64,000 bases of DNA from Hydrogenophaga flava NBRC 102514 (GTDB lineage Bacteria; Pseudomonadota; Gammaproteobacteria; Burkholderiales; Burkholderiaceae_C), in assembly GCF_001571145.1 (NCBI RefSeq), contig NZ_BCTF01000004.1, forward strand, positions 1-64,000, written 5' to 3'. The translations under genes and the position numbers were made by a program. Each line of letters begins with the position of its first letter. Positions within the stretch are counted from its first letter, which is position 1. Under the pieces are notes generated by a model. It saw nothing but the letters and a program-made list of their open reading frames with translations. It searched no databases and was not told the origin of the DNA. Of the stretch, positions 1-64,000 are shown piece after piece.

Positions 1-2
1 CC

Positions 3-749
3 CGCCACATCAGCATGGAAGGCATCTACGAATACGGCTCGCGCGCGGGCGTCTGGCGCATCCTGCGCGAGTTCGAGAAACGCAAGCTGCCGCTGACGGT
101 GTTCGGCGTGTCCACCGCCCTGCAGAAGCACCCAGAGCTGACCGCGGCCTTCAAGGAACTGGGCTACGACATCGCCTGTCACGGCCTCAAGTGGATCCAC
201 TACCAGCACATCGACGAAGCCACCGAGCGCGCCCACATGGCCGAGGCCATGCAGATCCTCCAGGACCTGACCGGTGAACGTCCCCTGGGCTGGTACACCG
301 GCCGCGACAGCCCGAACACGCGCCGCCTGGTGGCCGACTTTGGCGGCTTCGAATACGACAGCGACTACTACGGCGAGGACCTGCCGTTCTGGATGAAGGT
401 GCGCAAGACCGACGGCAGCGATGCGCACCAGCTCATCGTGCCCTACACGCTGGACTGCAACGACATGCGCTTCGCGCTGCCGCAGGGCTACTCGCACGCC
501 GACCCGTTCTTCCAGTACATGAAGGACACCTTCGACGCGCTCTATGCCGAAGGCGACCCCGACGGCCTGGACCGCCCCAAGATGATGAGCATCGGCATGC
601 ACTGCCGCCTGCTCGGCCGCCCCGGCCGCATCACCGCGCTGCAGCGCTTCCTGGACCACATCCAGTCGCACGACAAGGTCTGGGTGGCGCGCCGCCTGGA
701 CATCGCGCGGCACTGGAAGGCCACCCACCCGCTGCACGCCGCGGGCTGA
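3..749 (+). CDS. puuE: Allantoinase PuuE (polysaccharide-deacetylase fold), 5' end missing
   Basis: Metal-independent allantoinase of the polysaccharide deacetylase (NodB) superfamily, which opens allantoin to allantoate. The visible part starts with RHIS-MEGIYEYGSRAG and continues through the family's WR-ILREFEKRKLPLTVFGVS segment and the later GMHCRLLGRPGR segment. The family is usually about 300 residues, so roughly 60 N-terminal residues lie before the window. The frame is open to base 3, so the ATG at 15 is internal. It ends 16 bases before the UraD-AllC fusion gene, whose products act next in the same pathway. Identification is from family resemblance and context. Confidence 0.85.
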   Translation, partial: RHISMEGIYEYGSRAGVWRILREFEKRKLPLTVFGVSTALQKHPELTAAFKELGYDIACHGLKWIHYQHIDEATERAHMAEAMQILQDLTGERPLGWYTGRDSPNTRRLVADFGGFEYDSDYYGEDLPFWMKVRKTDGSDAHQLIVPYTLDCNDMRFALPQGYSHADPFFQYMKDTFDALYAEGDPDGLDRPKMMSIGMHCRLLGRPGRITALQRFLDHIQSHDKVWVARRLDIARHWKATHPLHAAG

Positions 750-765
750 TCCACGAGAGCCCACC

Positions 766-2541
766 ATGCCCCTGACCCTGGACCAACTCAACGCCGCGTC
801 CCTGCCCGAGGCGCTGCAGATGCTCGACGGCCTGTACGAGCACTCGCCCTGGATCGCCGAGCGCGCGCTGGCACAACGGCCCTTCGCCTCGCTGGCGCAG
901 CTCAAGCACGCGATGACGCGCGTCCTGGACGAGGCCGGCGTGGAGCCGCAGCTGGCCCTGATCCGCGCCCACCCGGAACTCGCCGGCAAGGCCATGGTGA
1001 GCAAGACGCTGACCGCGGAGTCGACCAACGAGCAGACAAAGGCAGGCCTGACGAACTGCACGCCCGAAGAGTTCGCGCACATCCAGCAGCTCAACGCCGC
1101 CTACAACGCACGCTTCGGTTTCCCCTTCATCCTGGCGGTGCGCGGCCCGCGCGGCACGGGCCTGACCAAGGCGGAAATCATCGATGCCTTCGAGCGCCGC
1201 GTGCACGGCCACCCGGACTTCGAGCGCGCGGAATGCCTGCGCAACATCCACCGCATCGCCGAGATTCGGCTGAACGACAAGTTCGGCTTCGAGCCGGTCG
1301 ATGGCCAGCGGGTGTGGGACTGGCAGGAAACACTGGCGCAGCACAGCGACCCGGGCTATGCCGAGAAGGGCCAGCTCACCGTCACCTACCTCACCGACGC
1401 GCACCGCGCCTGCGCCCAGCGCATCAGCCACTGGATGAAGGACTGCGGCTTCGACGAGATCGAGATCGACGCCGTGGGCAACGTGGTCGGCCGCTACCAC
1501 CCGGCCACGCCCGGCGCGAAATACCTCATCACGGGATCGCATTACGACACCGTGCGCAACGGCGGCAAATACGACGGCCGCCTGGGCATCTTCGTGCCCA
1601 TGGCCTGCGTGCAGAAGCTGCACGCGGCCGGGAAGCGCCTGCCCTTCGGTATCGAGGTGGTGGGCTTTGCCGAAGAGGAAGGCCAGCGCTACAAGGCCAC
1701 CTTCCTCGGCTCGGGTGCGCTCACCGGCCATTTCGACAACGCCTGGCTAGACCAGAAGGACGCCGACGGCATCACCATGCGCGAGGCCATGCAGCACGCC
1801 GGCCTGTGCATCGACGACATCCCGAAGCTGCAGCGCGATCCGGCGCAGTACCTGGGTTTCATCGAGGTGCACATCGAGCAGGGCCCGGTGCTCAACGAGC
1901 TGAACCTGCCGCTGGGCATCGTCACCAGCATCAACGGCAGCGTGCGCTATGTGGGCGAGGTCATCGGCATGGCCAGCCACGCCGGAACCACGCCCATGGA
2001 CCGGCGCCGCGACGCCGCCGCCGCCGTGGCCGAACTGATCCTCTACGCCGAACAGCGCGCCGCGCGGGACGGCGATTCGGTGGCCACCGTGGGCATGCTG
2101 CAGGTGCCCAACGGCTCCATCAACGTGGTGCCTGGTTCGTGCAAGTTCAGTCTGGACATGCGCGCGCCCACCAATGCCCAGCGCGACGCGGTGGCGCAAG
2201 ACGTGCTGGCCAAGCTGAATGAGATTTGCGAGCGCCGCGGCCTGCGCCACACGCTGGAAGAAACCATGCGCGCCGCCGCCGCGCCGAGTGCCCCCGAATG
2301 GCAGGCGCGCTGGGAAGCCGCCGCCACCGCACTGGGCGTGCCGCTGCACCGCATGCCCAGCGGCGCGGGTCACGACGCCATGAAGCTGCACGAGGTGATG
2401 CCGCAAGCCATGCTGTTCGTGCGCGGCGAGAACAGTGGCATCAGCCACAACCCGCTCGAATCCAGCACTGCCGACGACATGGACCTGGCCGTCAAGGCCT
2501 TCGACCACGTGCTGCACCAACTGACCACCGAATCCCACTGA
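766..2541 (+). CDS. uraD/allC: Fused OHCU decarboxylase (UraD) - allantoate amidohydrolase (AllC)
   Basis: A two-domain enzyme of 591 residues. Residues about 1-170 are OHCU decarboxylase, which turns 2-oxo-4-hydroxy-4-carboxy-5-ureidoimidazoline into (S)-allantoin; the RAHPELAGK motif carries the catalytic His and the SxxEQ motif follows. Residues about 180-591 are an M20/peptidase-like amidohydrolase of the allantoate amidohydrolase / N-carbamoyl amino acid hydrolase family. Metal ligands are visible in SHYDTV, GGKYDGRLG, EEEGQRY, HIEQGP and SGAGHDAM. The fusion joins the step before allantoin with the step after allantoinase, and PuuE, the missing middle enzyme, is encoded directly upstream. 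The downstream M20 gene starts 8 bases after this stop. The exact amidohydrolase substrate is inferred from context. Confidence 0.9.
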   Translation: MPLTLDQLNAASLPEALQMLDGLYEHSPWIAERALAQRPFASLAQLKHAMTRVLDEAGVEPQLALIRAHPELAGKAMVSKTLTAESTNEQTKAGLTNCTPEEFAHIQQLNAAYNARFGFPFILAVRGPRGTGLTKAEIIDAFERRVHGHPDFERAECLRNIHRIAEIRLNDKFGFEPVDGQRVWDWQETLAQHSDPGYAEKGQLTVTYLTDAHRACAQRISHWMKDCGFDEIEIDAVGNVVGRYHPATPGAKYLITGSHYDTVRNGGKYDGRLGIFVPMACVQKLHAAGKRLPFGIEVVGFAEEEGQRYKATFLGSGALTGHFDNAWLDQKDADGITMREAMQHAGLCIDDIPKLQRDPAQYLGFIEVHIEQGPVLNELNLPLGIVTSINGSVRYVGEVIGMASHAGTTPMDRRRDAAAAVAELILYAEQRAARDGDSVATVGMLQVPNGSINVVPGSCKFSLDMRAPTNAQRDAVAQDVLAKLNEICERRGLRHTLEETMRAAAAPSAPEWQARWEAAATALGVPLHRMPSGAGHDAMKLHEVMPQAMLFVRGENSGISHNPLESSTADDMDLAVKAFDHVLHQLTTESH

Positions 2542-2549
2542 AAGCCGCC

Positions 2550-3803
2550 ATGACCACCGCACAACAGCAACTCGACGCCTGGATCGACGCCCACTTCGAT
2601 GAGGAAGTGCAGTTCCTGCAGGAACTCATCCGCGTACCCACCGACACGCCACCCGGCAACAACGCGCCGCACGCCGAGCGCACCGCCGAGCTGCTGGCCG
2701 GCATGGGCCTGACGGCCGAGAAACACGCCGTGCCGGACGCCGAGGTCAAGGCCGCCGGACTGGAGACCATCACCAACCTGATCGTGCGCCGCCGCTTCGG
2801 CGACGGTGGCCAGACCATCGCGCTCAACGCCCACGGCGACGTGGTGCCGCCCGGCGAGGGCTGGACGCACGACCCCTACGGCGGCGAGATTGCCGACGGC
2901 AAGATCTACGGTCGCGCCGCCGCGGTGAGCAAGTGCGACATCGCCAACTTCACCTTCGCCATCCGTGCGCTGGAGTCGCTCGGCGCACCCCTCAAGGGCG
3001 GCGTCGAGCTGCACGTGACCTACGACGAGGAGTACGGCGGCGAAGTCGGTCCCGCCTGGCTGCTGGACAAGGGCCTGACCAAGCCCGACCTGATGATCGC
3101 CGCCGGCTTCAGCTACCAGGTGGTGGTGGCGCACAACGGCTGCCTGCAGCTGGAGGTCACCGTGCACGGCGACATGGCGCACGCCGCCATCCCGGACAGC
3201 GGCACCGACGCGCTGCAAGGCGCGGTGCACATCCTGAATGCGCTGTATGCGCTGAATGCCGACTACCTGAAGGTGCGTTCGGGCGTCGAAGGCATCACCC
3301 ACCCCTACCTCAACGTGGGCCTGATCCAGGGCGGCACCAACACCAACGTGATCCCCGGCAAGGTGGTGATCAAGCTCGACCGCCGCATGATCCCCGAGGA
3401 GGACCCGGCCGAGGTCGAGGCCGCCCTGCGCCGCACCATCGCCGAAGCCGCGGCCCGCTACCAGCCGCCGCGCGGCGGGCGCGCCATCAGCGTGGACGTC
3501 AAGCGCATCCTGCTGGCGCGCGCGCTCAAGCCCCTGCCCGGCAACAAGCCCCTGGTCGAGGCGCTGCAGAAGCACGGCAGCGAGCTGTTCGGCGAGCCCA
3601 TCCCCGCCGTCGGCACGCCGCTCTACACCGACGTGCGCATCTACGGCGAACACGGCATTCCGGGCGTGATCTACGGCGCCGGCCCGCGCACGGTGCGCGA
3701 GTCCAACGCCAAGCGCGCCGACGAAAACCTGGTGCTGGAAGACCTGCGCCGCGCGACCAAGGTGGTGGCCAGAACCCTTCTGGACCTGTTGAAGTCCGCA
3801 TAA
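2550..3803 (+). CDS. M20 family metallopeptidase/deacylase (ArgE/DapE-like)
   Basis: A 417-residue M20 zinc hydrolase. Metal-site motifs are AHGDVVPPG (His and Asp), the KCD segment that follows GRAAAVS, and YDEEYGG (catalytic Glu-Glu). The central dimerisation lid is visible from about residue 190 to 300. The ATG at 2550 is chosen because it directly follows the stop of the UraD-AllC gene and the start of homology (LDAWIDAHFDEEVQFLQELIRVPT) lies just after it; longer upstream extensions overlap the preceding gene. Position in the ureide operon suggests hydrolysis of a ureido or N-carbamoyl compound such as ureidoglycolate, but ArgE/DapE-type deacylation is equally possible. Confidence 0.8.
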   Translation: MTTAQQQLDAWIDAHFDEEVQFLQELIRVPTDTPPGNNAPHAERTAELLAGMGLTAEKHAVPDAEVKAAGLETITNLIVRRRFGDGGQTIALNAHGDVVPPGEGWTHDPYGGEIADGKIYGRAAAVSKCDIANFTFAIRALESLGAPLKGGVELHVTYDEEYGGEVGPAWLLDKGLTKPDLMIAAGFSYQVVVAHNGCLQLEVTVHGDMAHAAIPDSGTDALQGAVHILNALYALNADYLKVRSGVEGITHPYLNVGLIQGGTNTNVIPGKVVIKLDRRMIPEEDPAEVEAALRRTIAEAAARYQPPRGGRAISVDVKRILLARALKPLPGNKPLVEALQKHGSELFGEPIPAVGTPLYTDVRIYGEHGIPGVIYGAGPRTVRESNAKRADENLVLEDLRRATKVVARTLLDLLKSA

Positions 3804-3870
3804 ACACGTACCCCACCCCGTGACACAATGGCCGCCCGCCCCGCCGGGCGGTTCGCACATTGGAGACCTC

Positions 3871-6171
3871 ATGACCCCCGCCGAACAAGCCCTGCGCGAC
3901 GCCGCGCTCGAATACCACCGCTCGCCCAACAAGGGCAAGATTTCGGTCAATCCGACCAAGCCCCTGTCCAACCAGCGCGACCTGTCGCTGGCCTATTCGC
4001 CGGGCGTGGCCTTTCCCTGTCTGGCCATCGAGGCCGACCCGGCCCTGGCGTCGGAATACACCTCGCGCGGCAACCTCGTCGGCGTGATCACCAACGGCAC
4101 CGCGGTGCTGGGCCTGGGCGACATCGGCCCGCTGGCGTCCAAGCCGGTGATGGAGGGCAAGGGCTGCCTGTTCAAGAAGTTCGCTGGCATCGACGTGTTC
4201 GACATCGAACTGGCCGAGCGCGACCCGGACAAGCTGGTGGACATCATCGCGGCGCTGGAACCCACGCTGGGCGGCGTGAACCTGGAAGACATCAAGGCGC
4301 CCGAGTGCTTCTACATCGAGCGCAAGCTGCGCGACCGCATGAAGATCCCGGTCTTCCACGACGACCAGCACGGCACGGCCATCATCTCCAGCGCGGCGCT
4401 GATCAACGGCCTGGAACTGGTCAAGAAGGATATCGGCGCGGTCAAGGTCGCCGTCAGCGGCGCGGGCGCGGCGGCCATCGCCTGCCTGGACCTGATGGTC
4501 AACCTGGGCGTGAACATCGAGAACATCCTGGTGTGCGACTCCAAGGGCGTGATCCAGACCGAGCGCGACGACGCCAAGGCCGGCAAGCTCGACGAGTCCA
4601 AGCGGCGCTACTGCCGCACCTCGTCGGCGCGCACCCTGGCCGATGCCATGAACGGCGCCGACGTGTTCCTGGGCTGCTCGGCGGCCGGCGTGGTGGACGC
4701 CGACATGGTCAAGAGCATGGCGCGCCAGCCCATCATCCTGGCGCTGGCCAACCCCGAGCCCGAGATCCGCCCCGAAATCGCCAAGGCCGCGCGGCCGGAC
4801 TGCATCATCGCCACCGGCCGGTCGGACTACCCGAACCAGGTCAACAACGTGCTGTGCTTCCCGTACATCTTCCGCGGCGCGCTCGATTGCGGCGCCACCA
4901 AGATCACGGAAGAGATGAAGATGGCCTGCGTGCACCAGATCGCCGACCTGACCAAGGCCGAGACCAGCGACGAGGTCGCTGCCGCCTACGCCGGACAGGA
5001 ACTGGTGTTCGGCCCCGACTACCTCATCCCCAAGGCCTTCGACACACGCCTGATCCTCAAGATCGCGCCGGCCGTGGCCCAGGCCGCTGCCGACTCCGGC
5101 GTCGCGACCCGCCCGATCACCGACATGGACGCCTACCGCCAGTCGCTCTCGCGCTTCGTGACGCAGACTGGCATCCTGATGCGCCCGATCTTCAACGCCG
5201 CCAAGGCCCTGCCCGCGAACAAGAAGCGCGTGGCCTACGCCGACGGCGAGGACGAGCGCGCGCTGCGCGCCGCGCAGATGGCGATCGACGATGGCCTGGC
5301 CACGCCGATCCTGATCGGCCGTCCGGCCGTGATCGAGGCGCGCATCCAGAAGGCGGGCCTGCGCATCCGCCTGGGCGTGGACGTGGAGAACGTCAACCCC
5401 GAAGGCGACCCGCGCTTCCGCCAGTACTGGGAGCACTACCACGGCCTGATGAAGCGCAACGGCGCGACGCCCGAGGTGGCCAAGGCGGCGGTTCGCCGCT
5501 CCAACACCATCATCGGTTCGCTGATGCTCTCGCTGGGCGACGCCGATGCGCTGATCTGCGGCCTGGTCGGCACCTATGCCACGCACCTGGAGCGCATCGA
5601 CGCCATCCTGGGCAAGGCGCCGGGCGTGAACAACTACGCCGCGGTCAACGCGCTGATGACCGCCAGTGGCCCGCTGTTCATCGCCGACACCTACGTGAAC
5701 GAGGACCCGACGGCCGAGCAGCTGGCCGAGATCGCCTGGATGGCGGCGCAGCAGGTGCAGCGCTTCGGCCTGCCGCCCAAGGTGGCCTTCCTGTCGCATT
5801 CGAGTTTCGGCTCCAGCAAGCGCGCCTCTGCGAAAAAGATGCGCGCGGCGCGCGACCTGTTCGTGGCCCAGCACCCCGGCATCGAATGCGACGGCGAACT
5901 GCACGGCGACGCCGCGCTGCAGCCCGAGATCCGCCAGGCCTATCTGGGCGATTCGACGCTCAGCGGCTCGGCCAACCTGCTGGTCTGCCCCAACGTGGAC
6001 GCCGCCAACATCCTCTACAACGTGCTCAAGACCACCGCCAGCGGCGGCGTGACCGTGGGCCCGGTGCTGACCGGCGTGGCCCGCCCCGCCTACATCCTGA
6101 CACCCGCGGCCACGGTGCGCCGGGTGCTCAACATGACGGCCCTGGCCGCAGCGGCCAGCCCGCGCGGCTGA
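3871..6171 (+). CDS. maeB: NADP-dependent malic enzyme with phosphotransacetylase-like domain (MaeB)
   Basis: 766 residues. The N-terminal half is malic enzyme: [17 protein letters not shown] (metal and malate binding) and the nucleotide-binding [12 protein letters not shown] segment. The C-terminal half, from about residue 430, is the phosphate acetyl/butyryltransferase-like domain typical of MaeB, usually regulatory rather than catalytic. It decarboxylates malate to pyruvate and makes NADPH. The ATG at 3871 is preceded by a GGAGA ribosome site at 3862-3866; an in-frame GTG at 3820 lacks one. A clear terminator follows at 6199-6221. The link to neighbouring purine genes is only positional; glyoxylate from purines entering malate could be the connection. 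Confidence 0.95.
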
Positions 6172-6198
6172 GGCGGCCACCCGCCCGACCTCAAGAAG

Positions 6199-6221
6199 GG
6201 ACGCTGCGGCGTCCTTTTTTT
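6199..6221 (+). terminator. Rho-independent terminator after maeB
   Basis: A perfect 6-bp stem GGACGC / GCGTCC (6199-6204 and 6209-6214) with a TGCG loop is followed by seven T residues (6215-6221). It separates maeB from the permease gene. Confidence 0.9.
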
Positions 6222-6297
6222 GCGCCCGCAGCCCGGACGCCGCCGGTCGGCAGGCGCCGCCCACGAGGGTTTCCCCGATGCCATCGCCAGATTCGGG

Positions 6298-6317
6298 TAC
6301 ACATAATGTGTATACAG
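6298..6317. promoter_or_regulatory. Candidate operator upstream of the NCS2 permease (GTGTATACAG)
   Basis: The 8-bp palindrome TGTATACA lies at 6309-6316, within GTGTATACAG (6308-6317). It overlaps a second dyad, TACACAT-A-ATGTGTA, at 6298-6312. The 10-mer is the exact reverse complement of CTGTATACAC upstream of the ABC transporter (7964-7973). A GntR-type or similar dimeric repressor is the likely kind of ligand, but the regulator is not identified. Confidence 0.6.
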
Positions 6318-6340
6318 TTTTGCATGCAAAAGGAGATGCC

Positions 6341-7828
6341 ATGTCAACAACGGTGCACCCCGTGGACGAACAACTGCCCGGCAGCAAGCTGACCGCGCTG
6401 GGCCTGCAACATGTGCTGGTGATGTACGCGGGCGCGGTCGCGGTTCCGCTGATCGTCGGCCGGGCCCTCAAGCTCAGCCCGCAGGAAGTGGCCATGCTGA
6501 TCTCGGCCGACCTGTTCTGCTGCGGCATCGCCACGCTGATCCAGGCGCTGGGCGTCACGCAGTGGTTCGGCATCAAGCTGCCGGTGATGATGGGCGTGAC
6601 CTTCGCAGCCGTCGGCCCCATGGTGGCCATCGCCAACACCACGCCCGGCACCGACGGTGCGCGCATGCTGTTCGGCGCCATCATCGGCGCGGGGGTCATC
6701 TCCATCCTGATCGCGCCGATGGTCAGCCGCCTGCTGCGCTTCTTTCCGCCGGTGGTCACCGGCACCATCATCGCCGTCATTGGCATCAACCTGATGCGCG
6801 TGGGCATCAACTGGATCTTCGGCAACCCGGTGGGCCCCACCGCGCCGTCGGTGGTGCCGATGGAGCACAGCGAGTGGCTGAGCACGCTGCGCAGCGCCGC
6901 CGCCGCCGGCACACCCGGCTACCCGGCCGTGCCCCAGGGCCTGACGCTGGCCCCCACCGAGCCCAACCCGCGCTACGCCGCGCTGCCGGGCATCGCGGTG
7001 TCGGCCGTGGTGCTGGCCACCATCCTGCTGGTGGCCCGGTTTGCCAAAGGCTTCCTCGCCAACATCTCGGTGCTGATCGGCATCGTGGTCGGCGGCGTCA
7101 TGGCGACCATGATGGGCATGATGCATTTCGACAAGGTCGGCCAGGCCAAGTGGGTGGACGTGGTGCTGCCCTTCCACTTCGGCATCCCCATCTTCGACCC
7201 GGTGATGGTGCTGACCATGACGCTGGTGATGATCGTGGTGATGATCGAATCCACCGGTATGTTCCTGGCGCTGGGCGAGATGACGGACCGCAAGATCGAC
7301 CAGCCGGCGCTGGCCCGCGGCCTGCGCACCGACGGTCTGGGCACCCTCATCGGCGGCATCTTCAACACCTTTCCCTACACCAGCTTCTCGCAGAACGTGG
7401 GCCTGGTCGCGGTCACCGGCGTCAAGAGCCGCTTCGTCTGCGTGGCCGCCGGCGTCATCCTGCTGGTGCTGGGCCTGCTGCCCAAGATGGCGGCGCTGGT
7501 GGAGTCGCTGCCCACCGTCGTGCTGGGCGGCGCCGGCCTGGTGATGTTCGGCATGGTGGCGGCCACCGGCATCCGCATCCTGGGCGGCGTGGACTTCAAG
7601 ACCCAGCGCAACAACGCCCTGATCGTGGCGATTTCCATCGGCGTCGGCATGATCCCGCTGATCGCGCCCAAGTACTCGCAGTGGATGCCGCACGCGATCC
7701 ACCCGCTGATCGAGTCGGGCATCCTGCTGGCGTCGATCAGCGCCGTGCTGCTGAACCTGTTCTTCAATGGCGGCAAGGCCGATGAAGCCGCCGCCATCCA
7801 CGCGGCGAAGCAGGCGGAAGCCCACTGA
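6341..7828 (+). CDS. NCS2 family nucleobase:cation symporter (xanthine/uric acid/uracil permease)
   Basis: A 495-residue polytopic inner-membrane protein of the nucleobase-ascorbate transporter (NCS2) family. It carries LGLQHVLVMYAGAVAVPLIVG near the N terminus, the QALG/KLPVMMGVTFAAVGPM segment, and the family signature TNxFNTFPYTSFSQNVGLV with its conserved Asn and Gln. Closest in look to the xanthine/uric acid branch (PucK/XanP), which fits the purine genes upstream. The ATG at 6341 has an AGGAGA site at 6331-6336; an ATG at 6278 has none and adds residues without homology. A strong terminator follows at 7877-7902. Substrate is inferred. Confidence 0.92.
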   Translation: MSTTVHPVDEQLPGSKLTALGLQHVLVMYAGAVAVPLIVGRALKLSPQEVAMLISADLFCCGIATLIQALGVTQWFGIKLPVMMGVTFAAVGPMVAIANTTPGTDGARMLFGAIIGAGVISILIAPMVSRLLRFFPPVVTGTIIAVIGINLMRVGINWIFGNPVGPTAPSVVPMEHSEWLSTLRSAAAAGTPGYPAVPQGLTLAPTEPNPRYAALPGIAVSAVVLATILLVARFAKGFLANISVLIGIVVGGVMATMMGMMHFDKVGQAKWVDVVLPFHFGIPIFDPVMVLTMTLVMIVVMIESTGMFLALGEMTDRKIDQPALARGLRTDGLGTLIGGIFNTFPYTSFSQNVGLVAVTGVKSRFVCVAAGVILLVLGLLPKMAALVESLPTVVLGGAGLVMFGMVAATGIRILGGVDFKTQRNNALIVAISIGVGMIPLIAPKYSQWMPHAIHPLIESGILLASISAVLLNLFFNGGKADEAAAIHAAKQAEAH

Positions 7829-7876
7829 ACCAGGCCCCCACGCTCCGGCGCTGGATTCATGACCTCAGGCTCCGCA

Positions 7877-7902
7877 GGGGCCCCACACGGGGCCCCTTTT
7901 TT
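7877..7902 (+). terminator. Rho-independent terminator after the NCS2 permease
   Basis: Two GGGGCCCC arms (7877-7884, 7889-7896) with an ACAC loop, followed by six T residues (7897-7902). The arms are themselves palindromic. Confidence 0.9.
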
Positions 7903-7963
7903 GTGCGCGGCGCACCAACACAGGGTTAGTCAGGATGACGCCTCTGGCGGCAGCCCCAAAAAT

Positions 7964-7973
7964 CTGTATACAC
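7964..7973. promoter_or_regulatory. Candidate operator upstream of the ABC transporter operon (CTGTATACAC)
   Basis: TGTATACA at 7965-7972, 110 bases before the transporter start. The 10-mer is the reverse complement of the one before the NCS2 permease. The rest of the 7903-8082 intergenic stretch shows nothing else I can name apart from a CGGAGAC ribosome site just before 8083. Confidence 0.6.
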
Positions 7974-8082
7974 CTTCTGTGTTCAATGCGCAGGCCGTGC
8001 CCGCGCCTGGCATCGAAATTGCTGACCTGCTTTCAGCCCCTTCCGCATCCCTGAGCGCCCCACACCGACGGAGACCTTCGCC

Positions 8083-9114
8083 ATGAACAAACGCCACCTC
8101 ATCAAGCTCACCGCCGCCCTGGCCGCCGCAGCCGCCTTCGGCAGCGCCTCCGCCCAGACCGCCATCAAGTTCCAGCTCGACTGGCGCTTCGAAGGCCCCG
8201 CCGCACTGTTCCTGCAGTCGGAAGCCAAGGGCTACTACAAGGCCGCCGGCCTGAACGTCACCATCGACGCCGGCAACGGTTCTGGCGGTACCGTCACCCG
8301 CGTGGCCTCGGGCACCTACGACATGGGCTTTGCCGACATGGCCGCGCTGATGGAGTTCCACGCCAACAACCCGGACGCGCCCAACAAGCCGGTGGCCGTG
8401 ATGATGGTCTACAACAACACGCCCGCGGCCGTGCTGGCGCTCAAGAAAAGCGGCATCACCAAGCCGGCCGACCTGAACGGCAAGAAGCTCGGCGCCCCGG
8501 TGTTCGACGCCGGCCGCAAGGCCTTCCCGATCTTCCAGAAGGCCAACGGCATCGGTAATGTGGCCTGGACCTCGATGGACCCGCCGCTGCGCGAGACCAT
8601 GCTGGTGCGCGGCGACATCGACGCCATCACCGGCTTCTCGTTCACCTCGCTGCTCAACCTGGAAGCGCGCGGCGTCAAGGCCGAGGACGTGGTCATCCTG
8701 CCCTACGCCGACCATGGCGTGAAGCTGTACGGCAACGTGGTGATCGCCAGCCCCAAGCTGATCAAGGAGAACCCGGCCGCGGTCAAGGCCTTCCTCGGCG
8801 CATTCGCCAAGGGCGCCAAGGAAGTGATGGCCAACCCGGCCGCCACCATCGAGACCGTCAAGGCGCGCGACGGCATCATCAACGTGGCCCTGGAAACCCG
8901 CCGCCTGCAGCTGGCGGTGGACTCGGTGATCGCCAGCCCCGATGCGCGCAAGGAAGGCTTCGGCCAGATCGTGCCGGGCCGCATGGCGCTGATGGCCTCG
9001 CAGGTGTCCGACGCTTACGGCACCAAGAACCGCGTCGACGTGGCGCAGGTGTGGAACGGCTCCATGCTGCCGTCCGCCGCCGAGCTCAACGTGCTGCCCC
9101 CGGCCAAGAAGTGA
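8083..9114 (+). CDS. ABC transporter periplasmic binding protein, NMT1/THI5-like
   Basis: 343 residues with a Sec signal peptide (MNKRHLIKLTAALAAAAAFG, cleavage near ASAQ). The mature protein has the NMT1/SsuA-type start (FQLDWRFEGPAALFLQSEAKGYYKAAGLNV) and the substrate-cleft segment NGSGGTVTRVASGTYDMGFAD. This family binds thiamine precursors, pyrimidines, sulfonates, nitrate or riboflavin. Gene order binding protein, ATPase, permease, deaminase, with ATGA-type overlaps, makes one operon. The downstream deaminase and the operator shared with the purine permease suggest a purine or pyrimidine ligand; this is inference. Confidence 0.9.
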   Translation: MNKRHLIKLTAALAAAAAFGSASAQTAIKFQLDWRFEGPAALFLQSEAKGYYKAAGLNVTIDAGNGSGGTVTRVASGTYDMGFADMAALMEFHANNPDAPNKPVAVMMVYNNTPAAVLALKKSGITKPADLNGKKLGAPVFDAGRKAFPIFQKANGIGNVAWTSMDPPLRETMLVRGDIDAITGFSFTSLLNLEARGVKAEDVVILPYADHGVKLYGNVVIASPKLIKENPAAVKAFLGAFAKGAKEVMANPAATIETVKARDGIINVALETRRLQLAVDSVIASPDARKEGFGQIVPGRMALMASQVSDAYGTKNRVDVAQVWNGSMLPSAAELNVLPPAKK

Positions 9115-9950
9115 TGGCCGGCGCGCCCTCTGCGGCCGACCCGGCCTTCGTCGACTTCGACGGGGTCTGGCTGGCCTACAACGACGACCTGCTGGCGAAG
9201 AACGTCTTCGCCGTCGAGGACATCAACCTGAAGGTGCGGCAGGGCGAGTTCATCGCCATCGTCGGGCCTTCGGGCTGCGGCAAGTCCACCTTCATGAAGC
9301 TCACCACCGGGCTGAAGATGCCCAGCATGGGCAAGATCACCATCGACGGCCAGCCGGTGACCGGGCCGCTGAAGATCTCGGGAATGGCCTTCCAGGCGCC
9401 CAGCCTGCTGCCGTGGCGCACCACGCTGGACAACGTGCTGCTGCCGCTGGAGATCGTCGAGCCGTACCGCAGCCAGTTCAAGGACCGGCGCAAGGAGTTC
9501 GAGGAACGCGCCAAGAAGCTGCTGGCCAGCGTGGGCCTGGGCGGCATGGAGAAGAAGTTTCCCTGGGAACTCTCGGGCGGCATGCAGCAGCGCGCCAGCA
9601 TCTGCCGCGCGCTGATCCACGAACCCAAGATGCTGCTGCTGGACGAGCCCTTCGGCGCGCTCGACGCCTTCACCCGCGAAGAGCTCTGGTGCACGCTGCG
9701 CGACCTGTGGGAAGCGCAGAAATTCAACGTCATCCTGGTAACGCACGACCTGCGCGAGAGCGTCTTCCTGGCCGACACGGTGTACTGCATGAGCAAGAGC
9801 CCGGGCCGCTTCGTGGTGCAGCGCGAGATCCCGATCCCGCGCACGCGCGACCTTGAAGTGACCTACACGCCCGAGTTCACCGACATCGTGCACGAGCTGC
9901 GCGGCCACATTGGAGCCATGCGAAAAGCAGGCGCCACGATCAACCAGTGA
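9114..9950 (+). CDS. ABC transporter ATP-binding protein (SsuB/TauB type)
   Basis: 278 residues. Walker A is GPSGCGKST, the signature loop is LSGGMQQRASICRAL, Walker B is LLLDEPFGALDAF and the H-loop is VTHDLRES. It energises the importer formed with the permease downstream and the binding protein upstream. The ATG at 9114 overlaps the TGA of the preceding gene (TGATG), so translation is probably coupled. Confidence 0.93.
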   Translation: MAGAPSAADPAFVDFDGVWLAYNDDLLAKNVFAVEDINLKVRQGEFIAIVGPSGCGKSTFMKLTTGLKMPSMGKITIDGQPVTGPLKISGMAFQAPSLLPWRTTLDNVLLPLEIVEPYRSQFKDRRKEFEERAKKLLASVGLGGMEKKFPWELSGGMQQRASICRALIHEPKMLLLDEPFGALDAFTREELWCTLRDLWEAQKFNVILVTHDLRESVFLADTVYCMSKSPGRFVVQREIPIPRTRDLEVTYTPEFTDIVHELRGHIGAMRKAGATINQ

Positions 9951-9960
9951 AAGCCATCGC

Positions 9961-10725
9961 ATGAACAAGAAACAGATGGAGCGCTGGTCCCCGCTGCTGC
10001 TGCTGATCGCGATCATCGTGATCTGGGAAGTGATCTGCAGCGGCTTCCAGGTCTCGGAATTCATCTTCCCCAGCCCCTCGCGCATCTGGGAACAGACGCT
10101 GGAGCACAAGACCACCATCCTCGGCCACGCCTGGCGCACCTTCTGGGTCACGATGGCGGGCTTCGGCATTGCCATCGTGGTGGGCGTTCTGCTGGGCTTT
10201 CTGATCGGCAGCTCGCGCCTGGCCTACGCCGCGGTCTACCCGCTCATGACGGCCTTCAACGCCCTGCCCAAGGCGGCCTTCGTGCCCATCTTGGTGGTGT
10301 GGTTCGGCATCGGGGCCGGCCCGGCCATCCTCACCGCCTTCCTCATCAGCTTCTTTCCCATCATGGTCAACATCGCCACCGGCCTGGCCACACTGGAGCC
10401 CGAGCTGGAGGACGTGCTGCGCGTGCTGGGTGCCCGCCGCTGGGACGTGCTGATGAAGGTGGGCCTGCCGCGTTCCATGCCCTACTTCTACGGCTCGCTC
10501 AAGGTGGCTATCACGCTGGCCTTCGTGGGCACCACGGTGTCGGAGATGACCGCCGCCAACGAAGGCATCGGCTACCTGCTGATCTCGGCCGGCAGCTCGA
10601 TGCAGATGGGTCTGGCGTTCTCCGGCCTGCTGGTGGTCGGCATCATGGCCATGGTGATGTACGAGCTGTTCAGCTTCGTCGAGAAGCACACCACCGGCTG
10701 GGCCCACCGCGGATCGCAAGGCTGA
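9961..10725 (+). CDS. ABC transporter permease (SsuC/TauC type)
   Basis: 254 residues with about six membrane segments. The EAA loop, which contacts the ATPase, is visible as EDVLRVLGARRWDVLMKVGLP. The ATG at 9961 comes 10 bases after the ATPase stop, and its own TGA overlaps the ATG of the deaminase gene. Confidence 0.93.
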   Translation: MNKKQMERWSPLLLLIAIIVIWEVICSGFQVSEFIFPSPSRIWEQTLEHKTTILGHAWRTFWVTMAGFGIAIVVGVLLGFLIGSSRLAYAAVYPLMTAFNALPKAAFVPILVVWFGIGAGPAILTAFLISFFPIMVNIATGLATLEPELEDVLRVLGARRWDVLMKVGLPRSMPYFYGSLKVAITLAFVGTTVSEMTAANEGIGYLLISAGSSMQMGLAFSGLLVVGIMAMVMYELFSFVEKHTTGWAHRGSQG

Positions 10726-11201
10726 TGACCGACGACCAGATCGAGCGGCACCTGCGCCGCGCCAACGACGTGGCCCTGCGCGCGATGCAGATGGGCCGTC
10801 ACCCCTTCGGTGCGCTGCTGGTGGCGCCCGACGGCGAGACGGTGCTGGCCGAGCAGGGCAACATCGACACCGTGCACCATGCCGAGGCCACGCTGGCGCG
10901 CACGGCCTCGCTCAACTACCCGGCGGGCTTTCTCTGGAACTGCTCCCTGGTCACCACCTTCGAGCCCTGCGCCATGTGCGCCGGCACCGTCTACTGGGCG
11001 AACATCGGCCGCATCGTCTACGGCGCCAGCGAAGAGGCCCTGCTGGCGCTCACCGGCAACCACGCCGAGAACCCCACGCTCGCCCTGCCCTGTCGGGAGC
11101 TGATCGCACGCGGGCAGAAAGCCATCGAGGTCGTCGGCCCCGTCCCGGCGCTGGAAGCCGAGATGGTGGCGCCGCACCGCGACTTCTGGTCGCGGCGCTG
11201 A
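10725..11201 (+). CDS. Cytidine-deaminase-fold nucleobase deaminase (guanine deaminase-like)
   Basis: 158 residues of the zinc-dependent CDA/TadA superfamily. The catalytic motif HAE (TVHHAEATLAR) supplies a zinc His and the proton-shuttle Glu; TTFEPCAMCAGTVYW supplies the two zinc cysteines (PCxxC). The length and the WANIGRIVYGAS segment resemble bacterial GuaD-type guanine deaminases more than tRNA adenosine deaminase. If it is a guanine deaminase it would feed xanthine into the purine pathway; cytosine deamination is the alternative. It is translationally coupled to the permease gene, and ureD follows 24 bases later. Confidence 0.8.
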   Translation: MTDDQIERHLRRANDVALRAMQMGRHPFGALLVAPDGETVLAEQGNIDTVHHAEATLARTASLNYPAGFLWNCSLVTTFEPCAMCAGTVYWANIGRIVYGASEEALLALTGNHAENPTLALPCRELIARGQKAIEVVGPVPALEAEMVAPHRDFWSRR

Positions 11202-11225
11202 AGCGCTGCCACCTACACTCGCCCG

Positions 11226-12056
11226 ATGCCCTGGCACGCCCGTCTTTCCCTCGACTACCAGCGACACGGTGAACGCACCGTCCTGCAGCATTCGCACGAC
11301 GGCCCGCTGCGCATATTCAAGAGCCTCTACCCCGAGGGCGACGCGGTCTGCCACAACGTCATCGTGCACCCGCCAGGCGGCCTGGTCGGCGGTGATGTCC
11401 TGGACATCGACGTGCAGGTGGGCGCTGGCGCCCACGCCCTGGTCAGCACCCCCGGCGCCACCCGCTTCTACGCCAGCGACGAGGCCTTCGCCACGCAGCA
11501 GGTGCGGCTGCAGCTGGACGCGGGCGCGCGGCTGGAGTGGCTGCCGCTGGAAACCATCGCCTACCCCGGCTGCCGCGCCGACAACCGCTGGAGCGCGAGC
11601 CTGGCCGAGGGCGCCGAGCTGATGGCCTGGGACGTCACCGCACTGGGCCTGCCCGGTGCAGCCCAGCCCTATGAGCAGGGCGAGTTCCGCCAGCGGCTGG
11701 AGATTCCGGGCTGCTGGCTGGAGCAGGCGCGCATCGCTGCGCACGACCGGCGCCTGCTGGATTCGCCCCTCGGTCTGGGTGGCCGCCGCTGCCTGGGCAC
11801 GCTGGTGTTCGCCACCGGCAGCCCGCTGGCGCGCGAACGGCGCGAGCGCTTGCTGGAGGTGGTGCGCGAAGCCCTGCAGCCAGCCCCCGCCGAGGTGGTG
11901 GCCGGCGCCACCTGCCCCAACGACCGGGTGCTCGCGGTGCGCGCCGTGGCGCCGCTGGTCGAACCTCTGATGGCCTGCCTGCAGGGCGTCTGGGCGGCGC
12001 TGCGCCCGGCGGCCTGGGGATTGAGCGGCGTGGCACCCCGAATCTGGCGGGTCTGA
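11226..12056 (+). CDS. ureD: Urease accessory protein UreD
   Basis: 276 residues, normal for UreD (UreH). Visible family segments are LYPEGDAVCHNVIVHPPGG, the LVGGDVLDIDV segment, STPGATRFY and LPLETIAYPG. UreD binds apo-urease and, with UreF and UreG, passes nickel to the active site. It has no partner in the distant ureABCEFG block (50.1-57.1 kb), so this is presumably the only copy serving that enzyme. It lies 24 bases after the deaminase gene on the same strand and may be transcribed with the ABC transporter operon. Confidence 0.93.
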   Translation: MPWHARLSLDYQRHGERTVLQHSHDGPLRIFKSLYPEGDAVCHNVIVHPPGGLVGGDVLDIDVQVGAGAHALVSTPGATRFYASDEAFATQQVRLQLDAGARLEWLPLETIAYPGCRADNRWSASLAEGAELMAWDVTALGLPGAAQPYEQGEFRQRLEIPGCWLEQARIAAHDRRLLDSPLGLGGRRCLGTLVFATGSPLARERRERLLEVVREALQPAPAEVVAGATCPNDRVLAVRAVAPLVEPLMACLQGVWAALRPAAWGLSGVAPRIWRV

Positions 12057-12169
12057 AGGGAACTGCCGGGCTTTCCCTGATTTGTTTTTCGCTTTGCGGC
12101 GTCCGGGCAGGTCCACAATGGCTTGACATCAAGGAACCACCTCGTGGTTGACCGTCTCTGCCCGCTCTC

Positions 12170-13861
12170 ATGGCCTTCGCACCCAACGCACTGCATGAAT
12201 CACATGCCCTGGTCATCGAGGGCAACCCGCAGTCGCGCTCGATCCTGGTGTCACAGCTTCGGGAACTCGGTCTGGGCAAGGTGTCCCAATGCTCTCGCCT
12301 GTCCGACGCGCGCCGCAAGCTGGAAGCCACGCAGTACGACGTCATCATCTGCGAGCAGAATTTCGACAAGGAACCCGGATCGGGTCAGGATCTGCTGGAC
12401 GACCTGCGCCGCAACCAGCTGCTGCCGTTCCACACCGTGTTCGTCATGGTCACGGCCGAGGCGTCCTACGCTAAGGTGGCCGAGGCCGCCGAGTCGGCCC
12501 TGGATGCGTACCTGCTGAAACCCCACACCGGGGCCAGGCTGGCGGAACGCATCCTGCAGGCCCGCCAGAGAAAGCGGGAGCTGCAGGCCATCTTCTTGGC
12601 CATCGATGAACAGGACTTCAACCGGGCGGCCTCGTTGTGTCTGGAGCGCTTCGAGTCCCGTGCCTCCTATTGGCTGTATGCGGCCCGGATCGGTGCGGAG
12701 CTGCTCCTGCGCACCGGGCGCATCGCCGAAGCGCAACAGCTGTACGAGGCCGTGATCCAGGCCAAGGCCCTGCCCTGGGCCAAGCTCGGCGTGGCAAGGA
12801 CCCAGCTGAGCAGCGGACACGCGTCCAAGGCGGCCACCACGCTGGAGAGCCTGCTGCAGGAAGACCCGGGCTATGCCGACGCGTACGACGTGATGGGCCG
12901 CACCCAGTTCGAGCTGGGTAATTTTGAGAACGCCCAGGCAACCTTCCGCATGGCCACGCAGCTCACCCCCGGCTCCATCAGCCGGCTGCTCAAGCACGGG
13001 ATGCTGGCCTACTACGCCGGCGACCGCGAGGAAGGCATCGCGCTGCTCGACCGAGCGACGCGGCTGGGCATCGACTCCAAGATGTACGACCCGCAGGCTC
13101 TGGTCCTGCTGGCCTTTGCCCGCCTGGATGCGGGCGACCGCAAGGGCATGGCCCAGGTCGTCGACCAGCTGCAGCGCCTGCGGGAACGGTCCTTCGAGCC
13201 CGAGCGGCCCTACCGTCTGCTGGAGTTCGTCAAGACCATCGAGGCGCTGCTGCACCAGCAGAACAACCGTGTCATCGATGACATCCGGCACCTGGTGAAG
13301 CAGGGTGCCACGCCCGAGTTCGACTTCGAGATGGCCACCAACCTGCTGGGCCTGATGGGTCGGGCGTCGACCCGGGGGTTGCCGCTGTCCGTGGCAGAGG
13401 CCAGGACCGCGGTCGAGCAACTGGACATGCGTTTCTGCACCAGCCGCGCCATGTCGGAGTTGCTGGCCGCCGCGGCAACCGGGCAGGAAGACTACGCCCG
13501 TATCGCACACGAGTGCCACACCCGGGTGCTGAAAATCACCGAACAGGCCATGACGCTCAGCATCAAGGGCGATCCGCGCGGCACCGTGATGCGGCTGCTG
13601 CAGGAAGGTGAGTCGACCCTCAACGCCAAGCTGATCGAATCCGCCCACCAGGTGCTGCTGCGCCACTCGGCCCGCATCCCGGACTTTGAGGAACTCAATC
13701 AGCGGGTGGATGCCATGCGCACCCTCTACCGGACCAGCACCAGCATCACACGCATGGGTGACAACACGGCAGCGGGCACCGCCCCCGGGGCCATGGCACT
13801 GCCCACGGGCTACAAGCCCCCCAAGCGGGAAGGCCTGCTCGACCACATGCGCAACGACTGA
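12170..13861 (+). CDS. Degenerate receiver domain fused to tetratricopeptide repeats
   Basis: 563 residues. Residues about 10-130 fold like a CheY receiver, but the acidic pair is replaced (VIEGN, Glu17 only) and the phosphoacceptor Asp is Glu62 (DVIICEQN). The conserved Thr95 and Lys117 (LLKPH) remain. From about residue 140 to 300 there are TPR-like repeats (AQQLYEAVIQAKALPWAKLGVARTQL, YADAYDVMGRTQFELGNFENA), followed by a helical C-terminal region. Glu at the phosphorylation site may mimic a permanently phosphorylated state. It lies alone between ureD and the urt operon, convergent with urtE. A role in protein-protein signalling is likely; targets are unknown. Confidence 0.85.
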   Translation: MAFAPNALHESHALVIEGNPQSRSILVSQLRELGLGKVSQCSRLSDARRKLEATQYDVIICEQNFDKEPGSGQDLLDDLRRNQLLPFHTVFVMVTAEASYAKVAEAAESALDAYLLKPHTGARLAERILQARQRKRELQAIFLAIDEQDFNRAASLCLERFESRASYWLYAARIGAELLLRTGRIAEAQQLYEAVIQAKALPWAKLGVARTQLSSGHASKAATTLESLLQEDPGYADAYDVMGRTQFELGNFENAQATFRMATQLTPGSISRLLKHGMLAYYAGDREEGIALLDRATRLGIDSKMYDPQALVLLAFARLDAGDRKGMAQVVDQLQRLRERSFEPERPYRLLEFVKTIEALLHQQNNRVIDDIRHLVKQGATPEFDFEMATNLLGLMGRASTRGLPLSVAEARTAVEQLDMRFCTSRAMSELLAAAATGQEDYARIAHECHTRVLKITEQAMTLSIKGDPRGTVMRLLQEGESTLNAKLIESAHQVLLRHSARIPDFEELNQRVDAMRTLYRTSTSITRMGDNTAAGTAPGAMALPTGYKPPKREGLLDHMRND

Positions 13862-13885
13862 CGGCCCAAGCCGTCGTCGCACCCG

Positions 13886-14584
13886 TCAGATCGCCACCAG
13901 CTGGCGGATGTTCTTCGCCTGCATCTCAGACCCCGGCCCGCTGGCGATCACCTCGCCACGCTCCATCACCACGTACTGGTCGGCCAGCTCTTCGGCGAAG
14001 TCGTAGTACTGCTCCACCAGCACGATGGCCATGTTGCCGCGGTCGGCCAGCATGCGGATGACCTTGCCGATGTCCTTGATGATGTTGGGCTGGATGCCCT
14101 CGGTGGGCTCGTCCAGGATCAGCAGCTTGGGCCCCGCGGCCAGCGCCCGGGCAATCGCGAGCTGCTGTTGCTGACCACCCGAGAGGTCGCCGCCGCGCCG
14201 CCCCAGCATCTGCTTGAGCACCGGGAACAGCTCGAACAACTCGGCCGGAATGGGTGTGCCACCGGGCTTGTAGGCCAGGCCCATCTGCAGGTTCTCCTGC
14301 ACCGTCAGGCGGGCGAAGATCTCGCGCCCCTGCGGCACGAAGCCGATGCCGGCACGCGCCCGCTCGTAGGGCGTGGCCTTGTCGATGGCCTTGCCGTCGA
14401 AGCCGATGCTGCCGCTCTTGATGGGCACCAGGCCCATGAGGGACTTGAGCAGCGTGGTCTTGCCCACGCCGTTGCGGCCCAGCACCACCGTCACCTGGCC
14501 AAGTTCGGCCGTGAGGCTGACGTTGCGCAGGATGTGGCTGCCGCCGTAGAACTGGTTGACGTCCTTGACTTCCAGGAGGCTCAT
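13886..14584 (-). CDS. urtE: Urea ABC transporter ATP-binding subunit UrtE
   Basis: 232 residues of the LivF-like branch. Walker A GRNGVGKTT, signature DLSGGQQQQLAIARAL, Walker B LLILDEPTEGIQPNI. The GGSHILRNVSL and EGIQPNIIKDIG segments are characteristic of UrtE. Last gene of the minus-strand urtABCDE operon. A GACGGC-CCAA-GCCGTC hairpin without a T run (13860-13875) lies between it and the convergent receiver/TPR gene. Confidence 0.95.
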   Translation of the reverse strand: MSLLEVKDVNQFYGGSHILRNVSLTAELGQVTVVLGRNGVGKTTLLKSLMGLVPIKSGSIGFDGKAIDKATPYERARAGIGFVPQGREIFARLTVQENLQMGLAYKPGGTPIPAELFELFPVLKQMLGRRGGDLSGGQQQQLAIARALAAGPKLLILDEPTEGIQPNIIKDIGKVIRMLADRGNMAIVLVEQYYDFAEELADQYVVMERGEVIASGPGSEMQAKNIRQLVAI

Positions 14585-14594
14585 CGTGTTTCCT

Positions 14595-15466
<872 letters not shown>

Positions 15467-15470
<4 letters not shown>

Positions 15471-16579
15471 GCCCGGCCTCCCTTCTTGAGCTTCTTCACC
15501 AGCCCCACCACGCCCTGCGGCATCCACAGCGTCACCGCGATGAACAGCACGCCCAGGAAGTAGAGCCAGAACTCGGGGAAGGCCACGGTCAGCCAGCTCT
15601 TGGCGCCGTTGACCAGGAAAGCGCCGACGATGGGGCCGACCAGGGTGGCGCGGCCACCGACCGCCGTCCACACCGCAATCTCGATGCTGGCCGCGGTGCT
15701 CATCTCGCCCGGGTTGATGATGCCCACCTGCGGCACGTACAGCGCGCCGGCGATGCCGCACATCACGGCCGAAATCGTCCAGATGGTGAGCTTGTAGGGC
15801 AGCGGGTTGTAGCCGCAGAACATGACGCGGCTCTCCGCGTCGCGGATGGCCTGCAGCACGCGGCCGAACTTGCTGGCGACCAGCCAGCGCGCGAACACGT
15901 AGAAGCCCAGCAGCGTCAGGCCGGTGATGACGAACAGCGTCATGCGCATCTCCTGCGTCGCCAGTGGCATGCCGAGGATGCGCTTGAAGTCGGTGAAGCC
16001 GTTGTTGCCGCCCATGCCGGTCTCGTTGCGGAAGAACAGCAGCAGCGCGGCGAAGGTCAGTGCCTGCGTGATGATGGAGAAGTACACGCCCTTGATGCGC
16101 GAGCGGAAGGCGAAGTAGCCGAACACGAAGGCCACCAGGCCCGGCACCAGCACGATCAGCAGCAGCGTGGCGATGAAGCTGTCGCTCAGTGCCCAGTGCC
16201 AGGGCAGTTCCTTCCAGTCCAGGAAGACCATGAAGTCGGGCAGGTCGCTGCCGTAGTTGCCGTCGCGACCGATCTGGCGCATCAGGTACATGCCCATCAC
16301 GTAGCCGCCGAGCGCGAAGAACAGGCCGTGGCCCAGCGACAGGATGCCGGTGTAGCCCCAGATCAGGTCCATGGCCAGCGCGCAGATGGCGTAGCACATG
16401 ATCTTGCCCAGCAGGCCGACCATGTAGTCCGACAGGTGGAACACGCTGTCCGCCGGCACCAGCAGGTTGAGCGCGGGCGCCAGGGCGCAGACCACCAGCA
16501 GCGCGACCATCACGCCGCTGAAGGCCCCGCGCGTGAGCAGCGGACCGGGCGAGGGAAGAGAAATGGCGGCGGTGTTCAT
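15467..16579 (-). CDS. urtC: Urea ABC transporter permease UrtC
   Basis: 370 residues, LivM-like, about nine to ten hydrophobic segments. Characteristic pieces are CYAICALAMDLIWGYTGILSLGHG and NPGEMSTAASIEIAVWTAVGGR. The start MNTAAISLPSPG at 16579 overlaps the urtB stop by four bases (ATGA), which supports it over longer alternatives. Forms the channel with UrtB. Confidence 0.95.
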
Positions 16580-18165
16580 GCCTCGCGACCCTTGAATGCA
16601 AAGATGCCCTGCGGACGTTTCTGAATGAAGACGATGATGAAGACCAGCACCGCGATCTTGGCCAGCACGGCGCCGGCCCAGCCTTCGAGGAACTTGTTCA
16701 GCAGGCCCAGGCCCAGCGCGGCGTAGACCGTGCCGGCCAACTGCCCCACGCCGCCCAGCACCACCACCATGAAGCTGTCGACGATGTAGCTCTGGCCGAG
16801 GTCGGGGCCGACGTTGCCGATCTGGCTCAGCGCGCAACCGGCGAGACCGGCGATGCCCGAACCCAGCGCGAAGGCGTAGGTGTCGATGCGCGCGGTGTTC
16901 ACGCCCATGCAGCTGGCGATCGGCCGGTTCTGCGTCACGCCGCGCACGAACAGGCCCAGGCGCGTCTTCGAGATCAGCAGGGTCACGCCGATCAGCACCG
17001 CGGCCGCGAAGGCGATGATGAGGATGCGGTTCCAGGGCAGCGTGAGGTTGCCCAGCAGCGTGACGCTGCCGCTCATCCAGCTGGGGTTCTCCACGCCCAC
17101 GTTCTGCGCGCCGAACAGGCTGCGAACACCCTGCATCAGCACCAGAGAAATGCCCCAGGTGGCCAGCAGCGTTTCCAGCGGCCGGCCGTAGAGCCAGCGG
17201 ATCACGCTGCGCTCCATCGCAGCGCCAACCAGGGCCGAAGCGATGAAGGCCACCGGCATGGCGGCCAGCAGGTACCAGTCAAAGAAGTCGGGCAGCGTGC
17301 TCTTGAAGAAAGCCTGCACCAGCCAGGTGGCGTAGGCGCCGATCATGATCAGCTCGCCGTGCGCCATGTTGATCACGCCCATCAGCCCGTAGGTGATGGC
17401 CAGGCCCAGCGCGGCCAGCAGCAGGATGCTGCCCAGGCTGATGCCGGTGAAGGCCTGCGAGAGGCCGCTGCTGATCGCCAGCGAGCGGTCCAGTGCCGAC
17501 ATTGCGGTGCCCAGCGCGGTCTTGACCGTGGCGCTCTCTTCGGCCTCCAGCCGGGCGGCCAGCAGGGGCTTGAGCGCCGGGTCGCCCATACCACCCAGTG
17601 CCTGCGCGGCGGCCAGGCGCTGCGCCTCGTCGTCGCTGGCCAGCTGCATGGCGGCGCGCGCCAGCTCCAGGCTGGTGCGCGCCTTCGCATCGAGCGCGGT
17701 GTTGGCCAGCGCCTTGTCCACCAGGGGCAGTTGCGCGGCATCGGGCTCGTCGAACGCGGCTTTCTGCAGCATGGCGGCAGCGGCCTGCTGGGCCTGCACG
17801 TCGCTGCCGAACAGGTCGCGCACCGACAGCGCGGCTTCGAGTGCGCCGCGCAGCCGGTTGTTGACCATGGAATCTTCGGCCTCGTCGGCCAAGGTGACCG
17901 CGGCGCCGGTCACGGCGTCGGTCGCACTGCCGTCGTCGGCAATCAGCAGCACCTGCTCACCCTGCACCTTGACCGCGCCGTTGCCCAGCGCCTGCAGCAG
18001 CGCGAGCGTGCGCTCGTCGGGTTCGGCCGCCAGCCGGTTGATGGCGGCGATGCGGTCGTCGCTGTCACCCACGGCCAGCGCCAGGGCGTCGGCCGGGGTG
18101 AGGGCATGGGCACTGGCTGCGCCGATCAGGCACAACAACGCAAGAAAGGAACGCAGCCAGCGCAT
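16576..18165 (-). CDS. urtB: Urea ABC transporter permease UrtB
   Basis: 529 residues. A cleavable signal-like segment (MRWLRSFLALLCLIGAASAHA) precedes a periplasmic helical domain of about 210 residues, as is usual for UrtB; the LivH-like membrane domain starts near GISLGSILLLAALGLAITYGLMGVINMAHGE. The soluble domain makes it longer than other LivH proteins. Located between urtA (12-base gap) and urtC (overlap). Confidence 0.95.
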   Translation of the reverse strand: MRWLRSFLALLCLIGAASAHALTPADALALAVGDSDDRIAAINRLAAEPDERTLALLQALGNGAVKVQGEQVLLIADDGSATDAVTGAAVTLADEAEDSMVNNRLRGALEAALSVRDLFGSDVQAQQAAAAMLQKAAFDEPDAAQLPLVDKALANTALDAKARTSLELARAAMQLASDDEAQRLAAAQALGGMGDPALKPLLAARLEAEESATVKTALGTAMSALDRSLAISSGLSQAFTGISLGSILLLAALGLAITYGLMGVINMAHGELIMIGAYATWLVQAFFKSTLPDFFDWYLLAAMPVAFIASALVGAAMERSVIRWLYGRPLETLLATWGISLVLMQGVRSLFGAQNVGVENPSWMSGSVTLLGNLTLPWNRILIIAFAAAVLIGVTLLISKTRLGLFVRGVTQNRPIASCMGVNTARIDTYAFALGSGIAGLAGCALSQIGNVGPDLGQSYIVDSFMVVVLGGVGQLAGTVYAALGLGLLNKFLEGWAGAVLAKIAVLVFIIVFIQKRPQGIFAFKGREA

Positions 18166-18177
18166 CAGGACCCCCGC

Positions 18178-19455
18178 TTACTTCTTCTCGGGAACGTTCT
18201 TCTTGCCCTTGTTCTCGGCGATGTAGTCGCTCCACGGATCGGCCACGACCGGACCCGGGGTCTTCCACACCACGTTGAACTGGCCGTCGGCCTTCACTTC
18301 GCCGATGAACACCGGCTTGTGCAGGTGGTGGTTTTCCTTGTCCATCGTGCTGGTGAAGCCACCCGGTGCCTTGAAGGTCTGGCCGGCCATGGCGGCGATC
18401 ACCTTGTCGGTGTCGGTGGACTTGGCCTTCTCGACGGCCTGCGCCCACATGTTGATGCCGATGTAGGTGGCTTCCATCGGGTCGTTGGTCAGCGGCTTGT
18501 CCTTGTGGCCGGCGATGTTCTTGGCCTTGGCGTACGCGCTCCACTTCTTGACGAACTCGGCGTTGGCCGGGTTCTTGATGCTCATGAAGTAGTTCCAGGC
18601 GGCGAGGTGGCCCACCAGCGGCTTGGTGTCGACACCACGCAGCTCTTCTTCACCCACCGAGAAGGCCACCACGGGCACGTCCTTGGCGGACAGGCCGGCG
18701 TTGCCCAGTTCCTTGTAGAACGGCACGTTGGAGTCGCCGTTGATGGTGGAGACCACGGCCGTCTTCTTGCCGGCGGAAGCGAACTTCTTGATGTTGGCAA
18801 TGATGGTCTGGTAGTCGGAGTGACCGAAGGGGGTGTACTCCTCCATGATGTCCTCGTCCTTCACGCCCTTGGACTTCAGGAAGGCGCGCAGGATCTTGTT
18901 GGTGGTGCGGGGGTACACGTAGTCGGTGCCCAGCAGCACCCAGCGCTTGGCGCTGCCGCCGTCCTTGCTCATCAGGTATTCGACGGCGGGGATGGCCTGC
19001 TGGTTGGGCGCAGCGCCGGTGTAGAACACGTTCTTGCTCAGCTCTTCGCCTTCGTACTGCACCGGGTAGAACAGCAGGCTGTTCTTTTCTTCAAACACCG
19101 GCAGCACCGACTTGCGGCTCACCGAGGTCCAGCAGCCGAACACGGCGGCCACCTTGTCCTGGTCGATCAGCTGCTTGGCCTTCTCGGCGAACAGCGGCCA
19201 GTTGGAGGCCGGGTCGACCACCACGGGTTCGAGCTTCTTGCCCAGCACACCGCCCTTGGCGTTGATCTCGTCGATGGCCATCAGGGCCACGTCCTTCAGC
19301 ACAGTCTCGGAAATCGCCATCGTGCCCGACAGGCTGTGCAGCACACCGACCTTGATGGTGTCGGCGGCGTGGGCGGTGAGGCCGAAGGCGCCCAGGGCGG
19401 TGGCGACCGTCAGGGCTTTGAGGGTGAATCGACGCGAGTTCTGACGTTGTTGCAT
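18178..19455 (-). CDS. urtA: Urea ABC transporter periplasmic binding protein UrtA
   Basis: 425 residues with a signal peptide (MQQRQNSRRFTLKALTVATA, ending near AHAAD). The mature part starts IKVGVLHSLSGTMAISE and contains PASNWPLFAEKAKQL and VFGCWTSVSRKSVLPVFE, classic UrtA. It binds urea or short amides in the periplasm. The ATG at 19455 has a GGAGAA site just upstream on the minus strand. First gene of urtABCDE; in many bacteria this operon is under nitrogen control, but I could not find a convincing sigma-54 promoter. Confidence 0.96.
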   Translation of the reverse strand: MQQRQNSRRFTLKALTVATALGAFGLTAHAADTIKVGVLHSLSGTMAISETVLKDVALMAIDEINAKGGVLGKKLEPVVVDPASNWPLFAEKAKQLIDQDKVAAVFGCWTSVSRKSVLPVFEEKNSLLFYPVQYEGEELSKNVFYTGAAPNQQAIPAVEYLMSKDGGSAKRWVLLGTDYVYPRTTNKILRAFLKSKGVKDEDIMEEYTPFGHSDYQTIIANIKKFASAGKKTAVVSTINGDSNVPFYKELGNAGLSAKDVPVVAFSVGEEELRGVDTKPLVGHLAAWNYFMSIKNPANAEFVKKWSAYAKAKNIAGHKDKPLTNDPMEATYIGINMWAQAVEKAKSTDTDKVIAAMAGQTFKAPGGFTSTMDKENHHLHKPVFIGEVKADGQFNVVWKTPGPVVADPWSDYIAENKGKKNVPEKK

Positions 19456-19598
19456 GGCGCTTCTCCAGGGTTCTAAAACATCCGTTGGTGGGTCTGACTT
19501 GCGCCACCTCCAAGACCTCGACGGGCTTTTCGGTGGTGTCGGACGGATGCTAGGGATACCCCTGGGAAGCGTCTGTACGCCGGGTGGCGTATGCGGGC
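19456..19598 (-). promoter_or_regulatory. urtA upstream region with candidate -10 element and hairpin
   Basis: Two things stand out. The 11-mer CGGATGCTAGG at 19544-19554 (minus strand CCTAGCATCCG, possible -10 TAGCAT) recurs exactly upstream of the Bug gene at 21954-21964. A perfect hairpin TACGCC-GGGT-GGCGTA at 19576-19591 lies eight bases past the DUF3237 stop and could separate the transcripts, though it lacks a T run. Both readings are tentative. Confidence 0.35.
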
Positions 19599-20057
19599 TC
19601 AGGCCAGTTCGTACACGCGGATGCACACCGCCGCGCGCGCCGGGCGCAGGCTGTGCAGGGTGCCCACGAAGACACGGCGGTTGAGCCAGTCGTGCGGCCC
19701 GGTGGGCGCGCTGAGCTGCAGCACGCTGCGCGCGTAGCGCCCGGGGGTGGCGCTCTCGTCGATGAGCACACGGTTGCGCACGGTGATGACGGCGCCGTCG
19801 TCAGTCTGCAGTTCGTACAGCGCATCCAGCTCCTTCACGCCGTCGGCGCGCAGCAGCTGGCGGTCGGCGCCGCCGGGCAGCACGTTGCCGCGCAGGCGCG
19901 GGCCTTCGAAGCGGCCGCCCAGGATGGGCACGATGAAGCTCTCGCCCAGCGGGCCGTGGCCCAGGCTCTGGCGCTCGCCGATGTCGACCTGCGCCTCCCA
20001 GGCGAAGCGGGCCTCAGGCGCGGGCGGTGCTGTGGGGGTGGGCGAACTGGTGGGCAT
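19599..20057 (-). CDS. DUF3237 family protein
   Basis: 152 residues. The pattern WEAQVDIGERQSLGHGPLGESFIVPILGGRFEGPRLRGNVLPGGADRQ followed by LDALYELQTDDGAVITVRNRV matches the DUF3237 family, a small beta-barrel of unknown function often found beside hydrolases and Bug proteins. The ATG at 20057 lies 44 bases inside the 3' end of the alpha/beta hydrolase gene, which suggests coupled expression. No catalytic residues can be assigned. Confidence 0.8.
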   Translation of the reverse strand: MPTSSPTPTAPPAPEARFAWEAQVDIGERQSLGHGPLGESFIVPILGGRFEGPRLRGNVLPGGADRQLLRADGVKELDALYELQTDDGAVITVRNRVLIDESATPGRYARSVLQLSAPTGPHDWLNRRVFVGTLHSLRPARAAVCIRVYELA

Positions 20058-20910
20058 GGCGGTCCAGGAAGTGAAGCACTTCGGCGTTGAAAGCGGCCGG
20101 ATTGTCGCGCGAGGTGCCATGCCCCGCGCCGTCGATCAGCACCCGCTCGGCCTGCGGCATGGCGGCGCAGACGTTGCGGAAGATCTCGGCGTGGATGGGC
20201 GGCGTGCGCTCTCCTGCCATCAGCAGAACCGGCATGGGCAGCGTGGCCAGCCGCTCGGGCGGCAGCCATGGGAACTCGTCGCTGGAGAGCGCCAGCGTTT
20301 TCATGGCGCCGATGTTCTGCAGCCGCCGATGCATGGCCTCGGGCGTGAGCGTGGCCATGCCCTGGCCGTTGATGCCACCGGTCATGATGCGTGCGCCGGC
20401 CTCGTCGTCGCCGCGGCGGAAAGCCGCGTTGGCCGGCTCGATGACGTCGGCGCGAAACCGCGCCTCGGCCTCGCGGCCGGCCGCGCTGTGCTGCGCGTAC
20501 TTCATCATGGGCGGCTCGGACAGCGCCAGCGCCGCGCAGCGCTGCGGGTGCTGCAACGCGAGCGCCAGCGCCACGAACGAACCATAGGAGCTGCCGACCA
20601 GGATGGCGCGCTCCCAGCCCAGGTGGTCCAGCAGACCCAGCAGGTCCTCGGCCTCCTGCAGCGCCGAGTGGTCCGGCGAGGCCATGGTGTTGCGGTTGGG
20701 GTGGTTGTAGCGGCGGCTGTAGCGCGCGCAGCGGAAGCGCGTGCTGAAGGCCGGCCACTGCGGGTCCCAGGAGCGCCAGTCGCCCATCACGCCGTGGATG
20801 AACACCAGCGGGTGGCCCTGCCCCGCCACGTCGTGGGCGAGCTCCACGCCGCTGGGCAGGCGCGCCACGCGCAAGGTGGTGGGGGCCTCGGGGCTTGCGA
20901 TGTCGGTCAT
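20014..20910 (-). CDS. Alpha/beta hydrolase
   Basis: 298 residues. Oxyanion segment VFIHGVMGDWRSWD, nucleophile elbow GSSYGS, and a late GAGHGTSRDNP segment with the catalytic His complete the alpha/beta hydrolase pattern. Substrate unknown. It lies between a Bug binding protein gene upstream and DUF3237 downstream on the minus strand, so the three likely form an uptake and hydrolysis cluster for an ester or lactone, probably controlled by the divergent LysR gene at 22024. Confidence 0.85.
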   Translation of the reverse strand: MTDIASPEAPTTLRVARLPSGVELAHDVAGQGHPLVFIHGVMGDWRSWDPQWPAFSTRFRCARYSRRYNHPNRNTMASPDHSALQEAEDLLGLLDHLGWERAILVGSSYGSFVALALALQHPQRCAALALSEPPMMKYAQHSAAGREAEARFRADVIEPANAAFRRGDDEAGARIMTGGINGQGMATLTPEAMHRRLQNIGAMKTLALSSDEFPWLPPERLATLPMPVLLMAGERTPPIHAEIFRNVCAAMPQAERVLIDGAGHGTSRDNPAAFNAEVLHFLDRHAHQFAHPHSTARA

Positions 20911-20927
20911 GCGGATCGGGTTCCGGT

Positions 20928-21923
20928 TCAGGTCGGGGTGATGCCCAGCTTCTTCACCAGCTGGGCGGTGCGGGTCTTCTCGGCGCGCAGCATGCCGGCC
21001 ACCGCCTCGCGGCTGGCGTAGCGCGCGGGCGGGTACATGCCCAGGCCTTCGAGCCTGGTCTTGATGGCGGGCTGGTTGCGCGCCTGGGCCCAGAAGGCGG
21101 CCAGCGCCTCGATCACCGGCGCAGGTGTGGCAGCGGGGGCGAACAGCACGATCCAGCCCAGGTATTCGAAGTCCGGCAGCGCCTCGTGCACCGAGGGCAG
21201 TTCGGGCAACGCGCCCATGCGCTCATGCGAGGTGACGGCGATGGCCCTGAGCCTGCCGGCCTTGATGTGCGGCATGGCCACGTTGGGCGCGGTGAACATC
21301 AGCTGGATCTGGCCGGCCAGCAGGTCGTTGATCGCGGGTCCGTCGCCCTTGTAGGGCACGTGGGTGAGGTCCACGTCGGCGCGCGCCGCGAACGACTCCG
21401 CGCACAGCTGGCCGGACGATCCGTTGCCACCCGAGCCGTAGTTGAGCGCGCCGGGCTTGGCCTTGGCGTGGGCGATGAGCTCGGCCAGGTTGTTCGCAGG
21501 CACCGAGGGGTGCACCACCAGCACGAAGGCGCCCGCGCCCAGCATGGCGACGGGGGTGAAGTCCTTGTCGGGGTCGTAGTCGAGCTTGGCGAACAAGTGC
21601 GGCGCCACCACGATGGCGCCGGGCGCGCCGATCAGCAGGGTGTGGCCGTCGGCCGGTGCCTTGGCGGCCATGCCGGCGGCGATGGTGCCGCTGGCGCCCG
21701 CCTTGTTGTCCACCACGAAGGGCTGGCCCAGCGCGGGCGAGGCGGCGTCGCTGAAGGTGCGGCCCATGAAGTCGGCCGGGCCGCCCGGGGCGGCGCCTAC
21801 CAGCACGCGCACCGGCTTGTTCGGGAAGGCCTGTGCGAACGCGGCGGGCAGGGGCAGCGCGATACCGGCGGCGCTGGCGCCCAGCCACTGCAGGGCCTGG
21901 CGGCGGTTGGGGGTGGAAGGCAT
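20928..21923 (-). CDS. Bug/TctC family periplasmic binding protein
   Basis: 331 residues. Twin-Arg-like N terminus (NRRQALQWLGASAAGIALPLP), then the Bug signature FPNKPVRVLVGAAPGGPADFMGR, DNKAGASGTIAAG and GLNYGSGGNGSSG-like segments. Bug proteins bind carboxylates and normally serve tripartite tricarboxylate transporters, whose TctA/TctB membrane parts are not in this window. Its leader contains CCACAACGGAGAC (21929-21941, minus strand), also found before dctP. Confidence 0.9.
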   Translation of the reverse strand: MPSTPNRRQALQWLGASAAGIALPLPAAFAQAFPNKPVRVLVGAAPGGPADFMGRTFSDAASPALGQPFVVDNKAGASGTIAAGMAAKAPADGHTLLIGAPGAIVVAPHLFAKLDYDPDKDFTPVAMLGAGAFVLVVHPSVPANNLAELIAHAKAKPGALNYGSGGNGSSGQLCAESFAARADVDLTHVPYKGDGPAINDLLAGQIQLMFTAPNVAMPHIKAGRLRAIAVTSHERMGALPELPSVHEALPDFEYLGWIVLFAPAATPAPVIEALAAFWAQARNQPAIKTRLEGLGMYPPARYASREAVAGMLRAEKTRTAQLVKKLGITPT

Positions 21924-22023
21924 GCGGTGTCTCCGTTGTGGTTGTGATGAGGGCGGATGCTAGGTCGCCCCGCCATAAGCAACCAATAAAATTTGTGGCC
22001 CTTCAATCAGTAATCCGAATCAC

Positions 22024-22965
22024 ATGACGCTGCGCTCATCTGTGGTGCTCAACCGCCTGCTGGCCAAGGTGCGGGTGCGCCACCTGCAGGCCCTGACCCG
22101 GCTGGCGGAGTTGGGCAATGTGAACCGCGCGGCCCAGGCCATGGGCATGACGCAGCCGGCCGTGACGCTGCTGCTGGCCGACCTGGAGCGGCTGATGGAG
22201 GCGCCGCTGTTCGTGCGCCACGCGCGCGGCGTCACGCCCACGCCGCTGGCGCGCGAACTGCTGCCGCTGGTGCGCCAGATGCTGGGCCGGCTGGAGGAAA
22301 GCGCCGAGCTGGTGGCCAGCCGGCTCGACCACCAGCAGGGCACGGTGCGCGTGGCCACCACCGCCGCCGGCGCCAACGGCCTGCTGGCGCAGGTGCTGCC
22401 GGGCTTCCTGGCGGCGCACCCGCAGGTGCAGGTGCTGGTGAACGAGGTGGACATCCTGGCCGTGTCGGCCTCCATCGACACCGGCTCGGCCGACCTGGTG
22501 TTCTGCCGCCAGCCGGCGGTGGTCCCGCAGGGCTGGCGCTTCGCGCCCTGTCAGGACGACCGCTTCGTGGTGGCCTGCGGCCTGCAGCACCCGCTGGCGC
22601 GGCGCAAGCGGCTGGCGCTGGCCGATCTGGAACACGCCACCTGGCTGCCCAACGCCATGGGCAGCGCCGCGCGCGACCGCTACGAACAGCTGCTGCAGCA
22701 GCAGGGCTGGGCCCCACGCACCTGCCAGATCGTCACCCGCATCTCGCCCCTGACCTGGACGCTGCTGGACACGCAGCCCCTGCTCACGCTGGTGCCGTTC
22801 AGCGTGCTGCGGCCCTGGGTGGAGCGCGGCCAGCTGAAGGTGCTGCCGCTGCAACTGGACCTGCCCTTCGAGCCGCTGGGCGTGCTGCGCCCCGTTGAAG
22901 GCCTGGGGCCGGCGGGGGAGCGGCTGGTGGCTTATGTGCTGGAAGCAGCGGGCCGGGGCGCCTGA
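22024..22965 (+). CDS. LysR-type transcriptional regulator
   Basis: 313 residues. The winged HTH is at about 20-80 (LTRLAELGNVNRAAQAMGMTQPAVTLLLADLERLMEAPLFVR); the effector domain starts at about 100. Divergent from the Bug-hydrolase-DUF3237 genes, which it probably controls from the AT-rich 100-base gap (21924-22023). Its 3' end overlaps the convergent EamA gene by 34 bases. Confidence 0.92.
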   Translation: MTLRSSVVLNRLLAKVRVRHLQALTRLAELGNVNRAAQAMGMTQPAVTLLLADLERLMEAPLFVRHARGVTPTPLARELLPLVRQMLGRLEESAELVASRLDHQQGTVRVATTAAGANGLLAQVLPGFLAAHPQVQVLVNEVDILAVSASIDTGSADLVFCRQPAVVPQGWRFAPCQDDRFVVACGLQHPLARRKRLALADLEHATWLPNAMGSAARDRYEQLLQQQGWAPRTCQIVTRISPLTWTLLDTQPLLTLVPFSVLRPWVERGQLKVLPLQLDLPFEPLGVLRPVEGLGPAGERLVAYVLEAAGRGA

Positions 22966-23897
22966 GCCTCTGTCGTCACCAGCCAGATCCCACCGCACAC
23001 CATCACCAGCGCGGCCAGGTTGCGCCACTCCAGCACGGCCTCGCCCAGGAACAGGGCCGAGAGCAGCGCGCCGAACACCGGGATCAGGAAGTTGAACACC
23101 GTCACCTGGCCCACGCGGTTGTGCTTGAGCAGCGCGGCCCAGAGCGCGAACGCGACCGCCGACAGCACGGCCATGTAGCCCAGCAGCGCCAGCGAGCCGG
23201 CGCTCCAGCCTCTGATGGCGCCACCACCGGCCAGGCCACCGAGCAGCAGCACCAGCCCGCCGATGCCCAGCTGCCAGCCGGTCATCACCATCGGGTCGAT
23301 GCGCTGCGACAGGCGCTTGCCGTAGATGCTGGCGGCCGAGAGCACGAAGGCGGCGATGACGATGAAGCCTTCGCCCAGCAGGGTGAACTCCGCGTCCAGC
23401 CCCTGCGCGCCGCGCAGGTTGACCACCATCACGCCCGCGAAGCCCACCGCGCAGCCGAGTGCCTTGCGCCGGCTCAGCCGGTCGTTGGCGTAGAGGAAGT
23501 GCGCCAGCAGCACGGAAAAGAAGGTGCCGGTGGCGTTGAGGATGGAGCCCTTCACGCCGGTGGTATTCGCCAGCCCGACATAGAAGAACACGTACTGCAG
23601 CGAGGTCTGCGCCAGCCCAAGCAGGCCCAGCTGGGCCCACTGCACCGGCGCCAGCGCCCAGACGCGCCGGCCCATCAGCTGCGCCATGGCCAGCAGCAGG
23701 GCGCCCGCGAGCAGGAAGCGCCAGCCCGCGAAGGCCAGCTGCGCCGCCGTGTCGCTGCGCGCGATGCCCAGCAGCGCGTACCCGCCCTTGATGGCCGGGT
23801 ACGCGCTGCCCCAGAGCAGGCAGCACACCGTGGCCAGCAGGACCAGGTTGCGTGGGTGGCTGAAGACGCTGGTGGGGTGGGCGGGGCCGCTCAGCAC
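22932..23897 (-). CDS. EamA/DMT family transporter
   Basis: 321 residues, about ten hydrophobic segments in two EamA repeats (LLWGSAYPAIKGGYALLG in the first, VFNFLIPVFGALLSALFLGE in the second). Members export amino acids, purines or other metabolites. Starts with GTG at 23897, overlapping the stop of the ketoglutarate semialdehyde dehydrogenase gene by seven bases, so it is read as the last gene of the GntR-dehydrogenase operon. Substrate unknown. Confidence 0.85.
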   Translation of the reverse strand: MLSGPAHPTSVFSHPRNLVLLATVCCLLWGSAYPAIKGGYALLGIARSDTAAQLAFAGWRFLLAGALLLAMAQLMGRRVWALAPVQWAQLGLLGLAQTSLQYVFFYVGLANTTGVKGSILNATGTFFSVLLAHFLYANDRLSRRKALGCAVGFAGVMVVNLRGAQGLDAEFTLLGEGFIVIAAFVLSAASIYGKRLSQRIDPMVMTGWQLGIGGLVLLLGGLAGGGAIRGWSAGSLALLGYMAVLSAVAFALWAALLKHNRVGQVTVFNFLIPVFGALLSALFLGEAVLEWRNLAALVMVCGGIWLVTTEAQAPRPAASST

Positions 23898-25363
23898 GGC
23901 ACGCCGCCGCGCGCCATCAGCCAGGCCGGGGCGTCCTGCAGGCAGACCGGGCGCAGGAAGCGCTCCAGCGCCGCGTCGCCGACCGAGGTGGTCATGGGCG
24001 CGGTGCTCGACGGCCAGGGGCCGCCGTGCTGCTGCGCGGCGGTCACGGCCACGCCCGTGGGCACGCCCGCGAACAGCACACGGCCAGCGATCTGCGTGGC
24101 GCTGCGCACGATGGCGCGGTTCTCGGCCGTGTCTTCATCGGCACCCCAGACCGTCACGGTCAGGCTGCCGCCGACGGCGGCGAGCACATCGTTCACCTCG
24201 GCCAGGCTGGCGCAGCGCACGATCAGGCTGCTGGGACCGAACACCTCGTCGCGCAGTTCGTGGCGCTCGATGAAGCGCTGCGCGCTGACCTGCAGCAGCT
24301 GCGGGCCGGGCGCGGGCGCCACGCCCTGGCCCTGCAGCAGCGACAGCGCGCCCGCGTCCATGAAGCCCTTGATTCCGGCGTCGAAGGCCTTGCGCATGCC
24401 GGCGGTCAGCATGGGGTGCGGTTGCTGCTTGGCCAGCGCCTGCACCAGCAGCGGAACGAAGGCGTCGGTCTCGGGACCGTCCACCAGCACCAGCAGGCCG
24501 GGGTTGGTGCAGAACTGGCCGCAGCCCAGGGTGATGGAGCCGGCCAGCGTGGTCGCCAGCTCGGCGCCCTTGGCCGCCAGGGCAGCGGGCAGCGCGATCA
24601 GCGGGTTGATGGAGCCGAGCTCGCCGTAGAACGGGATGGGGCGCGGGCGGGCGTTGGCCTCGGCCTGCAGCGCGGCGCCGCCGCGGGTGGAGCCGGTGAA
24701 GGCGCCGGCGGCGATCAGCGGGTGGCGGATCAGGCCGACACCGACCTCGATGCTTGCGCCCTGCACCAGGCCGATCAGGCCGGCGGGCAGGCCCTGTGCG
24801 TTCAGCACGCGCTGGATGATGGCGAACACCTGCTGCGACAGGCCCGGGTGGCCCGGGTGGGCCTTGACCACCACCGGGCAGCCGGCGGCCAGCGCCGCGG
24901 CGGTGTCACCGCCCAGCACCGAGAAGGCGAAGGGAAAGTTGCTGGCCGCGAACATGGCCACCGGGCCCAGCGGCATGCGCTGGCGCACCATGGCCGGATG
25001 GCCGGCGGGCGGGGCACCGGCCACGGCGGGATCGTCCAGCGATTCGAAGGGCACGCCGCGCTGCGCGATGTCGGCGAAGCGGCGCAGCTGGAAGGTGGTG
25101 CGGTCGAGCTCGCCGTTCAGGCGCACCGGGCCCAGCGCGGTTTCCAGGTCGGCCCAGGCGACCAGCTTCTCGCGCTCGGCCTCCAGGCCGTCGGCCAGCG
25201 CGCGCAGCAGGGCCGCGCGCTGTTCGCCGCTGCTGCGGGCCCAGTCGCCGAAGGCCGCGTGCGCTTCGGTGGCGGCGCGGTGGATGTCCTCGGAACTGGA
25301 TTCGGTCAGGGGCTTGCCGTGGGCTTCGCCGGTGCGGGCATTGAAGGATTGCAGGGTGCTCAT
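23891..25363 (-). CDS. 2,5-dioxovalerate (alpha-ketoglutarate semialdehyde) dehydrogenase
   Basis: 490 residues of the aldehyde dehydrogenase superfamily. Catalytic Cys285 is in GCGQFCTNPGL, the general base Glu248 in FYGELGS, Asn142 in ASNFPFAF and the NAD-binding FTGSTRGG follows. The RMPLGPVAMFAASNFPFAFSVLGGDTA pattern is that of ketoglutarate semialdehyde dehydrogenases. It oxidises the KdgD product to 2-oxoglutarate, the last step of oxidative uronate breakdown, matching the island to its right. It starts two bases after the GntR stop. Confidence 0.9.
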   Translation of the reverse strand: MSTLQSFNARTGEAHGKPLTESSSEDIHRAATEAHAAFGDWARSSGEQRAALLRALADGLEAEREKLVAWADLETALGPVRLNGELDRTTFQLRRFADIAQRGVPFESLDDPAVAGAPPAGHPAMVRQRMPLGPVAMFAASNFPFAFSVLGGDTAAALAAGCPVVVKAHPGHPGLSQQVFAIIQRVLNAQGLPAGLIGLVQGASIEVGVGLIRHPLIAAGAFTGSTRGGAALQAEANARPRPIPFYGELGSINPLIALPAALAAKGAELATTLAGSITLGCGQFCTNPGLLVLVDGPETDAFVPLLVQALAKQQPHPMLTAGMRKAFDAGIKGFMDAGALSLLQGQGVAPAPGPQLLQVSAQRFIERHELRDEVFGPSSLIVRCASLAEVNDVLAAVGGSLTVTVWGADEDTAENRAIVRSATQIAGRVLFAGVPTGVAVTAAQQHGGPWPSSTAPMTTSVGDAALERFLRPVCLQDAPAWLMARGGVPC

Positions 25364-25365
25364 GT

Positions 25366-26133
25366 TCAGGTTTCGGGTTGTGCGCGGCGCAGGCGCTCGC
25401 GGCTGTTGGAGAGGTGGGTGCGCATGGCGGCGCGCGCAGCCTCGGGTTCCTGGCGCCGGATGGCGTCCAGGATGTCTTCGTGTTCGCGGTGCACACGTTC
25501 CAGGTAGGCCAGCCGCCCCTCGGGCGCCCGGGCCGCCGTGTTCAGACGGGTGCGCGGAATGATCATGGTGCCGAGGTAGGTCATCAGCTCGGCGAAGTGG
25601 CGGTTGCCGGTGGCGCGCGCCACCTCCACATGGAACTGGAAGTCGGAGGGCACGGCATCGGAGTCGGCATGGATGGCGGCATGGAACGAGGCCAGCGCCG
25701 CCGCCATGGCCGAGAGGCTCTCGGGCGACCGCCGCTGCGCCGCCAGCGCGGCCGCTTCGCTCTCCAGGCTGATCCGCAGCTCCAGCAGCTCGATCACGTC
25801 GGCCGCGGTGGCCACGTCTTCGGGCGCGATGCGGAAGGTCGGCTCCACGGCGCGTGGCTCGTTCACGAAGGTGCCGATGCCGTGGCGCGTCTCGACCAGG
25901 CCGGAAGCCTGCAGGCGCGAGATGGCCTCGCGCACCACGGTGCGGCTCACGTCGAAGCGCCCCACCAGCTCCGACTCGCTCGGCAGCTTCTGGCCTGGGA
26001 CCAGCCGCCCCTCGCGGATGTCGGACTCCAGCGCGGCCACGATCTCGGGCACCAGGCCACGGGGCCGGCGCATGCGCCCGGCGGCTGCGGCTCCAGCGGG
26101 GGTCTCCTCACCTAGGGTTTTCACGGGGTCCAT
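25366..26133 (-). CDS. GntR/FadR family regulator of the uronate/aldarate island
   Basis: 255 residues. The winged HTH is at about 25-90 (VAALESDIREGRLVPGQKLPSESELVGRFDVSRTVVREAISRLQASGLVETRHGIGTFV); the FCD effector domain follows, with metal-binding DFQFH, a central His in EHEDI and a further His in THLSNS. The start MDPVKTLGEE at 26133 is chosen because the longer frame runs into udh. Divergent from udh, with TTGTCTGACAA palindromes at 26182, 26386 and 32382 as likely binding sites. Probably a repressor relieved by an aldarate or uronate. Confidence 0.88.
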   Translation of the reverse strand: MDPVKTLGEETPAGAAAAGRMRRPRGLVPEIVAALESDIREGRLVPGQKLPSESELVGRFDVSRTVVREAISRLQASGLVETRHGIGTFVNEPRAVEPTFRIAPEDVATAADVIELLELRISLESEAAALAAQRRSPESLSAMAAALASFHAAIHADSDAVPSDFQFHVEVARATGNRHFAELMTYLGTMIIPRTRLNTAARAPEGRLAYLERVHREHEDILDAIRRQEPEAARAAMRTHLSNSRERLRRAQPET

Positions 26134-26181
26134 GGTTTTTTCCTTGACAGCAGGGGCGGGGATTTTCAAAATGGCGCCCAC

Positions 26182-26192
26182 TTGTCTGACAA
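26182..26192. promoter_or_regulatory. Candidate GntR operator O1 (TTGTCTGACAA)
   Basis: Perfect palindrome with arms TTGTC and GACAA around one T, in the 144-base divergent gap between the GntR gene and udh. FadR-type GntR proteins bind short palindromes of this kind. Confidence 0.65.
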
Positions 26193-26277
26193 CACACAAC
26201 TGACATTCCAGACACGGTTGAACTGTAGCAAAGGCCCGCAGTTCTGTGCAACCGAATCGGAAAAAGCAACCGACATC

Positions 26278-27096
26278 ATGGTAAACCCTAGGAAAACCCA
26301 CCACCGCATCCTGCTGACCGGCGCCGCCGGCGGCCTGGGCACCGTCCTGCGCAACCGGCTGCTCGCCAACTGCGACGTGCTCCGGTTGTCTGACAAGGCC
26401 AACCTGGGCGAAGCCCAAGCCGGCGAAGAGATCGCCCTGGCCGACCTGGCCGATGCGGCGGCGGTGGACGCGGCCGTGGCCGGCTGCGACGCCATCGTGC
26501 ACCTGGGCGGCATCTCGGTGGAGGCGCCGTTCGAGGCCATCCTTCAGGCCAACATCCTGGGCGTCTACCACCTCTACGAGTCGGCGCGCCGGCACGGCGT
26601 CAAGCGCGTGGTGTTCGCCAGTTCCAACCACGTCACCGGTTTCTACAAGCAGAGCGAGACCATCACCGCCGACCACCCGGCCCGGCCCGACAGCTACTAC
26701 GGCGTCAGCAAGGCCTTCGGCGAGGACTTCTCGCGCTTCTATTTCGACCGCTACGGCATCGAGACCGCCTGCGTGCGCATCGGCTCGTCCTTCCCCGAGC
26801 CGAAAGACCGCCGCATGCTGGCCACCTGGCTGAGCTTCGACGACCTGCACCGCCTGATCAGCGCCTGCCTGTCCACCCCGGTGCTGGGCCACAGCATCGT
26901 GTTCGGCATGTCGGACAACGCCGTGACCTGGTGGGACAACAGCCGCGCGAAACACATCGGCTACGTGCCGCAGGACAGCTCGGACGTGTTCCGCGACGCG
27001 GTGTTCGCGCGCACCTCTGCCCCGGACCTGAACGACCCGGTGGCCATCTACCAGGGCGGCGGCTTCGTGGTCGCCGACCCGAACAAGAAGGCCTGA
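26278..27096 (+). CDS. udh: NAD-dependent uronate dehydrogenase
   Basis: 272 residues, short-chain/extended-SDR fold. NAD motif TGAAGGLG, catalytic YxxxK in DSYYGVSKAFGED, catalytic Ser in FASSNHVTGFY. The segments HLGGISVEAPF and RIGSSFPEPKDRRMLATWLS are those of bacterial uronate dehydrogenases. It oxidises glucuronate and galacturonate to the aldarolactones. The ATG at 26278 is chosen; an in-frame TTG at 26182 lies in the operator region. The gene carries an internal copy of the operator at 26386-26396. First gene of the plus-strand island. Confidence 0.93.
   Translation: MVNPRKTHHRILLTGAAGGLGTVLRNRLLANCDVLRLSDKANLGEAQAGEEIALADLADAAAVDAAVAGCDAIVHLGGISVEAPFEAILQANILGVYHLYESARRHGVKRVVFASSNHVTGFYKQSETITADHPARPDSYYGVSKAFGEDFSRFYFDRYGIETACVRIGSSFPEPKDRRMLATWLSFDDLHRLISACLSTPVLGHSIVFGMSDNAVTWWDNSRAKHIGYVPQDSSDVFRDAVFARTSAPDLNDPVAIYQGGGFVVADPNKKA
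26386..26396. promoter_or_regulatory. Candidate GntR operator O2 inside udh (TTGTCTGACAA)
   Basis: An exact copy of O1, 204 bases downstream and within the udh coding sequence (codons for Leu-Ser-Asp-Lys). The spacing would allow DNA looping between two bound dimers; a roadblock role is also possible. Confidence 0.55.
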
Positions 27097-27104
27097 GTGC
27101 CGCC

Positions 27105-28007
27105 ATGAGCGACCAAGCCGAACTGCTGCTGGACGCCCGCAACGGCGTGGGCGAGAGCCCCGTCTGGGACGCTGCGCGCCAGTGCCTGTGGTGGGTGGAC
27201 ATCCCGGGCAAGGTGCTGTGGTGCTGGAGCGTTTCCAGTGGCCGCGCGCTGCAGTGGCCCACGCCCGAGCAGACCGGCTGTATCGCGCTGGCCGCCGGCA
27301 GCGAGGCCCTGGCCCATGGCCAGTGGATTGCAGCCATGGAAACCGGCGTTGCGCGCCTGACGCCGCAGACCGACGGCACGGTGGACTGCGAATGGATCAC
27401 CCGCATCGACCAGCCCGAGGCCGGCATGCGCTTCAACGATGGCCACTGCGACCGCCAGGGCCGCCTGCGCGCCGGCACCATGGTGATGGACATGTCGCTC
27501 GCGCGCGCCGCGGGCCGGCTGTACGGGCTGGACGGTGGCGCGCTGCGCCCGCTGCTGGACGGCTTCATCACCCCCAACGGCATGGCCTTCAGCCCCGACA
27601 GCCGCACGATGTACCTCTCGGACTCGCACCCGAACGTGCAGACCGTCTGGGCCTTCGAGTACGACACCGACACCGGCACGCCGCACGACCGCCGCGTGCT
27701 CATCGACTTCAAGCCCCTGCCCGGCCGCCCTGACGGCGCCGCGGTGGACGCGGACGGCTGCTACTGGATCTGCGGCAACGACGCCGGCCTGGTGCACCGC
27801 TTCACACCCGACGGCCGGCTCGACCGTTCGCTGCCCGTGCCGGTGAAGAAGCCGGCCATGTGCGCCTTCGGCGGCGCCGGTCTCGACACCCTGTTCGTCA
27901 CGTCCATCCGGCCCGGGGGAGATCTCAGCGATCAGCCGCTGGCCGGGGGCGTCTTTGCACTGCGTCCGGGCGTGAGGGGCCTGGACGAGCCGCGCTGCGT
28001 CCTCTGA
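27105..28007 (+). CDS. SMP-30/gluconolactonase family lactonase (cytoplasmic)
   Basis: 300 residues, six-bladed beta-propeller family. Metal-site residues are visible in GESPVWD (Glu), RFNDGHCDRQGRLRAG (Asn-Asp), TPNGMAFSPD and GRPDGAAVD (Asp). No signal peptide, unlike the second SMP-30 protein at 36732. It starts eight bases after udh and most likely opens the aldarolactone made by Udh to glucarate or galactarate. Confidence 0.87.
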   Translation: MSDQAELLLDARNGVGESPVWDAARQCLWWVDIPGKVLWCWSVSSGRALQWPTPEQTGCIALAAGSEALAHGQWIAAMETGVARLTPQTDGTVDCEWITRIDQPEAGMRFNDGHCDRQGRLRAGTMVMDMSLARAAGRLYGLDGGALRPLLDGFITPNGMAFSPDSRTMYLSDSHPNVQTVWAFEYDTDTGTPHDRRVLIDFKPLPGRPDGAAVDADGCYWICGNDAGLVHRFTPDGRLDRSLPVPVKKPAMCAFGGAGLDTLFVTSIRPGGDLSDQPLAGGVFALRPGVRGLDEPRCVL

Positions 28008-28069
28008 ACCCAGCGACGCGCGGGCACGGTTTTTTTCACCTCAACCCAACCACCACAACGGAGACTTTG

Positions 28070-29044
28070 ATGAAACTGCAACGCCGACTGATCGCCAGCA
28101 TGGTGCTGGCCGCCCTGCTGCCACTGACTGCACAGGCCCAGACCGTGCTGAAGTCGCACGACACCCACCCCGCCGGCTACCCCACAGTGGTCGCCGTCGA
28201 GAACATGGGCAAGAAGCTCGAAGCCGCCACGCAAGGCCGCATCAAGGTGCAGATGTTCCCTGGCGCCGTGCTGGGCCAGGAAAAGGAAGCCGTGGAGCAG
28301 GTGCAGCTGGGCGCCATCCAGATGGCCCGCATCTCGCTGGGCGTGATCGGCCCGGTGGTGCCCGAAGTGGACGTGTTCAACATGCCCTTCGTGTTCCGCG
28401 ACATCAAGCACATGCGCGCCGTGATCGACGGCCCGGTGGGCGACGAGCTGCTGGCCAAGGTCACCGCCAGCCCGGCGCGCCTGGTCGGTCTGGGCTGGAT
28501 GGACGGCGGCGCCCGCAGCCTCTACACCAAGAAGCCGGTGCGCACCCCCGCCGACCTCAAGGGCCAGAAGGTCCGCATGATGGGCAACCCGCTGTTCGTG
28601 GACACCATGAACGCCATGGGCGGCAACGGCATCGCCATGGCCTACGGCGAGGTGTTCACCTCGCTGCAGACCGGCGTGATCGACGGCGCTGAAAACAACC
28701 CGCCGAGCTACTTCACCGCCAACCACTACAACACCCCGGCCAAGTACTACAGCCAGACCAACCACCTGATCATTCCCGAGATCCTGGTGATGTCCAAGGT
28801 GGCCTGGGACAAGCTGACGCCGGCCGACCAGGCCCTGGTGAAGAAGATGGCGCGCGAAGCCCAGCTGGAACAGCGCCAGCTGTGGGACAAGAGCGTCGAG
28901 GAGTATTCGGCCAAGCTCAAGGCCGCGGGCGTCGAGTTCATCAACATCGACAACAAGCCCTTCTACGACGCCACCGAGCCGGTGCGCCAGAAGTACGGCG
29001 CCAAGCACGCCGACCTGATGAAGCGCATCTCGGAAGTCAAGTAA
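28070..29044 (+). CDS. dctP: TRAP transporter periplasmic binding protein (DctP family)
   Basis: 324 residues with a signal peptide (MKLQRRLIASMVLAALLPLT, ending AQAQ). DctP features: PGAVLGQEKEAVEQVQLGAIQMA, the carboxylate-binding Arg in KVRMMGNPLF, and QTGVIDGAENNPPSYFT. A CGGAG site at 28059-28063 precedes the ATG. Ligand likely a uronate or aldarate, given udh and dehydratases around it. Confidence 0.93.
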   Translation: MKLQRRLIASMVLAALLPLTAQAQTVLKSHDTHPAGYPTVVAVENMGKKLEAATQGRIKVQMFPGAVLGQEKEAVEQVQLGAIQMARISLGVIGPVVPEVDVFNMPFVFRDIKHMRAVIDGPVGDELLAKVTASPARLVGLGWMDGGARSLYTKKPVRTPADLKGQKVRMMGNPLFVDTMNAMGGNGIAMAYGEVFTSLQTGVIDGAENNPPSYFTANHYNTPAKYYSQTNHLIIPEILVMSKVAWDKLTPADQALVKKMAREAQLEQRQLWDKSVEEYSAKLKAAGVEFINIDNKPFYDATEPVRQKYGAKHADLMKRISEVK

Positions 29045-29120
29045 CCCCCCTGCGCCGCTTCGCGGCTTCCCCCCAGGGGGACCACACCTGCGGCCCGGCG
29101 AAGCCGGTTCCGCGGTGTGC
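29045..29120. repeat. GC-rich intergenic hairpin repeat, copy A
   Basis: Directly after dctP. Contains the hairpin GCCGC-TTC-GCGGC, the CCCCCCAGGGGG segment and CCGGCGAAGCCGG followed by TTCCGCGG. The second copy is at 50396-50473. I recall this element as widespread after genes in Comamonadaceae; it may act as a terminator or an mRNA stabiliser between dctP and dctQ. Confidence 0.75.
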
Positions 29121-29177
29121 GCTGGAGGCGCTCGTCCTGTCTTTTCTCTCTGCCCCCTTTCTCTCTCCGAGGCTCTC

Positions 29178-29720
29178 ATGGGTCATCACCCTTCCGGCGG
29201 ACATCCCGTCTCGCGCTTCCTGGACCTGGTCTACCTGGCCTGCATCTGGGTCGCGGGGGCGTGCATCTTTTTCATGTCGCTCTTCATTCCCTGGGGCATC
29301 TTCTCGCGCTACGTGCTGGGCACCGGCTCGCAGTGGCCCGAACCCATCTCCATCCTGCTGATGGTGGTGTTCACCTTTCTGGGCGCGGCCTGCAGCTACC
29401 GCGCGGGCGGCCACATCGCCGTTGAGATGCTGACGCAGCGCCTGCCGTCGTCGGTGCAGCGCCCGCTGCGCGGCGTGGTGCACGTGCTGATGCTGGCCGT
29501 GTCGCTGTTCATGTTCTGGTACGGCATCCAGCTGTGCATCGGCACCTGGGGCCAGTCGATTCCCGAACTGCCCTGGATGCCCGTGGGCTTCACCTACCTG
29601 CCCGTGCCCATCGGCGGCGCAGTGACCGCGCTGTTCGTGCTCGAACACATCTTCTTCGGTGACCAGCGCCACCGCGCCGTCGTCACCTACGACCACGAAC
29701 CCGCCCAAGGAGCCGCGTGA
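29178..29720 (+). CDS. dctQ: TRAP transporter small membrane subunit (DctQ family)
   Basis: 180 residues with four hydrophobic segments (YLACIWVAGACIFFMSLFI, ILLMVVFTFLGAACSY, VVHVLMLAVSLFMFWYG and the last near VTALFVLEHIFF). IFSRYVLGTG is the usual DctQ motif. The ATG at 29178 is preferred over earlier in-frame starts that run into the repeat element. Overlaps dctM by one base (TGATG). Confidence 0.9.
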   Translation: MGHHPSGGHPVSRFLDLVYLACIWVAGACIFFMSLFIPWGIFSRYVLGTGSQWPEPISILLMVVFTFLGAACSYRAGGHIAVEMLTQRLPSSVQRPLRGVVHVLMLAVSLFMFWYGIQLCIGTWGQSIPELPWMPVGFTYLPVPIGGAVTALFVLEHIFFGDQRHRAVVTYDHEPAQGAA

Positions 29721-31000
29721 TGGAAGCCTGGGTCCTGCTCGGCAGTTTTTTCCTGCTCATCCTCATCGGCACCCCCGTGGCCTACGCCATGGGCATGGCC
29801 GCACTGGTCGGCGCCTGGTGGATCGACATCCCGCTGGACGCGGTGATGATCGCCATCGCCAACGGCGTCAACAAGTTCTCGCTGCTCGCCATTCCGTTCT
29901 TCGTGCTGGCCGGCGCCATCATGGCCGAGGGCGGCATGGCGCGGCGTCTGGTGGCCTTTGCCAACGTGCTGGTCGGCTTCATCCGCGGCGGCCTGTCGCT
30001 GGTGAACATCCTGGCCTCCACCTTCTTCGGCGCCATCTCCGGCTCGTCCATGGCCGACACCGCCTCGGTCGGCACCGTGCTGATCCCCGAGATGGAGAAG
30101 AAGGGCTACCCGCGCGACTTCGCCACCGCCGTCACGGTCTCGGGCTCGGTGCAGGCCATCCTGATCCCGCCCAGCCACAACGCGGTCATCTACTCGCTGG
30201 CCGCGGGCGGCACGGTGTCGATTGCGGCGCTGTTCATCGCCGGCGTGCTGCCGGGCCTGCTGCTGGGGCTGACGCTGGCCATCCTGTGCCTTTTCATGGC
30301 GCGCAAGCGCAACTACCCCAAGGGCGAAGTCATCCCGATGAAGCAGGCGCTGAAGATCTGCGCCGACGCGCTGTGGGGCCTGATGACCATGGTCATCATC
30401 CTCGGCGGCATCCTCAGCGGCGTGTTCACGCCCACCGAGTCGGCCTCCATCGCGGTGCTGTGGGCGTTCTTCGTCACGATGTTTGTCTACCGCGACTACA
30501 AGTGGGCCGAGACGCCCAAGCTGGTGCACCGGACGGTGAAGACGCTGTCGATCGTGATGATCCTGATCGCCTTCGCCGCGAGCTTCGGCTACATCATGAC
30601 CCTGATGCAGATCCCGCTGCAGATCACCACCGCGCTGACCACGCTGTCGGACAACCGCTACGTGATCCTGGCGCTGATCAACCTGCTGCTGCTGGTGCTG
30701 GGCACGCTGATGGACATGGCGCCGCTGATCCTGATCCTCACGCCCATCCTGCTGCCCGTCATCAAGAGCATCGGCGTGGACCCGGTGCACTTCGGGATGA
30801 TCATGATGGTGAACCTGGGCATCGGCCTGATCACCCCGCCGGTCGGTGGTGTGCTGTTCGTCGGTGCGGCCGTGGCCAAGCTGCCGATGGAACAGGTGGT
30901 CAAGGCCCTGCTGCCCTTCTTCGGTGCCCTGCTGCTGGTGCTGATCGCGGTGACCTACATCCCCGCGCTGTCGCTGTGGCTGCCTGGCCTGCTGCTGTGA
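29720..31000 (+). CDS. dctM: TRAP transporter large membrane subunit (DctM family)
   Basis: 426 residues, about twelve hydrophobic segments. The DctM hallmarks IPFFVLAGAIMAEGGMARRL, SGSSMADTASVGTVLIPEM and NLGIGLITPPVGGVLFVG are present. It forms the sodium-driven channel with DctQ. An in-frame GTG lies one codon earlier; the ATG overlapping the dctQ stop is preferred. Confidence 0.94.
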   Translation: MEAWVLLGSFFLLILIGTPVAYAMGMAALVGAWWIDIPLDAVMIAIANGVNKFSLLAIPFFVLAGAIMAEGGMARRLVAFANVLVGFIRGGLSLVNILASTFFGAISGSSMADTASVGTVLIPEMEKKGYPRDFATAVTVSGSVQAILIPPSHNAVIYSLAAGGTVSIAALFIAGVLPGLLLGLTLAILCLFMARKRNYPKGEVIPMKQALKICADALWGLMTMVIILGGILSGVFTPTESASIAVLWAFFVTMFVYRDYKWAETPKLVHRTVKTLSIVMILIAFAASFGYIMTLMQIPLQITTALTTLSDNRYVILALINLLLLVLGTLMDMAPLILILTPILLPVIKSIGVDPVHFGMIMMVNLGIGLITPPVGGVLFVGAAVAKLPMEQVVKALLPFFGALLLVLIAVTYIPALSLWLPGLLL

Positions 31001-31010
31001 GGACCGCGGC

Positions 31011-32303
31011 ATGACCTCACACGCCATCCGCCATGTGCGCGTGACGCCCATCGCGTTCCGCGACCCGCCGCTGCTGAACGCGGCGGGCATCCACGAGCCC
31101 TGGGCCCTGCGCTCGATCATCGAGATCGAGACCGACTCGGGCCTGGTCGGCATCAACGAAAGCTATGGCGACCTGCCCATGCTGGAGGCGCTGGCCAAGG
31201 CCGCGCCCGCGCTGACCGGCCTATCGCCCTGGGCGCTCAACGAGATGGACACCCGCGTGGCCGCGCTGGTGGCGCCGAAGCAGATGTCCGCCTCGGAGTT
31301 CCTGGGCCAGCAGGTCTCGCTGGCGCCGGGCACCCACGTGTCCAAGACGGTGGCCAAGGTGATCAGCGCCTTCGAGGTGGCGATGATGGACCTGCAGGGC
31401 CAGCTGGCCAACGCGCCGGTGGTGGACCTGCTGGGCGGCGCCGCGCGCCCGGCCGTTCCTTTCAGCGCCTACCTGTTCTTCAAGTACGCCGAGCACATCG
31501 AGAAGCCTTACACGCCCGACCCGTTCGGCGAGGGCATTGCGCCCGAGCAGATGGTGGCGCAGGCGCGCCGCATGATCGACCAGTACGGCTTCAAGAGCAT
31601 CAAGCTCAAGGCCGGCGCGCTGCCGCCCGATCAGGAAGTGGCCGCGATGCTTGCGCTGTCCAAAGCCTTCCCGGGCGCGCCGCTGCGCATCGACCCCAAC
31701 GCCAACTGGACCGTGGCCACCAGCCTGAAGGTGGTGGAACAACTGCGCGGCGTGCTGGAGTACTACGAAGACCCAGCCCCCGGCCTGGACGGCATGGCCG
31801 CCGTGGCCGCGGCCTGCGACGTGCCGCTGGCCACCAACATGGTGGTCACCGACCTGAAGGAATTCCGCCGCAACGCCGAGATGGGTTGCCCGGTGAAGAT
31901 CGTGCTGAGCGACCACCACTACTGGGGCGGCCTGCGTGCCACGCAGCGCCTGGCGCTGATGTGCGAGACCTTTGGCCTGGGCCTGTCGATGCACTCGAAC
32001 TCGCACCTGGGCATCAGCCTGATGGCCATGACGCACCTGGCCACGTCGGTGCCGCTGCTGTCCTACGCCTGCGACACGCACTACCCCTGGCAAGACGACG
32101 AGGTGGTGCAAGGCGGGCGCCTGAAGTTTGAAGACGGCAGCCTGCGCGTGACGAGCACCCCCGGCCTGGGCGTGCAGATCGACCGCGAGGCCCTGGCCCG
32201 CCTGTATGACAACTACCTGAACACGGGCATCCGCAACCGGGACGACCTGGGGCAGATGCGCAAGTACGACCCCGGCTTCACCGGGCACCAGCCACGCTTC
32301 TGA
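31011..32303 (+). CDS. Enolase-superfamily sugar acid dehydratase, glucarate dehydratase-related
   Basis: 430 residues. The whole glucarate dehydratase active site can be placed: Lys198 and Lys200 (SIKLKAG), metal ligands Asp228 (RIDPNANW), Glu253 (YYEDP) and Asn276 (ATNMV), and the base dyad Asp301 (LSDHHYWGG) with His328 and Asn330 (MHSNSHLGIS). It differs from canonical GudD, which is encoded separately at 35368, in the HSNSHLG versus HSNNHFD loop and a long insertion near 160-180. Probably acts on a related aldarate. It begins 10 bases after dctM. Confidence 0.85.
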   Translation: MTSHAIRHVRVTPIAFRDPPLLNAAGIHEPWALRSIIEIETDSGLVGINESYGDLPMLEALAKAAPALTGLSPWALNEMDTRVAALVAPKQMSASEFLGQQVSLAPGTHVSKTVAKVISAFEVAMMDLQGQLANAPVVDLLGGAARPAVPFSAYLFFKYAEHIEKPYTPDPFGEGIAPEQMVAQARRMIDQYGFKSIKLKAGALPPDQEVAAMLALSKAFPGAPLRIDPNANWTVATSLKVVEQLRGVLEYYEDPAPGLDGMAAVAAACDVPLATNMVVTDLKEFRRNAEMGCPVKIVLSDHHYWGGLRATQRLALMCETFGLGLSMHSNSHLGISLMAMTHLATSVPLLSYACDTHYPWQDDEVVQGGRLKFEDGSLRVTSTPGLGVQIDREALARLYDNYLNTGIRNRDDLGQMRKYDPGFTGHQPRF

Positions 32304-32381
32304 CAAGGGGATAAGGGGTTTCCACATACGTGCACCGAAACCCTTGACGCCCTCCACTTCACTTTCGCACAATCACATCAG

Positions 32382-32392
32382 TTGTCTGACAT
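32382..32392. promoter_or_regulatory. Candidate GntR operator O3 upstream of kdgD (TTGTCTGACAT)
   Basis: Matches O1 and O2 at 10 of 11 positions. Lies 55 bases before the kdgD start, just upstream of a TATAAC (32395-32400) that could be a -10 box. The rest of the 143-base gap (32304-32446) shows no other recognisable site. Confidence 0.55.
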
Positions 32393-32446
32393 CCTATAAC
32401 TGAATCACCGACACCCACCTTCTCCACCCACCCAGGCTGAACCACC

Positions 32447-33364
32447 ATGCAATACACACCCCAAGACCTCAAACAAGTCATGTCCAGCGGCCTGCTGTCC
32501 TTCCCCGTGACGGACTTCGACGCCCAGGGCAACTTCAATGCCGCCTCCTACGCCGCCCGCCTGGAATGGCTGGCGCCGTATGGCGCCAGCGCCCTGTTCG
32601 CGGCCGGTGGCACGGGCGAGTACTTCTCGCTGTCCGGTGAGGAATACGGCCAGATCATCAAGACCGCGGTGGACACCTGCCGCGGCAAGGTGCCGATCAT
32701 TGCCGGCGCCGGTGGCCCCACCCGCACCGCCATCGCCCACGCACAGGAAGCCGAGCGCCTGGGCGCCCACGGCATCCTGCTGCTGCCGCACTACCTGACC
32801 GAAGCCGGCCAGGAGGGCCTGATCGCCCACGTCGAGCAGATCTGCAAGAGCGTGCAGTTCGGCGTCATCGTCTACAACCGCGACCGCACCAAGTTCACGC
32901 CCGAGTCGCTGGCCATCCTGGCCGAGCGCTGCCCCAACCTGATCGGCTTCAAGGACGGCATGGGCAACATTGAACTGATGTCCTCCATCTACATGGCGAT
33001 GGGCGACCGCTTCGCCTACCTGGGCGGCCTGCCCACCGCCGAGGTCTACGCCGCCGCCTACAAGGCGCTGGGCACCCCCGTGTATTCGTCCGCCGTCTTC
33101 AACTTCATCCCCAAGACCGCGATGCAGTTCTACGAGGCCGTGCGCAGCGACGACATGGCCACGCAGCACAAGCTGCTCAAGCAGTTCTTCATGCCCTATC
33201 TGAAGATCCGCAACCGCGTCGAAGGCTACGGCGTGAGCATCATCAAGGCGGGCGCCCGCCTGGTGGGCCACGGCGCCGGCCCGGTGCGCGCACCGCTGTC
33301 GGACCTCAAGCCCGGCGAGATGGACGAACTCAAGGCGCTGATCGACGCTCTCGGACCTCAGTAA
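32447..33364 (+). CDS. kdgD: 5-dehydro-4-deoxyglucarate dehydratase KdgD
   Basis: 305 residues of the DapA/NAL (class I aldolase) superfamily. [12 protein letters not shown] and the Schiff-base Lys in [12 protein letters not shown] mark the KdgD group, with the conserved Tyr in [11 protein letters not shown]. It dehydrates and decarboxylates 5-keto-4-deoxyglucarate to ketoglutarate semialdehyde, linking the dehydratases with the dehydrogenase at 23891. It appears to head a second transcription unit, given the gap and operator before it. Confidence 0.95.
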
Positions 33365-33404
33365 CGGTCCCCCTCCTTCACAACCATCCATTAGTAGAGA
33401 CATC

Positions 33405-34382
33405 ATGAACAAACGCCATTTCCTGCTGACCGCTGCGGCGGCCGCCACCCTGGCTCTGGGCAGCACATCCGCCCTGGCCCAGGCCTACCCCAGCAAACCC
33501 ATCCGCATCGTCGTGCCCTTCCCGGCCAGCGGCACCTCCGACGTGCTGGCCCGCCTGGTCGGCCAGAAGATGAGCGAGAAACTGGGCCAGCCGGTGGTGG
33601 TCGAGAACAAGGCCGGCAACGCCGGCAACATCGGCGCCGACCTGGTGGCCAAGTCGCCGGCCGACGGCTACACCTTCGTACTGATGGACGTGGGCAACCT
33701 CACCATCAGCCCGTCCCTCTATAAGCTGCCGTTCGACGTGCAGAAGGACTTCGTGCCGGTGGCCATGGTCGGCTACTCGCCCCACCTGCTGGTGGTCAGC
33801 ACCAAGGTGCCGGCCAACAACATCGCCGAGCTGGTGAAGTACGCCAAGGCCAACCCCGGCAAGCTGAACTTCGCGGCCGCTGCGGGCATCGGCAGTGCCA
33901 CCCACCTGGCCGGCGTGCAGTTCGCGCGCCGCAACGGCATCCAGTGGAACTACGTGCCCTACAAGGGCGGCGCACAGGCCATGACCGACCTGGTCGGCGG
34001 CCACATGGACGTCACCTTCAACGGCATGGTCGCCACCTACCCGCACGTCAAGGCCGGCAAGCTCAAGCTGCTGGCGGTCTCCTCGGCCAAGCGCTGGAGC
34101 GAACTGCCCGACACCCCGGCCGTGGCCGAGACCACGCCCAACTTCCTGACCGGCAGCTGGCAGGGCCTGCTGGCCCCGGCCGGCACGCCCAAGGCCGTGG
34201 TGGACCTGGTGCACGCCGAGGTGCAGCGCATCACCGCCCTGCCCGACGTGAAGGAAAAGCTGCAGTCCCTGGGTCTGGAACCTTCCGCGATGACCAGCGC
34301 CGAGTTCGCCGCTTGGATCAAGTCCGAACTGCCCGAAATGGCGCAGGTCGTGCGCGAAGAAAAGATCACCCTCGAACAGTAA
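33405..34382 (+). CDS. Bug/TctC family periplasmic binding protein
   Basis: 325 residues, signal peptide MNKRHFLLTAAAAATLALGS ending near ALAQ. Mature start YPSKPIRIVVPFPASGTSDVLAR and ENKAGNAGNIGADLVAKSPADGYT are the Bug signature. Located between kdgD and a second Bug gene, so probably an aldarate or uronate binder; no TctA/TctB genes accompany it. Confidence 0.92.
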   Translation: MNKRHFLLTAAAAATLALGSTSALAQAYPSKPIRIVVPFPASGTSDVLARLVGQKMSEKLGQPVVVENKAGNAGNIGADLVAKSPADGYTFVLMDVGNLTISPSLYKLPFDVQKDFVPVAMVGYSPHLLVVSTKVPANNIAELVKYAKANPGKLNFAAAAGIGSATHLAGVQFARRNGIQWNYVPYKGGAQAMTDLVGGHMDVTFNGMVATYPHVKAGKLKLLAVSSAKRWSELPDTPAVAETTPNFLTGSWQGLLAPAGTPKAVVDLVHAEVQRITALPDVKEKLQSLGLEPSAMTSAEFAAWIKSELPEMAQVVREEKITLEQ

Positions 34383-34400
34383 ACGCTGAAGCTACCCGCC

Positions 34401-35360
34401 ATGAAAAAGTCCCTGCTCACGCTGCTGGTGGCGGCTGCCACCAGCCTGCCCGCCTTCGCCTGGCCCGACAAGCCCATCACCCTGATCGTGCCCTTCCCGC
34501 CCGGCGGATCCACCGACCTGATCGCCCGCCAGCTCTCCGGCAAGATGGGTGAGAAGCTCGGCGGCAACGCCACCGTGATCGTCGAGAACAAGGCCGGCGC
34601 CACCGGCACCATCGGCGCCACCTTCGTGGCCCGCGCCCCGGCCGACGGCCACACGCTGCTGGTGTCCTCGCTCGGCCCCTTCGTGATCGCGCCGCACCTG
34701 ATCAAGGTGCAGTACGACGCGCTCAAGGACCTGGACCCGGTCACCGTGGTCGTGCAGGCGCCCAACGTGCTGGTGGTGCCCGCCGCCTCGGCCCACAAGT
34801 CGGTGGCCGACGTGATCGCCTTCCAGAAGGCCAACCCCGGCAAGATGACCTTCGCCTCGTCGGGCAACGGCAGTTCCGACCACCTGACCGCCGAGCTGTT
34901 CTGGCAGCAGACCGGCACCAGCGGCGTGCACGTGCCCTACAAGGGCGGCGGCCCGGTGATGAGCGATCTGCTGGGCAACCAGGTGGACTCGTCCTTCATG
35001 AACATCAACACCGCCATGCCGCAGATCAAGGCCGGCAAGCTGCGCGCCCTGGCCATCACCAGCGCCAAGCGCTCGCCGCTGCTGCCCGAGGTGCCGACAC
35101 TGGAAGAAGGCGGCGTGAAGGACGCCAACGTGCAGTCCTGGCAGGCCGTGGCCGCGCCCAAGGGCCTGCCCGCCGATGTGAAGAAGCGCGTGCACGAGGC
35201 CGTGCTGGCCTCGATCAACGACCCGTCCATCAAGCCCAAGCTGCTGGAGCTGGGGTTCGAGATTGTGCTGAACACGCCCGAGCAGTTCGCGGCCTTCCAG
35301 GCGTCCGAGTACGCCCGCTGGCAGAAGCTGATCACGTCCCGCAACATCAAGGCGGACTGA
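34401..35360 (+). CDS. Bug/TctC family periplasmic binding protein
   Basis: 319 residues, signal peptide [20 protein letters not shown]. Bug motifs [27 protein letters not shown] and [25 protein letters not shown]. It follows the previous Bug gene by 18 bases but is clearly different in sequence, so it is not a recent duplicate. It lies eight bases before gudD, supporting glucarate or a related acid as ligand. Confidence 0.92.
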
Positions 35361-35367
35361 GCACACC

Positions 35368-36693
35368 ATGACCGCACCGATCGTCCAGTCGATGCGTGTC
35401 GTCCCGGTCGCTGGCCGGGACGGCATGCTGCTCAACCTCTCGGGCGCGCACGCGCCCTTCTTCACCCGCAACATCGTCATCGTCACCGACAACGCGGGCC
35501 ACACCGGCCTGGGCGAGGTGCCGGGCGGCGAGAAGATCCGCCAGACGCTGGAGGACGCGCGCGCACTGGTCGAAGGCCAGTCCATCGGCAACCTGCAGGC
35601 CATCCTCAACGCCATGCGCCTGAAGTTCGCCGACCGCGACAGCGGCGGGCGCGGCCTTCAAACCTTCGACCTGCGCACCACCATCCACGCCGTGACGGCC
35701 GTGGAGTCGGCCCTGCTCGACCTGCAGGGCCAGCACCTGAACGTGCCGGTTGCGGCCCTGCTGGGCGAAGGCCAGCAGCGCGACGCGGTGCAGATGCTGG
35801 GCTACCTGTTCTTCGTCGGCGACCGCCTGAAGACCGATCTGCCCTACGCCAGTGAACCCGACAACGCCGACGACTGGTGCCGCCTGCGCCACGAGACCGC
35901 GATGACGCCCGAGGCCGTGGTGCGCCTGGCCGAGGCCGCGCAGAAGCGCTACGGCTTCCAGGACTTCAAGCTCAAGGGCGGCGTGCTCGCCGGCGACGCC
36001 GAGGTCGAGGCCGTGACCGCCCTGCACGAACGCTTCCCCGAAGCGCGCGTGACGCTGGACCCCAACGGCGGCTGGCTGCTGAAGGACGCGATCCGCCTGG
36101 GCGAGAAGATGCGCGGCGTAGTGGCCTACGCCGAAGACCCGTGCGGTGCCGAAGAAGGCTTCAGCGGCCGCGAGGTGATGGCCGAGTTCCGCCGCGCCAC
36201 CGGTCTGCCCACTGCGACCAACATGGTCGCCACCGACTGGCGCCAGATGGCGCATTCGTTGGCGCTGCAGAGCGTGGACATTCCTCTGGCCGACCCGCAC
36301 TTCTGGACCATGGCCGGCTCGGTCCGCGTGGCGCAGACCTGCCGCGACTGGGGCCTGACCTGGGGCAGCCACTCCAACAACCACTTCGACATCTCGCTGG
36401 CCATGTTCACGCACGTGGGCGCGGCCGCACCGGGCAAGGTCACGGCCATCGACACGCACTGGATCTGGCAGGACGGCCAGCGCCTGACGAAAGAGCCGAT
36501 GAAGATCGAAGGCGGCTATGTGCAGGTGCCGAAGAAGCCGGGTCTTGGGATCGAGATCGACATGGCCGAGGTCGAGAAGGCCCACCAGCTCTACCTGCAG
36601 CACGGCCTGGGCGCGCGCGACGACGCCATGGCCATGCAGTACCTGATCCCGGGCTGGAAGTTCGACAACAAAAAACCTTGTCTCGTCCGCTGA
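35368..36693 (+). CDS. gudD: Glucarate dehydratase GudD
   Basis: 441 residues. The N terminus ([20 protein letters not shown]) matches the E. coli GudD pattern. Active-site residues fall in place: Lys201/Lys203 (FKLKGG), Asp231, Glu256, Asn285 (TATNMV), Asp309 (LADPHFW), His335 and Asn337 ([11 protein letters not shown]). It dehydrates D-glucarate (and usually L-idarate) to 5-keto-4-deoxyglucarate, the substrate of KdgD. Confidence 0.95.
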
Positions 36694-36731
36694 AAGCGCG
36701 ACAGGCACCCGAAGAACAAGAGGAGACACAC

Positions 36732-37844
36732 ATGATCAACAAAGCCCAAGACACCCGCCGCCAGTTCCTCAAGGCCGCCAGCGCGGCCGGCCTGGCCGCC
36801 ACCAGCGCGCCCGCCTTCGCGCAGGCCTTCACCTTCGCGCCCAACCAGCGCTACCCCGACCCGTCGGTGCAGATCCTGGACCCGTCGTTTGCGAAGTACC
36901 GCATCTACAGCAGCACCGTCGAACAGGTGGCGACCGGCATGCGCTGGGCCGAAGGGCCGGCCTATTTCCCGGGCGCAGACGGCGCGCCGGGTTACCTGCT
37001 GCTCAGCGACATCCCGAACAACCGCATCATGAAGTTCGACGAGAAGACCGGTGCCTTCTCCGTCTTCCGCGACAAGGCCAACTGGGCCAACGGCAACACC
37101 CGCGACCGCCAGGGCCGCCTGATCACCTGCGAACATTCGGTCACGCGCCGCGTCACCCGCACCGAGACCAACGGCAAGATCACCGTGCTGGCCGACAGCT
37201 ACGAGGGCAAGCGCCTGAACGCGCCCAACGACGTGGTGGTCAAGTCCGACGACAGCATCTGGTTCACCGACCCGCTGTTCGGCATCAACGGCGAGTGGGA
37301 AGGCTTCAAAGCCAAGCCCGAGCAGGCCACCACCAACGTCTACCGCATCGCCGCCGACGGCAAGCTGACCGCGGTCATCACCGACCTGGTCAACCCCAAC
37401 GGCCTGGCCTTCAGCCCCGACGAGAAGAAGCTCTACGTGGTGGAGTGGAAGGGCACGCCCAACCGCAGCATCTGGGCCTATGACGTCAACGCCGACGGCA
37501 CGGTCGCCAACAATACCAAGCTGATCGACGCAGCCGACTTCGGCGCGCTGGACGGTTTCAAGGTGGACCGCGACGGCAACCTCTGGTGCGGCTGGGGCAG
37601 CAACGGCGCCCTGAACGCCGAGCCCAGCGACGTGGGCGGCCGCAAGGTCTACCAGCTCAGGGGAAAGCCCGAGGACCTGGACGGCGTGATGGTGTTCAGC
37701 CCCGCCGGCAAGCCGCTGGCCCACATCCGCCTGCCCGAGCGCTGCGCCAACCTCTGCTTCGGCGGCCCCAAGGGCAACCGCCTCTACATGGCCAGCAGCC
37801 ATTCGCTGTACGCGCTGTACGTCGAGGCGCACGGCGCCGTCTGA
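36732..37844 (+). CDS. SMP-30/gluconolactonase family protein with Tat signal
   Basis: 370 residues. The N terminus has a twin-arginine motif (TRRQFLKAASAAGLAATSAPAFAQA), so it is exported folded to the periplasm. The beta-propeller metal residues are visible in MRWAEGPAY (Glu), LNAPNDVVVKSD (Asn-Asp), NPNGLAFSPD and LDGFKVDRDGN (Asp). An AGGAG site precedes the ATG at 36732. It probably hydrolyses sugar lactones outside the cytoplasm, complementing the cytoplasmic lactonase at 27105. Confidence 0.88.
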   Translation: MINKAQDTRRQFLKAASAAGLAATSAPAFAQAFTFAPNQRYPDPSVQILDPSFAKYRIYSSTVEQVATGMRWAEGPAYFPGADGAPGYLLLSDIPNNRIMKFDEKTGAFSVFRDKANWANGNTRDRQGRLITCEHSVTRRVTRTETNGKITVLADSYEGKRLNAPNDVVVKSDDSIWFTDPLFGINGEWEGFKAKPEQATTNVYRIAADGKLTAVITDLVNPNGLAFSPDEKKLYVVEWKGTPNRSIWAYDVNADGTVANNTKLIDAADFGALDGFKVDRDGNLWCGWGSNGALNAEPSDVGGRKVYQLRGKPEDLDGVMVFSPAGKPLAHIRLPERCANLCFGGPKGNRLYMASSHSLYALYVEAHGAV

Positions 37845-37873
37845 CACACCCCTCTCTCGCCCGCATCCACCAC

Positions 37874-38827
37874 ATGAGCGCCGCTGCCTCTTCCACCGTC
37901 CTGCAGATCGGCCCGCTGATGCCGGCGCTGGAGGTCGCCTTGCGCGAACAGCACACCGTGCTGACCGCACAGGCCACCACCGCCGACGCACCGCTGGCCG
38001 ACAGCGCCGATGCCGCGCGCGTGGTGGCGATGGTGACCTCAGCCCCGGTGGGCGTGCCGGCGGCCTGGCTGGCGCAACTGCCGGCGCTGAAGGTGGTGTC
38101 GTCCTTCGGCGTGGGCCTGGACCGGCTGCCGCTGGACGCCGCGCGTGCGGCGGGCCTGCCGGTGGGCTACACGCCCGATGTGCTGAACGACTGCGTGGCC
38201 GACCTGGCCATGGGCCTGCTGATCGACGGTGCGCGCCGCATCGCCGCGGCCGACCGCTTCGTGCGGCGCGGCGACTGGCTGCAGGGCCGCTTCCCGCTGA
38301 GCACGCGCGTGAGCGGCAAGCGCCTGGGCGTCGTGGGTCTGGGCCGCATCGGCCAGGCCGTGGCGCGGCGCGCGGCCGGCTTCGACATGGCCATCGCCTA
38401 CACCAAGCGCAGCCCGGCCGAGGGCGTGGCCTGGCGGCACGAACCCTCGCTGCTGGCGCTGGCCGAGTGGGCGGACTTCCTGGTGCTCACCGTGGCCGCC
38501 AGCCCGGCCACCCACCACCTGGTGAACGCCGAGGTGCTGCGCGCGCTGGGGCCGAAGGGCCTGCTGGTCAACGTGGCGCGTGGCAGCGTGGTGGACGAAG
38601 CCGCGCTGATCGCCTGCCTGCAAAGCGGTGAACTCGGCGGCGCGGCGCTGGACGTGTTCGAGGACGAACCCCGCGTGCCGGCCGCCCTGCTGGCGCTGGA
38701 CAACGTGGTGCTGGCGCCGCACATGGCCAGCGGCACCCACGACACCCGGCAGGCCATGGCCGACCTCACCCTGGCCAACCTGCACGCCGGCCTGGCCGGT
38801 GAACCCCTGCCCGCCCGCGCGGCCTGA
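37874..38827 (+). CDS. D-isomer-specific 2-hydroxyacid dehydrogenase
   Basis: 317 residues. NAD(P) motif [15 protein letters not shown], catalytic Arg in [12 protein letters not shown], Glu in ALDVFEDEP and His in [11 protein letters not shown]. The family includes glyoxylate/hydroxypyruvate reductase and 2-ketogluconate reductase. It sits between the periplasmic lactonase and garD, so a side step of aldarate use such as hydroxypyruvate, tartronate or 2-keto acid reduction is likely. The exact substrate cannot be read from sequence. Confidence 0.87.
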
Positions 38828-38859
38828 CCCTTTTTCCGCTTTCGACAAGCCCGCCGACC

Positions 38860-40407
38860 ATGAACGCCCCCGTGACCCCGCGCACCATCCGCATCCACCC
38901 CGACGACAACGTGGCCGTGGTCGTCAACGACGGTGGCCTGCCCGCCGGCACCGCCCTGCCCGGCGGACCCACGCTCGTGCAGGCCGTGCCGCAGGGCCAC
39001 AAGGTCGCGCTGACCGACCTGCCCGCAGGCACCGCCGTGCGGCGCTACAACGTGGTCATCGGCCACACCGCGGTGGACATTCCCGCGGGCGGCTGGGTCA
39101 ACGAGCAGCGGCTGGTGATGCCCGAGGCGCGTTCGCTGCAGGGCCTGCCCGCACCGCAACCGCCCGCCGATCTGCCGCCGCTCGAAGGTCACACCTTCAT
39201 GGGCTACCGCAACGCCGATGGCAGCGTGGGCACGCGCAACCTGCTGGCCGTGACGACCACGGTGCAGTGCGTGGCCGGCGTGCTCGAATTCGCCGTCGAG
39301 CGCATCAGGAAAGACCTGCTGCCGAAGTACCCCAACGTGGACGGCGTGGTGGGCCTGACGCACAGCTACGGCTGCGGCGTGGCCATCGACGCGCCCGATG
39401 CCATCATCCCCATCCGCACCGTGCGCAACCTGGCGATGAACCCCAACTTCGGCGGCGAGGTGATGGTGCTCAGCCTGGGCTGCGAGAAGCTGCAGCCCGA
39501 GCGGCTCCTGCCGCCGGGCAGCATTCCGATCAGCGATGAGCGCCAGGGACCGGACGTGGTCTGCCTTCAAGATGAAAAGCACGTCGGCTTCATGTCGATG
39601 ATCGACAGCATCCTCACGCAGGCCAAGACCCATCTGGAACGCCTGAACGCGCGCCAGCGAACCACCTGCCCGGTGAGTGAGCTGGTGGTGGGCGTGCAGT
39701 GCGGCGGCAGCGACGCTTTTTCCGGCGTCACCGCCAACCCGGCCGTGGGCTTTGCGACCGACCTGCTGGTGCGCGCCGGGGCGACCGTGATGTTCAGCGA
39801 GAACACCGAGGTGCGCGACGCGGTGGACCAGCTCACGCGCCGCGCGGCGACGCCCGAAGTGGCCGACGCCATCGTGCGCGAACTCGGCTGGTACGACGCC
39901 TACCTGGCGCGCGGCCAGGCCGACCGCAGCGCCAACACCACGCCCGGCAACAAGAAGGGCGGGCTGTCGAACATCGTCGAGAAGGCCATGGGCTCCATCG
40001 TCAAGAGCGGCAACGGCCCCATCCACGGCGTGATCGCACCCGGCGAGAAGGTGAAGCAGAAGGGCCTGATCTTCGCCGCCACCCCCGCCAGCGACTTCAT
40101 CTGCGGCACCCTGCAGCTGGCCGCGGGCATGAACCTGCATGTCTTCACCACCGGCCGCGGCACGCCCTACGGCCTGGCCGAATGCCCGGTGATCAAGGTG
40201 GCCACACGCAACGACCTGGCGCGCCGCTGGCACGACCTGATGGACGTGAACGCAGGCCGCATCGCCAGCGGCGAGGCCAGCATCGACGAGCTCGGCTGGG
40301 AACTGTTCCACCGCATGCTGGCCGTCGCCAGCGGCGAGAAGACCTGGGCCGAGAAGTGGGGCCTGCACAACGACCTGGTCCTCTTCAACCCCGCACCCAT
40401 CACCTGA
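38860..40407 (+). CDS. garD: Galactarate dehydratase GarD (UxaA/altronate dehydratase family)
   Basis: 515 residues. The N-terminal SAF-like domain ([30 protein letters not shown]) is followed by the UxaA-type body with [47 protein letters not shown] and [12 protein letters not shown], a close pattern match to E. coli GarD. The Fe2+-dependent enzyme converts galactarate to 5-keto-4-deoxyglucarate. It adds a fold unrelated to the enolase-type dehydratases nearby. Confidence 0.94.
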
Positions 40408-40466
40408 AGCACCCACATAGCCGGCAGTTCGACCGGTCCCTTTTCCAACCACCACGGAGACAAACC

Positions 40467-41435
40467 ATGATCCAGCGCCGACACCTGATTGCCGCGTCCA
40501 CCCTGGCCGCCCTGCCCCTGGGCGCCTTCGCGCAGAGCGACTACCCGAACAAGCCCATCAAGATCATCGTGGCCTTTCCGCCCGGCGGCACGTCCGACGT
40601 GATGGGCCGCATGGTGGCCGACCCGCTGGCCAAGGTGCTGGGCCAGCCGGTGGTGGTCGAGAACGTGGGCGGCGCCGGCGGCGTCATCGGCACCGAGCGC
40701 GGCGTCAAGGCGCCGGCCGACGGCTACACCATCATCCAGACCGGCGTGGGCCAGAACGCCGTGGCGCACGGCCTGGACCCCAACCTCAAGTACGACTCGG
40801 TCAAGGACTTCATCCACATCAGCCACGTGCACAGCGGCCCCAACGTGCTGGTGGTCAACGCCAGCCAGCCCTACAAGACCCTGGCCGACCTGGTGAAGGC
40901 CGCCAAGGCCAACCCCGGCAAGCTGGACTACGGCTACACCCACGCGGCCTCGGGCCACATGGCGATGGAGCTGTTCAAGCAGACCGCGGGCATCTTCATG
41001 ACCGGCATCCCCTACCGCGGCGGCGGCCCCATGATGACGGCGCTGCTGGGCAACGAGATCCCGATGATGTTCATCAACCAGGACGTGGCCCTGCCCCACA
41101 TCAAGGCCGGCAAGCTGCGCCCGCTGGCGGTCTCCAGCCTGCAGCGCAACAGCCTCTACCCCGACGTGCCCACCGTCGCCGAATCCGGCTACCCCGGCTT
41201 CGAGGCGCTGTCCTGGTCAGGCATGTCGGTGGCCAAGGGCACGCCCGCGCCCATCGTGGCCAGGCTCGAAGCCGCGTTCAAGGAAGTGATGTCCTCGCCC
41301 GCGATCAAGCAGAAGCTGGAGGGCAACGGCTTCGTGGTGCCGGTGCAAGGCTCCAAGCCCTATTCGGACTTTGTCGCCAGCGAACTGCAGCGCTGGGTCA
41401 AGGTGATCAAGACCGCCGGCATCAAGCCGCAGTGA
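40467..41435 (+). CDS. Bug/TctC family periplasmic binding protein
   Basis: 322 residues, signal peptide MIQRRHLIAASTLAALPLGAFA. Bug motifs YPNKPIKIIVAFPPGGTSDVMGRM and VENVGGAGGVIGTERGVKAPADGYT. Leader CCACCACGGAGAC (40449-40461) is nearly identical to the one before dctP. Placed between garD and a galactarate/talarate dehydratase gene, so galactarate is a reasonable ligand. Confidence 0.92.
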   Translation: MIQRRHLIAASTLAALPLGAFAQSDYPNKPIKIIVAFPPGGTSDVMGRMVADPLAKVLGQPVVVENVGGAGGVIGTERGVKAPADGYTIIQTGVGQNAVAHGLDPNLKYDSVKDFIHISHVHSGPNVLVVNASQPYKTLADLVKAAKANPGKLDYGYTHAASGHMAMELFKQTAGIFMTGIPYRGGGPMMTALLGNEIPMMFINQDVALPHIKAGKLRPLAVSSLQRNSLYPDVPTVAESGYPGFEALSWSGMSVAKGTPAPIVARLEAAFKEVMSSPAIKQKLEGNGFVVPVQGSKPYSDFVASELQRWVKVIKTAGIKPQ

Positions 41436-41454
41436 GCACGGAGCCGAAGGCCGC

Positions 41455-42591
41455 ATGAGCACCACCGCCGACCGCATCGTCTGGATGCGCATCTCCTCCT
41501 GTTATCTGCCCCTGGCCACACCGATCAGCGACGCCAAGGTGCTGACCGGGCGGCAGAAGCCGATGACCGAAATCGCGATGCTGTTCGTCGAGCTGCAGAC
41601 GGCGCAAGGCCACGAGGGCCTGGGCCTGAGCTACAGCAAGCGGGCCGGTGGGCCGGGCCAGTTCGCGCACGCGCAGGAGATCGCGCCGAACCTGATCGGC
41701 GAAGACCCGAACGACATCGCGCGCCTGTGGGACAAGCTGTGCTGGGCCGGCGCGTCGGTGGGGCGCAGCGGCCTGTCCACCCAGGCCATCGGCGCCTTCG
41801 ACGTGGCGCTGTGGGACACAAAAGCCCGGCGCGCGAACCTGTCGCTGGCCAAGCTGCTGGGCGCGCACCGCGAGTCGGTGCGCTGCTACAACACCTCGGG
41901 CGGCTTCCTGCACACGCCCATCGACCAGCTGAAGGTGAACGCCGCGGCCTCGGTGGCGCGCGGCATCGGCGGCATCAAGCTCAAGGTCGGCCAGCCCGAC
42001 GGCCGCATCGACATGCAGCGCGTGCAGGCCGTGCGCGAGCACCTGGGCGACGGCGTGCCGCTGATGGTGGACGCCAACCAGCAGTGGGACCGGCCCACCG
42101 CGCAGCGCATGTGCCGCGCGCTCGAAGGCTTCAACCTGGTCTGGATCGAGGAGCCGCTGGACGCCTACGACCACGAGGGCCACGCGGCGCTGGCGCAGCA
42201 GTTCGACACCCCGATTGCCACCGGCGAGATGCTGACCAGCGCCGGCGAGCACTGGGACCTGATCCGCCACCGCGCGGCCGACTACCTGATGCCCGATGGC
42301 CCGCGCGTGGGCGGCATCACGCCCTTCCTGAAGGTGGCCGGCCTGGCGCAGCACGCCGGCCTGATGCTGGCGCCGCACTTCGCGATGGAGCTGCACGTGC
42401 ACCTGGCCGCGGCCTACCCGACCGAGCCCTGGGTCGAGCACTTCGAGTGGCTGGAGCCGCTGTTCAACGAGCGCATCGAGATCGCGAACGGCCGCATGCT
42501 CGTGCCCACGTGGCCGGGCCTGGGCCTGTCGCTGAGCGAGCAGGCGCGGGCGTGGACACGTGCGTCGGCCGAGGTTGGTCAGCGGCTCTGA
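41455..42591 (+). CDS. L-talarate/galactarate dehydratase-like enolase superfamily enzyme
   Basis: 378 residues, mandelate-racemase subgroup. Lys175/Lys177 (GIKLKVG), metal ligands Asp206 (MVDANQQW), Glu232 (IEEPLD) and Glu258 (TGEML), and the Asp281 with His308 (APHFAMELH) dyad are all present. The segments SDAKVLTGRQKPMTEIA and SYSKRAGGPGQFAHA closely resemble characterised talarate/galactarate dehydratases (as I recall from Salmonella and Polaromonas). It would give the island a third enolase-type dehydratase beside the UxaA-type GarD. Confidence 0.88.
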   Translation: MSTTADRIVWMRISSCYLPLATPISDAKVLTGRQKPMTEIAMLFVELQTAQGHEGLGLSYSKRAGGPGQFAHAQEIAPNLIGEDPNDIARLWDKLCWAGASVGRSGLSTQAIGAFDVALWDTKARRANLSLAKLLGAHRESVRCYNTSGGFLHTPIDQLKVNAAASVARGIGGIKLKVGQPDGRIDMQRVQAVREHLGDGVPLMVDANQQWDRPTAQRMCRALEGFNLVWIEEPLDAYDHEGHAALAQQFDTPIATGEMLTSAGEHWDLIRHRAADYLMPDGPRVGGITPFLKVAGLAQHAGLMLAPHFAMELHVHLAAAYPTEPWVEHFEWLEPLFNERIEIANGRMLVPTWPGLGLSLSEQARAWTRASAEVGQRL

Positions 42592-42604
42592 CTACACTGC
42601 CACG

Positions 42605-43684
42605 ATGGCAGCGCACACCCCTCTGAACCCGCAACGTTTTTTCGGCGAAGTCGGCGGCGAGCCGGTCGCCCTGTTCCGCCTGCGCCATGCCAGTGGCATG
42701 GAAGTGGCCGTCTGCAACCTGGGTGCCAAGGTGCTGCAGATCCTGGTCCCCGACCGCGACGGCGCACTGGGCGATGTGGCGCTGGGCTACGACAGCCTGG
42801 CCGCGCTGCAGGCCGGCGCCCCGTCCATGGGCGCTTTCATCGGCCGCGTCGCCGGCCGCATCGCACAGGCGCGCTACACGCTGGACGGCACGGCCTATGC
42901 GCTGGAGCCGAACGCCGGCCCGCACAGCATCCACGGCGGCCCGCGCGGATCGCGCCACCGCGTGTTCTCGGCCCACCAGGACACGCCCGACGCGCTCACG
43001 CTGCGCCTGCGTTTCGAACCCTCGGTCGACGGACACCCGGGCATCCTCGACCTCACGCTGAACTACCGCCTCATCGACGGCCCCACCCTGGTGGTGGAGC
43101 ACGAGGCAGTGGCGGTCTGCAACGCCAGCCCGGACTCGCCCGCCAGCTTCACGCCGCACATCTTCTTCAACCTCGACGGGCCAGGCGAGCGCCTCATCGA
43201 CGACCACCACCTGCAGGTGTTCGCCGACCGGCTGCTCGCCGCGGACGCCGACAACGTGGCCACCGGCGAACGCACGCCACTAAACGGCCATCCGCTGGAC
43301 CTGCGCCAGCCGCGGAGGCTGGGCAACCTGCCCGACATCGACCACGCCTATGAACTCGCCGGATCACCGAACGGCGGTCTGCGATGCGTGGCCCAGGCCC
43401 ACAGCCCGGCCTCGGGCCGCACGCTCGACGTGTGGACCACCGAACCCGTGATGCAGGTCTACACCGCAGGCGCACTGGGCACCGGCGCCACACCGGACAT
43501 CGGCAAAAGCGGCGTGGTGCACCGCCCGCGCGCGGGCCTGTGCCTGGAGCCGCAGCAGTACCCCAACGCGGTGAACTGCCCGTCGTTCCCGCTCATGCGC
43601 GTGGCGGTGGGCCAGCCTTACCTGGCGCGCACCGAGTACCGCTTCGGAACAGAAGCCGACAGCTCCACAACGAAGCCGCTCTGA
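42605..43684 (+). CDS. Aldose 1-epimerase (galactose mutarotase family)
   Basis: 359 residues, GalM-like. The catalytic His pair is visible in GPHSIHGGPRG and FTPHIFFNLDG, and the catalytic Glu in LCLEPQQYPNAVN. It interconverts sugar anomers, which would help Udh because that enzyme uses one anomer of the uronate. The ATG at 42605 is 13 bases after the dehydratase stop. Last plus-strand gene of the island; it converges with the unknown gene at 43697. Confidence 0.88.
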   Translation: MAAHTPLNPQRFFGEVGGEPVALFRLRHASGMEVAVCNLGAKVLQILVPDRDGALGDVALGYDSLAALQAGAPSMGAFIGRVAGRIAQARYTLDGTAYALEPNAGPHSIHGGPRGSRHRVFSAHQDTPDALTLRLRFEPSVDGHPGILDLTLNYRLIDGPTLVVEHEAVAVCNASPDSPASFTPHIFFNLDGPGERLIDDHHLQVFADRLLAADADNVATGERTPLNGHPLDLRQPRRLGNLPDIDHAYELAGSPNGGLRCVAQAHSPASGRTLDVWTTEPVMQVYTAGALGTGATPDIGKSGVVHRPRAGLCLEPQQYPNAVNCPSFPLMRVAVGQPYLARTEYRFGTEADSSTTKPL

Positions 43685-43696
43685 GCAGAACCGCGC

Positions 43697-45490
43697 TCAA
43701 ATGCCCAAGCCCGGCCTCCAGCCAATCCCGCTCCGGGCAACAACCGCATCAGCAGGCGATATGCACTCAAGCTGAACGATCAGCGCATCAAACGTGGTTT
43801 GGCAAAGTTGTCTCTTATCGCGGTTGCTTTCATCCGGCGTGTAGCCCAAGTACTGAATCAGTTCCTTGAGCGCCTTTCCCGCCTCAACGGGAAAAGACTG
43901 CGCATAAGTGTTGAACACCTTCAAAAGTTCGGCGTGGTACTTCTCCACCATAGGAGCAAAGCTCAGACTTGCCGCATACCCGACCAGCATGGGAACATCT
44001 GCAGCCGGTATCTCCGACAACAGGCGCTGCCGGTGTAGATCCAGACATTCCTCCAGAACCCCGAGCAACTCAAGGTCAGGCTCGCAGACAAAACGACGAT
44101 TACCGTCCCAATAAGGACCTGGAACCAGAATCCTCAGGGAAAAAGAAAAATCCAGTGTTGATCCCATCCACCATGCCTGTGGAACATGGTCTTTGAGCCG
44201 ATCGTTCACACAGTCGCGGAACAACCCAATCGCTTCGGTGCGAAGCGGACTGCCGCGCTCGGCGTAGTACGCAAGATGTGTCAGCGCTGAGCACCGGTCA
44301 TGGACGGCTGCACCACCGGGCCCAAGCAGCAGATTCCGATATGCGGTCAACACCTCCTGCCAGTAGGCATCGCTGGGATTGCCACAACGAAGCAGGATCT
44401 CCAAGGACGAAAAAGCGCTCGGCATGTCCTCGTCCACGCCCTCGCGAAGAACCCATTCGGACAAATGCTGGCATGCACCGTCCAAGAAGGTCCGGAGCGC
44501 CCCGCGCGCTTCGTGAGGTGCATCCTGGATAGACCGGTCGGCTGCGTCAATCGATTCGCGCAACATCTCTTCTGCAAACAGCTTGCGCTTCTCCTTCAAC
44601 TTCAATGCCAGCCGAAACGTTGACTCCGGATCGCTCTTGTAGACGCTGGACAACGCCTTCTCATGACGATTGGGACCTCGCGTCCAGTATTCATCGATCA
44701 CCTTTGCTGCTTGCTCAACATCGTCCTCTGCGCACCGCAACAAAAGGGGCCAGACATGCCCCTTGAGATCGTTGAAGCAGGGGTGCAATTGGTGTGAGTG
44801 GCCTGTCGCCTTTTCCAGAAGAATGAGTGCCAACAACCTCTCGAGCAAGTGTTGCGCAGGTGTCCCGCGACTTTTCAGGCAAACCGCCATTAAGTCGAAT
44901 TGATCTTTTTCAAACGCACCTTTGTTATCTGGCTCGATGGATATCCGCAACGACCGGAAGAAATACAAAACGCCCAGCATCACATCGGCTTGCTGCTGAG
45001 CATCCAAAAGCCGGTGGAGCCGCCTTAAAAAACGGGTTCGTTGCCACGCAGCCAGACGCGTATCGCCCCACGCTAGTAGCTTTGCCACCCTCCCCATGGC
45101 GAGAATGTTCAAACCGGGTTGAGGTGCAGGGACTCCGTGCTTCTGCTCGTACATCCAGCCAAAGTACTTACGGTTCCACAGCAGCAGGGCGCTTTGGGAA
45201 AACACGTTGGGCTTCCTGAGCAGCTCAAAACGCTGCCTGCCGTGCCATTCAGCCAGATTTACTAGCACCCTTTTTTCTGCATCCGTGGCTTGGGCAAACA
45301 GGCTGTTGCGGCGCGCCATCCAGCCGAACCGCTCTGGCGAGTCTTTCAAGTTCGGAGGAAGAAAGGCGTTTTCTGGCAGTGAGGACAAGTGCGGCTCCCG
45401 AAGTCGGAGCTCGCCAGGTGTAGACGCCTCCTGTTCAACTGCGGGCGATGATAGTTCGCCGGTGTTCTTGACCTCAGGCTTACCCTCCAC
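43697..45490 (-). CDS. Unknown protein, lower GC, third gene of the permease-kinase operon
   Basis: 597 codons in an uninterrupted frame; I do not recognise the family. The protein is mostly alpha-helical and rich in Leu, Arg and Trp, with no signal peptide, membrane segment or catalytic motif I can name. By hand count GC is 50% in 43801-43860 and 42% in 44881-44940, well below the roughly 68% of neighbours, which suggests transfer. A GTG start at 45490 overlaps the LuxR-regulator stop by 11 bases; a later start at the MARRNSLFAQ segment (about residue 58) is possible. The overlap suggests it is co-expressed with the two signalling genes upstream. Confidence 0.7.
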   Translation of the reverse strand: MEGKPEVKNTGELSSPAVEQEASTPGELRLREPHLSSLPENAFLPPNLKDSPERFGWMARRNSLFAQATDAEKRVLVNLAEWHGRQRFELLRKPNVFSQSALLLWNRKYFGWMYEQKHGVPAPQPGLNILAMGRVAKLLAWGDTRLAAWQRTRFLRRLHRLLDAQQQADVMLGVLYFFRSLRISIEPDNKGAFEKDQFDLMAVCLKSRGTPAQHLLERLLALILLEKATGHSHQLHPCFNDLKGHVWPLLLRCAEDDVEQAAKVIDEYWTRGPNRHEKALSSVYKSDPESTFRLALKLKEKRKLFAEEMLRESIDAADRSIQDAPHEARGALRTFLDGACQHLSEWVLREGVDEDMPSAFSSLEILLRCGNPSDAYWQEVLTAYRNLLLGPGGAAVHDRCSALTHLAYYAERGSPLRTEAIGLFRDCVNDRLKDHVPQAWWMGSTLDFSFSLRILVPGPYWDGNRRFVCEPDLELLGVLEECLDLHRQRLLSEIPAADVPMLVGYAASLSFAPMVEKYHAELLKVFNTYAQSFPVEAGKALKELIQYLGYTPDESNRDKRQLCQTTFDALIVQLECISPADAVVARSGIGWRPGLGI

Positions 45491-46526
45491 GCGGCTGGAG
45501 CAACGGCACCCGGTTGATCGCCATCGCCGCCGCCGCGGTGCGCGTCTCCACGCCCAGCTTGGCGTGGATGCGCTCCAGGTGCTTCTTCGCCGTCGCCGGG
45601 CTCGACCCGAGGATGTCGCCGATGTCGCGGTTGATCTTGCCCTTGACCACCCAGTACAGCACCTCGGCCTCGCGCGCGGTGAGGCCGAAGGCCTGGGCCA
45701 GGGCTTCGAGCACGGCGGCGTCCGAGGTTTCCTGCATCACGATCAGCCAGTCGCCCGGTTCGCCCTGGGCTTCGTCCTCGTCGCCGATCTGCTGGTGCAG
45801 GCGGAAGCTCAGGCGGCGCGGCCCCTGGTCGATGGTCAGGCGCGGCGGCTCGCGCAGTGGCTGGCCCGGCGCGGGCGGCGCAGCGAACTCGGGCAGCAGG
45901 CGCAACAGGCGATCGAGCCACTCCAGCACCGGCGCGGGTGTGACCGGCGACTCGGTGCCGAAGTAGCGCTGCAGCAGGTCGCGCGCCAGCGGCGTCTGCC
46001 ACATCAGGCGGCCGTCGCGCGCGCGCACGGTGATGGTGGCGTAGCCGAAGGCGTCGAGCGCGTTGCGCGCCTGGCTGCGTTCGAGCGCGCCCTGGCGGCT
46101 CTGGCGCGACTGGCGCAGGTGCACGCCCATGCGCGCCATCACCTCGCGCGGCTTGATCGGCTTGGTGACATAGTCCACACCGCCCGCCTCCAGTGCGGCC
46201 ACCAGGTGCTCGGTCTCGGTCAGTCCCGTCATGAACAGGATGGGGATGTGCGCCGTCGCCGGGTCGGCCTTGAGGCAGCGCGCCACCTCGAAGCCGTCGA
46301 GACCGGGCATCACCGCGTCCAGCAGCACCACGTCGGGCAGGGCCTGGCGCGCACGGCGGATCGCGGCCTCGCCGTCCAGCGCCACCAGCACGGTGTAGCC
46401 GGCGTCGTCCAGCGCGTCGTGCAGCGGCGCGACGTTGTCGGGCACGTCGTCGACGATCAGCACCACCGCACCGGGTTCGGCGGCCAGCGGGGCGTCGGGG
46501 GAGGGGTGGTCGGGCGAGCGGATCAT
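45480..46526 (-). CDS. LuxR-type response regulator
   Basis: 348 residues. The receiver domain is residues about 20-135 with Asp26-Asp27, phosphoacceptor Asp70 (VVLLDAVMPG), Thr100 and Lys122. A middle segment of about 130 residues has no assignable domain. The LuxR HTH is at about 276-340 (LTAREAEVLYWVVKGKINRDIGDILGSSPATAKKHLERIHAKLGV). The start overlaps the stop of the permease-kinase gene by four bases, so it is the obvious partner of that kinase. Confidence 0.93.
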   Translation of the reverse strand: MIRSPDHPSPDAPLAAEPGAVVLIVDDVPDNVAPLHDALDDAGYTVLVALDGEAAIRRARQALPDVVLLDAVMPGLDGFEVARCLKADPATAHIPILFMTGLTETEHLVAALEAGGVDYVTKPIKPREVMARMGVHLRQSRQSRQGALERSQARNALDAFGYATITVRARDGRLMWQTPLARDLLQRYFGTESPVTPAPVLEWLDRLLRLLPEFAAPPAPGQPLREPPRLTIDQGPRRLSFRLHQQIGDEDEAQGEPGDWLIVMQETSDAAVLEALAQAFGLTAREAEVLYWVVKGKINRDIGDILGSSPATAKKHLERIHAKLGVETRTAAAAMAINRVPLLQPRGG

Positions 46527-49500
46527 GCGGTGCGGTCGGAAGAAGCCTGGCCCGCGCCCAGCGGCAGCAGGCGCTGTTCGATGGCCTCAAAGCGGAACTC
46601 GCGCGCCAGGGCGCGCAGCGTATCGGCAAACGCCGCCTGCTCGGGGTGGTCGGCCACCCAGTGGTCGAGCCAGCGCATCACGCCCTTGGCGTAGCCCAGG
46701 CGCACCAGCTCCAGCAGCGGCGAGAAGTCGTGTGCGGCGGGTGGCGGCGCCACAGCGGCGGGCGTGGTCACGGTGGGCGGGGCCTCGGCCGCCACCGGCG
46801 CGTGCACCCAGCGCAGGCCCAGCTGCTGCTGCAGCCAGCCGGTGAGGTCGTCGCGCCGCACCGGCTTGACGAAGAAGGCCTGGTCGGCGGGGCGGCCGTC
46901 GGCGGCGTCGGCCTGCAGCCCCTTGTCGAACGCGTTGGCCGAGACCACGGCCATCGGTACCGACGACCAGCCCGCGGCGCGCAACCGGCGCAGCGTCTCC
47001 CAGCCGTCGATGCCGGGCATGGCCAGGTCCATGAAGACCGCGTGCGGCGCGCGTTCGCTGCCCGGCGCCACGCCGTCGAGCAGGGCCAGCGCGTCGTGGC
47101 CGCTGGTGGCCATCAGCACCTCGAAGCCCAGCGGCTGCAGCCAGCGCGCGATCAGCTCGCGGTCGCTCTCTTCGTTGTCCACCACCAGCACGCGCCGGCG
47201 CGGGCCCTCGTAACCGGTCACAGGCGCCGCCACCGCGGCCGGGCGCGTGGCCGCGCCGTGCAGCGCCGGCAGGAACAGGCGCACGCTGAACACCGTGCCC
47301 TGGCCCGGCGCACTGCGCACCGTCATCTCGCCGCCCATCAGGTCGGTCAGCATCTTGGCAATCGTCAGGCCCAGACCGGTGCCGCCGCCCGCCGCCGCCG
47401 AGCCGCCCTCGGCCTGCTGCCCGCGCGCGAAGGGCTCGAACACGCGGTCCAGCTCGGCGGTGGTCATGCCCGGCCCGGTGTCGCTGACCTCGAACACCGC
47501 CATCTCGCGCGCATGGGACACCTTCAGCCGCACCTCGCCCGCGCGCGTGAACTTCACCGCGTTGCCCAGCAGGTTGATGAGGATCTGGCGCAGCCGCTTC
47601 TCGTCGGCGCGCACCGCCTCGGGCAGACGGGGCCCCGGCTCGAACACGAAGCGCAGGCCCTTGGCCGCCGCCTGCAGCTCGAACATGCTGGCCACCTCGC
47701 GCACCGTGTCGGCGAAGGCCATGGGCTTCACGTCCAGCTGCAGCTTGCCCGACTCGATGCGCGCGATGTCCAGCGTGCCCTCGATCAGCGAGAGCAGGTG
47801 CTCGCCGCCGCGGTGGATCACGCGGATCGCCTGCGCGCGGTGCGGCGCCAGCTCGCGGTCTTCCTGCAGCAGCTGGGCGTAGCCGAGGATGCTGTTGAGC
47901 GGCGTGCGCAGCTCGTGGCTGATGGTGCTGATGTAGCGGCTCTTGGCCTGGTTGGCCTGATCGGCGACCTCGCGCGCACGCTGTAGCTGCTCATCGGTGC
48001 GGCGGTGCGATTCGATCTCCTGCATCAGCAGCCGCGTCTGGCGGTTGGATTCCTCCTGCGCGACCTCGCGGCTCTTGTGCGCCAGCACCAGCCACCAGGC
48101 CACCGTGGCCGCGATCAGCAGCAGCACCGCGTAGACCCGCAGGAAACCCGAGCGCAGCGCGGCGTCGAGCAAGCCCACATCGCCCACCGCGGCGATGCCC
48201 TGGTCCAGTCCCTCGACCTGCTGGCGGTACAGCAGCCCGAGCACGGCCGCCAGCACCGGCGCGATCACCAGCATCAGCAGCAGGTAGTGCGCGAGACCAG
48301 CTTCCAGATAAGGCCAGACGCGCTGCGGCAGCACCGTGCGCAGCGCCGACTGCCACTGCACCGACAGCCGCGCGTGCGGCTTGCACAGGTCGCCGCAGCG
48401 CGCGTCCAGTGTGCAGCAGAGCGAGCAGATGGGGCCCTGGTAGGCGGGACAGTGGGCCATGTCGGGGCCTTCGTAGTCGCGTTCACAAATCGAACACCGC
48501 TGAACGGACAGGCGTTGGTAGGTGCCGGTGTCTTCTTTTCGCGCTAGGTAGTAGCGTCCCTTGGTCGCCCACGCGATCAGCGGCGCCGTCACCAGCGCCG
48601 TCACCATCGCGATCACGGCCGAGAAGGCCTGCGCGCCCGCGCCCATCAGGCCCATGTGCGCCGCGATCGACAGCACCGAGGCCAGTCCCATGGCGCCCAC
48701 GCCCACCGGGTTGATGTCGTAGAGGTGCGCGCGCTTGAACTCGATGCCTTTGGGGCTCCAGCCCAGCGGCTTGTTGATCACCAGGTCGGCCACCACCGCC
48801 ATGATCCAGGCGATGGCGATGTTGCTGTAGAGCCCAAGCACCTCGCCCAGCGCGCGGAACACCTCCATCTCCATCAGCATGAAAGCGATCAGCGTGTTGA
48901 ACACCACCCAGACCACGCGGCCGGGGTGGCTGTGGGTCAGGCGCGAGAAGAAGTTGCTCCAGGCCAGCGAGCCGGCGTAGGCGTTGGTGACGTTGATCTT
49001 GAGTTGCGAGACCACGACGAACAGCGCCGTCGCCGCCACCGCCCAGCCGTAGTTCGGGAACACGTACTCGTAGGCCGCGAGGTACATCTGGTTCGGGTCG
49101 ACCGCGCGGTCGGTGGGCACCATATGACTGATCGCCAGGTAGGCCAGGAGCGCGCCGCCCAGCATCTTGAGCACACCCAGCAGCACCCAGCCCGGCCCGC
49201 CGGCCAGCACGCCGGCCCACCAGCGCAGGGGCTTGCCCGGCTGCCGCGCGGGCATGAAACGCAGGTAGTCGGCCTGCTCGCCCATCTGCGTGATGAGCGC
49301 GATGCCCACCGTCAGCGCCGCACCAAACAGGTGCCAGTCAAACACCCGGCCTGCACCAGTTTCGCCCCCGTAATGCACCACATTGGAAAACGCACCCGGA
49401 TCGAGCGCCCAGACCGCCACGAAGGGCACGACCATCATCACCAGCCACAGCGGCTGGGTCCAGACCTGGAAGCGGCTGATGATGGACACGCCGTAGGTCA

Positions 49501-50008
49501 CCAGCGGAATCACCACCAGGGCGCAGATCAGGTAGCCCCAGGCGGGCGGGATGTCCAGCGCCAGGTCCAGCGCGTAGGCCATCACCGCCGCCTCCAGCGC
49601 AAAGAAGATGAAGGTGAAACTGGCGTAGATCAGCGAGGTGATGGTCGAGCCGATGTAGCCGAAGCCGGCACCGCGGGTGAGCAGGTCCATGTCGACGCCG
49701 TAGCGCGCGGCATAGACGCTGATCGGCAGGCCGGCCAGGAAGATGATCAGCCCGGTGGCGAGGATGGCCCAGAAGGCGTTGACAAAGCCGTACTGCACCA
49801 GCAGGGTGGCGCCCACCGCTTCGAGGATCAGGAACGAGGCCGCGCCGAACGCCGTGTTCGCCACCCGCCATTCGCTCCACTGGCGGAAGCGCTGCGGCGT
49901 AAAGCGCAGCGCGTAGTCCTCCATGGTCTCGCGGCCGACCCAGCTGTTGTAGTCGCGGCGCACCTTGATGATGCGCTGGGGTGGGGCTGGATCAGGCTGG
50001 ACGTTCAC
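46523..50008 (-). CDS. NCS1 nucleobase permease fused to hybrid histidine kinase
   Basis: 1161 residues. Residues 1-490 form an NCS1 (cytosine/purine/allantoin) permease with about twelve membrane segments. Residues 505-545 are a Cys-rich module with Cys505, 508, 520, 528, 531, 532, 538, 542 and His545, enough for two metal sites. Two more membrane helices (about 566-594 and 622-643) and a coiled coil lead to HisKA with His698 (ISHELRTPL), an ATPase domain (Asn816, DTGPGM 843-848, GTGLGL) and a receiver with Asp994 (VFMDLAMPG). A helical tail of about 100 residues ends it. GTG start. It looks like a transporter turned sensor (or transporting sensor) for a nucleobase or ureide. Divergent from ureA with an 84-base gap and coupled to the LuxR regulator, so control of urease is plausible. 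Confidence 0.93.
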
Positions 50009-50092
50009 CTGCAGGATTTCGCAGCTTTCATGCCACCAGCCACCAGGGCACGGGTTTTGCTCAACCCTCTTTCAGATCATCCGAGACCCGCC
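50009..50092. promoter_or_regulatory. Divergent gap between the permease-kinase gene and ureA
   Basis: 84 bases holding the start signals of both units. No clear -35/-10 pair, palindrome or terminator could be picked out; the region should hold the ureA promoter and any LuxR-regulator site. Confidence 0.35.
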
Positions 50093-50395
50093 ATGGAACT
50101 GACCCCGAGAGAAAAAGACAAGCTGCTGATCTTCACCGCCGCCCTGCTGGCCGAGCGGCGCAAGGCGCGGGGCCTCAAGCTGAACTACCCGGAAGCCGTG
50201 GCCCTGATCAGCGCCGCCGTGATGGAAGGGGCCCGCGACGGCAAGACCGTCGCCCAGTTGATGAGCGAAGGCCGCACCGTGCTCACGCGCGACGACGTGA
50301 TGGAGGGCGTGCCCGAGATGATTCCCGACATCCAGGTCGAAGCCACCTTCCCGGACGGCACGAAGCTGGTCACCGTTCACACTCCGATCAGTTGA
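50093..50395 (+). CDS. ureA: Urease gamma subunit UreA
   Basis: 100 residues, the standard length. The pattern [39 protein letters not shown] is that of UreA. Structural subunit of the nickel urease together with UreB and UreC. First gene of the urease block, but without ureD beside it. Followed directly by a GC-rich repeat element. Confidence 0.96.
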
Positions 50396-50473
50396 CCCCC
50401 CCGCGCCGCGCTGCGCGCGTCACCCCCCAGGGGGCGGCGCTGGCGGCCCGGCAAAGCCGGTTCCGCGGCGCCC
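50396..50473. repeat. GC-rich intergenic hairpin repeat, copy B
   Basis: Starts at the ureA stop. Shares CCCCCCAGGGGG, GCGGCCCGGC-AAGCCGG and TTCCGCGG with copy A at 29045. Several small hairpins can form (for example CCGGCAAAGCCGG). It may reduce read-through or protect the ureA message. Confidence 0.75.
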
Positions 50474-50515
50474 TTGAATCAGACATTTCGCTCCAACGCA
50501 CTTGCAGAGGTTCCC

Positions 50516-51107
50516 ATGAAACGAATCGTCAAGACCCTTTTATCCGCCGCACTGGCCACCACCGCCCTCGCCGCCCAGGCCCACACCGGCCACGGCACCA
50601 GCAGCCTGATGGAAGGCCTGGCCCACCCCTTCGGCCTGGACCACCTGTTGGCCATGGTGGCCGTGGGCGTGTGGTCGGTCTCGGCCCTGCCGGCGGGCAA
50701 GGCCTGGCAAGGCCCCGCGACCTTCCTGCTGGCGCTGGTACTCAGCGCCTTGGCCGGCACCATGGGCCTGACCCTGCCCTATCTGGAACAGGGTGTCGCG
50801 CTGTCGGTGGTGCTGTTCGGGCTGATGCTGGCCATCGCCACCCGGCCCCTGCCGCCGGCCGTGGGCCTGGGGCTGATCGCCATGGCGTCCGCGCTGCACG
50901 GCATCGCCCACGGCTCGGAGACGCCCGCCACCGGCTTCGCCGGCTACGCCTCGGGCTTCCTGCTCACCACCGCCGCCCTGCACATCGGTGGCGTGGGCGT
51001 GGGTCTGGCTGTCCGGCGCCTGTTCAGCGAACGCCGGGGCGTGGCCCTGGGGGGGCCTGGGCGCAGCGCTCGGCGGCGCCGGCCTGTACCTGTTTGCCCA
51101 ACTCTGA
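50516..51107 (+). pseudogene. ureJ: HupE/UreJ family nickel permease, frameshifted near the 3' end
   Basis: A signal peptide ([22 protein letters not shown]) and the HupE/UreJ nickel-binding segment [18 protein letters not shown] are clear, followed by hydrophobic segments. At the seven-G run 51049-51055 the frame goes wrong: the intact frame gives [19 protein letters not shown] and stops at 51121 inside ureB. With one G fewer it reads [16 protein letters not shown] and stops at 51105-51107, 10 bases before ureB, exactly as expected for the family. So this is either a sequencing error, a recent mutation or a slippage-variable gene. Between ureA and ureB it would supply nickel for urease. Confidence 0.8.
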
Positions 51108-51117
51108 GCACCGCGCC

Positions 51118-51426
51118 ATGACCCCCGGCGAATACCTGATCGACGAGGGCGAACACGCCCTCAACCCCGGCCGCGCCACGCTGACCCTGGTGGTGCAAAA
51201 CACCGCCAACCGCCCGGTGCAGGTCGGTTCGCACTACCACTTTGCCGAGACCAATGCGGCCCTGTCCTTCGACCGCGCCGCCGCGCAGGGCAAGCGCCTG
51301 AACATCGCCAGCGGCACCGCGGTGCGCTTCGAGCCGGGCCAGCAGCGCACGGTGGAGCTGGTGGATTTCGCGGGCGACCGTGTCGTGTACGGCTTCCGCG
51401 GCCTGATCCAGGGTCCGCTGGTCTGA
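51118..51426 (+). CDS. ureB: Urease beta subunit UreB
   Basis: 102 residues, standard length. [19 protein letters not shown] and [18 protein letters not shown] are typical UreB segments. Ends three bases before the convergent lipoprotein gene, which separates it from ureC. Confidence 0.96.
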
Positions 51427-51429
51427 GCC

Positions 51430-53199
51430 TCAGTGCGAAATGGTGGTGCTCGTCACCACCGGCTGGCCGGGCGCGGCCAGCACAAAGAAACCCGGCAGCC
51501 CGGCGGTGCCGAAACGTGTGGCCGGGTTGCGCACGAACACCGAGTTGGACAGCGTCATGAGGCCGCTGCGGTCGTTGCTCACATAGAACACCGCGCTGCC
51601 GCCCTCGGTACCGTAGTTGTCGCTGACCATGCTGCCGTAGACCGACAGCGTGAAGCTGTTGCCGTCGTTGTAGATGGCGCCGCCACTGCCGCCGCCGGGG
51701 GTGCCGGCCCGGGCCGGATTGGCGCCGTTGCCCACCGCCGAGTTGTGCGTGAGCAGGCTGTTGTAGACGCTGTAGGACACGCCGATGCTGCTGAGCGCCC
51801 CGCCGTTCGAGCAGCTGTTGCCCAGGCCCAGCCCCCCGCCGAAGGTGCTGCCGACCACATAGACCGGCCGGTTCTGGTAGATGCTGAGCACCCGCACGGC
51901 GCCGCCGCCCATGTCGGGGCCGGTCGTCTCGCAGCGGTTGCGGGTGAAGACGCTGTTGACGATCTTGAACTGCCCCCCGCGCACGAAGATGGCCCCACCG
52001 CCGCCCCCGTCGGTGAGCTGGCCGGTGGAGTTGCCCTGCGTGAAGCCGATGTTCTGCACCGTCAGCCGCGGCGTCTCCTGGTTGTTGCAGTGCGAGGTGG
52101 TCCAGACCTGGGCCGGGTCGCAGGTGTTCTGGTAGAGGATGCGCACGCTGTCGCCGCCGCTGAGCGTCACCAGACCGCCGCCGTCGAGCGTGACGTCGGG
52201 CCGGTTGTTGAACACCTTGGCCGTGCTCGGCAGCGTGATGGTGACCAGGTTCGGCCCGCAGTTGAACCGGATCTTGCCGCCCAGGGCCACCGCGTCCACC
52301 ACCGCCTGCCCGGTGCAGCTTGCAGGGGTGCCGCTGCCGATCACGCGATCGGGCTGGCTGGTGTCCACCGCCGCGCCGTCCGGCGGCACGGGCACCGGGT
52401 TGCCTTGGTAGCCCACGCCCGCAGGTGGCTGGGCATCGGCCTGCCCCACCACGTAGTAGGCAACGCCTTCGTACCGGTATTGCGGCAGGGAGGCGATCAC
52501 CTGGCCGGCCTCCGACGAGCTGGTCGTGAAAAAGTGAAAGCCACGGTTGGCGACGTAGAAGCGGTAGAGCGGCCGGAAGCCTGTGCCCGCCGCCGTCCGG
52601 GCGTGGTAGGCCACGCCCTCGTAGGTGAACTGGGGCAGGGTGGCGATGATGTGGTCGCGCTCAGACTGGCTGATGGTGTAGAAGTGAACACCGGTCTGGC
52701 CATTGAAGAACCGGTACACCGGACTCAGGGCGGCGTCAGCGGTGCCGCTGGCCTGGAAGGCCTGGCCCTCGTACACGAGGTTGGGCACGGTGGCGATCAC
52801 CCGGTCCCGCTCGGTGGCACTGGCCGTGTAGAAGTGGGCACCGCTGTTGCGGTTGTAGAAGCGGTACACGTTCACCGGCGTCACGGCTTTGGCGACGATG
52901 TTCGTCAAGGGGCCCGCGGCATCTGCGACAACCGCATCCGGTTGCTGCACCTCGGCCGCATTCAACTCCGCGGACTTGAGCCAGGGATCGGTCCCAGGGG
53001 CGTCCTCCGCATCGGCGCCCCTGGAGGCCTCGGACAACCCTGATCCCTCGTCGGTGGCCTGGCTGCCTCCGCAACCGGTCACACCCATCGCCAGCAACAG
53101 CGCCGCCACAGCCCAACCACAGGCCATCGACCTCGCAACCCCGGACCGCTCACCGTTTCTCAATGCCATCTCACGCTCGCTTGCTGACTGCCACCACAT
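51430..53199 (-). CDS. Surface lipoprotein with three DUF5648 repeats and a beta-helix domain
   Basis: 589 residues on the strand opposite to urease. The N terminus has a lipobox (LLAMGVTGC, Cys43), so it is lipidated. Three repeats with an exact 50-residue period (111-151, 161-201, 211-251) follow the pattern [37 protein letters not shown], matching the DUF5648 repeat. Residues about 300-589 are Gly/Asn/Ser-rich ([39 protein letters not shown]), like a right-handed parallel beta-helix with CHL-type outer surface use. Starts at [10 protein letters not shown] (53169) or [10 protein letters not shown] are also possible. It interrupts the ureB-ureC order. Role unknown; carbohydrate or surface binding is a guess. 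Confidence 0.85.
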
Positions 53200-53385
53200 C
53201 CGTCTGCCCCCTCACGCCTCCACCGCACTGGCACGGTTCATGCTCAAGACTGCAGGCCCAAAACCCAAACATTGGAACATCAACCGCCGGCACGGCTCGC
53301 ACGAAAAAGATACGGTTGTGAACTTCGGTTACCGCATGCCGGTCCTCCGTTCAAGCCCGTGCCCGGACAGCATCCAGGTAATTCC

Positions 53386-55104
53386 ATGGCCAGCATTCCC
53401 AAACGCGCCTATGCCGACATGTTCGGCCCCACCGTCGGCGACCGCGTGCGCCTGGCCGACACCGGCCTGATCATCGAGGTCGAGAAGGACTTCACCCTGG
53501 CCGCGGGCGGCTACGGAGAAGAAGTGAAATTCGGCGGTGGCAAGACCATCCGCGACGGCATGGCGCAATCGCAACGCACGCGCGCCGAGGGCGCGGTGGA
53601 CACGGTGCTGACCAATGCCCTCATCGTCGACCACTGGGGCATCGTCAAGGCCGACATCGGCCTCAAGGACGGCCGCATCGTCGCCATCGGCAAAGCCGGC
53701 AACCCGGACACGCAACCCGGTGTGGACATCGTCATCGGTGCCGGCACCGAGATCATCAGCTGCGAGGGGAACATCGTCACCGCCGGTGGCATCGACAGCC
53801 ACATCCACTTCATCTGCCCGCAGCAGGTGGACGAGGCCCTGGCCTCGGGCGTGACCACCATGCTCGGCGGCGGCACCGGCCCGGCCACCGGCACCTTCGC
53901 CACCACCTGCACGCCCGGCCCCTGGCACATCGAACGCATGCTGCAGGCGGCCGACGGCCTGCCGATGAACATCGGCTTCCTGGGCAAGGGCAACGCCAGC
54001 CGGCCGGCCCCGCTGCGCGAGCAGATCGACGCCGGCGTGATCGGCCTCAAGCTGCACGAAGACTGGGGCACGACGCCCAGCGCCATCAGCAACTGCCTGG
54101 ACGTGGCCGAAGAAACCGATACGCAGGTCGCGATCCACTCCGACACGCTCAACGAGTCGGGCTTTGTGGAAGACACCATCGCGGCCACCAAGGGCCGCAC
54201 GCTGTGCGCCTTCCACACCGAAGGCGCGGGCGGCGGCCACGCGCCCGACATCATCCGCGTGGTCGGCGAGGCCAACTTCCTGCCCTCGTCCACCAACCCG
54301 ACCATGCCCTACACCGTCAACACGCTCGACGAACACGTCGACATGCTGATGGTCTGCCACCACCTGGACGCGTCAATTCCCGAGGACCTGGCCTTTGCCG
54401 AAAGCCGCATCCGCCGCGAGACGATTGCGGCCGAGGACATCCTGCACGACCTGGGCGCGATCAGCATCATGAGCAGCGACAGCCAGGCCATGGGGCGCGT
54501 GGGCGAGGTGGTGATCCGCACCTGGCAGACGGCTGACAAGATGAAGTCGCAGCGCGGCTCGTTGCCGGAAGACAGCAGCCGCAACGACAACTTCCGTGTC
54601 AGGCGCTACATCGCCAAGTACACGATCAACCCCGCCATCGCGCACGGCATCTCGCACATCGTCGGCTCGCTCGAAGTCGGCAAGTGGGCCGATCTGGTGA
54701 TCTGGAAGCCGGCCTTCTTCGGCGTCAAGCCGGCGCTGGTGCTCAAGGGCGGCAGCATCGCCCTGGCCGCCATGGGCGACCCGAACGCCTCCATCCCCAC
54801 ACCGCAGCCGGTGCACTACCGCCCGCAGTTCGGCGCCCTGGGCAGCGCGCTCGCCAGAGGCAGCCTGAGCTTCGTGTCGCAGGCCGCGCAGGCAGCGGGC
54901 GTCGCCCAGCGCTACGGTCTGGCCAAGACCACCGTGGCGGTGCAGCACTGCCGTGGCGTGACCAAGGCGAGCATGGTGCACAACAGCTACCTGCCGGTGA
55001 TGGAGATCGACCCGCAGCGCTACACCGTGCGCGCCGACGGCGTCCTGCTGACCTGCGAGCCCGCCAGCAAACTTCCGATGGCGCAGCGATACTTCCTGTT
55101 TTGA
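53386..55104 (+). CDS. ureC: Urease alpha subunit UreC (catalytic)
   Basis: 572 residues, full length. Nickel ligands His139 and His141 (DSHIHF), carbamylated Lys222 (GLKLHEDWG), His251, His277 and Asp365 (SSDSQAMGR) and the flap Cys324-His325-His326 (MVCHHLD) are all present, so the enzyme should be active. The ATG at 53386 gives the usual [20 protein letters not shown] start. Because the lipoprotein gene is antisense between ureB and ureC, ureCEFG may use its own promoter in 53200-53385, a stretch with lower GC but no clear boxes. Confidence 0.97.
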
Positions 55105-55124
55105 TAGCAAAACAGGGAAGTTCC

Positions 55125-55712
55125 ATGCTTCAAGTCTCCAAACTCGTCCCCCAGGGCAAGGGGCTGGCACCGGTGCTGGTGCGCCGCGCCGCCACCGTCA
55201 CGCTGGACTGGGATGTGCGCCAGAAAAGCCGCTTCGACGCCGAGTCGTCGGACGGTCGCCGTGTCGGCGTGTTCCTGCCGCGCGGCACCGTGGTGCGCGG
55301 GGGTGACGTGCTGATCACGCAGGACGGTTCGCTGCTGCGAGTGGTGGCCGCACCGCAACCGGTGCTGCGCATCACCGCCTGCACCGACCACCACCACGGC
55401 CATGACCACGACTCTGCCTTTGACCTGATGCGCGCGGCCTACCACCTGGGCAACCGCCACGTGCCCATCGAGCTGCGGCCCGACCACCTGAAGATCGAAC
55501 CCGACCATGTGCTGGCCGACATGCTGCGCGCCATGCACCTGAACGTGGCCGAGGTGCGCGAGTCTTTCGAGCCCGAGGGCGGCGCCTACGCAGCGGGCCA
55601 TGGACACGGCCACCACCAGGGCGGTGACCACGGCCACAGCCATGGCCACGATCACCATGGACACGACCATGGTCACGGCCACCACCCCGCGCATGCCCAC
55701 GACCACGGCTGA
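55125..55712 (+). CDS. ureE: Urease accessory protein UreE, long His-rich tail
   Basis: 195 residues. The N-terminal peptide-binding domain and the metal-binding domain ([33 protein letters not shown]) precede a tail in which 18 of the last 37 residues are His. UreE is the nickel metallochaperone that hands nickel to UreG, and the tail should bind several nickel ions. It starts 20 bases after ureC and its last 20 bases overlap ureF. Confidence 0.94.
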
Positions 55713-56409
55713 CGCACCGGCCAGCGTGGCGGCGGGCCTGCTGCACACGCTCTGGCTCGCCTCGCCGGCCCTGCCGGTTGGCGGCTTCTCTTATTCCGAA
55801 GGACTGGAAGCGGCGGTGGACGCCGGGCTGGTGCACGACGAGGCCAGCGCCGCCGGCTGGCTCACCGACCAGCTGCAGCTCTCGCTCGCTCGCAGCGACC
55901 TGGCGGTGGTGGCACAGGCCATTCCCGCCTGGCGCGCGGATGATCTGGCCCGAATCCGCGCGCTCAATGAATGGGTGCTGGCCACCCGCGAGACGCAGGA
56001 GTTCCGCCTGCAGACCGAGCAGATGGGCCGCTCGCTGCAGGCCTGGGCGCAGTCGCTCGGTGCGCTCGGGGGCGATGTGCTGCAACGCCTGCAGGCCGCC
56101 GACCTGCAGCCGCCCGCCTACCCGGTCGCCATGGCCTGCGCCGCCGCAGCCTCAGGCGCTGCCCTGGCCGACAGCCTGGCCGGCTTCGCCTTCGGCTGGG
56201 CCGAGAACATGGTGCAGGCGGCCATCAAGTCGGTGCCGCTGGGCCAGAGCGCGGGCCAGCGCATGCTGGCGCGCCTGGTGGCCGACATCCCCGCCGCCGT
56301 GGCCCACGCGATGGCGCTGGGCGACGAGGACCGCCAAGCCTTCACGCCCCTGCTCGCCATCCTCAGCGCGCGCCACGAAACCCAGTACTCCCGCCTGTTC
56401 CGATCCTGA
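55693..56409 (+). CDS. ureF: Urease accessory protein UreF
   Basis: 238 residues, all-helical. [32 protein letters not shown] is the UreF signature, with [25 protein letters not shown] near the end. Works with UreD and UreG as the urease maturation complex. The ATG at 55693 overlaps the ureE tail by 20 bases; earlier in-frame starts lie inside the His-rich coding region and give a low-complexity leader. Confidence 0.93.
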
Positions 56410-56420
56410 AGACGCAAACG

Positions 56421-57098
56421 ATGACCGCCCTGCACCACATCCCCCACCGCACCAAGACCCTGCCCCCGCTGCGCGTGGGCATCGGCGGCCCGGTCGGCTC
56501 CGGCAAGACCACGCTGCTTGAAATGCTGTGCAAGACCATGCGCGAGCGCTACGACCTGGTCGCCATCACCAACGACATCTACACGAAGGAAGACCAGCGC
56601 CTGCTCACCGTCAGTGGCGCGCTGCCGGCCGAACGCATCATGGGCGTGGAAACCGGCGGCTGCCCCCACACCGCCATCCGCGAGGACTGCTCGATCAACC
56701 TCGAAGCCATCGACCGCATGCTGGGCGAGTTCCCGAACGCCGACATCGTGTTCGTGGAGTCTGGCGGCGACAACCTCGCCGCCACCTTCAGCCCCGAACT
56801 GAGCGACCTGACGATCTACGTGATCGACGTGGCCGCGGGCGAGAAGATCCCGCGCAAGGGCGGCCCCGGCATCACCAAAAGCGACCTGTTCGTCATCAAC
56901 AAGACCGACCTGGCCCCGCACGTCGGCGCCGACCTGGAGGTGATGAAGCAGGACACCGCGCGCATGCGGCCGGACACCGCGCGCAAGCCCTGGGTGATGA
57001 CCAACCTCAAGACCCTGGACGGCGTACAGGACGTGGTGCGCTTCATCGAGCAGCGCGGCATGCTGGCCCCAGCCACCCCGGCAGGCACCCCGACCTGA
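56421..57098 (+). CDS. ureG: Urease accessory GTPase UreG
   Basis: 225 residues. P-loop [11 protein letters not shown], the nickel-binding Cys-Pro-His in [20 protein letters not shown] and the guanine-specificity NKTD motif. It couples GTP hydrolysis to nickel transfer into urease. Last gene of the ureCEFG run, followed 32 bases later by a tRNA gene. Confidence 0.97.
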
Positions 57099-57130
57099 AC
57101 ACGCCGGCGGCTACAATGCCGCCCACCCCA

Positions 57131-57218
57131 GGAGACGTGGGAGAGTGGTTTAATCCAGCGGTCTTGAAAACCGCCGACCCGCAAGGGTCCGTGAGTTCGA
57201 ATCTCACCGTCTCCGCCA
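57131..57218 (+). tRNA. tRNA-Ser (anticodon UGA)
   Basis: Acceptor stem GGAGACG (57131-57137) pairs with CGTCTCC (57208-57214), discriminator G, and CCA is encoded at 57216-57218. Anticodon stem GCGGT/ACCGC encloses the loop CTTGAAA with anticodon TGA at 57165-57167. A long variable arm, as expected for class II tRNA-Ser, and a T arm with GTTCGAATC are present. Confidence 0.97.
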
Positions 57219-57230
57219 AGACACCAAGCA

Positions 57231-57260
57231 AAACGGGCCCTCGCGGCCCGTTTCTGCTTT
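57231..57260. terminator. Terminator after tRNA-Ser
   Basis: A 9-bp perfect stem AAACGGGCC / GGCCCGTTT (57231-57239, 57245-57253) with a CTCGC loop; A and T runs on both sides allow it to work for both strands, ending the tRNA and the convergent small gene at 57299. Confidence 0.85.
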
Positions 57261-57298
57261 CTACCCACCACCCCACCCACCGCTGGCGGTGGCACGGG

Positions 57299-57589
57299 TC
57301 ACCGCACCACAGCACCGGCTTTGCTCGGCGCTGCAGCGGGCGCCGCCCCGCTCTGCAACAGCGCCGCCTCGAAGCGCGCCAGTTCCTCGTCCAGCGTGCC
57401 GCGGCTGCGGAAATGGCGCCCGGCCTGGCCGTACCAGTACTCGGCGTCCTCCAGATCCCCCTCCACGATGTGCACGATGCCGTGCAGCCAGGCGCCCAGG
57501 GGCGAGCTGTCGTACTGGACGAGGTTGTGTGCCTCGGTCCAGCGACCGGCGCGCAAGTGCAGCAGAACGTCCTGAAGGGTGTTCATCAT
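57299..57589 (-). CDS. Small conserved-looking hypothetical protein
   Basis: 96 residues beginning MMNTLQDVLLHLRAGRWTEAHNLVQYDSSPLGAWLHGIVHIVEGDLEDAEYWYGQAGRHF. The central helical part looks like one TPR-type hairpin pair. An AAGGATT ribosome site precedes the ATG at 57589. I know similar small proteins from related bacteria but cannot give a function. It ends near the tRNA terminator. Confidence 0.75.
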   Translation of the reverse strand: MMNTLQDVLLHLRAGRWTEAHNLVQYDSSPLGAWLHGIVHIVEGDLEDAEYWYGQAGRHFRSRGTLDEELARFEAALLQSGAAPAAAPSKAGAVVR

Positions 57590-57627
57590 GGAATCCTTTC
57601 AAGGGGCATTGTGCGGTCTGGCGCCCG

Positions 57628-58263
57628 TCAATCCGCCTGGATCTGCCGCAGCAGCTGTTCGACGTCGCCATACAACGCGTTGCCGCCCAGCAGGCGCTGG
57701 CCCGTGGCGCCGTGCACCACCAGCCCCGGAACCCCTTGCGCACCCAGAGACCGCATCAGCCGCCGGGCCTGCTGAAGCCGCGACGCGTTGCGCTCCCGCA
57801 GCGCGAGATCCGGCTCGGCCACCTGGTCGGCGACACCTTCCAGCCCCATCCGGCGCAACACCGCTTCCACCACCTGGGCGCTGCCGGTGTCCAGGCCGTC
57901 CACGTAGCGGGCTTCCTGCAGCACCCTGAGCACCTCCAGCTCGCGCACCGGCTCGGACTCGGCGACCGCTGTGAGCGCCAGTGTCATGGCCGACGAATCG
58001 AATGCGCCGCCGTGCCGCCCCAGCACGTTCTGGCGGTAGGCCTCGGTGAAGCGCTGCCCGGTCAGACTGGCGATGCGCTGGTCATTGGCCCAGGCGAACG
58101 CGGCGAAGGACGCGTCCATGCGCTGTCCGCTGCCAGCAAACAGGCCGGTCGGTGCCAGTGCCAGCTGGATGTCGGGGTGTTGCGCCAGCGCCCCGATCAC
58201 CGGCGAGGCGCCGTAGCACCAGCCGCACAGCGGGTCGAACAGGTAGGTGACGGTGGTGCGCAT
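57628..58263 (-). CDS. DsbA-family thioredoxin-fold protein
   Basis: 211 residues, no signal peptide, so cytoplasmic. The redox motif CGWC is at residues 13-16 (FDPLCGWCYGASPVI), with the cis-Pro segment GVPGLVV near the end, placing it in the DsbA/FrnE-like group of disulfide oxidoreductases. It lies 11 bases downstream of the MBL-fold gene on the same strand, so the two are likely co-transcribed. Confidence 0.87.
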   Translation of the reverse strand: MRTTVTYLFDPLCGWCYGASPVIGALAQHPDIQLALAPTGLFAGSGQRMDASFAAFAWANDQRIASLTGQRFTEAYRQNVLGRHGGAFDSSAMTLALTAVAESEPVRELEVLRVLQEARYVDGLDTGSAQVVEAVLRRMGLEGVADQVAEPDLALRERNASRLQQARRLMRSLGAQGVPGLVVHGATGQRLLGGNALYGDVEQLLRQIQAD

Positions 58264-58274
58264 GGTTCAGATCC

Positions 58275-59141
58275 TCACCACTTCATCTCGCCCTTGTTGA
58301 CCTTGGCGCCGATGTCCAGCGACAAGGCGCCGTCGGTCAGCTGCGGATAGGCCTTCTTCATGGCGTCGATCAGTTCGGCGCTGCCCTTGCTCGCGACCAG
58401 GTTCTTCTCGAAGGTCTGCAGGTAGTCCCTGGTGAAGCCGATGGCGCTGGCGTCCACCGCCGTGCCAGCCTTCATGTGACCGGGCACCACCAGCACGGGC
58501 TTGAGCGCGGCCATCTCATCCAGCTGGGCCACCCAGGCGGCGCGCTCGGCGGCGCTTTGTGTGTCGGCGGTCCAGACGTGCATGCCACCGAACACACCGA
58601 TGTTGCCCACCACCGCCTGGATCGACGGAATCCAGGCGTAGGGGCGGTGGGCCAGCAGGCCTTGCGTGCCGCGGATCTCGATGACCTGGCCTTCCAGCGT
58701 CAGGCTGTTGCCTTCCAGCGCGCGCGGCGTCACCGGCTTGCGCGGCGCGTTGGCGCCCATCTTCGGACCCCAGAACGACAGCTTGCCGGCCATCTTGGCG
58801 CTCAGCTTTTCCAGCACGGCGGGCGTGGTCACGACGTCGGCCTGGGGAAAGATCTCTTTCAGGGTTTCGACGCCGAAGTAGTAGTCCGGGTCGGCCTGGC
58901 TCACATAGATGGTGGTGAGCTGCTTGCCGCTGTCCAGCACGTTGACGGCGATGCGCAGCGCGTCGGCGCGGGTGAAGCCGGCGTCGATCACCATGGCCTC
59001 CTTCTCGCCATAGACCAGGGTCGAGTTGACGTTGAAGCTGCTGCCGCCGGCGTTGTAGACCTTGACGGTCAGCGGTTGTGCCGCCTGGGCGGTGGTGAAG
59101 GCGATGGCCAGCGAGGCGGCGACGAGGGTGGTGCGGATCAT
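58275..59141 (-). CDS. Exported MBL-fold protein with degenerate metal site
   Basis: 288 residues with a signal peptide (MIRTTLVAASLAIAFTTAQA). The fold is recognisable by STLVYGEKEAMVIDAGFTRADALR and a later VVPGHMK. The HxHxDH metal motif, which in relatives reads like HGDPDHYFG, is here SQADPDYYFG: the first His is Gln and the last His is Tyr. The normal dinuclear site therefore cannot form. Divergent from a LysR gene; the gap holds two AACGATCA copies (59209-59216, 59253-59260) that may be regulator sites. Confidence 0.82.
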   Translation of the reverse strand: MIRTTLVAASLAIAFTTAQAAQPLTVKVYNAGGSSFNVNSTLVYGEKEAMVIDAGFTRADALRIAVNVLDSGKQLTTIYVSQADPDYYFGVETLKEIFPQADVVTTPAVLEKLSAKMAGKLSFWGPKMGANAPRKPVTPRALEGNSLTLEGQVIEIRGTQGLLAHRPYAWIPSIQAVVGNIGVFGGMHVWTADTQSAAERAAWVAQLDEMAALKPVLVVPGHMKAGTAVDASAIGFTRDYLQTFEKNLVASKGSAELIDAMKKAYPQLTDGALSLDIGAKVNKGEMKW

Positions 59142-59264
59142 GGAAGGCTCCTGAGAGGGTGTGGGACGGTGGCGCTTTTCAGTGCTGAAGCGGACTGTAG
59201 TTTCAATAAACGATCAGATAAACCGCATAATTTGCCCATATCTGTTTCTCAAAACGATCAAATC
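59142..59264. promoter_or_regulatory. Divergent LysR-type control region
   Basis: AT-rich gap between the MBL-fold gene and the LysR gene. It holds the direct repeat AACGATCA at 59209-59216 and 59253-59260 and the inverted pair CAGATA (59215-59220) / TATCTG (59239-59244), spaced 18 bases, which fit a LysR-type binding region. Confidence 0.45.
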
Positions 59265-60158
59265 ATGGACCGACTGACCGCCATGCGGGTGTTTGTGACC
59301 GTCGCCGAAAGCGGCAGCTTCAGCGCCACCGCCGACCAGCTGGAGATGTCGCGCGCCATGGTCACGCGCTACGTCGGCGCGCTGGAGCAGTGGCTGGGCG
59401 CCCGGCTTCTGCAGCGCACCACGCGCAGCGTCACGCTCACCGACGCGGGCGAAAGCTGCCTGCGCCGCAGCCAGCAGATGCTGGCGCTGATGGAGGATGT
59501 GGAGCAGGAGACCAGCCGACACGGCACTGCCCTTCGCGGGCAATTGCGGGTGACCTGCAGCATCTCGTTCGCCTACGCGCAGTTGGCGGCGGCGCTGGCC
59601 GATTTCCTCAAACGCCACCCCCAGCTCAAGATCGATCTCAACGCCAGCGAGGGTGCGCTCAACCTGGTCGAGGCGCGCATCGACCTGGCCATCCGCATCA
59701 GCGCCGAGCCCGACCCCAGCCTGATCGGCCGGGTGCTGGCGCCCTGCGCCTCGGTGCTGGTGGCGTCGCCGGACTACCTGGCCGAGCACGGCGTGCCCCA
59801 GGCCCCGGCCGACCTGGAACACCACCGCTGCCTGAGCTTTGCCAACTTCGGCAAGAGCACCTGGGTCCTGCGCCGCGGCGATGAGCGGTGCCAGATCCAG
59901 GTGCGCAGCCAGCTCAGCGCCAACGAAGCCACCGCCTTGCTGCAAGCAGCGCTCGCGGGCGGTGGCGTGGCGCTGCAACCGACCTACCTGGCCAACCCGC
60001 ACCTGGTCGATGGCCGCCTGCAGCGGGTGCTGCCCGACTGGCAGCCGCCGGACATGGCCATCCACGCGCTCTACCCTTCGCGCAAGCATCTGTCGCCCGC
60101 GGTGCGCGCGCTGCTGGACTTTCTGGTGGAGCGGTTTGCCACCCCGAGCTGGTCGTGA
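59265..60158 (+). CDS. LysR-type transcriptional regulator
   Basis: 297 residues. HTH at about 1-60 (MDRLTAMRVFVTVAESGSFSATADQLEMSRAMVTRYVGALEQWLGARLLQRTTR), effector domain from about 90 with FAYAQLAAALADFLKRHPQLKIDL. The ATG at 59265 starts the canonical MDRLTAM pattern; upstream extension has no homology. It probably controls the divergent MBL-fold/DsbA genes. Confidence 0.92.
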   Translation: MDRLTAMRVFVTVAESGSFSATADQLEMSRAMVTRYVGALEQWLGARLLQRTTRSVTLTDAGESCLRRSQQMLALMEDVEQETSRHGTALRGQLRVTCSISFAYAQLAAALADFLKRHPQLKIDLNASEGALNLVEARIDLAIRISAEPDPSLIGRVLAPCASVLVASPDYLAEHGVPQAPADLEHHRCLSFANFGKSTWVLRRGDERCQIQVRSQLSANEATALLQAALAGGGVALQPTYLANPHLVDGRLQRVLPDWQPPDMAIHALYPSRKHLSPAVRALLDFLVERFATPSWS

Positions 60159-60317
60159 ATTCCGAGGCACGGCCCATCGCCCCGAATTCAGATATTCCTT
60201 AAGAAAATCAAGGATCTCTTAAGTTCGCGTGCGTATAGTGCCGCCTCAGCGGAGCATGCCGCCGCCACCGGCGCGGCGGGCATCGGCCCCGACACCAGGC
60301 GAATCGGGGGGAGATCC

Positions 60318-61934
60318 ATGGCCACCACCGCACCAGCGACCACACACCGCTTGCCCGCCGTGCGGGACCTGCTGCGTTCCAACACCCTGTGGCTCTGGCT
60401 GATCGTTGCGGCGGGCACCGCCTTGCGCCTGCAGCAGTTCGTCTTCAACCGCTCCTTCTGGCACGACGAAACCCTGCTGGCCACGGCCTTTGTGGACCAC
60501 GGCTTCGCGCAACTGGTCTTTGAACCGCTGGCCAACAACCAGGCGGCCCCGGTAGGGTATCTGGTGCTGGTGAAGCTGGTCACCATCCTCCTGGGCACCC
60601 ACGAATGGACGCTGCGCCTGGTGTCCCTGCTCTTTGGCCTGGCGACACTGCCGCTGGCGCTGGCCGTGGCGCGGCTGAGCTTCTCTTCCTCCGTGGCCCG
60701 CGCCACCCTGGTGGGGCTGGTGGCGGCTTCGCCGGTGCTGGTGTACTACAGCACCGAGTTCAAGCAGTACCAGGGCGACGTGCTCGGCACCCTGCTCATC
60801 CTGTGGCTGACGCTGCGCCTCAGGCCCGACCGTTGCCGCGAGGACGCGTTCTGGCTCGCGCTGGCCGGCGCGATCGGCATCTGGTGTTCGCACGCCATCG
60901 ACTTCGTGCTCGCCGGCAGTGGGCTCGCCCTCTGGCTGGAGATGGCGCGGCGCCGGGAACGTGCGGCCTGGCTCGCGGTGAACGCCGTGGGCCTGGTCTG
61001 GCTGGCCAGCTTCGTGGCCGACTACCTGGTGGCCCTGCGGTCGGTGCCGCACAACGCCTACCTCGCCGGCTTCTGGGCCACCAGCTTCGCCCCCATTCCA
61101 CCCACCTCGCTGGCCGACCTCCACTGGTTCCGGGAAGCGGCACTGGGTCTGGTGTACCTGGGCTTCCTGCAGATGGGCACGGCGTTCCGCGAGGTTCTGC
61201 CCGGCTGGTTCAGCGGCCCGGTGCACGCGCTGCTCGCCCTCACTGTGCTCGGCAGCGTGGCGCTGGCGTTCCAGCGGGTGCGGGCCGCCGCCATGGGCGC
61301 CGTCACGCTGATGGCGGTGCTGGGAGCCTCCGCGCTCCACCAGTACCCGTTCCGCGCCCGCCTGATCCTGTTTCTGGTGCCGTTCGTGTTCCTCGCTCTG
61401 GCGGCCCTGGTGCAGCAGCTGCACGAGCTGCCCCTTCGGCGGGCAGCCCCCTGGCTGGCGGCGGGCCTGGCCGCTGGCGTCTTGTGGATGCCCCTGCGTC
61501 TGAGCCTGCACGTCGTCCGGCACCCCCACAACTACCAGGACATCCGGGGCGCCTTGCAGTTCATCGCCGACCACCGCCAGCCCGGTGACCACGCCATGCT
61601 CAGCAGCTGGACCTACCCCGCCTACAGCTTCTACGCCCCCCGCACGGGGCTGGCCGACCTGCCCCGGTTCGTCTACCAGCCCACCATCAACGAGATCCAC
61701 AACATCCGCTCCACGGTGCGGCGCATCTGCCAGGACCCCGCCTCGGGCCGGACCTGGGTGCTGGCCACCAACCAGATCGTCGCGAACAACCAGGCGTTCC
61801 TGGACGCGCTCAACAGCCTGTCCCCTCCCCTGCAAACCGTTCCGCTGGAGGGTGGTGCCCTGTTCCTGCACGACTTCCGGCCCACGGCGTTCTGCCAGCG
61901 CTACCGCTCAACTTTGCCTCCTGCAGGCCGATAG
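60318..61934 (+). CDS. GT-C fold membrane glycosyltransferase-like protein
   Basis: 538 residues, about eleven hydrophobic segments and a soluble C-terminal part from about 400. The first periplasmic loop carries the acidic pair of the GT39/PMT (ArnT-like) group (FNRSFWHDETLLA), followed by PVGYLVLVKLV. Such enzymes move sugars from polyprenyl phosphates onto proteins or lipids outside the membrane. A GGGGGAGA site precedes the ATG at 60318. Acceptor and donor cannot be predicted. Confidence 0.8.
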   Translation: MATTAPATTHRLPAVRDLLRSNTLWLWLIVAAGTALRLQQFVFNRSFWHDETLLATAFVDHGFAQLVFEPLANNQAAPVGYLVLVKLVTILLGTHEWTLRLVSLLFGLATLPLALAVARLSFSSSVARATLVGLVAASPVLVYYSTEFKQYQGDVLGTLLILWLTLRLRPDRCREDAFWLALAGAIGIWCSHAIDFVLAGSGLALWLEMARRRERAAWLAVNAVGLVWLASFVADYLVALRSVPHNAYLAGFWATSFAPIPPTSLADLHWFREAALGLVYLGFLQMGTAFREVLPGWFSGPVHALLALTVLGSVALAFQRVRAAAMGAVTLMAVLGASALHQYPFRARLILFLVPFVFLALAALVQQLHELPLRRAAPWLAAGLAAGVLWMPLRLSLHVVRHPHNYQDIRGALQFIADHRQPGDHAMLSSWTYPAYSFYAPRTGLADLPRFVYQPTINEIHNIRSTVRRICQDPASGRTWVLATNQIVANNQAFLDALNSLSPPLQTVPLEGGALFLHDFRPTAFCQRYRSTLPPAGR

Positions 61935-61987
61935 CAAGTGTGACGAAGTCTCCGGGAACAGCCTTTCCCGGACCCGTCGGACTTGCC

Positions 61988-63136
61988 ATGAACACCCCTG
62001 CCTCCGCCGCCAACAACCCGCTGCTGGTCCTGCTGGACTTCGTGGCGAGTCCGCTGCTGCTGTTCGGCGCCGATGGCCACGTGGTGTTCACCAACCAGGC
62101 GGCCAAGGCCATGCGCTGCCGCCCCCACCTGCTGTTGGGCAGCGACCCGCAGGTCAAAGCGCTGGTGCGCGACGTGGCGGCCGGACGCACACCACCCAGC
62201 CTGGAACTGCGGGTGGAGGCCCTGTCGGACGACGGCATCGCGCGGCTGGTCTGCCGCAGCGCCCCCCGCCCCGTGGCCGGTCTGGTGCCGGTGTCGGTGG
62301 CGGTGGCCGAGGTGGATGCGCTCGACGCTTCTCCCGTCGCAGCGGCGGAGGTCGACCAGCGCCTGTCGCTGCAGCAGATCATGGAGCTGCTCAAGGCAGA
62401 GCTGCTGCCCCCCATCCAGAAGGTCACGGGCCTGCTCGAACCCTCATCGAACCCGGTGCTGGCGCAGTCGGTCCGCGACCTGCAGGAGCGGCTGGAGCGC
62501 ATGGCGGACCTGGTCAACGTGTTCGGAGAAGACGTACTCATCGGGGAAGACCGGATGCTGCTGCCCGAGCTGGTGCGCAGCACTGCGCAGGAGCTCGCGC
62601 CGCTGACCGACCCGCAGGGCGTGTCCTTTGTGATCGAAGGCGACCGCAACGACCTGCCGCCGGTGTACGGCAGCCGGCGGCTGATGCGCCGGGCGCTGTA
62701 CGAATGCCTGCACAACGCGGTGACCCAGGCCCGCCAGGGGGTTCAGAGCAGGGAGTCGGTGGCCATCTGCATCGGCTTCCGGCCGTCCGGCAACCACCTG
62801 CTGATGAACATCCACCACCTGGGCGTGCTCTCGGCCGCCGCGCTGTCGCGACACGCCGCGGCCATCTTCCGTCCCGTGGTCGACCCGAAGGGCACCGGAG
62901 GCGGCGACACCGACGCCCTGCTCATCGGCCTGCCCCTGACCCAGCGCATCCTGCAGCTGCACGGCGGCCGGCTTCGCATCGAGCAGGACAGCGCCGACGG
63001 GCTGCAGGTGATGTTGGAACTGCCCACCGGCGCACCGATGCGCAACACACACCACCTCGACATGCTGCAGGCCCAGATCTACGCCGAAGACCTGTCGAAA
63101 CTCATGGCCCGCACCCGCCGAAGGAGCCCCGCATGA
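61988..63136 (+). CDS. PAS-containing pseudo-histidine kinase
   Basis: 382 residues from the ATG at 61988 (a GTG at 61940 is also in frame). Residues about 10-110 look like a PAS domain (PLLLFGADGHVVFTNQAAKAM). The dimerisation helix aligns with HELRTPL as AELLPPI, so the phosphoacceptor His is Ala137. An ATPase-like domain follows with a partial N box (Glu239, Asn243) but a G1 box lacking its Asp and second Gly (HHLGVLS). It probably cannot phosphorylate itself. The stop overlaps the CheY-like gene by four bases. Confidence 0.78.
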   Translation: MNTPASAANNPLLVLLDFVASPLLLFGADGHVVFTNQAAKAMRCRPHLLLGSDPQVKALVRDVAAGRTPPSLELRVEALSDDGIARLVCRSAPRPVAGLVPVSVAVAEVDALDASPVAAAEVDQRLSLQQIMELLKAELLPPIQKVTGLLEPSSNPVLAQSVRDLQERLERMADLVNVFGEDVLIGEDRMLLPELVRSTAQELAPLTDPQGVSFVIEGDRNDLPPVYGSRRLMRRALYECLHNAVTQARQGVQSRESVAICIGFRPSGNHLLMNIHHLGVLSAAALSRHAAAIFRPVVDPKGTGGGDTDALLIGLPLTQRILQLHGGRLRIEQDSADGLQVMLELPTGAPMRNTHHLDMLQAQIYAEDLSKLMARTRRRSPA

Positions 63137-63516
63137 CCGCCCGCATCCTCATCGTCGACGACCAGCCCGACATCCGCAAACTGATCCGGCTCACGCTGCA
63201 GCACCTGGACGACGCCGAAGTCCATGAGGCCGACAACGGCGGCGACGGCTGGCGTCTGGCGCAGGACATCCGGCCCGACCTCATGCTGCTGGATGTGATG
63301 ATGCCCGGCGAGCTCGACGGCTACCAGGTGTGTGCCAAGGTCAAGAGCGACCCGGTGCTGGCAGGCCAGACCAAGGTCATCCTGCTGACCGCGCGCGCCC
63401 AGGCGGAAGACCAGGAACAGGGCCGCAAGGCCGGCAGCGATGCCTACCTGACCAAGGCGTTCAGCCCGCTCAAGCTGCTCGACCTGGTGGACGACATGCT
63501 GGGCCGCACGGTCTGA
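63133..63516 (+). CDS. CheY-like single-domain response regulator
   Basis: 127 residues, receiver only: Asp9-Asp10 (LIVDDQPD), phosphoacceptor Asp54 or thereabouts in LMLLDVMMPGELDG, Thr in LLTARA and Lys in YLTKAFSP. All key residues are intact, in contrast to the pseudokinase it is coupled to. The ATG overlaps the kinase stop (ATGA). Partner kinase may be the truncated sensor gene that follows. Confidence 0.92.
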   Translation: MTARILIVDDQPDIRKLIRLTLQHLDDAEVHEADNGGDGWRLAQDIRPDLMLLDVMMPGELDGYQVCAKVKSDPVLAGQTKVILLTARAQAEDQEQGRKAGSDAYLTKAFSPLKLLDLVDDMLGRTV

Positions 63517-63545
63517 CTCCCGCAACGGTGGTCGTCGGATTTCCG

Positions 63546-64000
63546 ATGAAATCGATACCCGAACTGTTCCGCCATTGGGTGGCCATGCGCTCGCTGCGCA
63601 CGCAGCTGATGACCATCGCCATCGGCCTGTGCCTGACCGCCATGGCCATCACCGTGCCGCTGTCGCTCTCCAGCGTCCAGCAGCAGACCGAACGGGAGAG
63701 CATCCAGTGGGCGCAGGCGCTGGCCAGGATGGCAGCACACGCCGCCAGCGTGCCGCTGGCGGACAACGATTTCGGCGCCCTGGACGAGGCCTTGCAGGAG
63801 GTGGTGGCCCTGCCCGGCATGCAGGCGGTCCGTGTGATGCGCCCCGGCGGGTACGAGGCCATGCGGGTGGAGCAGCGCGCGGGCGGCGACATCGTGTCTA
63901 TCCGGCCCCAAAGTGGTCTGGCCCTGCCGGTACCGGCCCGTGGTCATGCGCTGTCCGGGGAGCGCCTGCACGCGGTGGCCAGCCTGCTGACCGCCAACCG
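63546..64000 (+). CDS. N-terminal part of a membrane sensor protein (runs off the window)
   Basis: Open from the ATG at 63546 to the window edge, about 151 residues. A membrane helix (TQLMTIAIGLCLTAMAITVP) is followed by a periplasmic region (SLSSVQQQTERESIQWAQALARMAAHAASVPLADNDFGALDEALQEVV) of the kind seen in histidine kinases and diguanylate cyclases. The output domain lies beyond the window. It starts 29 bases after the CheY-like gene. Confidence 0.75.
   Translation, partial: MKSIPELFRHWVAMRSLRTQLMTIAIGLCLTAMAITVPLSLSSVQQQTERESIQWAQALARMAAHAASVPLADNDFGALDEALQEVVALPGMQAVRVMRPGGYEAMRVEQRAGGDIVSIRPQSGLALPVPARGHALSGERLHAVASLLTAN

Follow-up and report, generated by a model that had tools for sequence, protein, structure and literature searches.

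A hybrid histidine kinase encoded beside urease genes in the 64,000-nucleotide stretch of Hydrogenophaga flava DNA analysed here (the window) is probably a receptor for urea and short amides that derives from a urea/amide permease and acts mainly on the urt uptake genes. The predicted ligands are read from neighbouring genes that handle both urea and amides.

The protein is specified by a single open reading frame (ORF) of 1161 amino acids, whose GC content by codon position (0.70/0.47/0.93) displays a coding bias, and in which a 12-helix permease, an eight-cysteine module, two helices, a HisKA domain, an ATPase domain and a receiver follow one another (Table 1). An earlier note made from the sequence had proposed a permease-kinase fusion of this kind adjoining ureA, and both the fusion and its divergent neighbour proved real; the positions given for His698 and Asp994 are exact, and the HisKA, ATPase and receiver domains were recovered by Pfam domain search. 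Long relatives are present in many genomes, which excludes an assembly artefact as the origin of the fusion. All features of a hybrid histidine kinase two-component system are present (HisKA histidine, HATPase_c, receiver aspartate and adjoining regulator), and no PAS domain was found in the window protein using Pfam.

Table 1. Features of the window discussed in the text.
Feature	Position	Strand	Basis or remark
ureD-like gene, remote from urease cluster	11226..12056	+	tblastn 32.5% over 286 aa
urtB, urtC, urtD, urtE	13886..18165	-	
urtA	18178..19455	-	
Predicted operator of response regulator, palindrome TACGCC-N4-GGCGTA	19576..19591	.	120 bp upstream of urtA start
Partner response regulator, receiver (Asp70) and LuxR-type HTH	45480..46526	-	Pfam; 4-bp overlap with kinase gene end
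Permease-histidine kinase-receiver fusion, 1161 aa, GTG start	46523..50008	-	ORF call, Pfam domains
Receiver domain (Response_reg), residues 940-1056, Asp994	46841..47191	-	Pfam
HATPase_c domain, residues 802-913	47270..47605	-	Pfam
HisKA domain, residues 688-754, phospho-acceptor His698	47747..47947	-	Pfam
Two helices after the Cys module, model residues 570-604 and 611-659	48074..48301	-	AF2 models; coordinates to residue 645
Eight-Cys module, residues 505-542, C-x2-C-x11-C-x7-C-x2-C-C-x5-C-x3-C	48383..48496	-	Spacing kept in 192/192 fused ORFs checked
Permease part, residues 1-490, 12 helices, NCS1-related LeuT fold; Glu63 after TM1 break	48539..50008	-	L228 homology, AF2 model, fold ranking
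Sigma-54-like promoter toward kinase gene, GGCATGAAAGCTGC	50021..50034	-	Promoter motif
Sigma-54-like promoter toward ureA, GGCACGGGTTTTGC	50047..50060	+	Promoter motif
ureA (urease gamma)	50093..50395	+	Divergent from kinase gene, 84 bp from GTG
ureJ (HupE/UreJ)	50474..51121	+	
ureB (urease beta)	51118..51426	+	
ureC (urease alpha)	53386..55104	+	
ureE, ureF, ureG matches	55125..57074	+	

As judged by homology and predicted fold, the permease part is a divergent relative of the NCS1 family. Searches of Pfam, NCBIfam and PDB sequences returned nothing useful for it, and the Pfam NCS1 model (PF02133) gave no match to residues 1-660 at E<=1, let alone one at its gathering score. Therefore, NCS1 ancestry was evaluated through a free-standing relative (L228) and by fold. 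The permease part is 28% identical to L228 over 493 amino acids (BLASTP E 3e-38), L228 itself passes the PF02133 cut-off (36.4 vs 23.5 bits), and profile comparison also indicates common descent with this PF02133-positive protein (E 9.5e-34). Among the matches listed for the AF2 model of the permease (pLDDT 70.1, pTM 0.71), Mhp1 and CodB occupy Foldseek ranks 1-5 (E 7.4e-7 to 1.4e-5); among the folds listed, CodB aligns with Z 30.5 (rmsd 3.8 over 389) and Mhp1 with Z 27.5, and the first non-NCS1 protein, ApcT, has Z 25.2. The SLC5 members NIS and SiaT rank below NCS1 in Foldseek, and residues 1-660 have no Pfam match to that family. The NCS1 relationship claimed in the earlier note is therefore upheld via L228 and the fold, whereas the family's Pfam model does not recognise the protein. 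Mhp1 and CodB are the nearest solved structures among those listed, but the window protein differs from them in its lack of a PF02133 match, its fused kinase, its cysteine-rich tail and its urea/amide gene context.

The identity of the ligand is suggested by gene neighbourhoods. The fusion family is widespread in Proteobacteria, and ure, urt or formamidase/amidase genes lie near the fusion at 90 of 106 places in the stretches taken from whole genomes; for genome contigs close to the window the figure is 74 of 82, and for plasmid records 9 of 10. All three counts include near relatives and hence do not represent independent events. Relatives lacking any connection with purine or urea genes, which the earlier note had named as a refutation, are thus not the pattern observed. 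In the same three sets, the regulator gene follows the fusion at 93/106, 77/82 and 10/10 places. These counts exclude L228-L231 (outgroup or weak permeases) and matches under identity thresholds, treat as fused L220, a copy with a poor frame opening where its match begins, and leave unfetched places that include G025, G082, G091, G102, G118, G164, G233, G306, G413, G954, G1067, G1072, G1074, G1163 and G1167. At the remaining 16 of the 106 places no urea/amide gene occurs in the stretch covered, which for 13 of them extends at least 3 kb upstream; examples are L154, which adjoins nifHDK/draT, L164, which adjoins hrpA, and L180 and L181. Within the window's own genome, none of 65 other kinase/receiver matches comes closer than 10 kb to ureC or urtA; the nearest is 10.3 kb from ureC.

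The earlier note had instead envisaged a purine, allantoin or hydantoin as the ligand, which would accord with characterised NCS1 proteins and with urease expression being set as the end of purine breakdown. The nearest solved folds among those listed transport hydantoin (Mhp1) or cytosine (CodB), one kinase-free relative is named 'allantoin permease' in its record, and at L267, a place without urea/amide genes, a gene for a NupC nucleoside transporter lies beside the regulator. However, the recurrent neighbours are urt, urease, formamidase and amidase genes, the kinase-free relatives reside in urease and formamidase operons, and the Pfam NCS1 model matches neither the two fused nor the two complete kinase-free proteins scanned (the latter, L147 and L153_2, at E<=10). 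Genes of purine or hydantoin metabolism, such as those for uricase, allantoinase and hydantoinase, were not recurrent beside the fusion in the annotated plasmid records examined; the query panel held no such genes. Allantoin, first suggested to us by the record name, was set aside on the operon evidence, and we regard a purine-type ligand as very improbable.

The proposed urea/amide receptor has relatives in 13 kinase-free copies of the permease, of which 7 lie beside urease genes, 5 beside formamidase/amidase genes and 1 is divergent from a fused copy alone. Within one genus (g458), the operon divergent from the fused gene is urtABCDE in some representatives (L311, L312 and L262, with fmdA in reach) and permease-fmdA-fmdB-amidase in others (L303, L304 and L305), such that a kinase-free permease replaces urtABCDE in the operon opposite the kinase. 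The permease part of the fusion is 44-54% identical to the kinase-free copies, and the two groups are distinguished at a few positions. After the TM1 break, Glu63 is present in 122 of 122 fused copies aligned and in none of the 13 kinase-free copies, whereas position 62 is Asp in all 13 and Leu in 110 of the 122 fused copies; at position 345 in TM8, Ser (13/13) contrasts with Ala (121/122 fused). The fused clade has a support of 0.928 in trees rooted on a single distant, long-branched outgroup, and a single fusion event is therefore likely as far as the sequences indicate.

These residues also bear on whether the protein might still import urea or amides and signal through transport, as a strict transceptor in the manner of CbrA with histidine. 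Such a role would fit a permease part that is complete, well conserved and this similar to kinase-free copies, and CbrA is described as retaining transport in the portion available of one account (PMC7096432). However, the exchange of Asp62 and Ser345 for Leu62, Glu63 and Ala345 looks as if ion or substrate coupling has been altered, and the sensor kinase Ks-Amt5 binds its ligand without translocation according to the available part of its description (PMC5764959). Continued import is a serious possibility that we nevertheless consider doubtful.

The cysteine module was another candidate for the site of input. Its eight cysteines (505, 508, 520, 528, 531, 532, 538 and 542) agree with the earlier note, which counted one histidine up to residue 545 where there are two (519 and 545). 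Metal (nickel for urease, or zinc) or redox state could be sensed here with the permease serving as a scaffold, and the invariant spacing among fused ORFs, the four-cysteine form in 8 of the 13 kinase-free copies, and a faint resemblance to RING/PHD/FYVE fingers that lacks significance (best Foldseek E 0.94, VIA Z of roughly 2.7-3.4; pLDDT 80.7 for the module with the following helices) might be taken in this sense. However, the module is complete in the other 5 kinase-free permeases, and for this reason it does not appear from the sequences to be a special permease-kinase joint. Cross-brace fingers are usually structural, and at formamidase/urt loci without urease nickel is not required for that enzyme. 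Metal or redox sensing is accordingly rated improbable. The 60-residue cysteine stretch gave 21 matches in 100 genomes of the order Burkholderiales, 18 of them family members and 3 in short or interrupted frames (E 0.005-0.009); the window's own genome gave the self match alone. In one kinase-free copy, Pfam's Zn_ribbon_11 touches the module at E 0.29.

Evidence for the predicted target comes from a palindrome. With at most 2 mismatches in 14 positions, it occurs in 38 of 60 divergent intergenic regions, compared with 0.1% of shuffles, and accompanies either divergent partner, urtA or the kinase-free permease; nothing convincing was found in the intergenic regions of L209, L211, L214, L263 and L316. 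The half-site and the type of recognition helix in the regulator change together, a correspondence that largely follows clades, includes near relatives and leaves out 10 of the 60 loci that had no usable site or helix; the 'GCC' half-site class of the window's clade was first assigned by clade, and the sites were then read directly. The window holds one exact copy of the predicted operator, 26 kb from the regulator gene; a further TACGCC site, at 35310, deviates at 2 positions. Wherever urtA is in reach in the window's clade (25 loci), TACGCC-N4-GGCGTA with at most 1 mismatch lies within 400 bp upstream of it, and at 23 of these loci the match is perfect. Among the best 30 urtA loci from 81 genomes with a match (G131 excluded at a contig edge), an intact TACG-N8-CGTA lies upstream of the best-matching urtA in 3 of the 5 genomes with a fusion of the window's clade (it is missing in G047 and G091), in none of 19 genomes without a fusion and in none of 5 with a fusion of the amide clade.

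The distance between the window palindrome and the regulator gene, and the many targets possible for LuxR-type regulators, could mean that the palindrome belongs to a different regulator, such as one of general nitrogen control, and that the partner acts elsewhere. However, many relatives carry the palindrome between the fused gene and its divergent partner, whichever of the two partners is present; it varies with the recognition helix, and no intact copy lies upstream of urtA in any of the 19 fusion-free genomes of the best 30 of 81. This reading is therefore unlikely.

Taken with the operator, the paralogues suggest a fuller history, to which we give slightly less than an even chance. An unrecognised, NCS1-related family of urea/short-amide permeases with a cysteine-rich tail would have yielded a membrane urea/amide receptor by a single kinase fusion and a swap of the acidic residue that follows the TM1 break, Asp62 of the transporters for Glu63 of the receptors. 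In several genomes the two paralogues would stand back to back, and one conserved operator would let the receptor activate either this related transporter or Urt, an ABC importer of separate origin.

The claim that the kinase sets urease expression needs revision, since the ureA promoter looks like a sigma-54 type, and the partner, a regulator of LuxR type, has its likely site in the window upstream of urtA. No operator was detected in the window's gap between ureA and the kinase gene (TACGTCA form with at most 3 mismatches, TACGCC form with at most 2). Sigma-54-like sites toward ureA are present in 64 of 72 such regions, the window included, and toward the kinase in 63 of 72, the window's own copy falling under the score used; both promoters look, from sequence, to be of sigma-54 type, which makes it probable that NtrC drives expression of kinase and ureA when nitrogen is limiting. 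Among the 72 ureA-kinase gaps, the window's included, 33 carry a site with at most 2 mismatches in 12 to the operator (1.0 expected from shuffles), and some relatives may therefore control ureA directly.

We infer the following series of events, in which ligand, direction of switching, phosphate route, the role of NtrC and binding of this regulator at this operator are all predictions. At low nitrogen, NtrC would drive the kinase gene and ureA. Urea (or formamide or acetamide) would bind the LeuT-fold permease part, and a conformational change would reach the HisKA/ATPase core by way of the cysteine module and the two extra helices. Phosphate would then move from His698 to the LuxR-type partner, with Asp994 acting as an internal relay or sink; hybrid kinases often require an Hpt protein. 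The phosphorylated partner would bind the TACG..CGTA palindrome and activate uptake genes, which in many relatives form a divergent urtABCDE-formamidase or permease-formamidase operon and in the window's genome would be the remote urtABCDE operon. UrtABCDE and FmdA/FmdB-amidase operons, both neighbours and predicted targets, encode uptake and breakdown, whereas the window protein is the presumed sensor.

We know of no membrane urea receptor coupled to a bacterial kinase, the known urea and amide regulators UreR and AmiC being intracellular. Yeast Snf3/Rgt2 and Ssy1 are transporter paralogues that have become receptors and control the genes of working transporters; unlike them, the window protein has a kinase in the same chain and a bacterial host. 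The literature searched, mostly outside subscription journals, yielded no description of an NCS1-kinase fusion or a urea-sensing kinase. In the portions available of the relevant papers, the SLC5/STAC kinases CbrA, CrbS and RpuS likewise place a secondary-transporter domain N-terminal to a histidine kinase (PMC13022988, PMC7096432, PMC9100948, PMC5715377), and a figure legend places CrbS and RpuS next to regulators of the LuxR family (PMC9100948). The window protein differs in a transporter that is NCS1-related by fold rank rather than SLC5, in its predicted ligands, and in the eight-cysteine module and two helices that take the place of STAC, for which residues 1-660 gave no Pfam match (the model is possibly absent from the library). 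NCS1, nucleobases and urea are not mentioned in the CbrA and S-component papers searched. Ks-Amt5 also reuses a nitrogen-compound transporter as a kinase receptor, but with an Amt domain from a different family and for a different compound, and its binding site differs from that of uptake proteins in the part of the source available (PMC5764959). Similarly limited portions name a LuxR-family two-component pair beside the second urtABCDE operon of Ectopseudomonas guguanensis (PMC13296017) and describe GrtK of Burkholderia glumae as an ammonia sensor (PMC12918730).

Among nitrogen sources, urea and small amides are of major importance, and the family proposed to sense them is large and also plasmid-borne. 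In PLSDB, 548 records match at E<=1e-5, including a few plain permeases; coverage of the query reaches 80% or more in 505, and Klebsiella accounts for 342. The records examined bear kinase-type names alone, among them 'ATP-binding protein', 'hybrid sensor histidine kinase/response regulator' and 'ArcB'. Our reading predicts a urea/amide permease family that the Pfam NCS1 model has missed. Moreover, it would offer a natural transporter/receptor pair from one ancestor, with which one might ask which residues convert one into the other.

The permease-kinase frame has a codon-position GC content (0.70/0.47/0.93) that follows the pattern of a real gene. The earlier note had described a permease joined in one chain to HisKA (His698), ATPase and receiver (Asp994) domains beside ureA; all three domains are recognised by Pfam, both residues are exactly positioned, and ureA does adjoin the fused gene. 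The linking module proposed there, with eight cysteines and one histidine, holds for its cysteines (residues 505, 508, 520, 528, 531, 532, 538 and 542), but two histidines (519 and 545) are present. We file the fused protein among the transporter-fused histidine kinases, as a novel variant.

Features of the fused chain, its neighbours and the predicted operator
Feature	Position	Strand	Remarks
Permease-kinase fusion ORF	46523-50008	-	open over 1161 amino acids
HisKA	residues 688-754		Pfam
HATPase_c	residues 802-913		Pfam
Response_reg	residues 940-1056		Pfam
Partner regulator (receiver and LuxR-type HTH)	45480-46526		Pfam; 4-bp overlap with the end of the kinase gene
ureA	50093-50395	+	divergent from the kinase gene
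Predicted operator	19576-19591		exact copy, the only one in the window; 120 bp upstream of the urtA start (19455)

Residues 1-660 gave no Pfam family match at E ≤ 1 and no useful match among PDB sequences. L228, a free-standing protein from another genome, passes the PF02133 cut-off and is homologous to permease residues 27-499 (28% identity, E = 3e-38; profile comparison, E = 9.5e-34). For an AlphaFold2 model of the permease part built from 45 sequences (pLDDT 70.1, pTM 0.71), Mhp1 and CodB occupy Foldseek ranks 1-5 (E = 7.4e-7 to 1.4e-5), DUR3, an SLC5 urea transporter, is at rank 33 (E = 9.3e-4), and VIA-align places CodB (Z 30.5, rmsd 3.8, 389 aligned) and Mhp1 (27.5) ahead of the first outsider, ApcT (25.2). 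Because of this homology and these fold ranks, the permease part is a divergent NCS1 relative, of common stock though below the Pfam NCS1 threshold, which bears out the kinship suggested earlier. The model is compatible with twelve membrane helices up to residue 481, which would place the Cys module on the cytoplasmic side of the membrane, and two further helices (570-604 and 611-659) would return the kinase to that side.

Among 200 genomes of the order, 38 have a match to residues 1-660 (E ≤ 1e-5; only weak permease matches in G027 and G156, a partial one in G164), as do 54 of 398 genomes of the phylum (E ≤ 1e-10; weak or short in G368 and G425), and 505 of 548 matching plasmid records span 80% or more of the query. 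Hydrogenophaga supplies the closest relatives that bear a name, their best segments reaching up to 93% identity. Matching Klebsiella plasmid records number 342; on one such plasmid, a distant member (L148, 45% identity) lies with urtABCDE and formamidase genes near clpK/hsp20 heat-resistance genes. Longer members also occur: L180 (9480-13670; 1396 aa) and L181 (9483-13604; 1373 aa), the latter with two receiver stretches and an Hpt domain, have no urea/amide gene in the stretch examined. Judged from sequence and length, L223 (885 aa) and L227 (883 aa) apparently end past the ATPase part without a receiver, and both adjoin fmdA and fmdB.

Neighbouring genes were annotated with a panel of Urt, FmdA/B, amidase, Ure and regulator proteins from annotated plasmid records, and each frame of at least 700 aa was treated as a fused place. 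The predicted link between the fusion and urea genes stood up in this comparison: ure, urt (urea ABC importer) or formamidase/amidase genes are near 90 of 106 fused places in the whole-genome stretches examined (87/100 where 3 kb or more lies upstream), near 74 of 82 in genome contigs close to the window (66/68 under the same condition) and near 9 of 10 on plasmid records, counts that take in near relatives and are not independent events. The regulator gene comes next after the fused gene in 93/106, 77/82 and 10/10 of these places, respectively. Exceptions to the urea/amide linkage include L154, where draT and divergent nifHDK are found instead, L164 (neighbour hrpA), L181 (nadA) and L267 (nupC adjoining the regulator), as well as L158, L180, L255-L257 and L264. 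In the organism's own genome, where ureC and urtA are the only loci of this kind found, all 65 other kinase/receiver matches are more than 10 kb from either gene, the closest being 10.3 kb from ureC; a formamidase search of this genome returned no match.

Thirteen relatives are kinase-free permeases in frames of 542-627 aa. Seven (L147, L253, L306-L310) adjoin urease genes, and five (L153, L254, L303-L305) adjoin formamidase/amidase genes; L151 and a fused copy are transcribed divergently, and no gene of either kind is in reach. L153 is carried on a Methylovirgula plasmid. In the genus labelled g458, the fused gene and regulator are divergent either from urtABCDE (L311, L312, L262; fmdA is within reach) or from a permease-fmdA-fmdB-amidase series (L303, L304, L305); a fused gene divergent from a permease-formamidase/amidase arrangement is also present in another family (L254). 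Because both occupy the same divergent position in g458, the kinase-free permease stands in for the ABC importer. Of all the evidence, this interchange speaks most strongly for recognition of urea or small amides by the permease part.

A tree with L228 as its root groups the 122 fused copies in a single clade (support 0.928) and places the kinase-free copies outside it in two clades, one of eight (mostly urease-linked) and one of five (formamidase-linked). Glu63 is found in all 122 aligned fused copies and in none of the 13 kinase-free ones, which invariably carry Asp at position 62 (Leu in 110/122 fused copies) and Ser at TM8 position 345 (Ala in 121/122). Helix 1 of the AlphaFold2 model breaks at residue 59, where proteins of the LeuT fold have their binding centre. 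The residue differences are a sign of, not proof of, a receptor that has changed its coupling. The spacing C-x2-C-x11-C-x7-C-x2-C-C-x5-C-x3-C is kept in all 192 fused ORFs checked and is complete in the five formamidase-linked kinase-free permeases; the other eight have a four-Cys form. Modelled separately with the helices that follow (pLDDT 80.7), the module resembled RING/PHD/FYVE fingers at insignificant levels only (best E 0.94; Z about 2.7-3.4 for such fingers), and zinc as its occupant is a guess.

Sixty intergenic regions separate a fused gene from a divergent partner (urtA in 55, a kinase-free permease in 5), and 38 of them contain TACGTCA-N2-TGACGTA when up to two mismatches in 14 positions are allowed (0.1% of shuffles). 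TACGC..GCGTA forms are present in many of the remaining regions, which mostly belong to other classes, and those of L209, L211, L214, L263 and L316 have no convincing palindrome. In the clade closest to the window copy, the form TACGCC-N4-GGCGTA lies within 400 bp upstream of urtA, with at most one mismatch, at all 25 loci with urtA in reach (exactly in 23); at this stringency, 1.46 Mb of window-clade loci hold 47 sites versus 2 when shuffled. An intact TACG-N8-CGTA precedes the best-matching urtA in three of five window-clade genomes with the fusion (TACGCC form in G000 and G049, another centre in G111; no intact palindrome in G047 and G091), in none of 19 genomes without it and in none of five that carry a fusion of another group, the amide clade.

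The operator form varies with the regulator's recognition helix, whose position we assume. At 32 PRTVN loci, TCA (38) and TCG (11) predominate among the 64 half-sites that follow TACG, and at 13 PRTVD/PRTVT loci CAA (10) and CGA (6) predominate among 26; the single PRTIN locus, with CAA/CAT, runs contrary to this rule. P(A/M)T(V/I)K occurs in 74 window-clade loci, where sites upstream of urtA read TACG-CC, and the window regulator has PATAK. Helix and half-site change together, a correspondence that is suggestive rather than independent proof because the types follow clades.

The 64-kb window holds two copies of GGCAYG-N4-YTGC, about the number expected by chance (mean 2.75 for the whole window), but both are in the 84 bp that separate the kinase gene from ureA, one per strand. 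Sigma-54-like sites were scored against the sigma-54 consensus, with at least 10 of 12 positions required. Across 72 kinase-ureA gaps, the window included, 63 have such a site on the kinase strand (0.5 in shuffles) and 64 have one on the ureA strand (0.8 in shuffles); the copy on the kinase strand of the window itself scores below this threshold. Of 56 formamidase/urt-type loci, 22 carry a site directed at the kinase gene (0.7 expected) and 3 a site directed at the divergent gene (0.6 expected). A LuxR-type regulator is not known to open a sigma-54 promoter on its own, and general nitrogen control of ureA is therefore probable, in which case the partner regulator would modulate ureA or act at other genes. 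This control is probably exerted by NtrC; the urease and urt genes of Burkholderia cenocepacia are reported as NtrC-dependent (PMC5491218).

Other genes in the window include a ureD-like gene, 11226-12056 (+), about 38 kb from ureAJBCEFG, 50093-57074 (+), with urtABCDE (13886-19455) between them. A 589-aa gene with DUF5648 (PF18885, E = 4.5e-39) lies between ureB and ureC at 51430-53199 (-); among 69 contigs that carry both genes, 67 have no more than 179 bp between them, and L044 and L055 have about 1.38 kb. The regulator gene is immediately followed by a 597-aa ORF, 43697-45490 (-), which lacks a Pfam or NCBIfam match, has a third-position GC content of 0.63 against about 0.9 for most window genes, and looks recently acquired. 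The genes at 27860-43684 (TRAP and TctC solute-binding proteins, enolase-family proteins, galactarate dehydratase and L-talarate/galactarate dehydratase) look like sugar-acid catabolism.

Reuse of a transporter as a receptor likens the fused protein to CbrA/CrbS (PMC13022988, PMC7096432, PMC9100948) and Ks-Amt5 (PMC5764959), and we set it apart from the SLC5/STAC kinases. The architecture, the gene linkage, the interchange of permease and ABC importer, and the operator that varies with the helix are observed features. The ligand is probably urea or a small amide; it would switch the receptor on, phosphate would pass along the path His698-(Asp994)-regulator, and the phosphorylated partner regulator would then bind the predicted operator.
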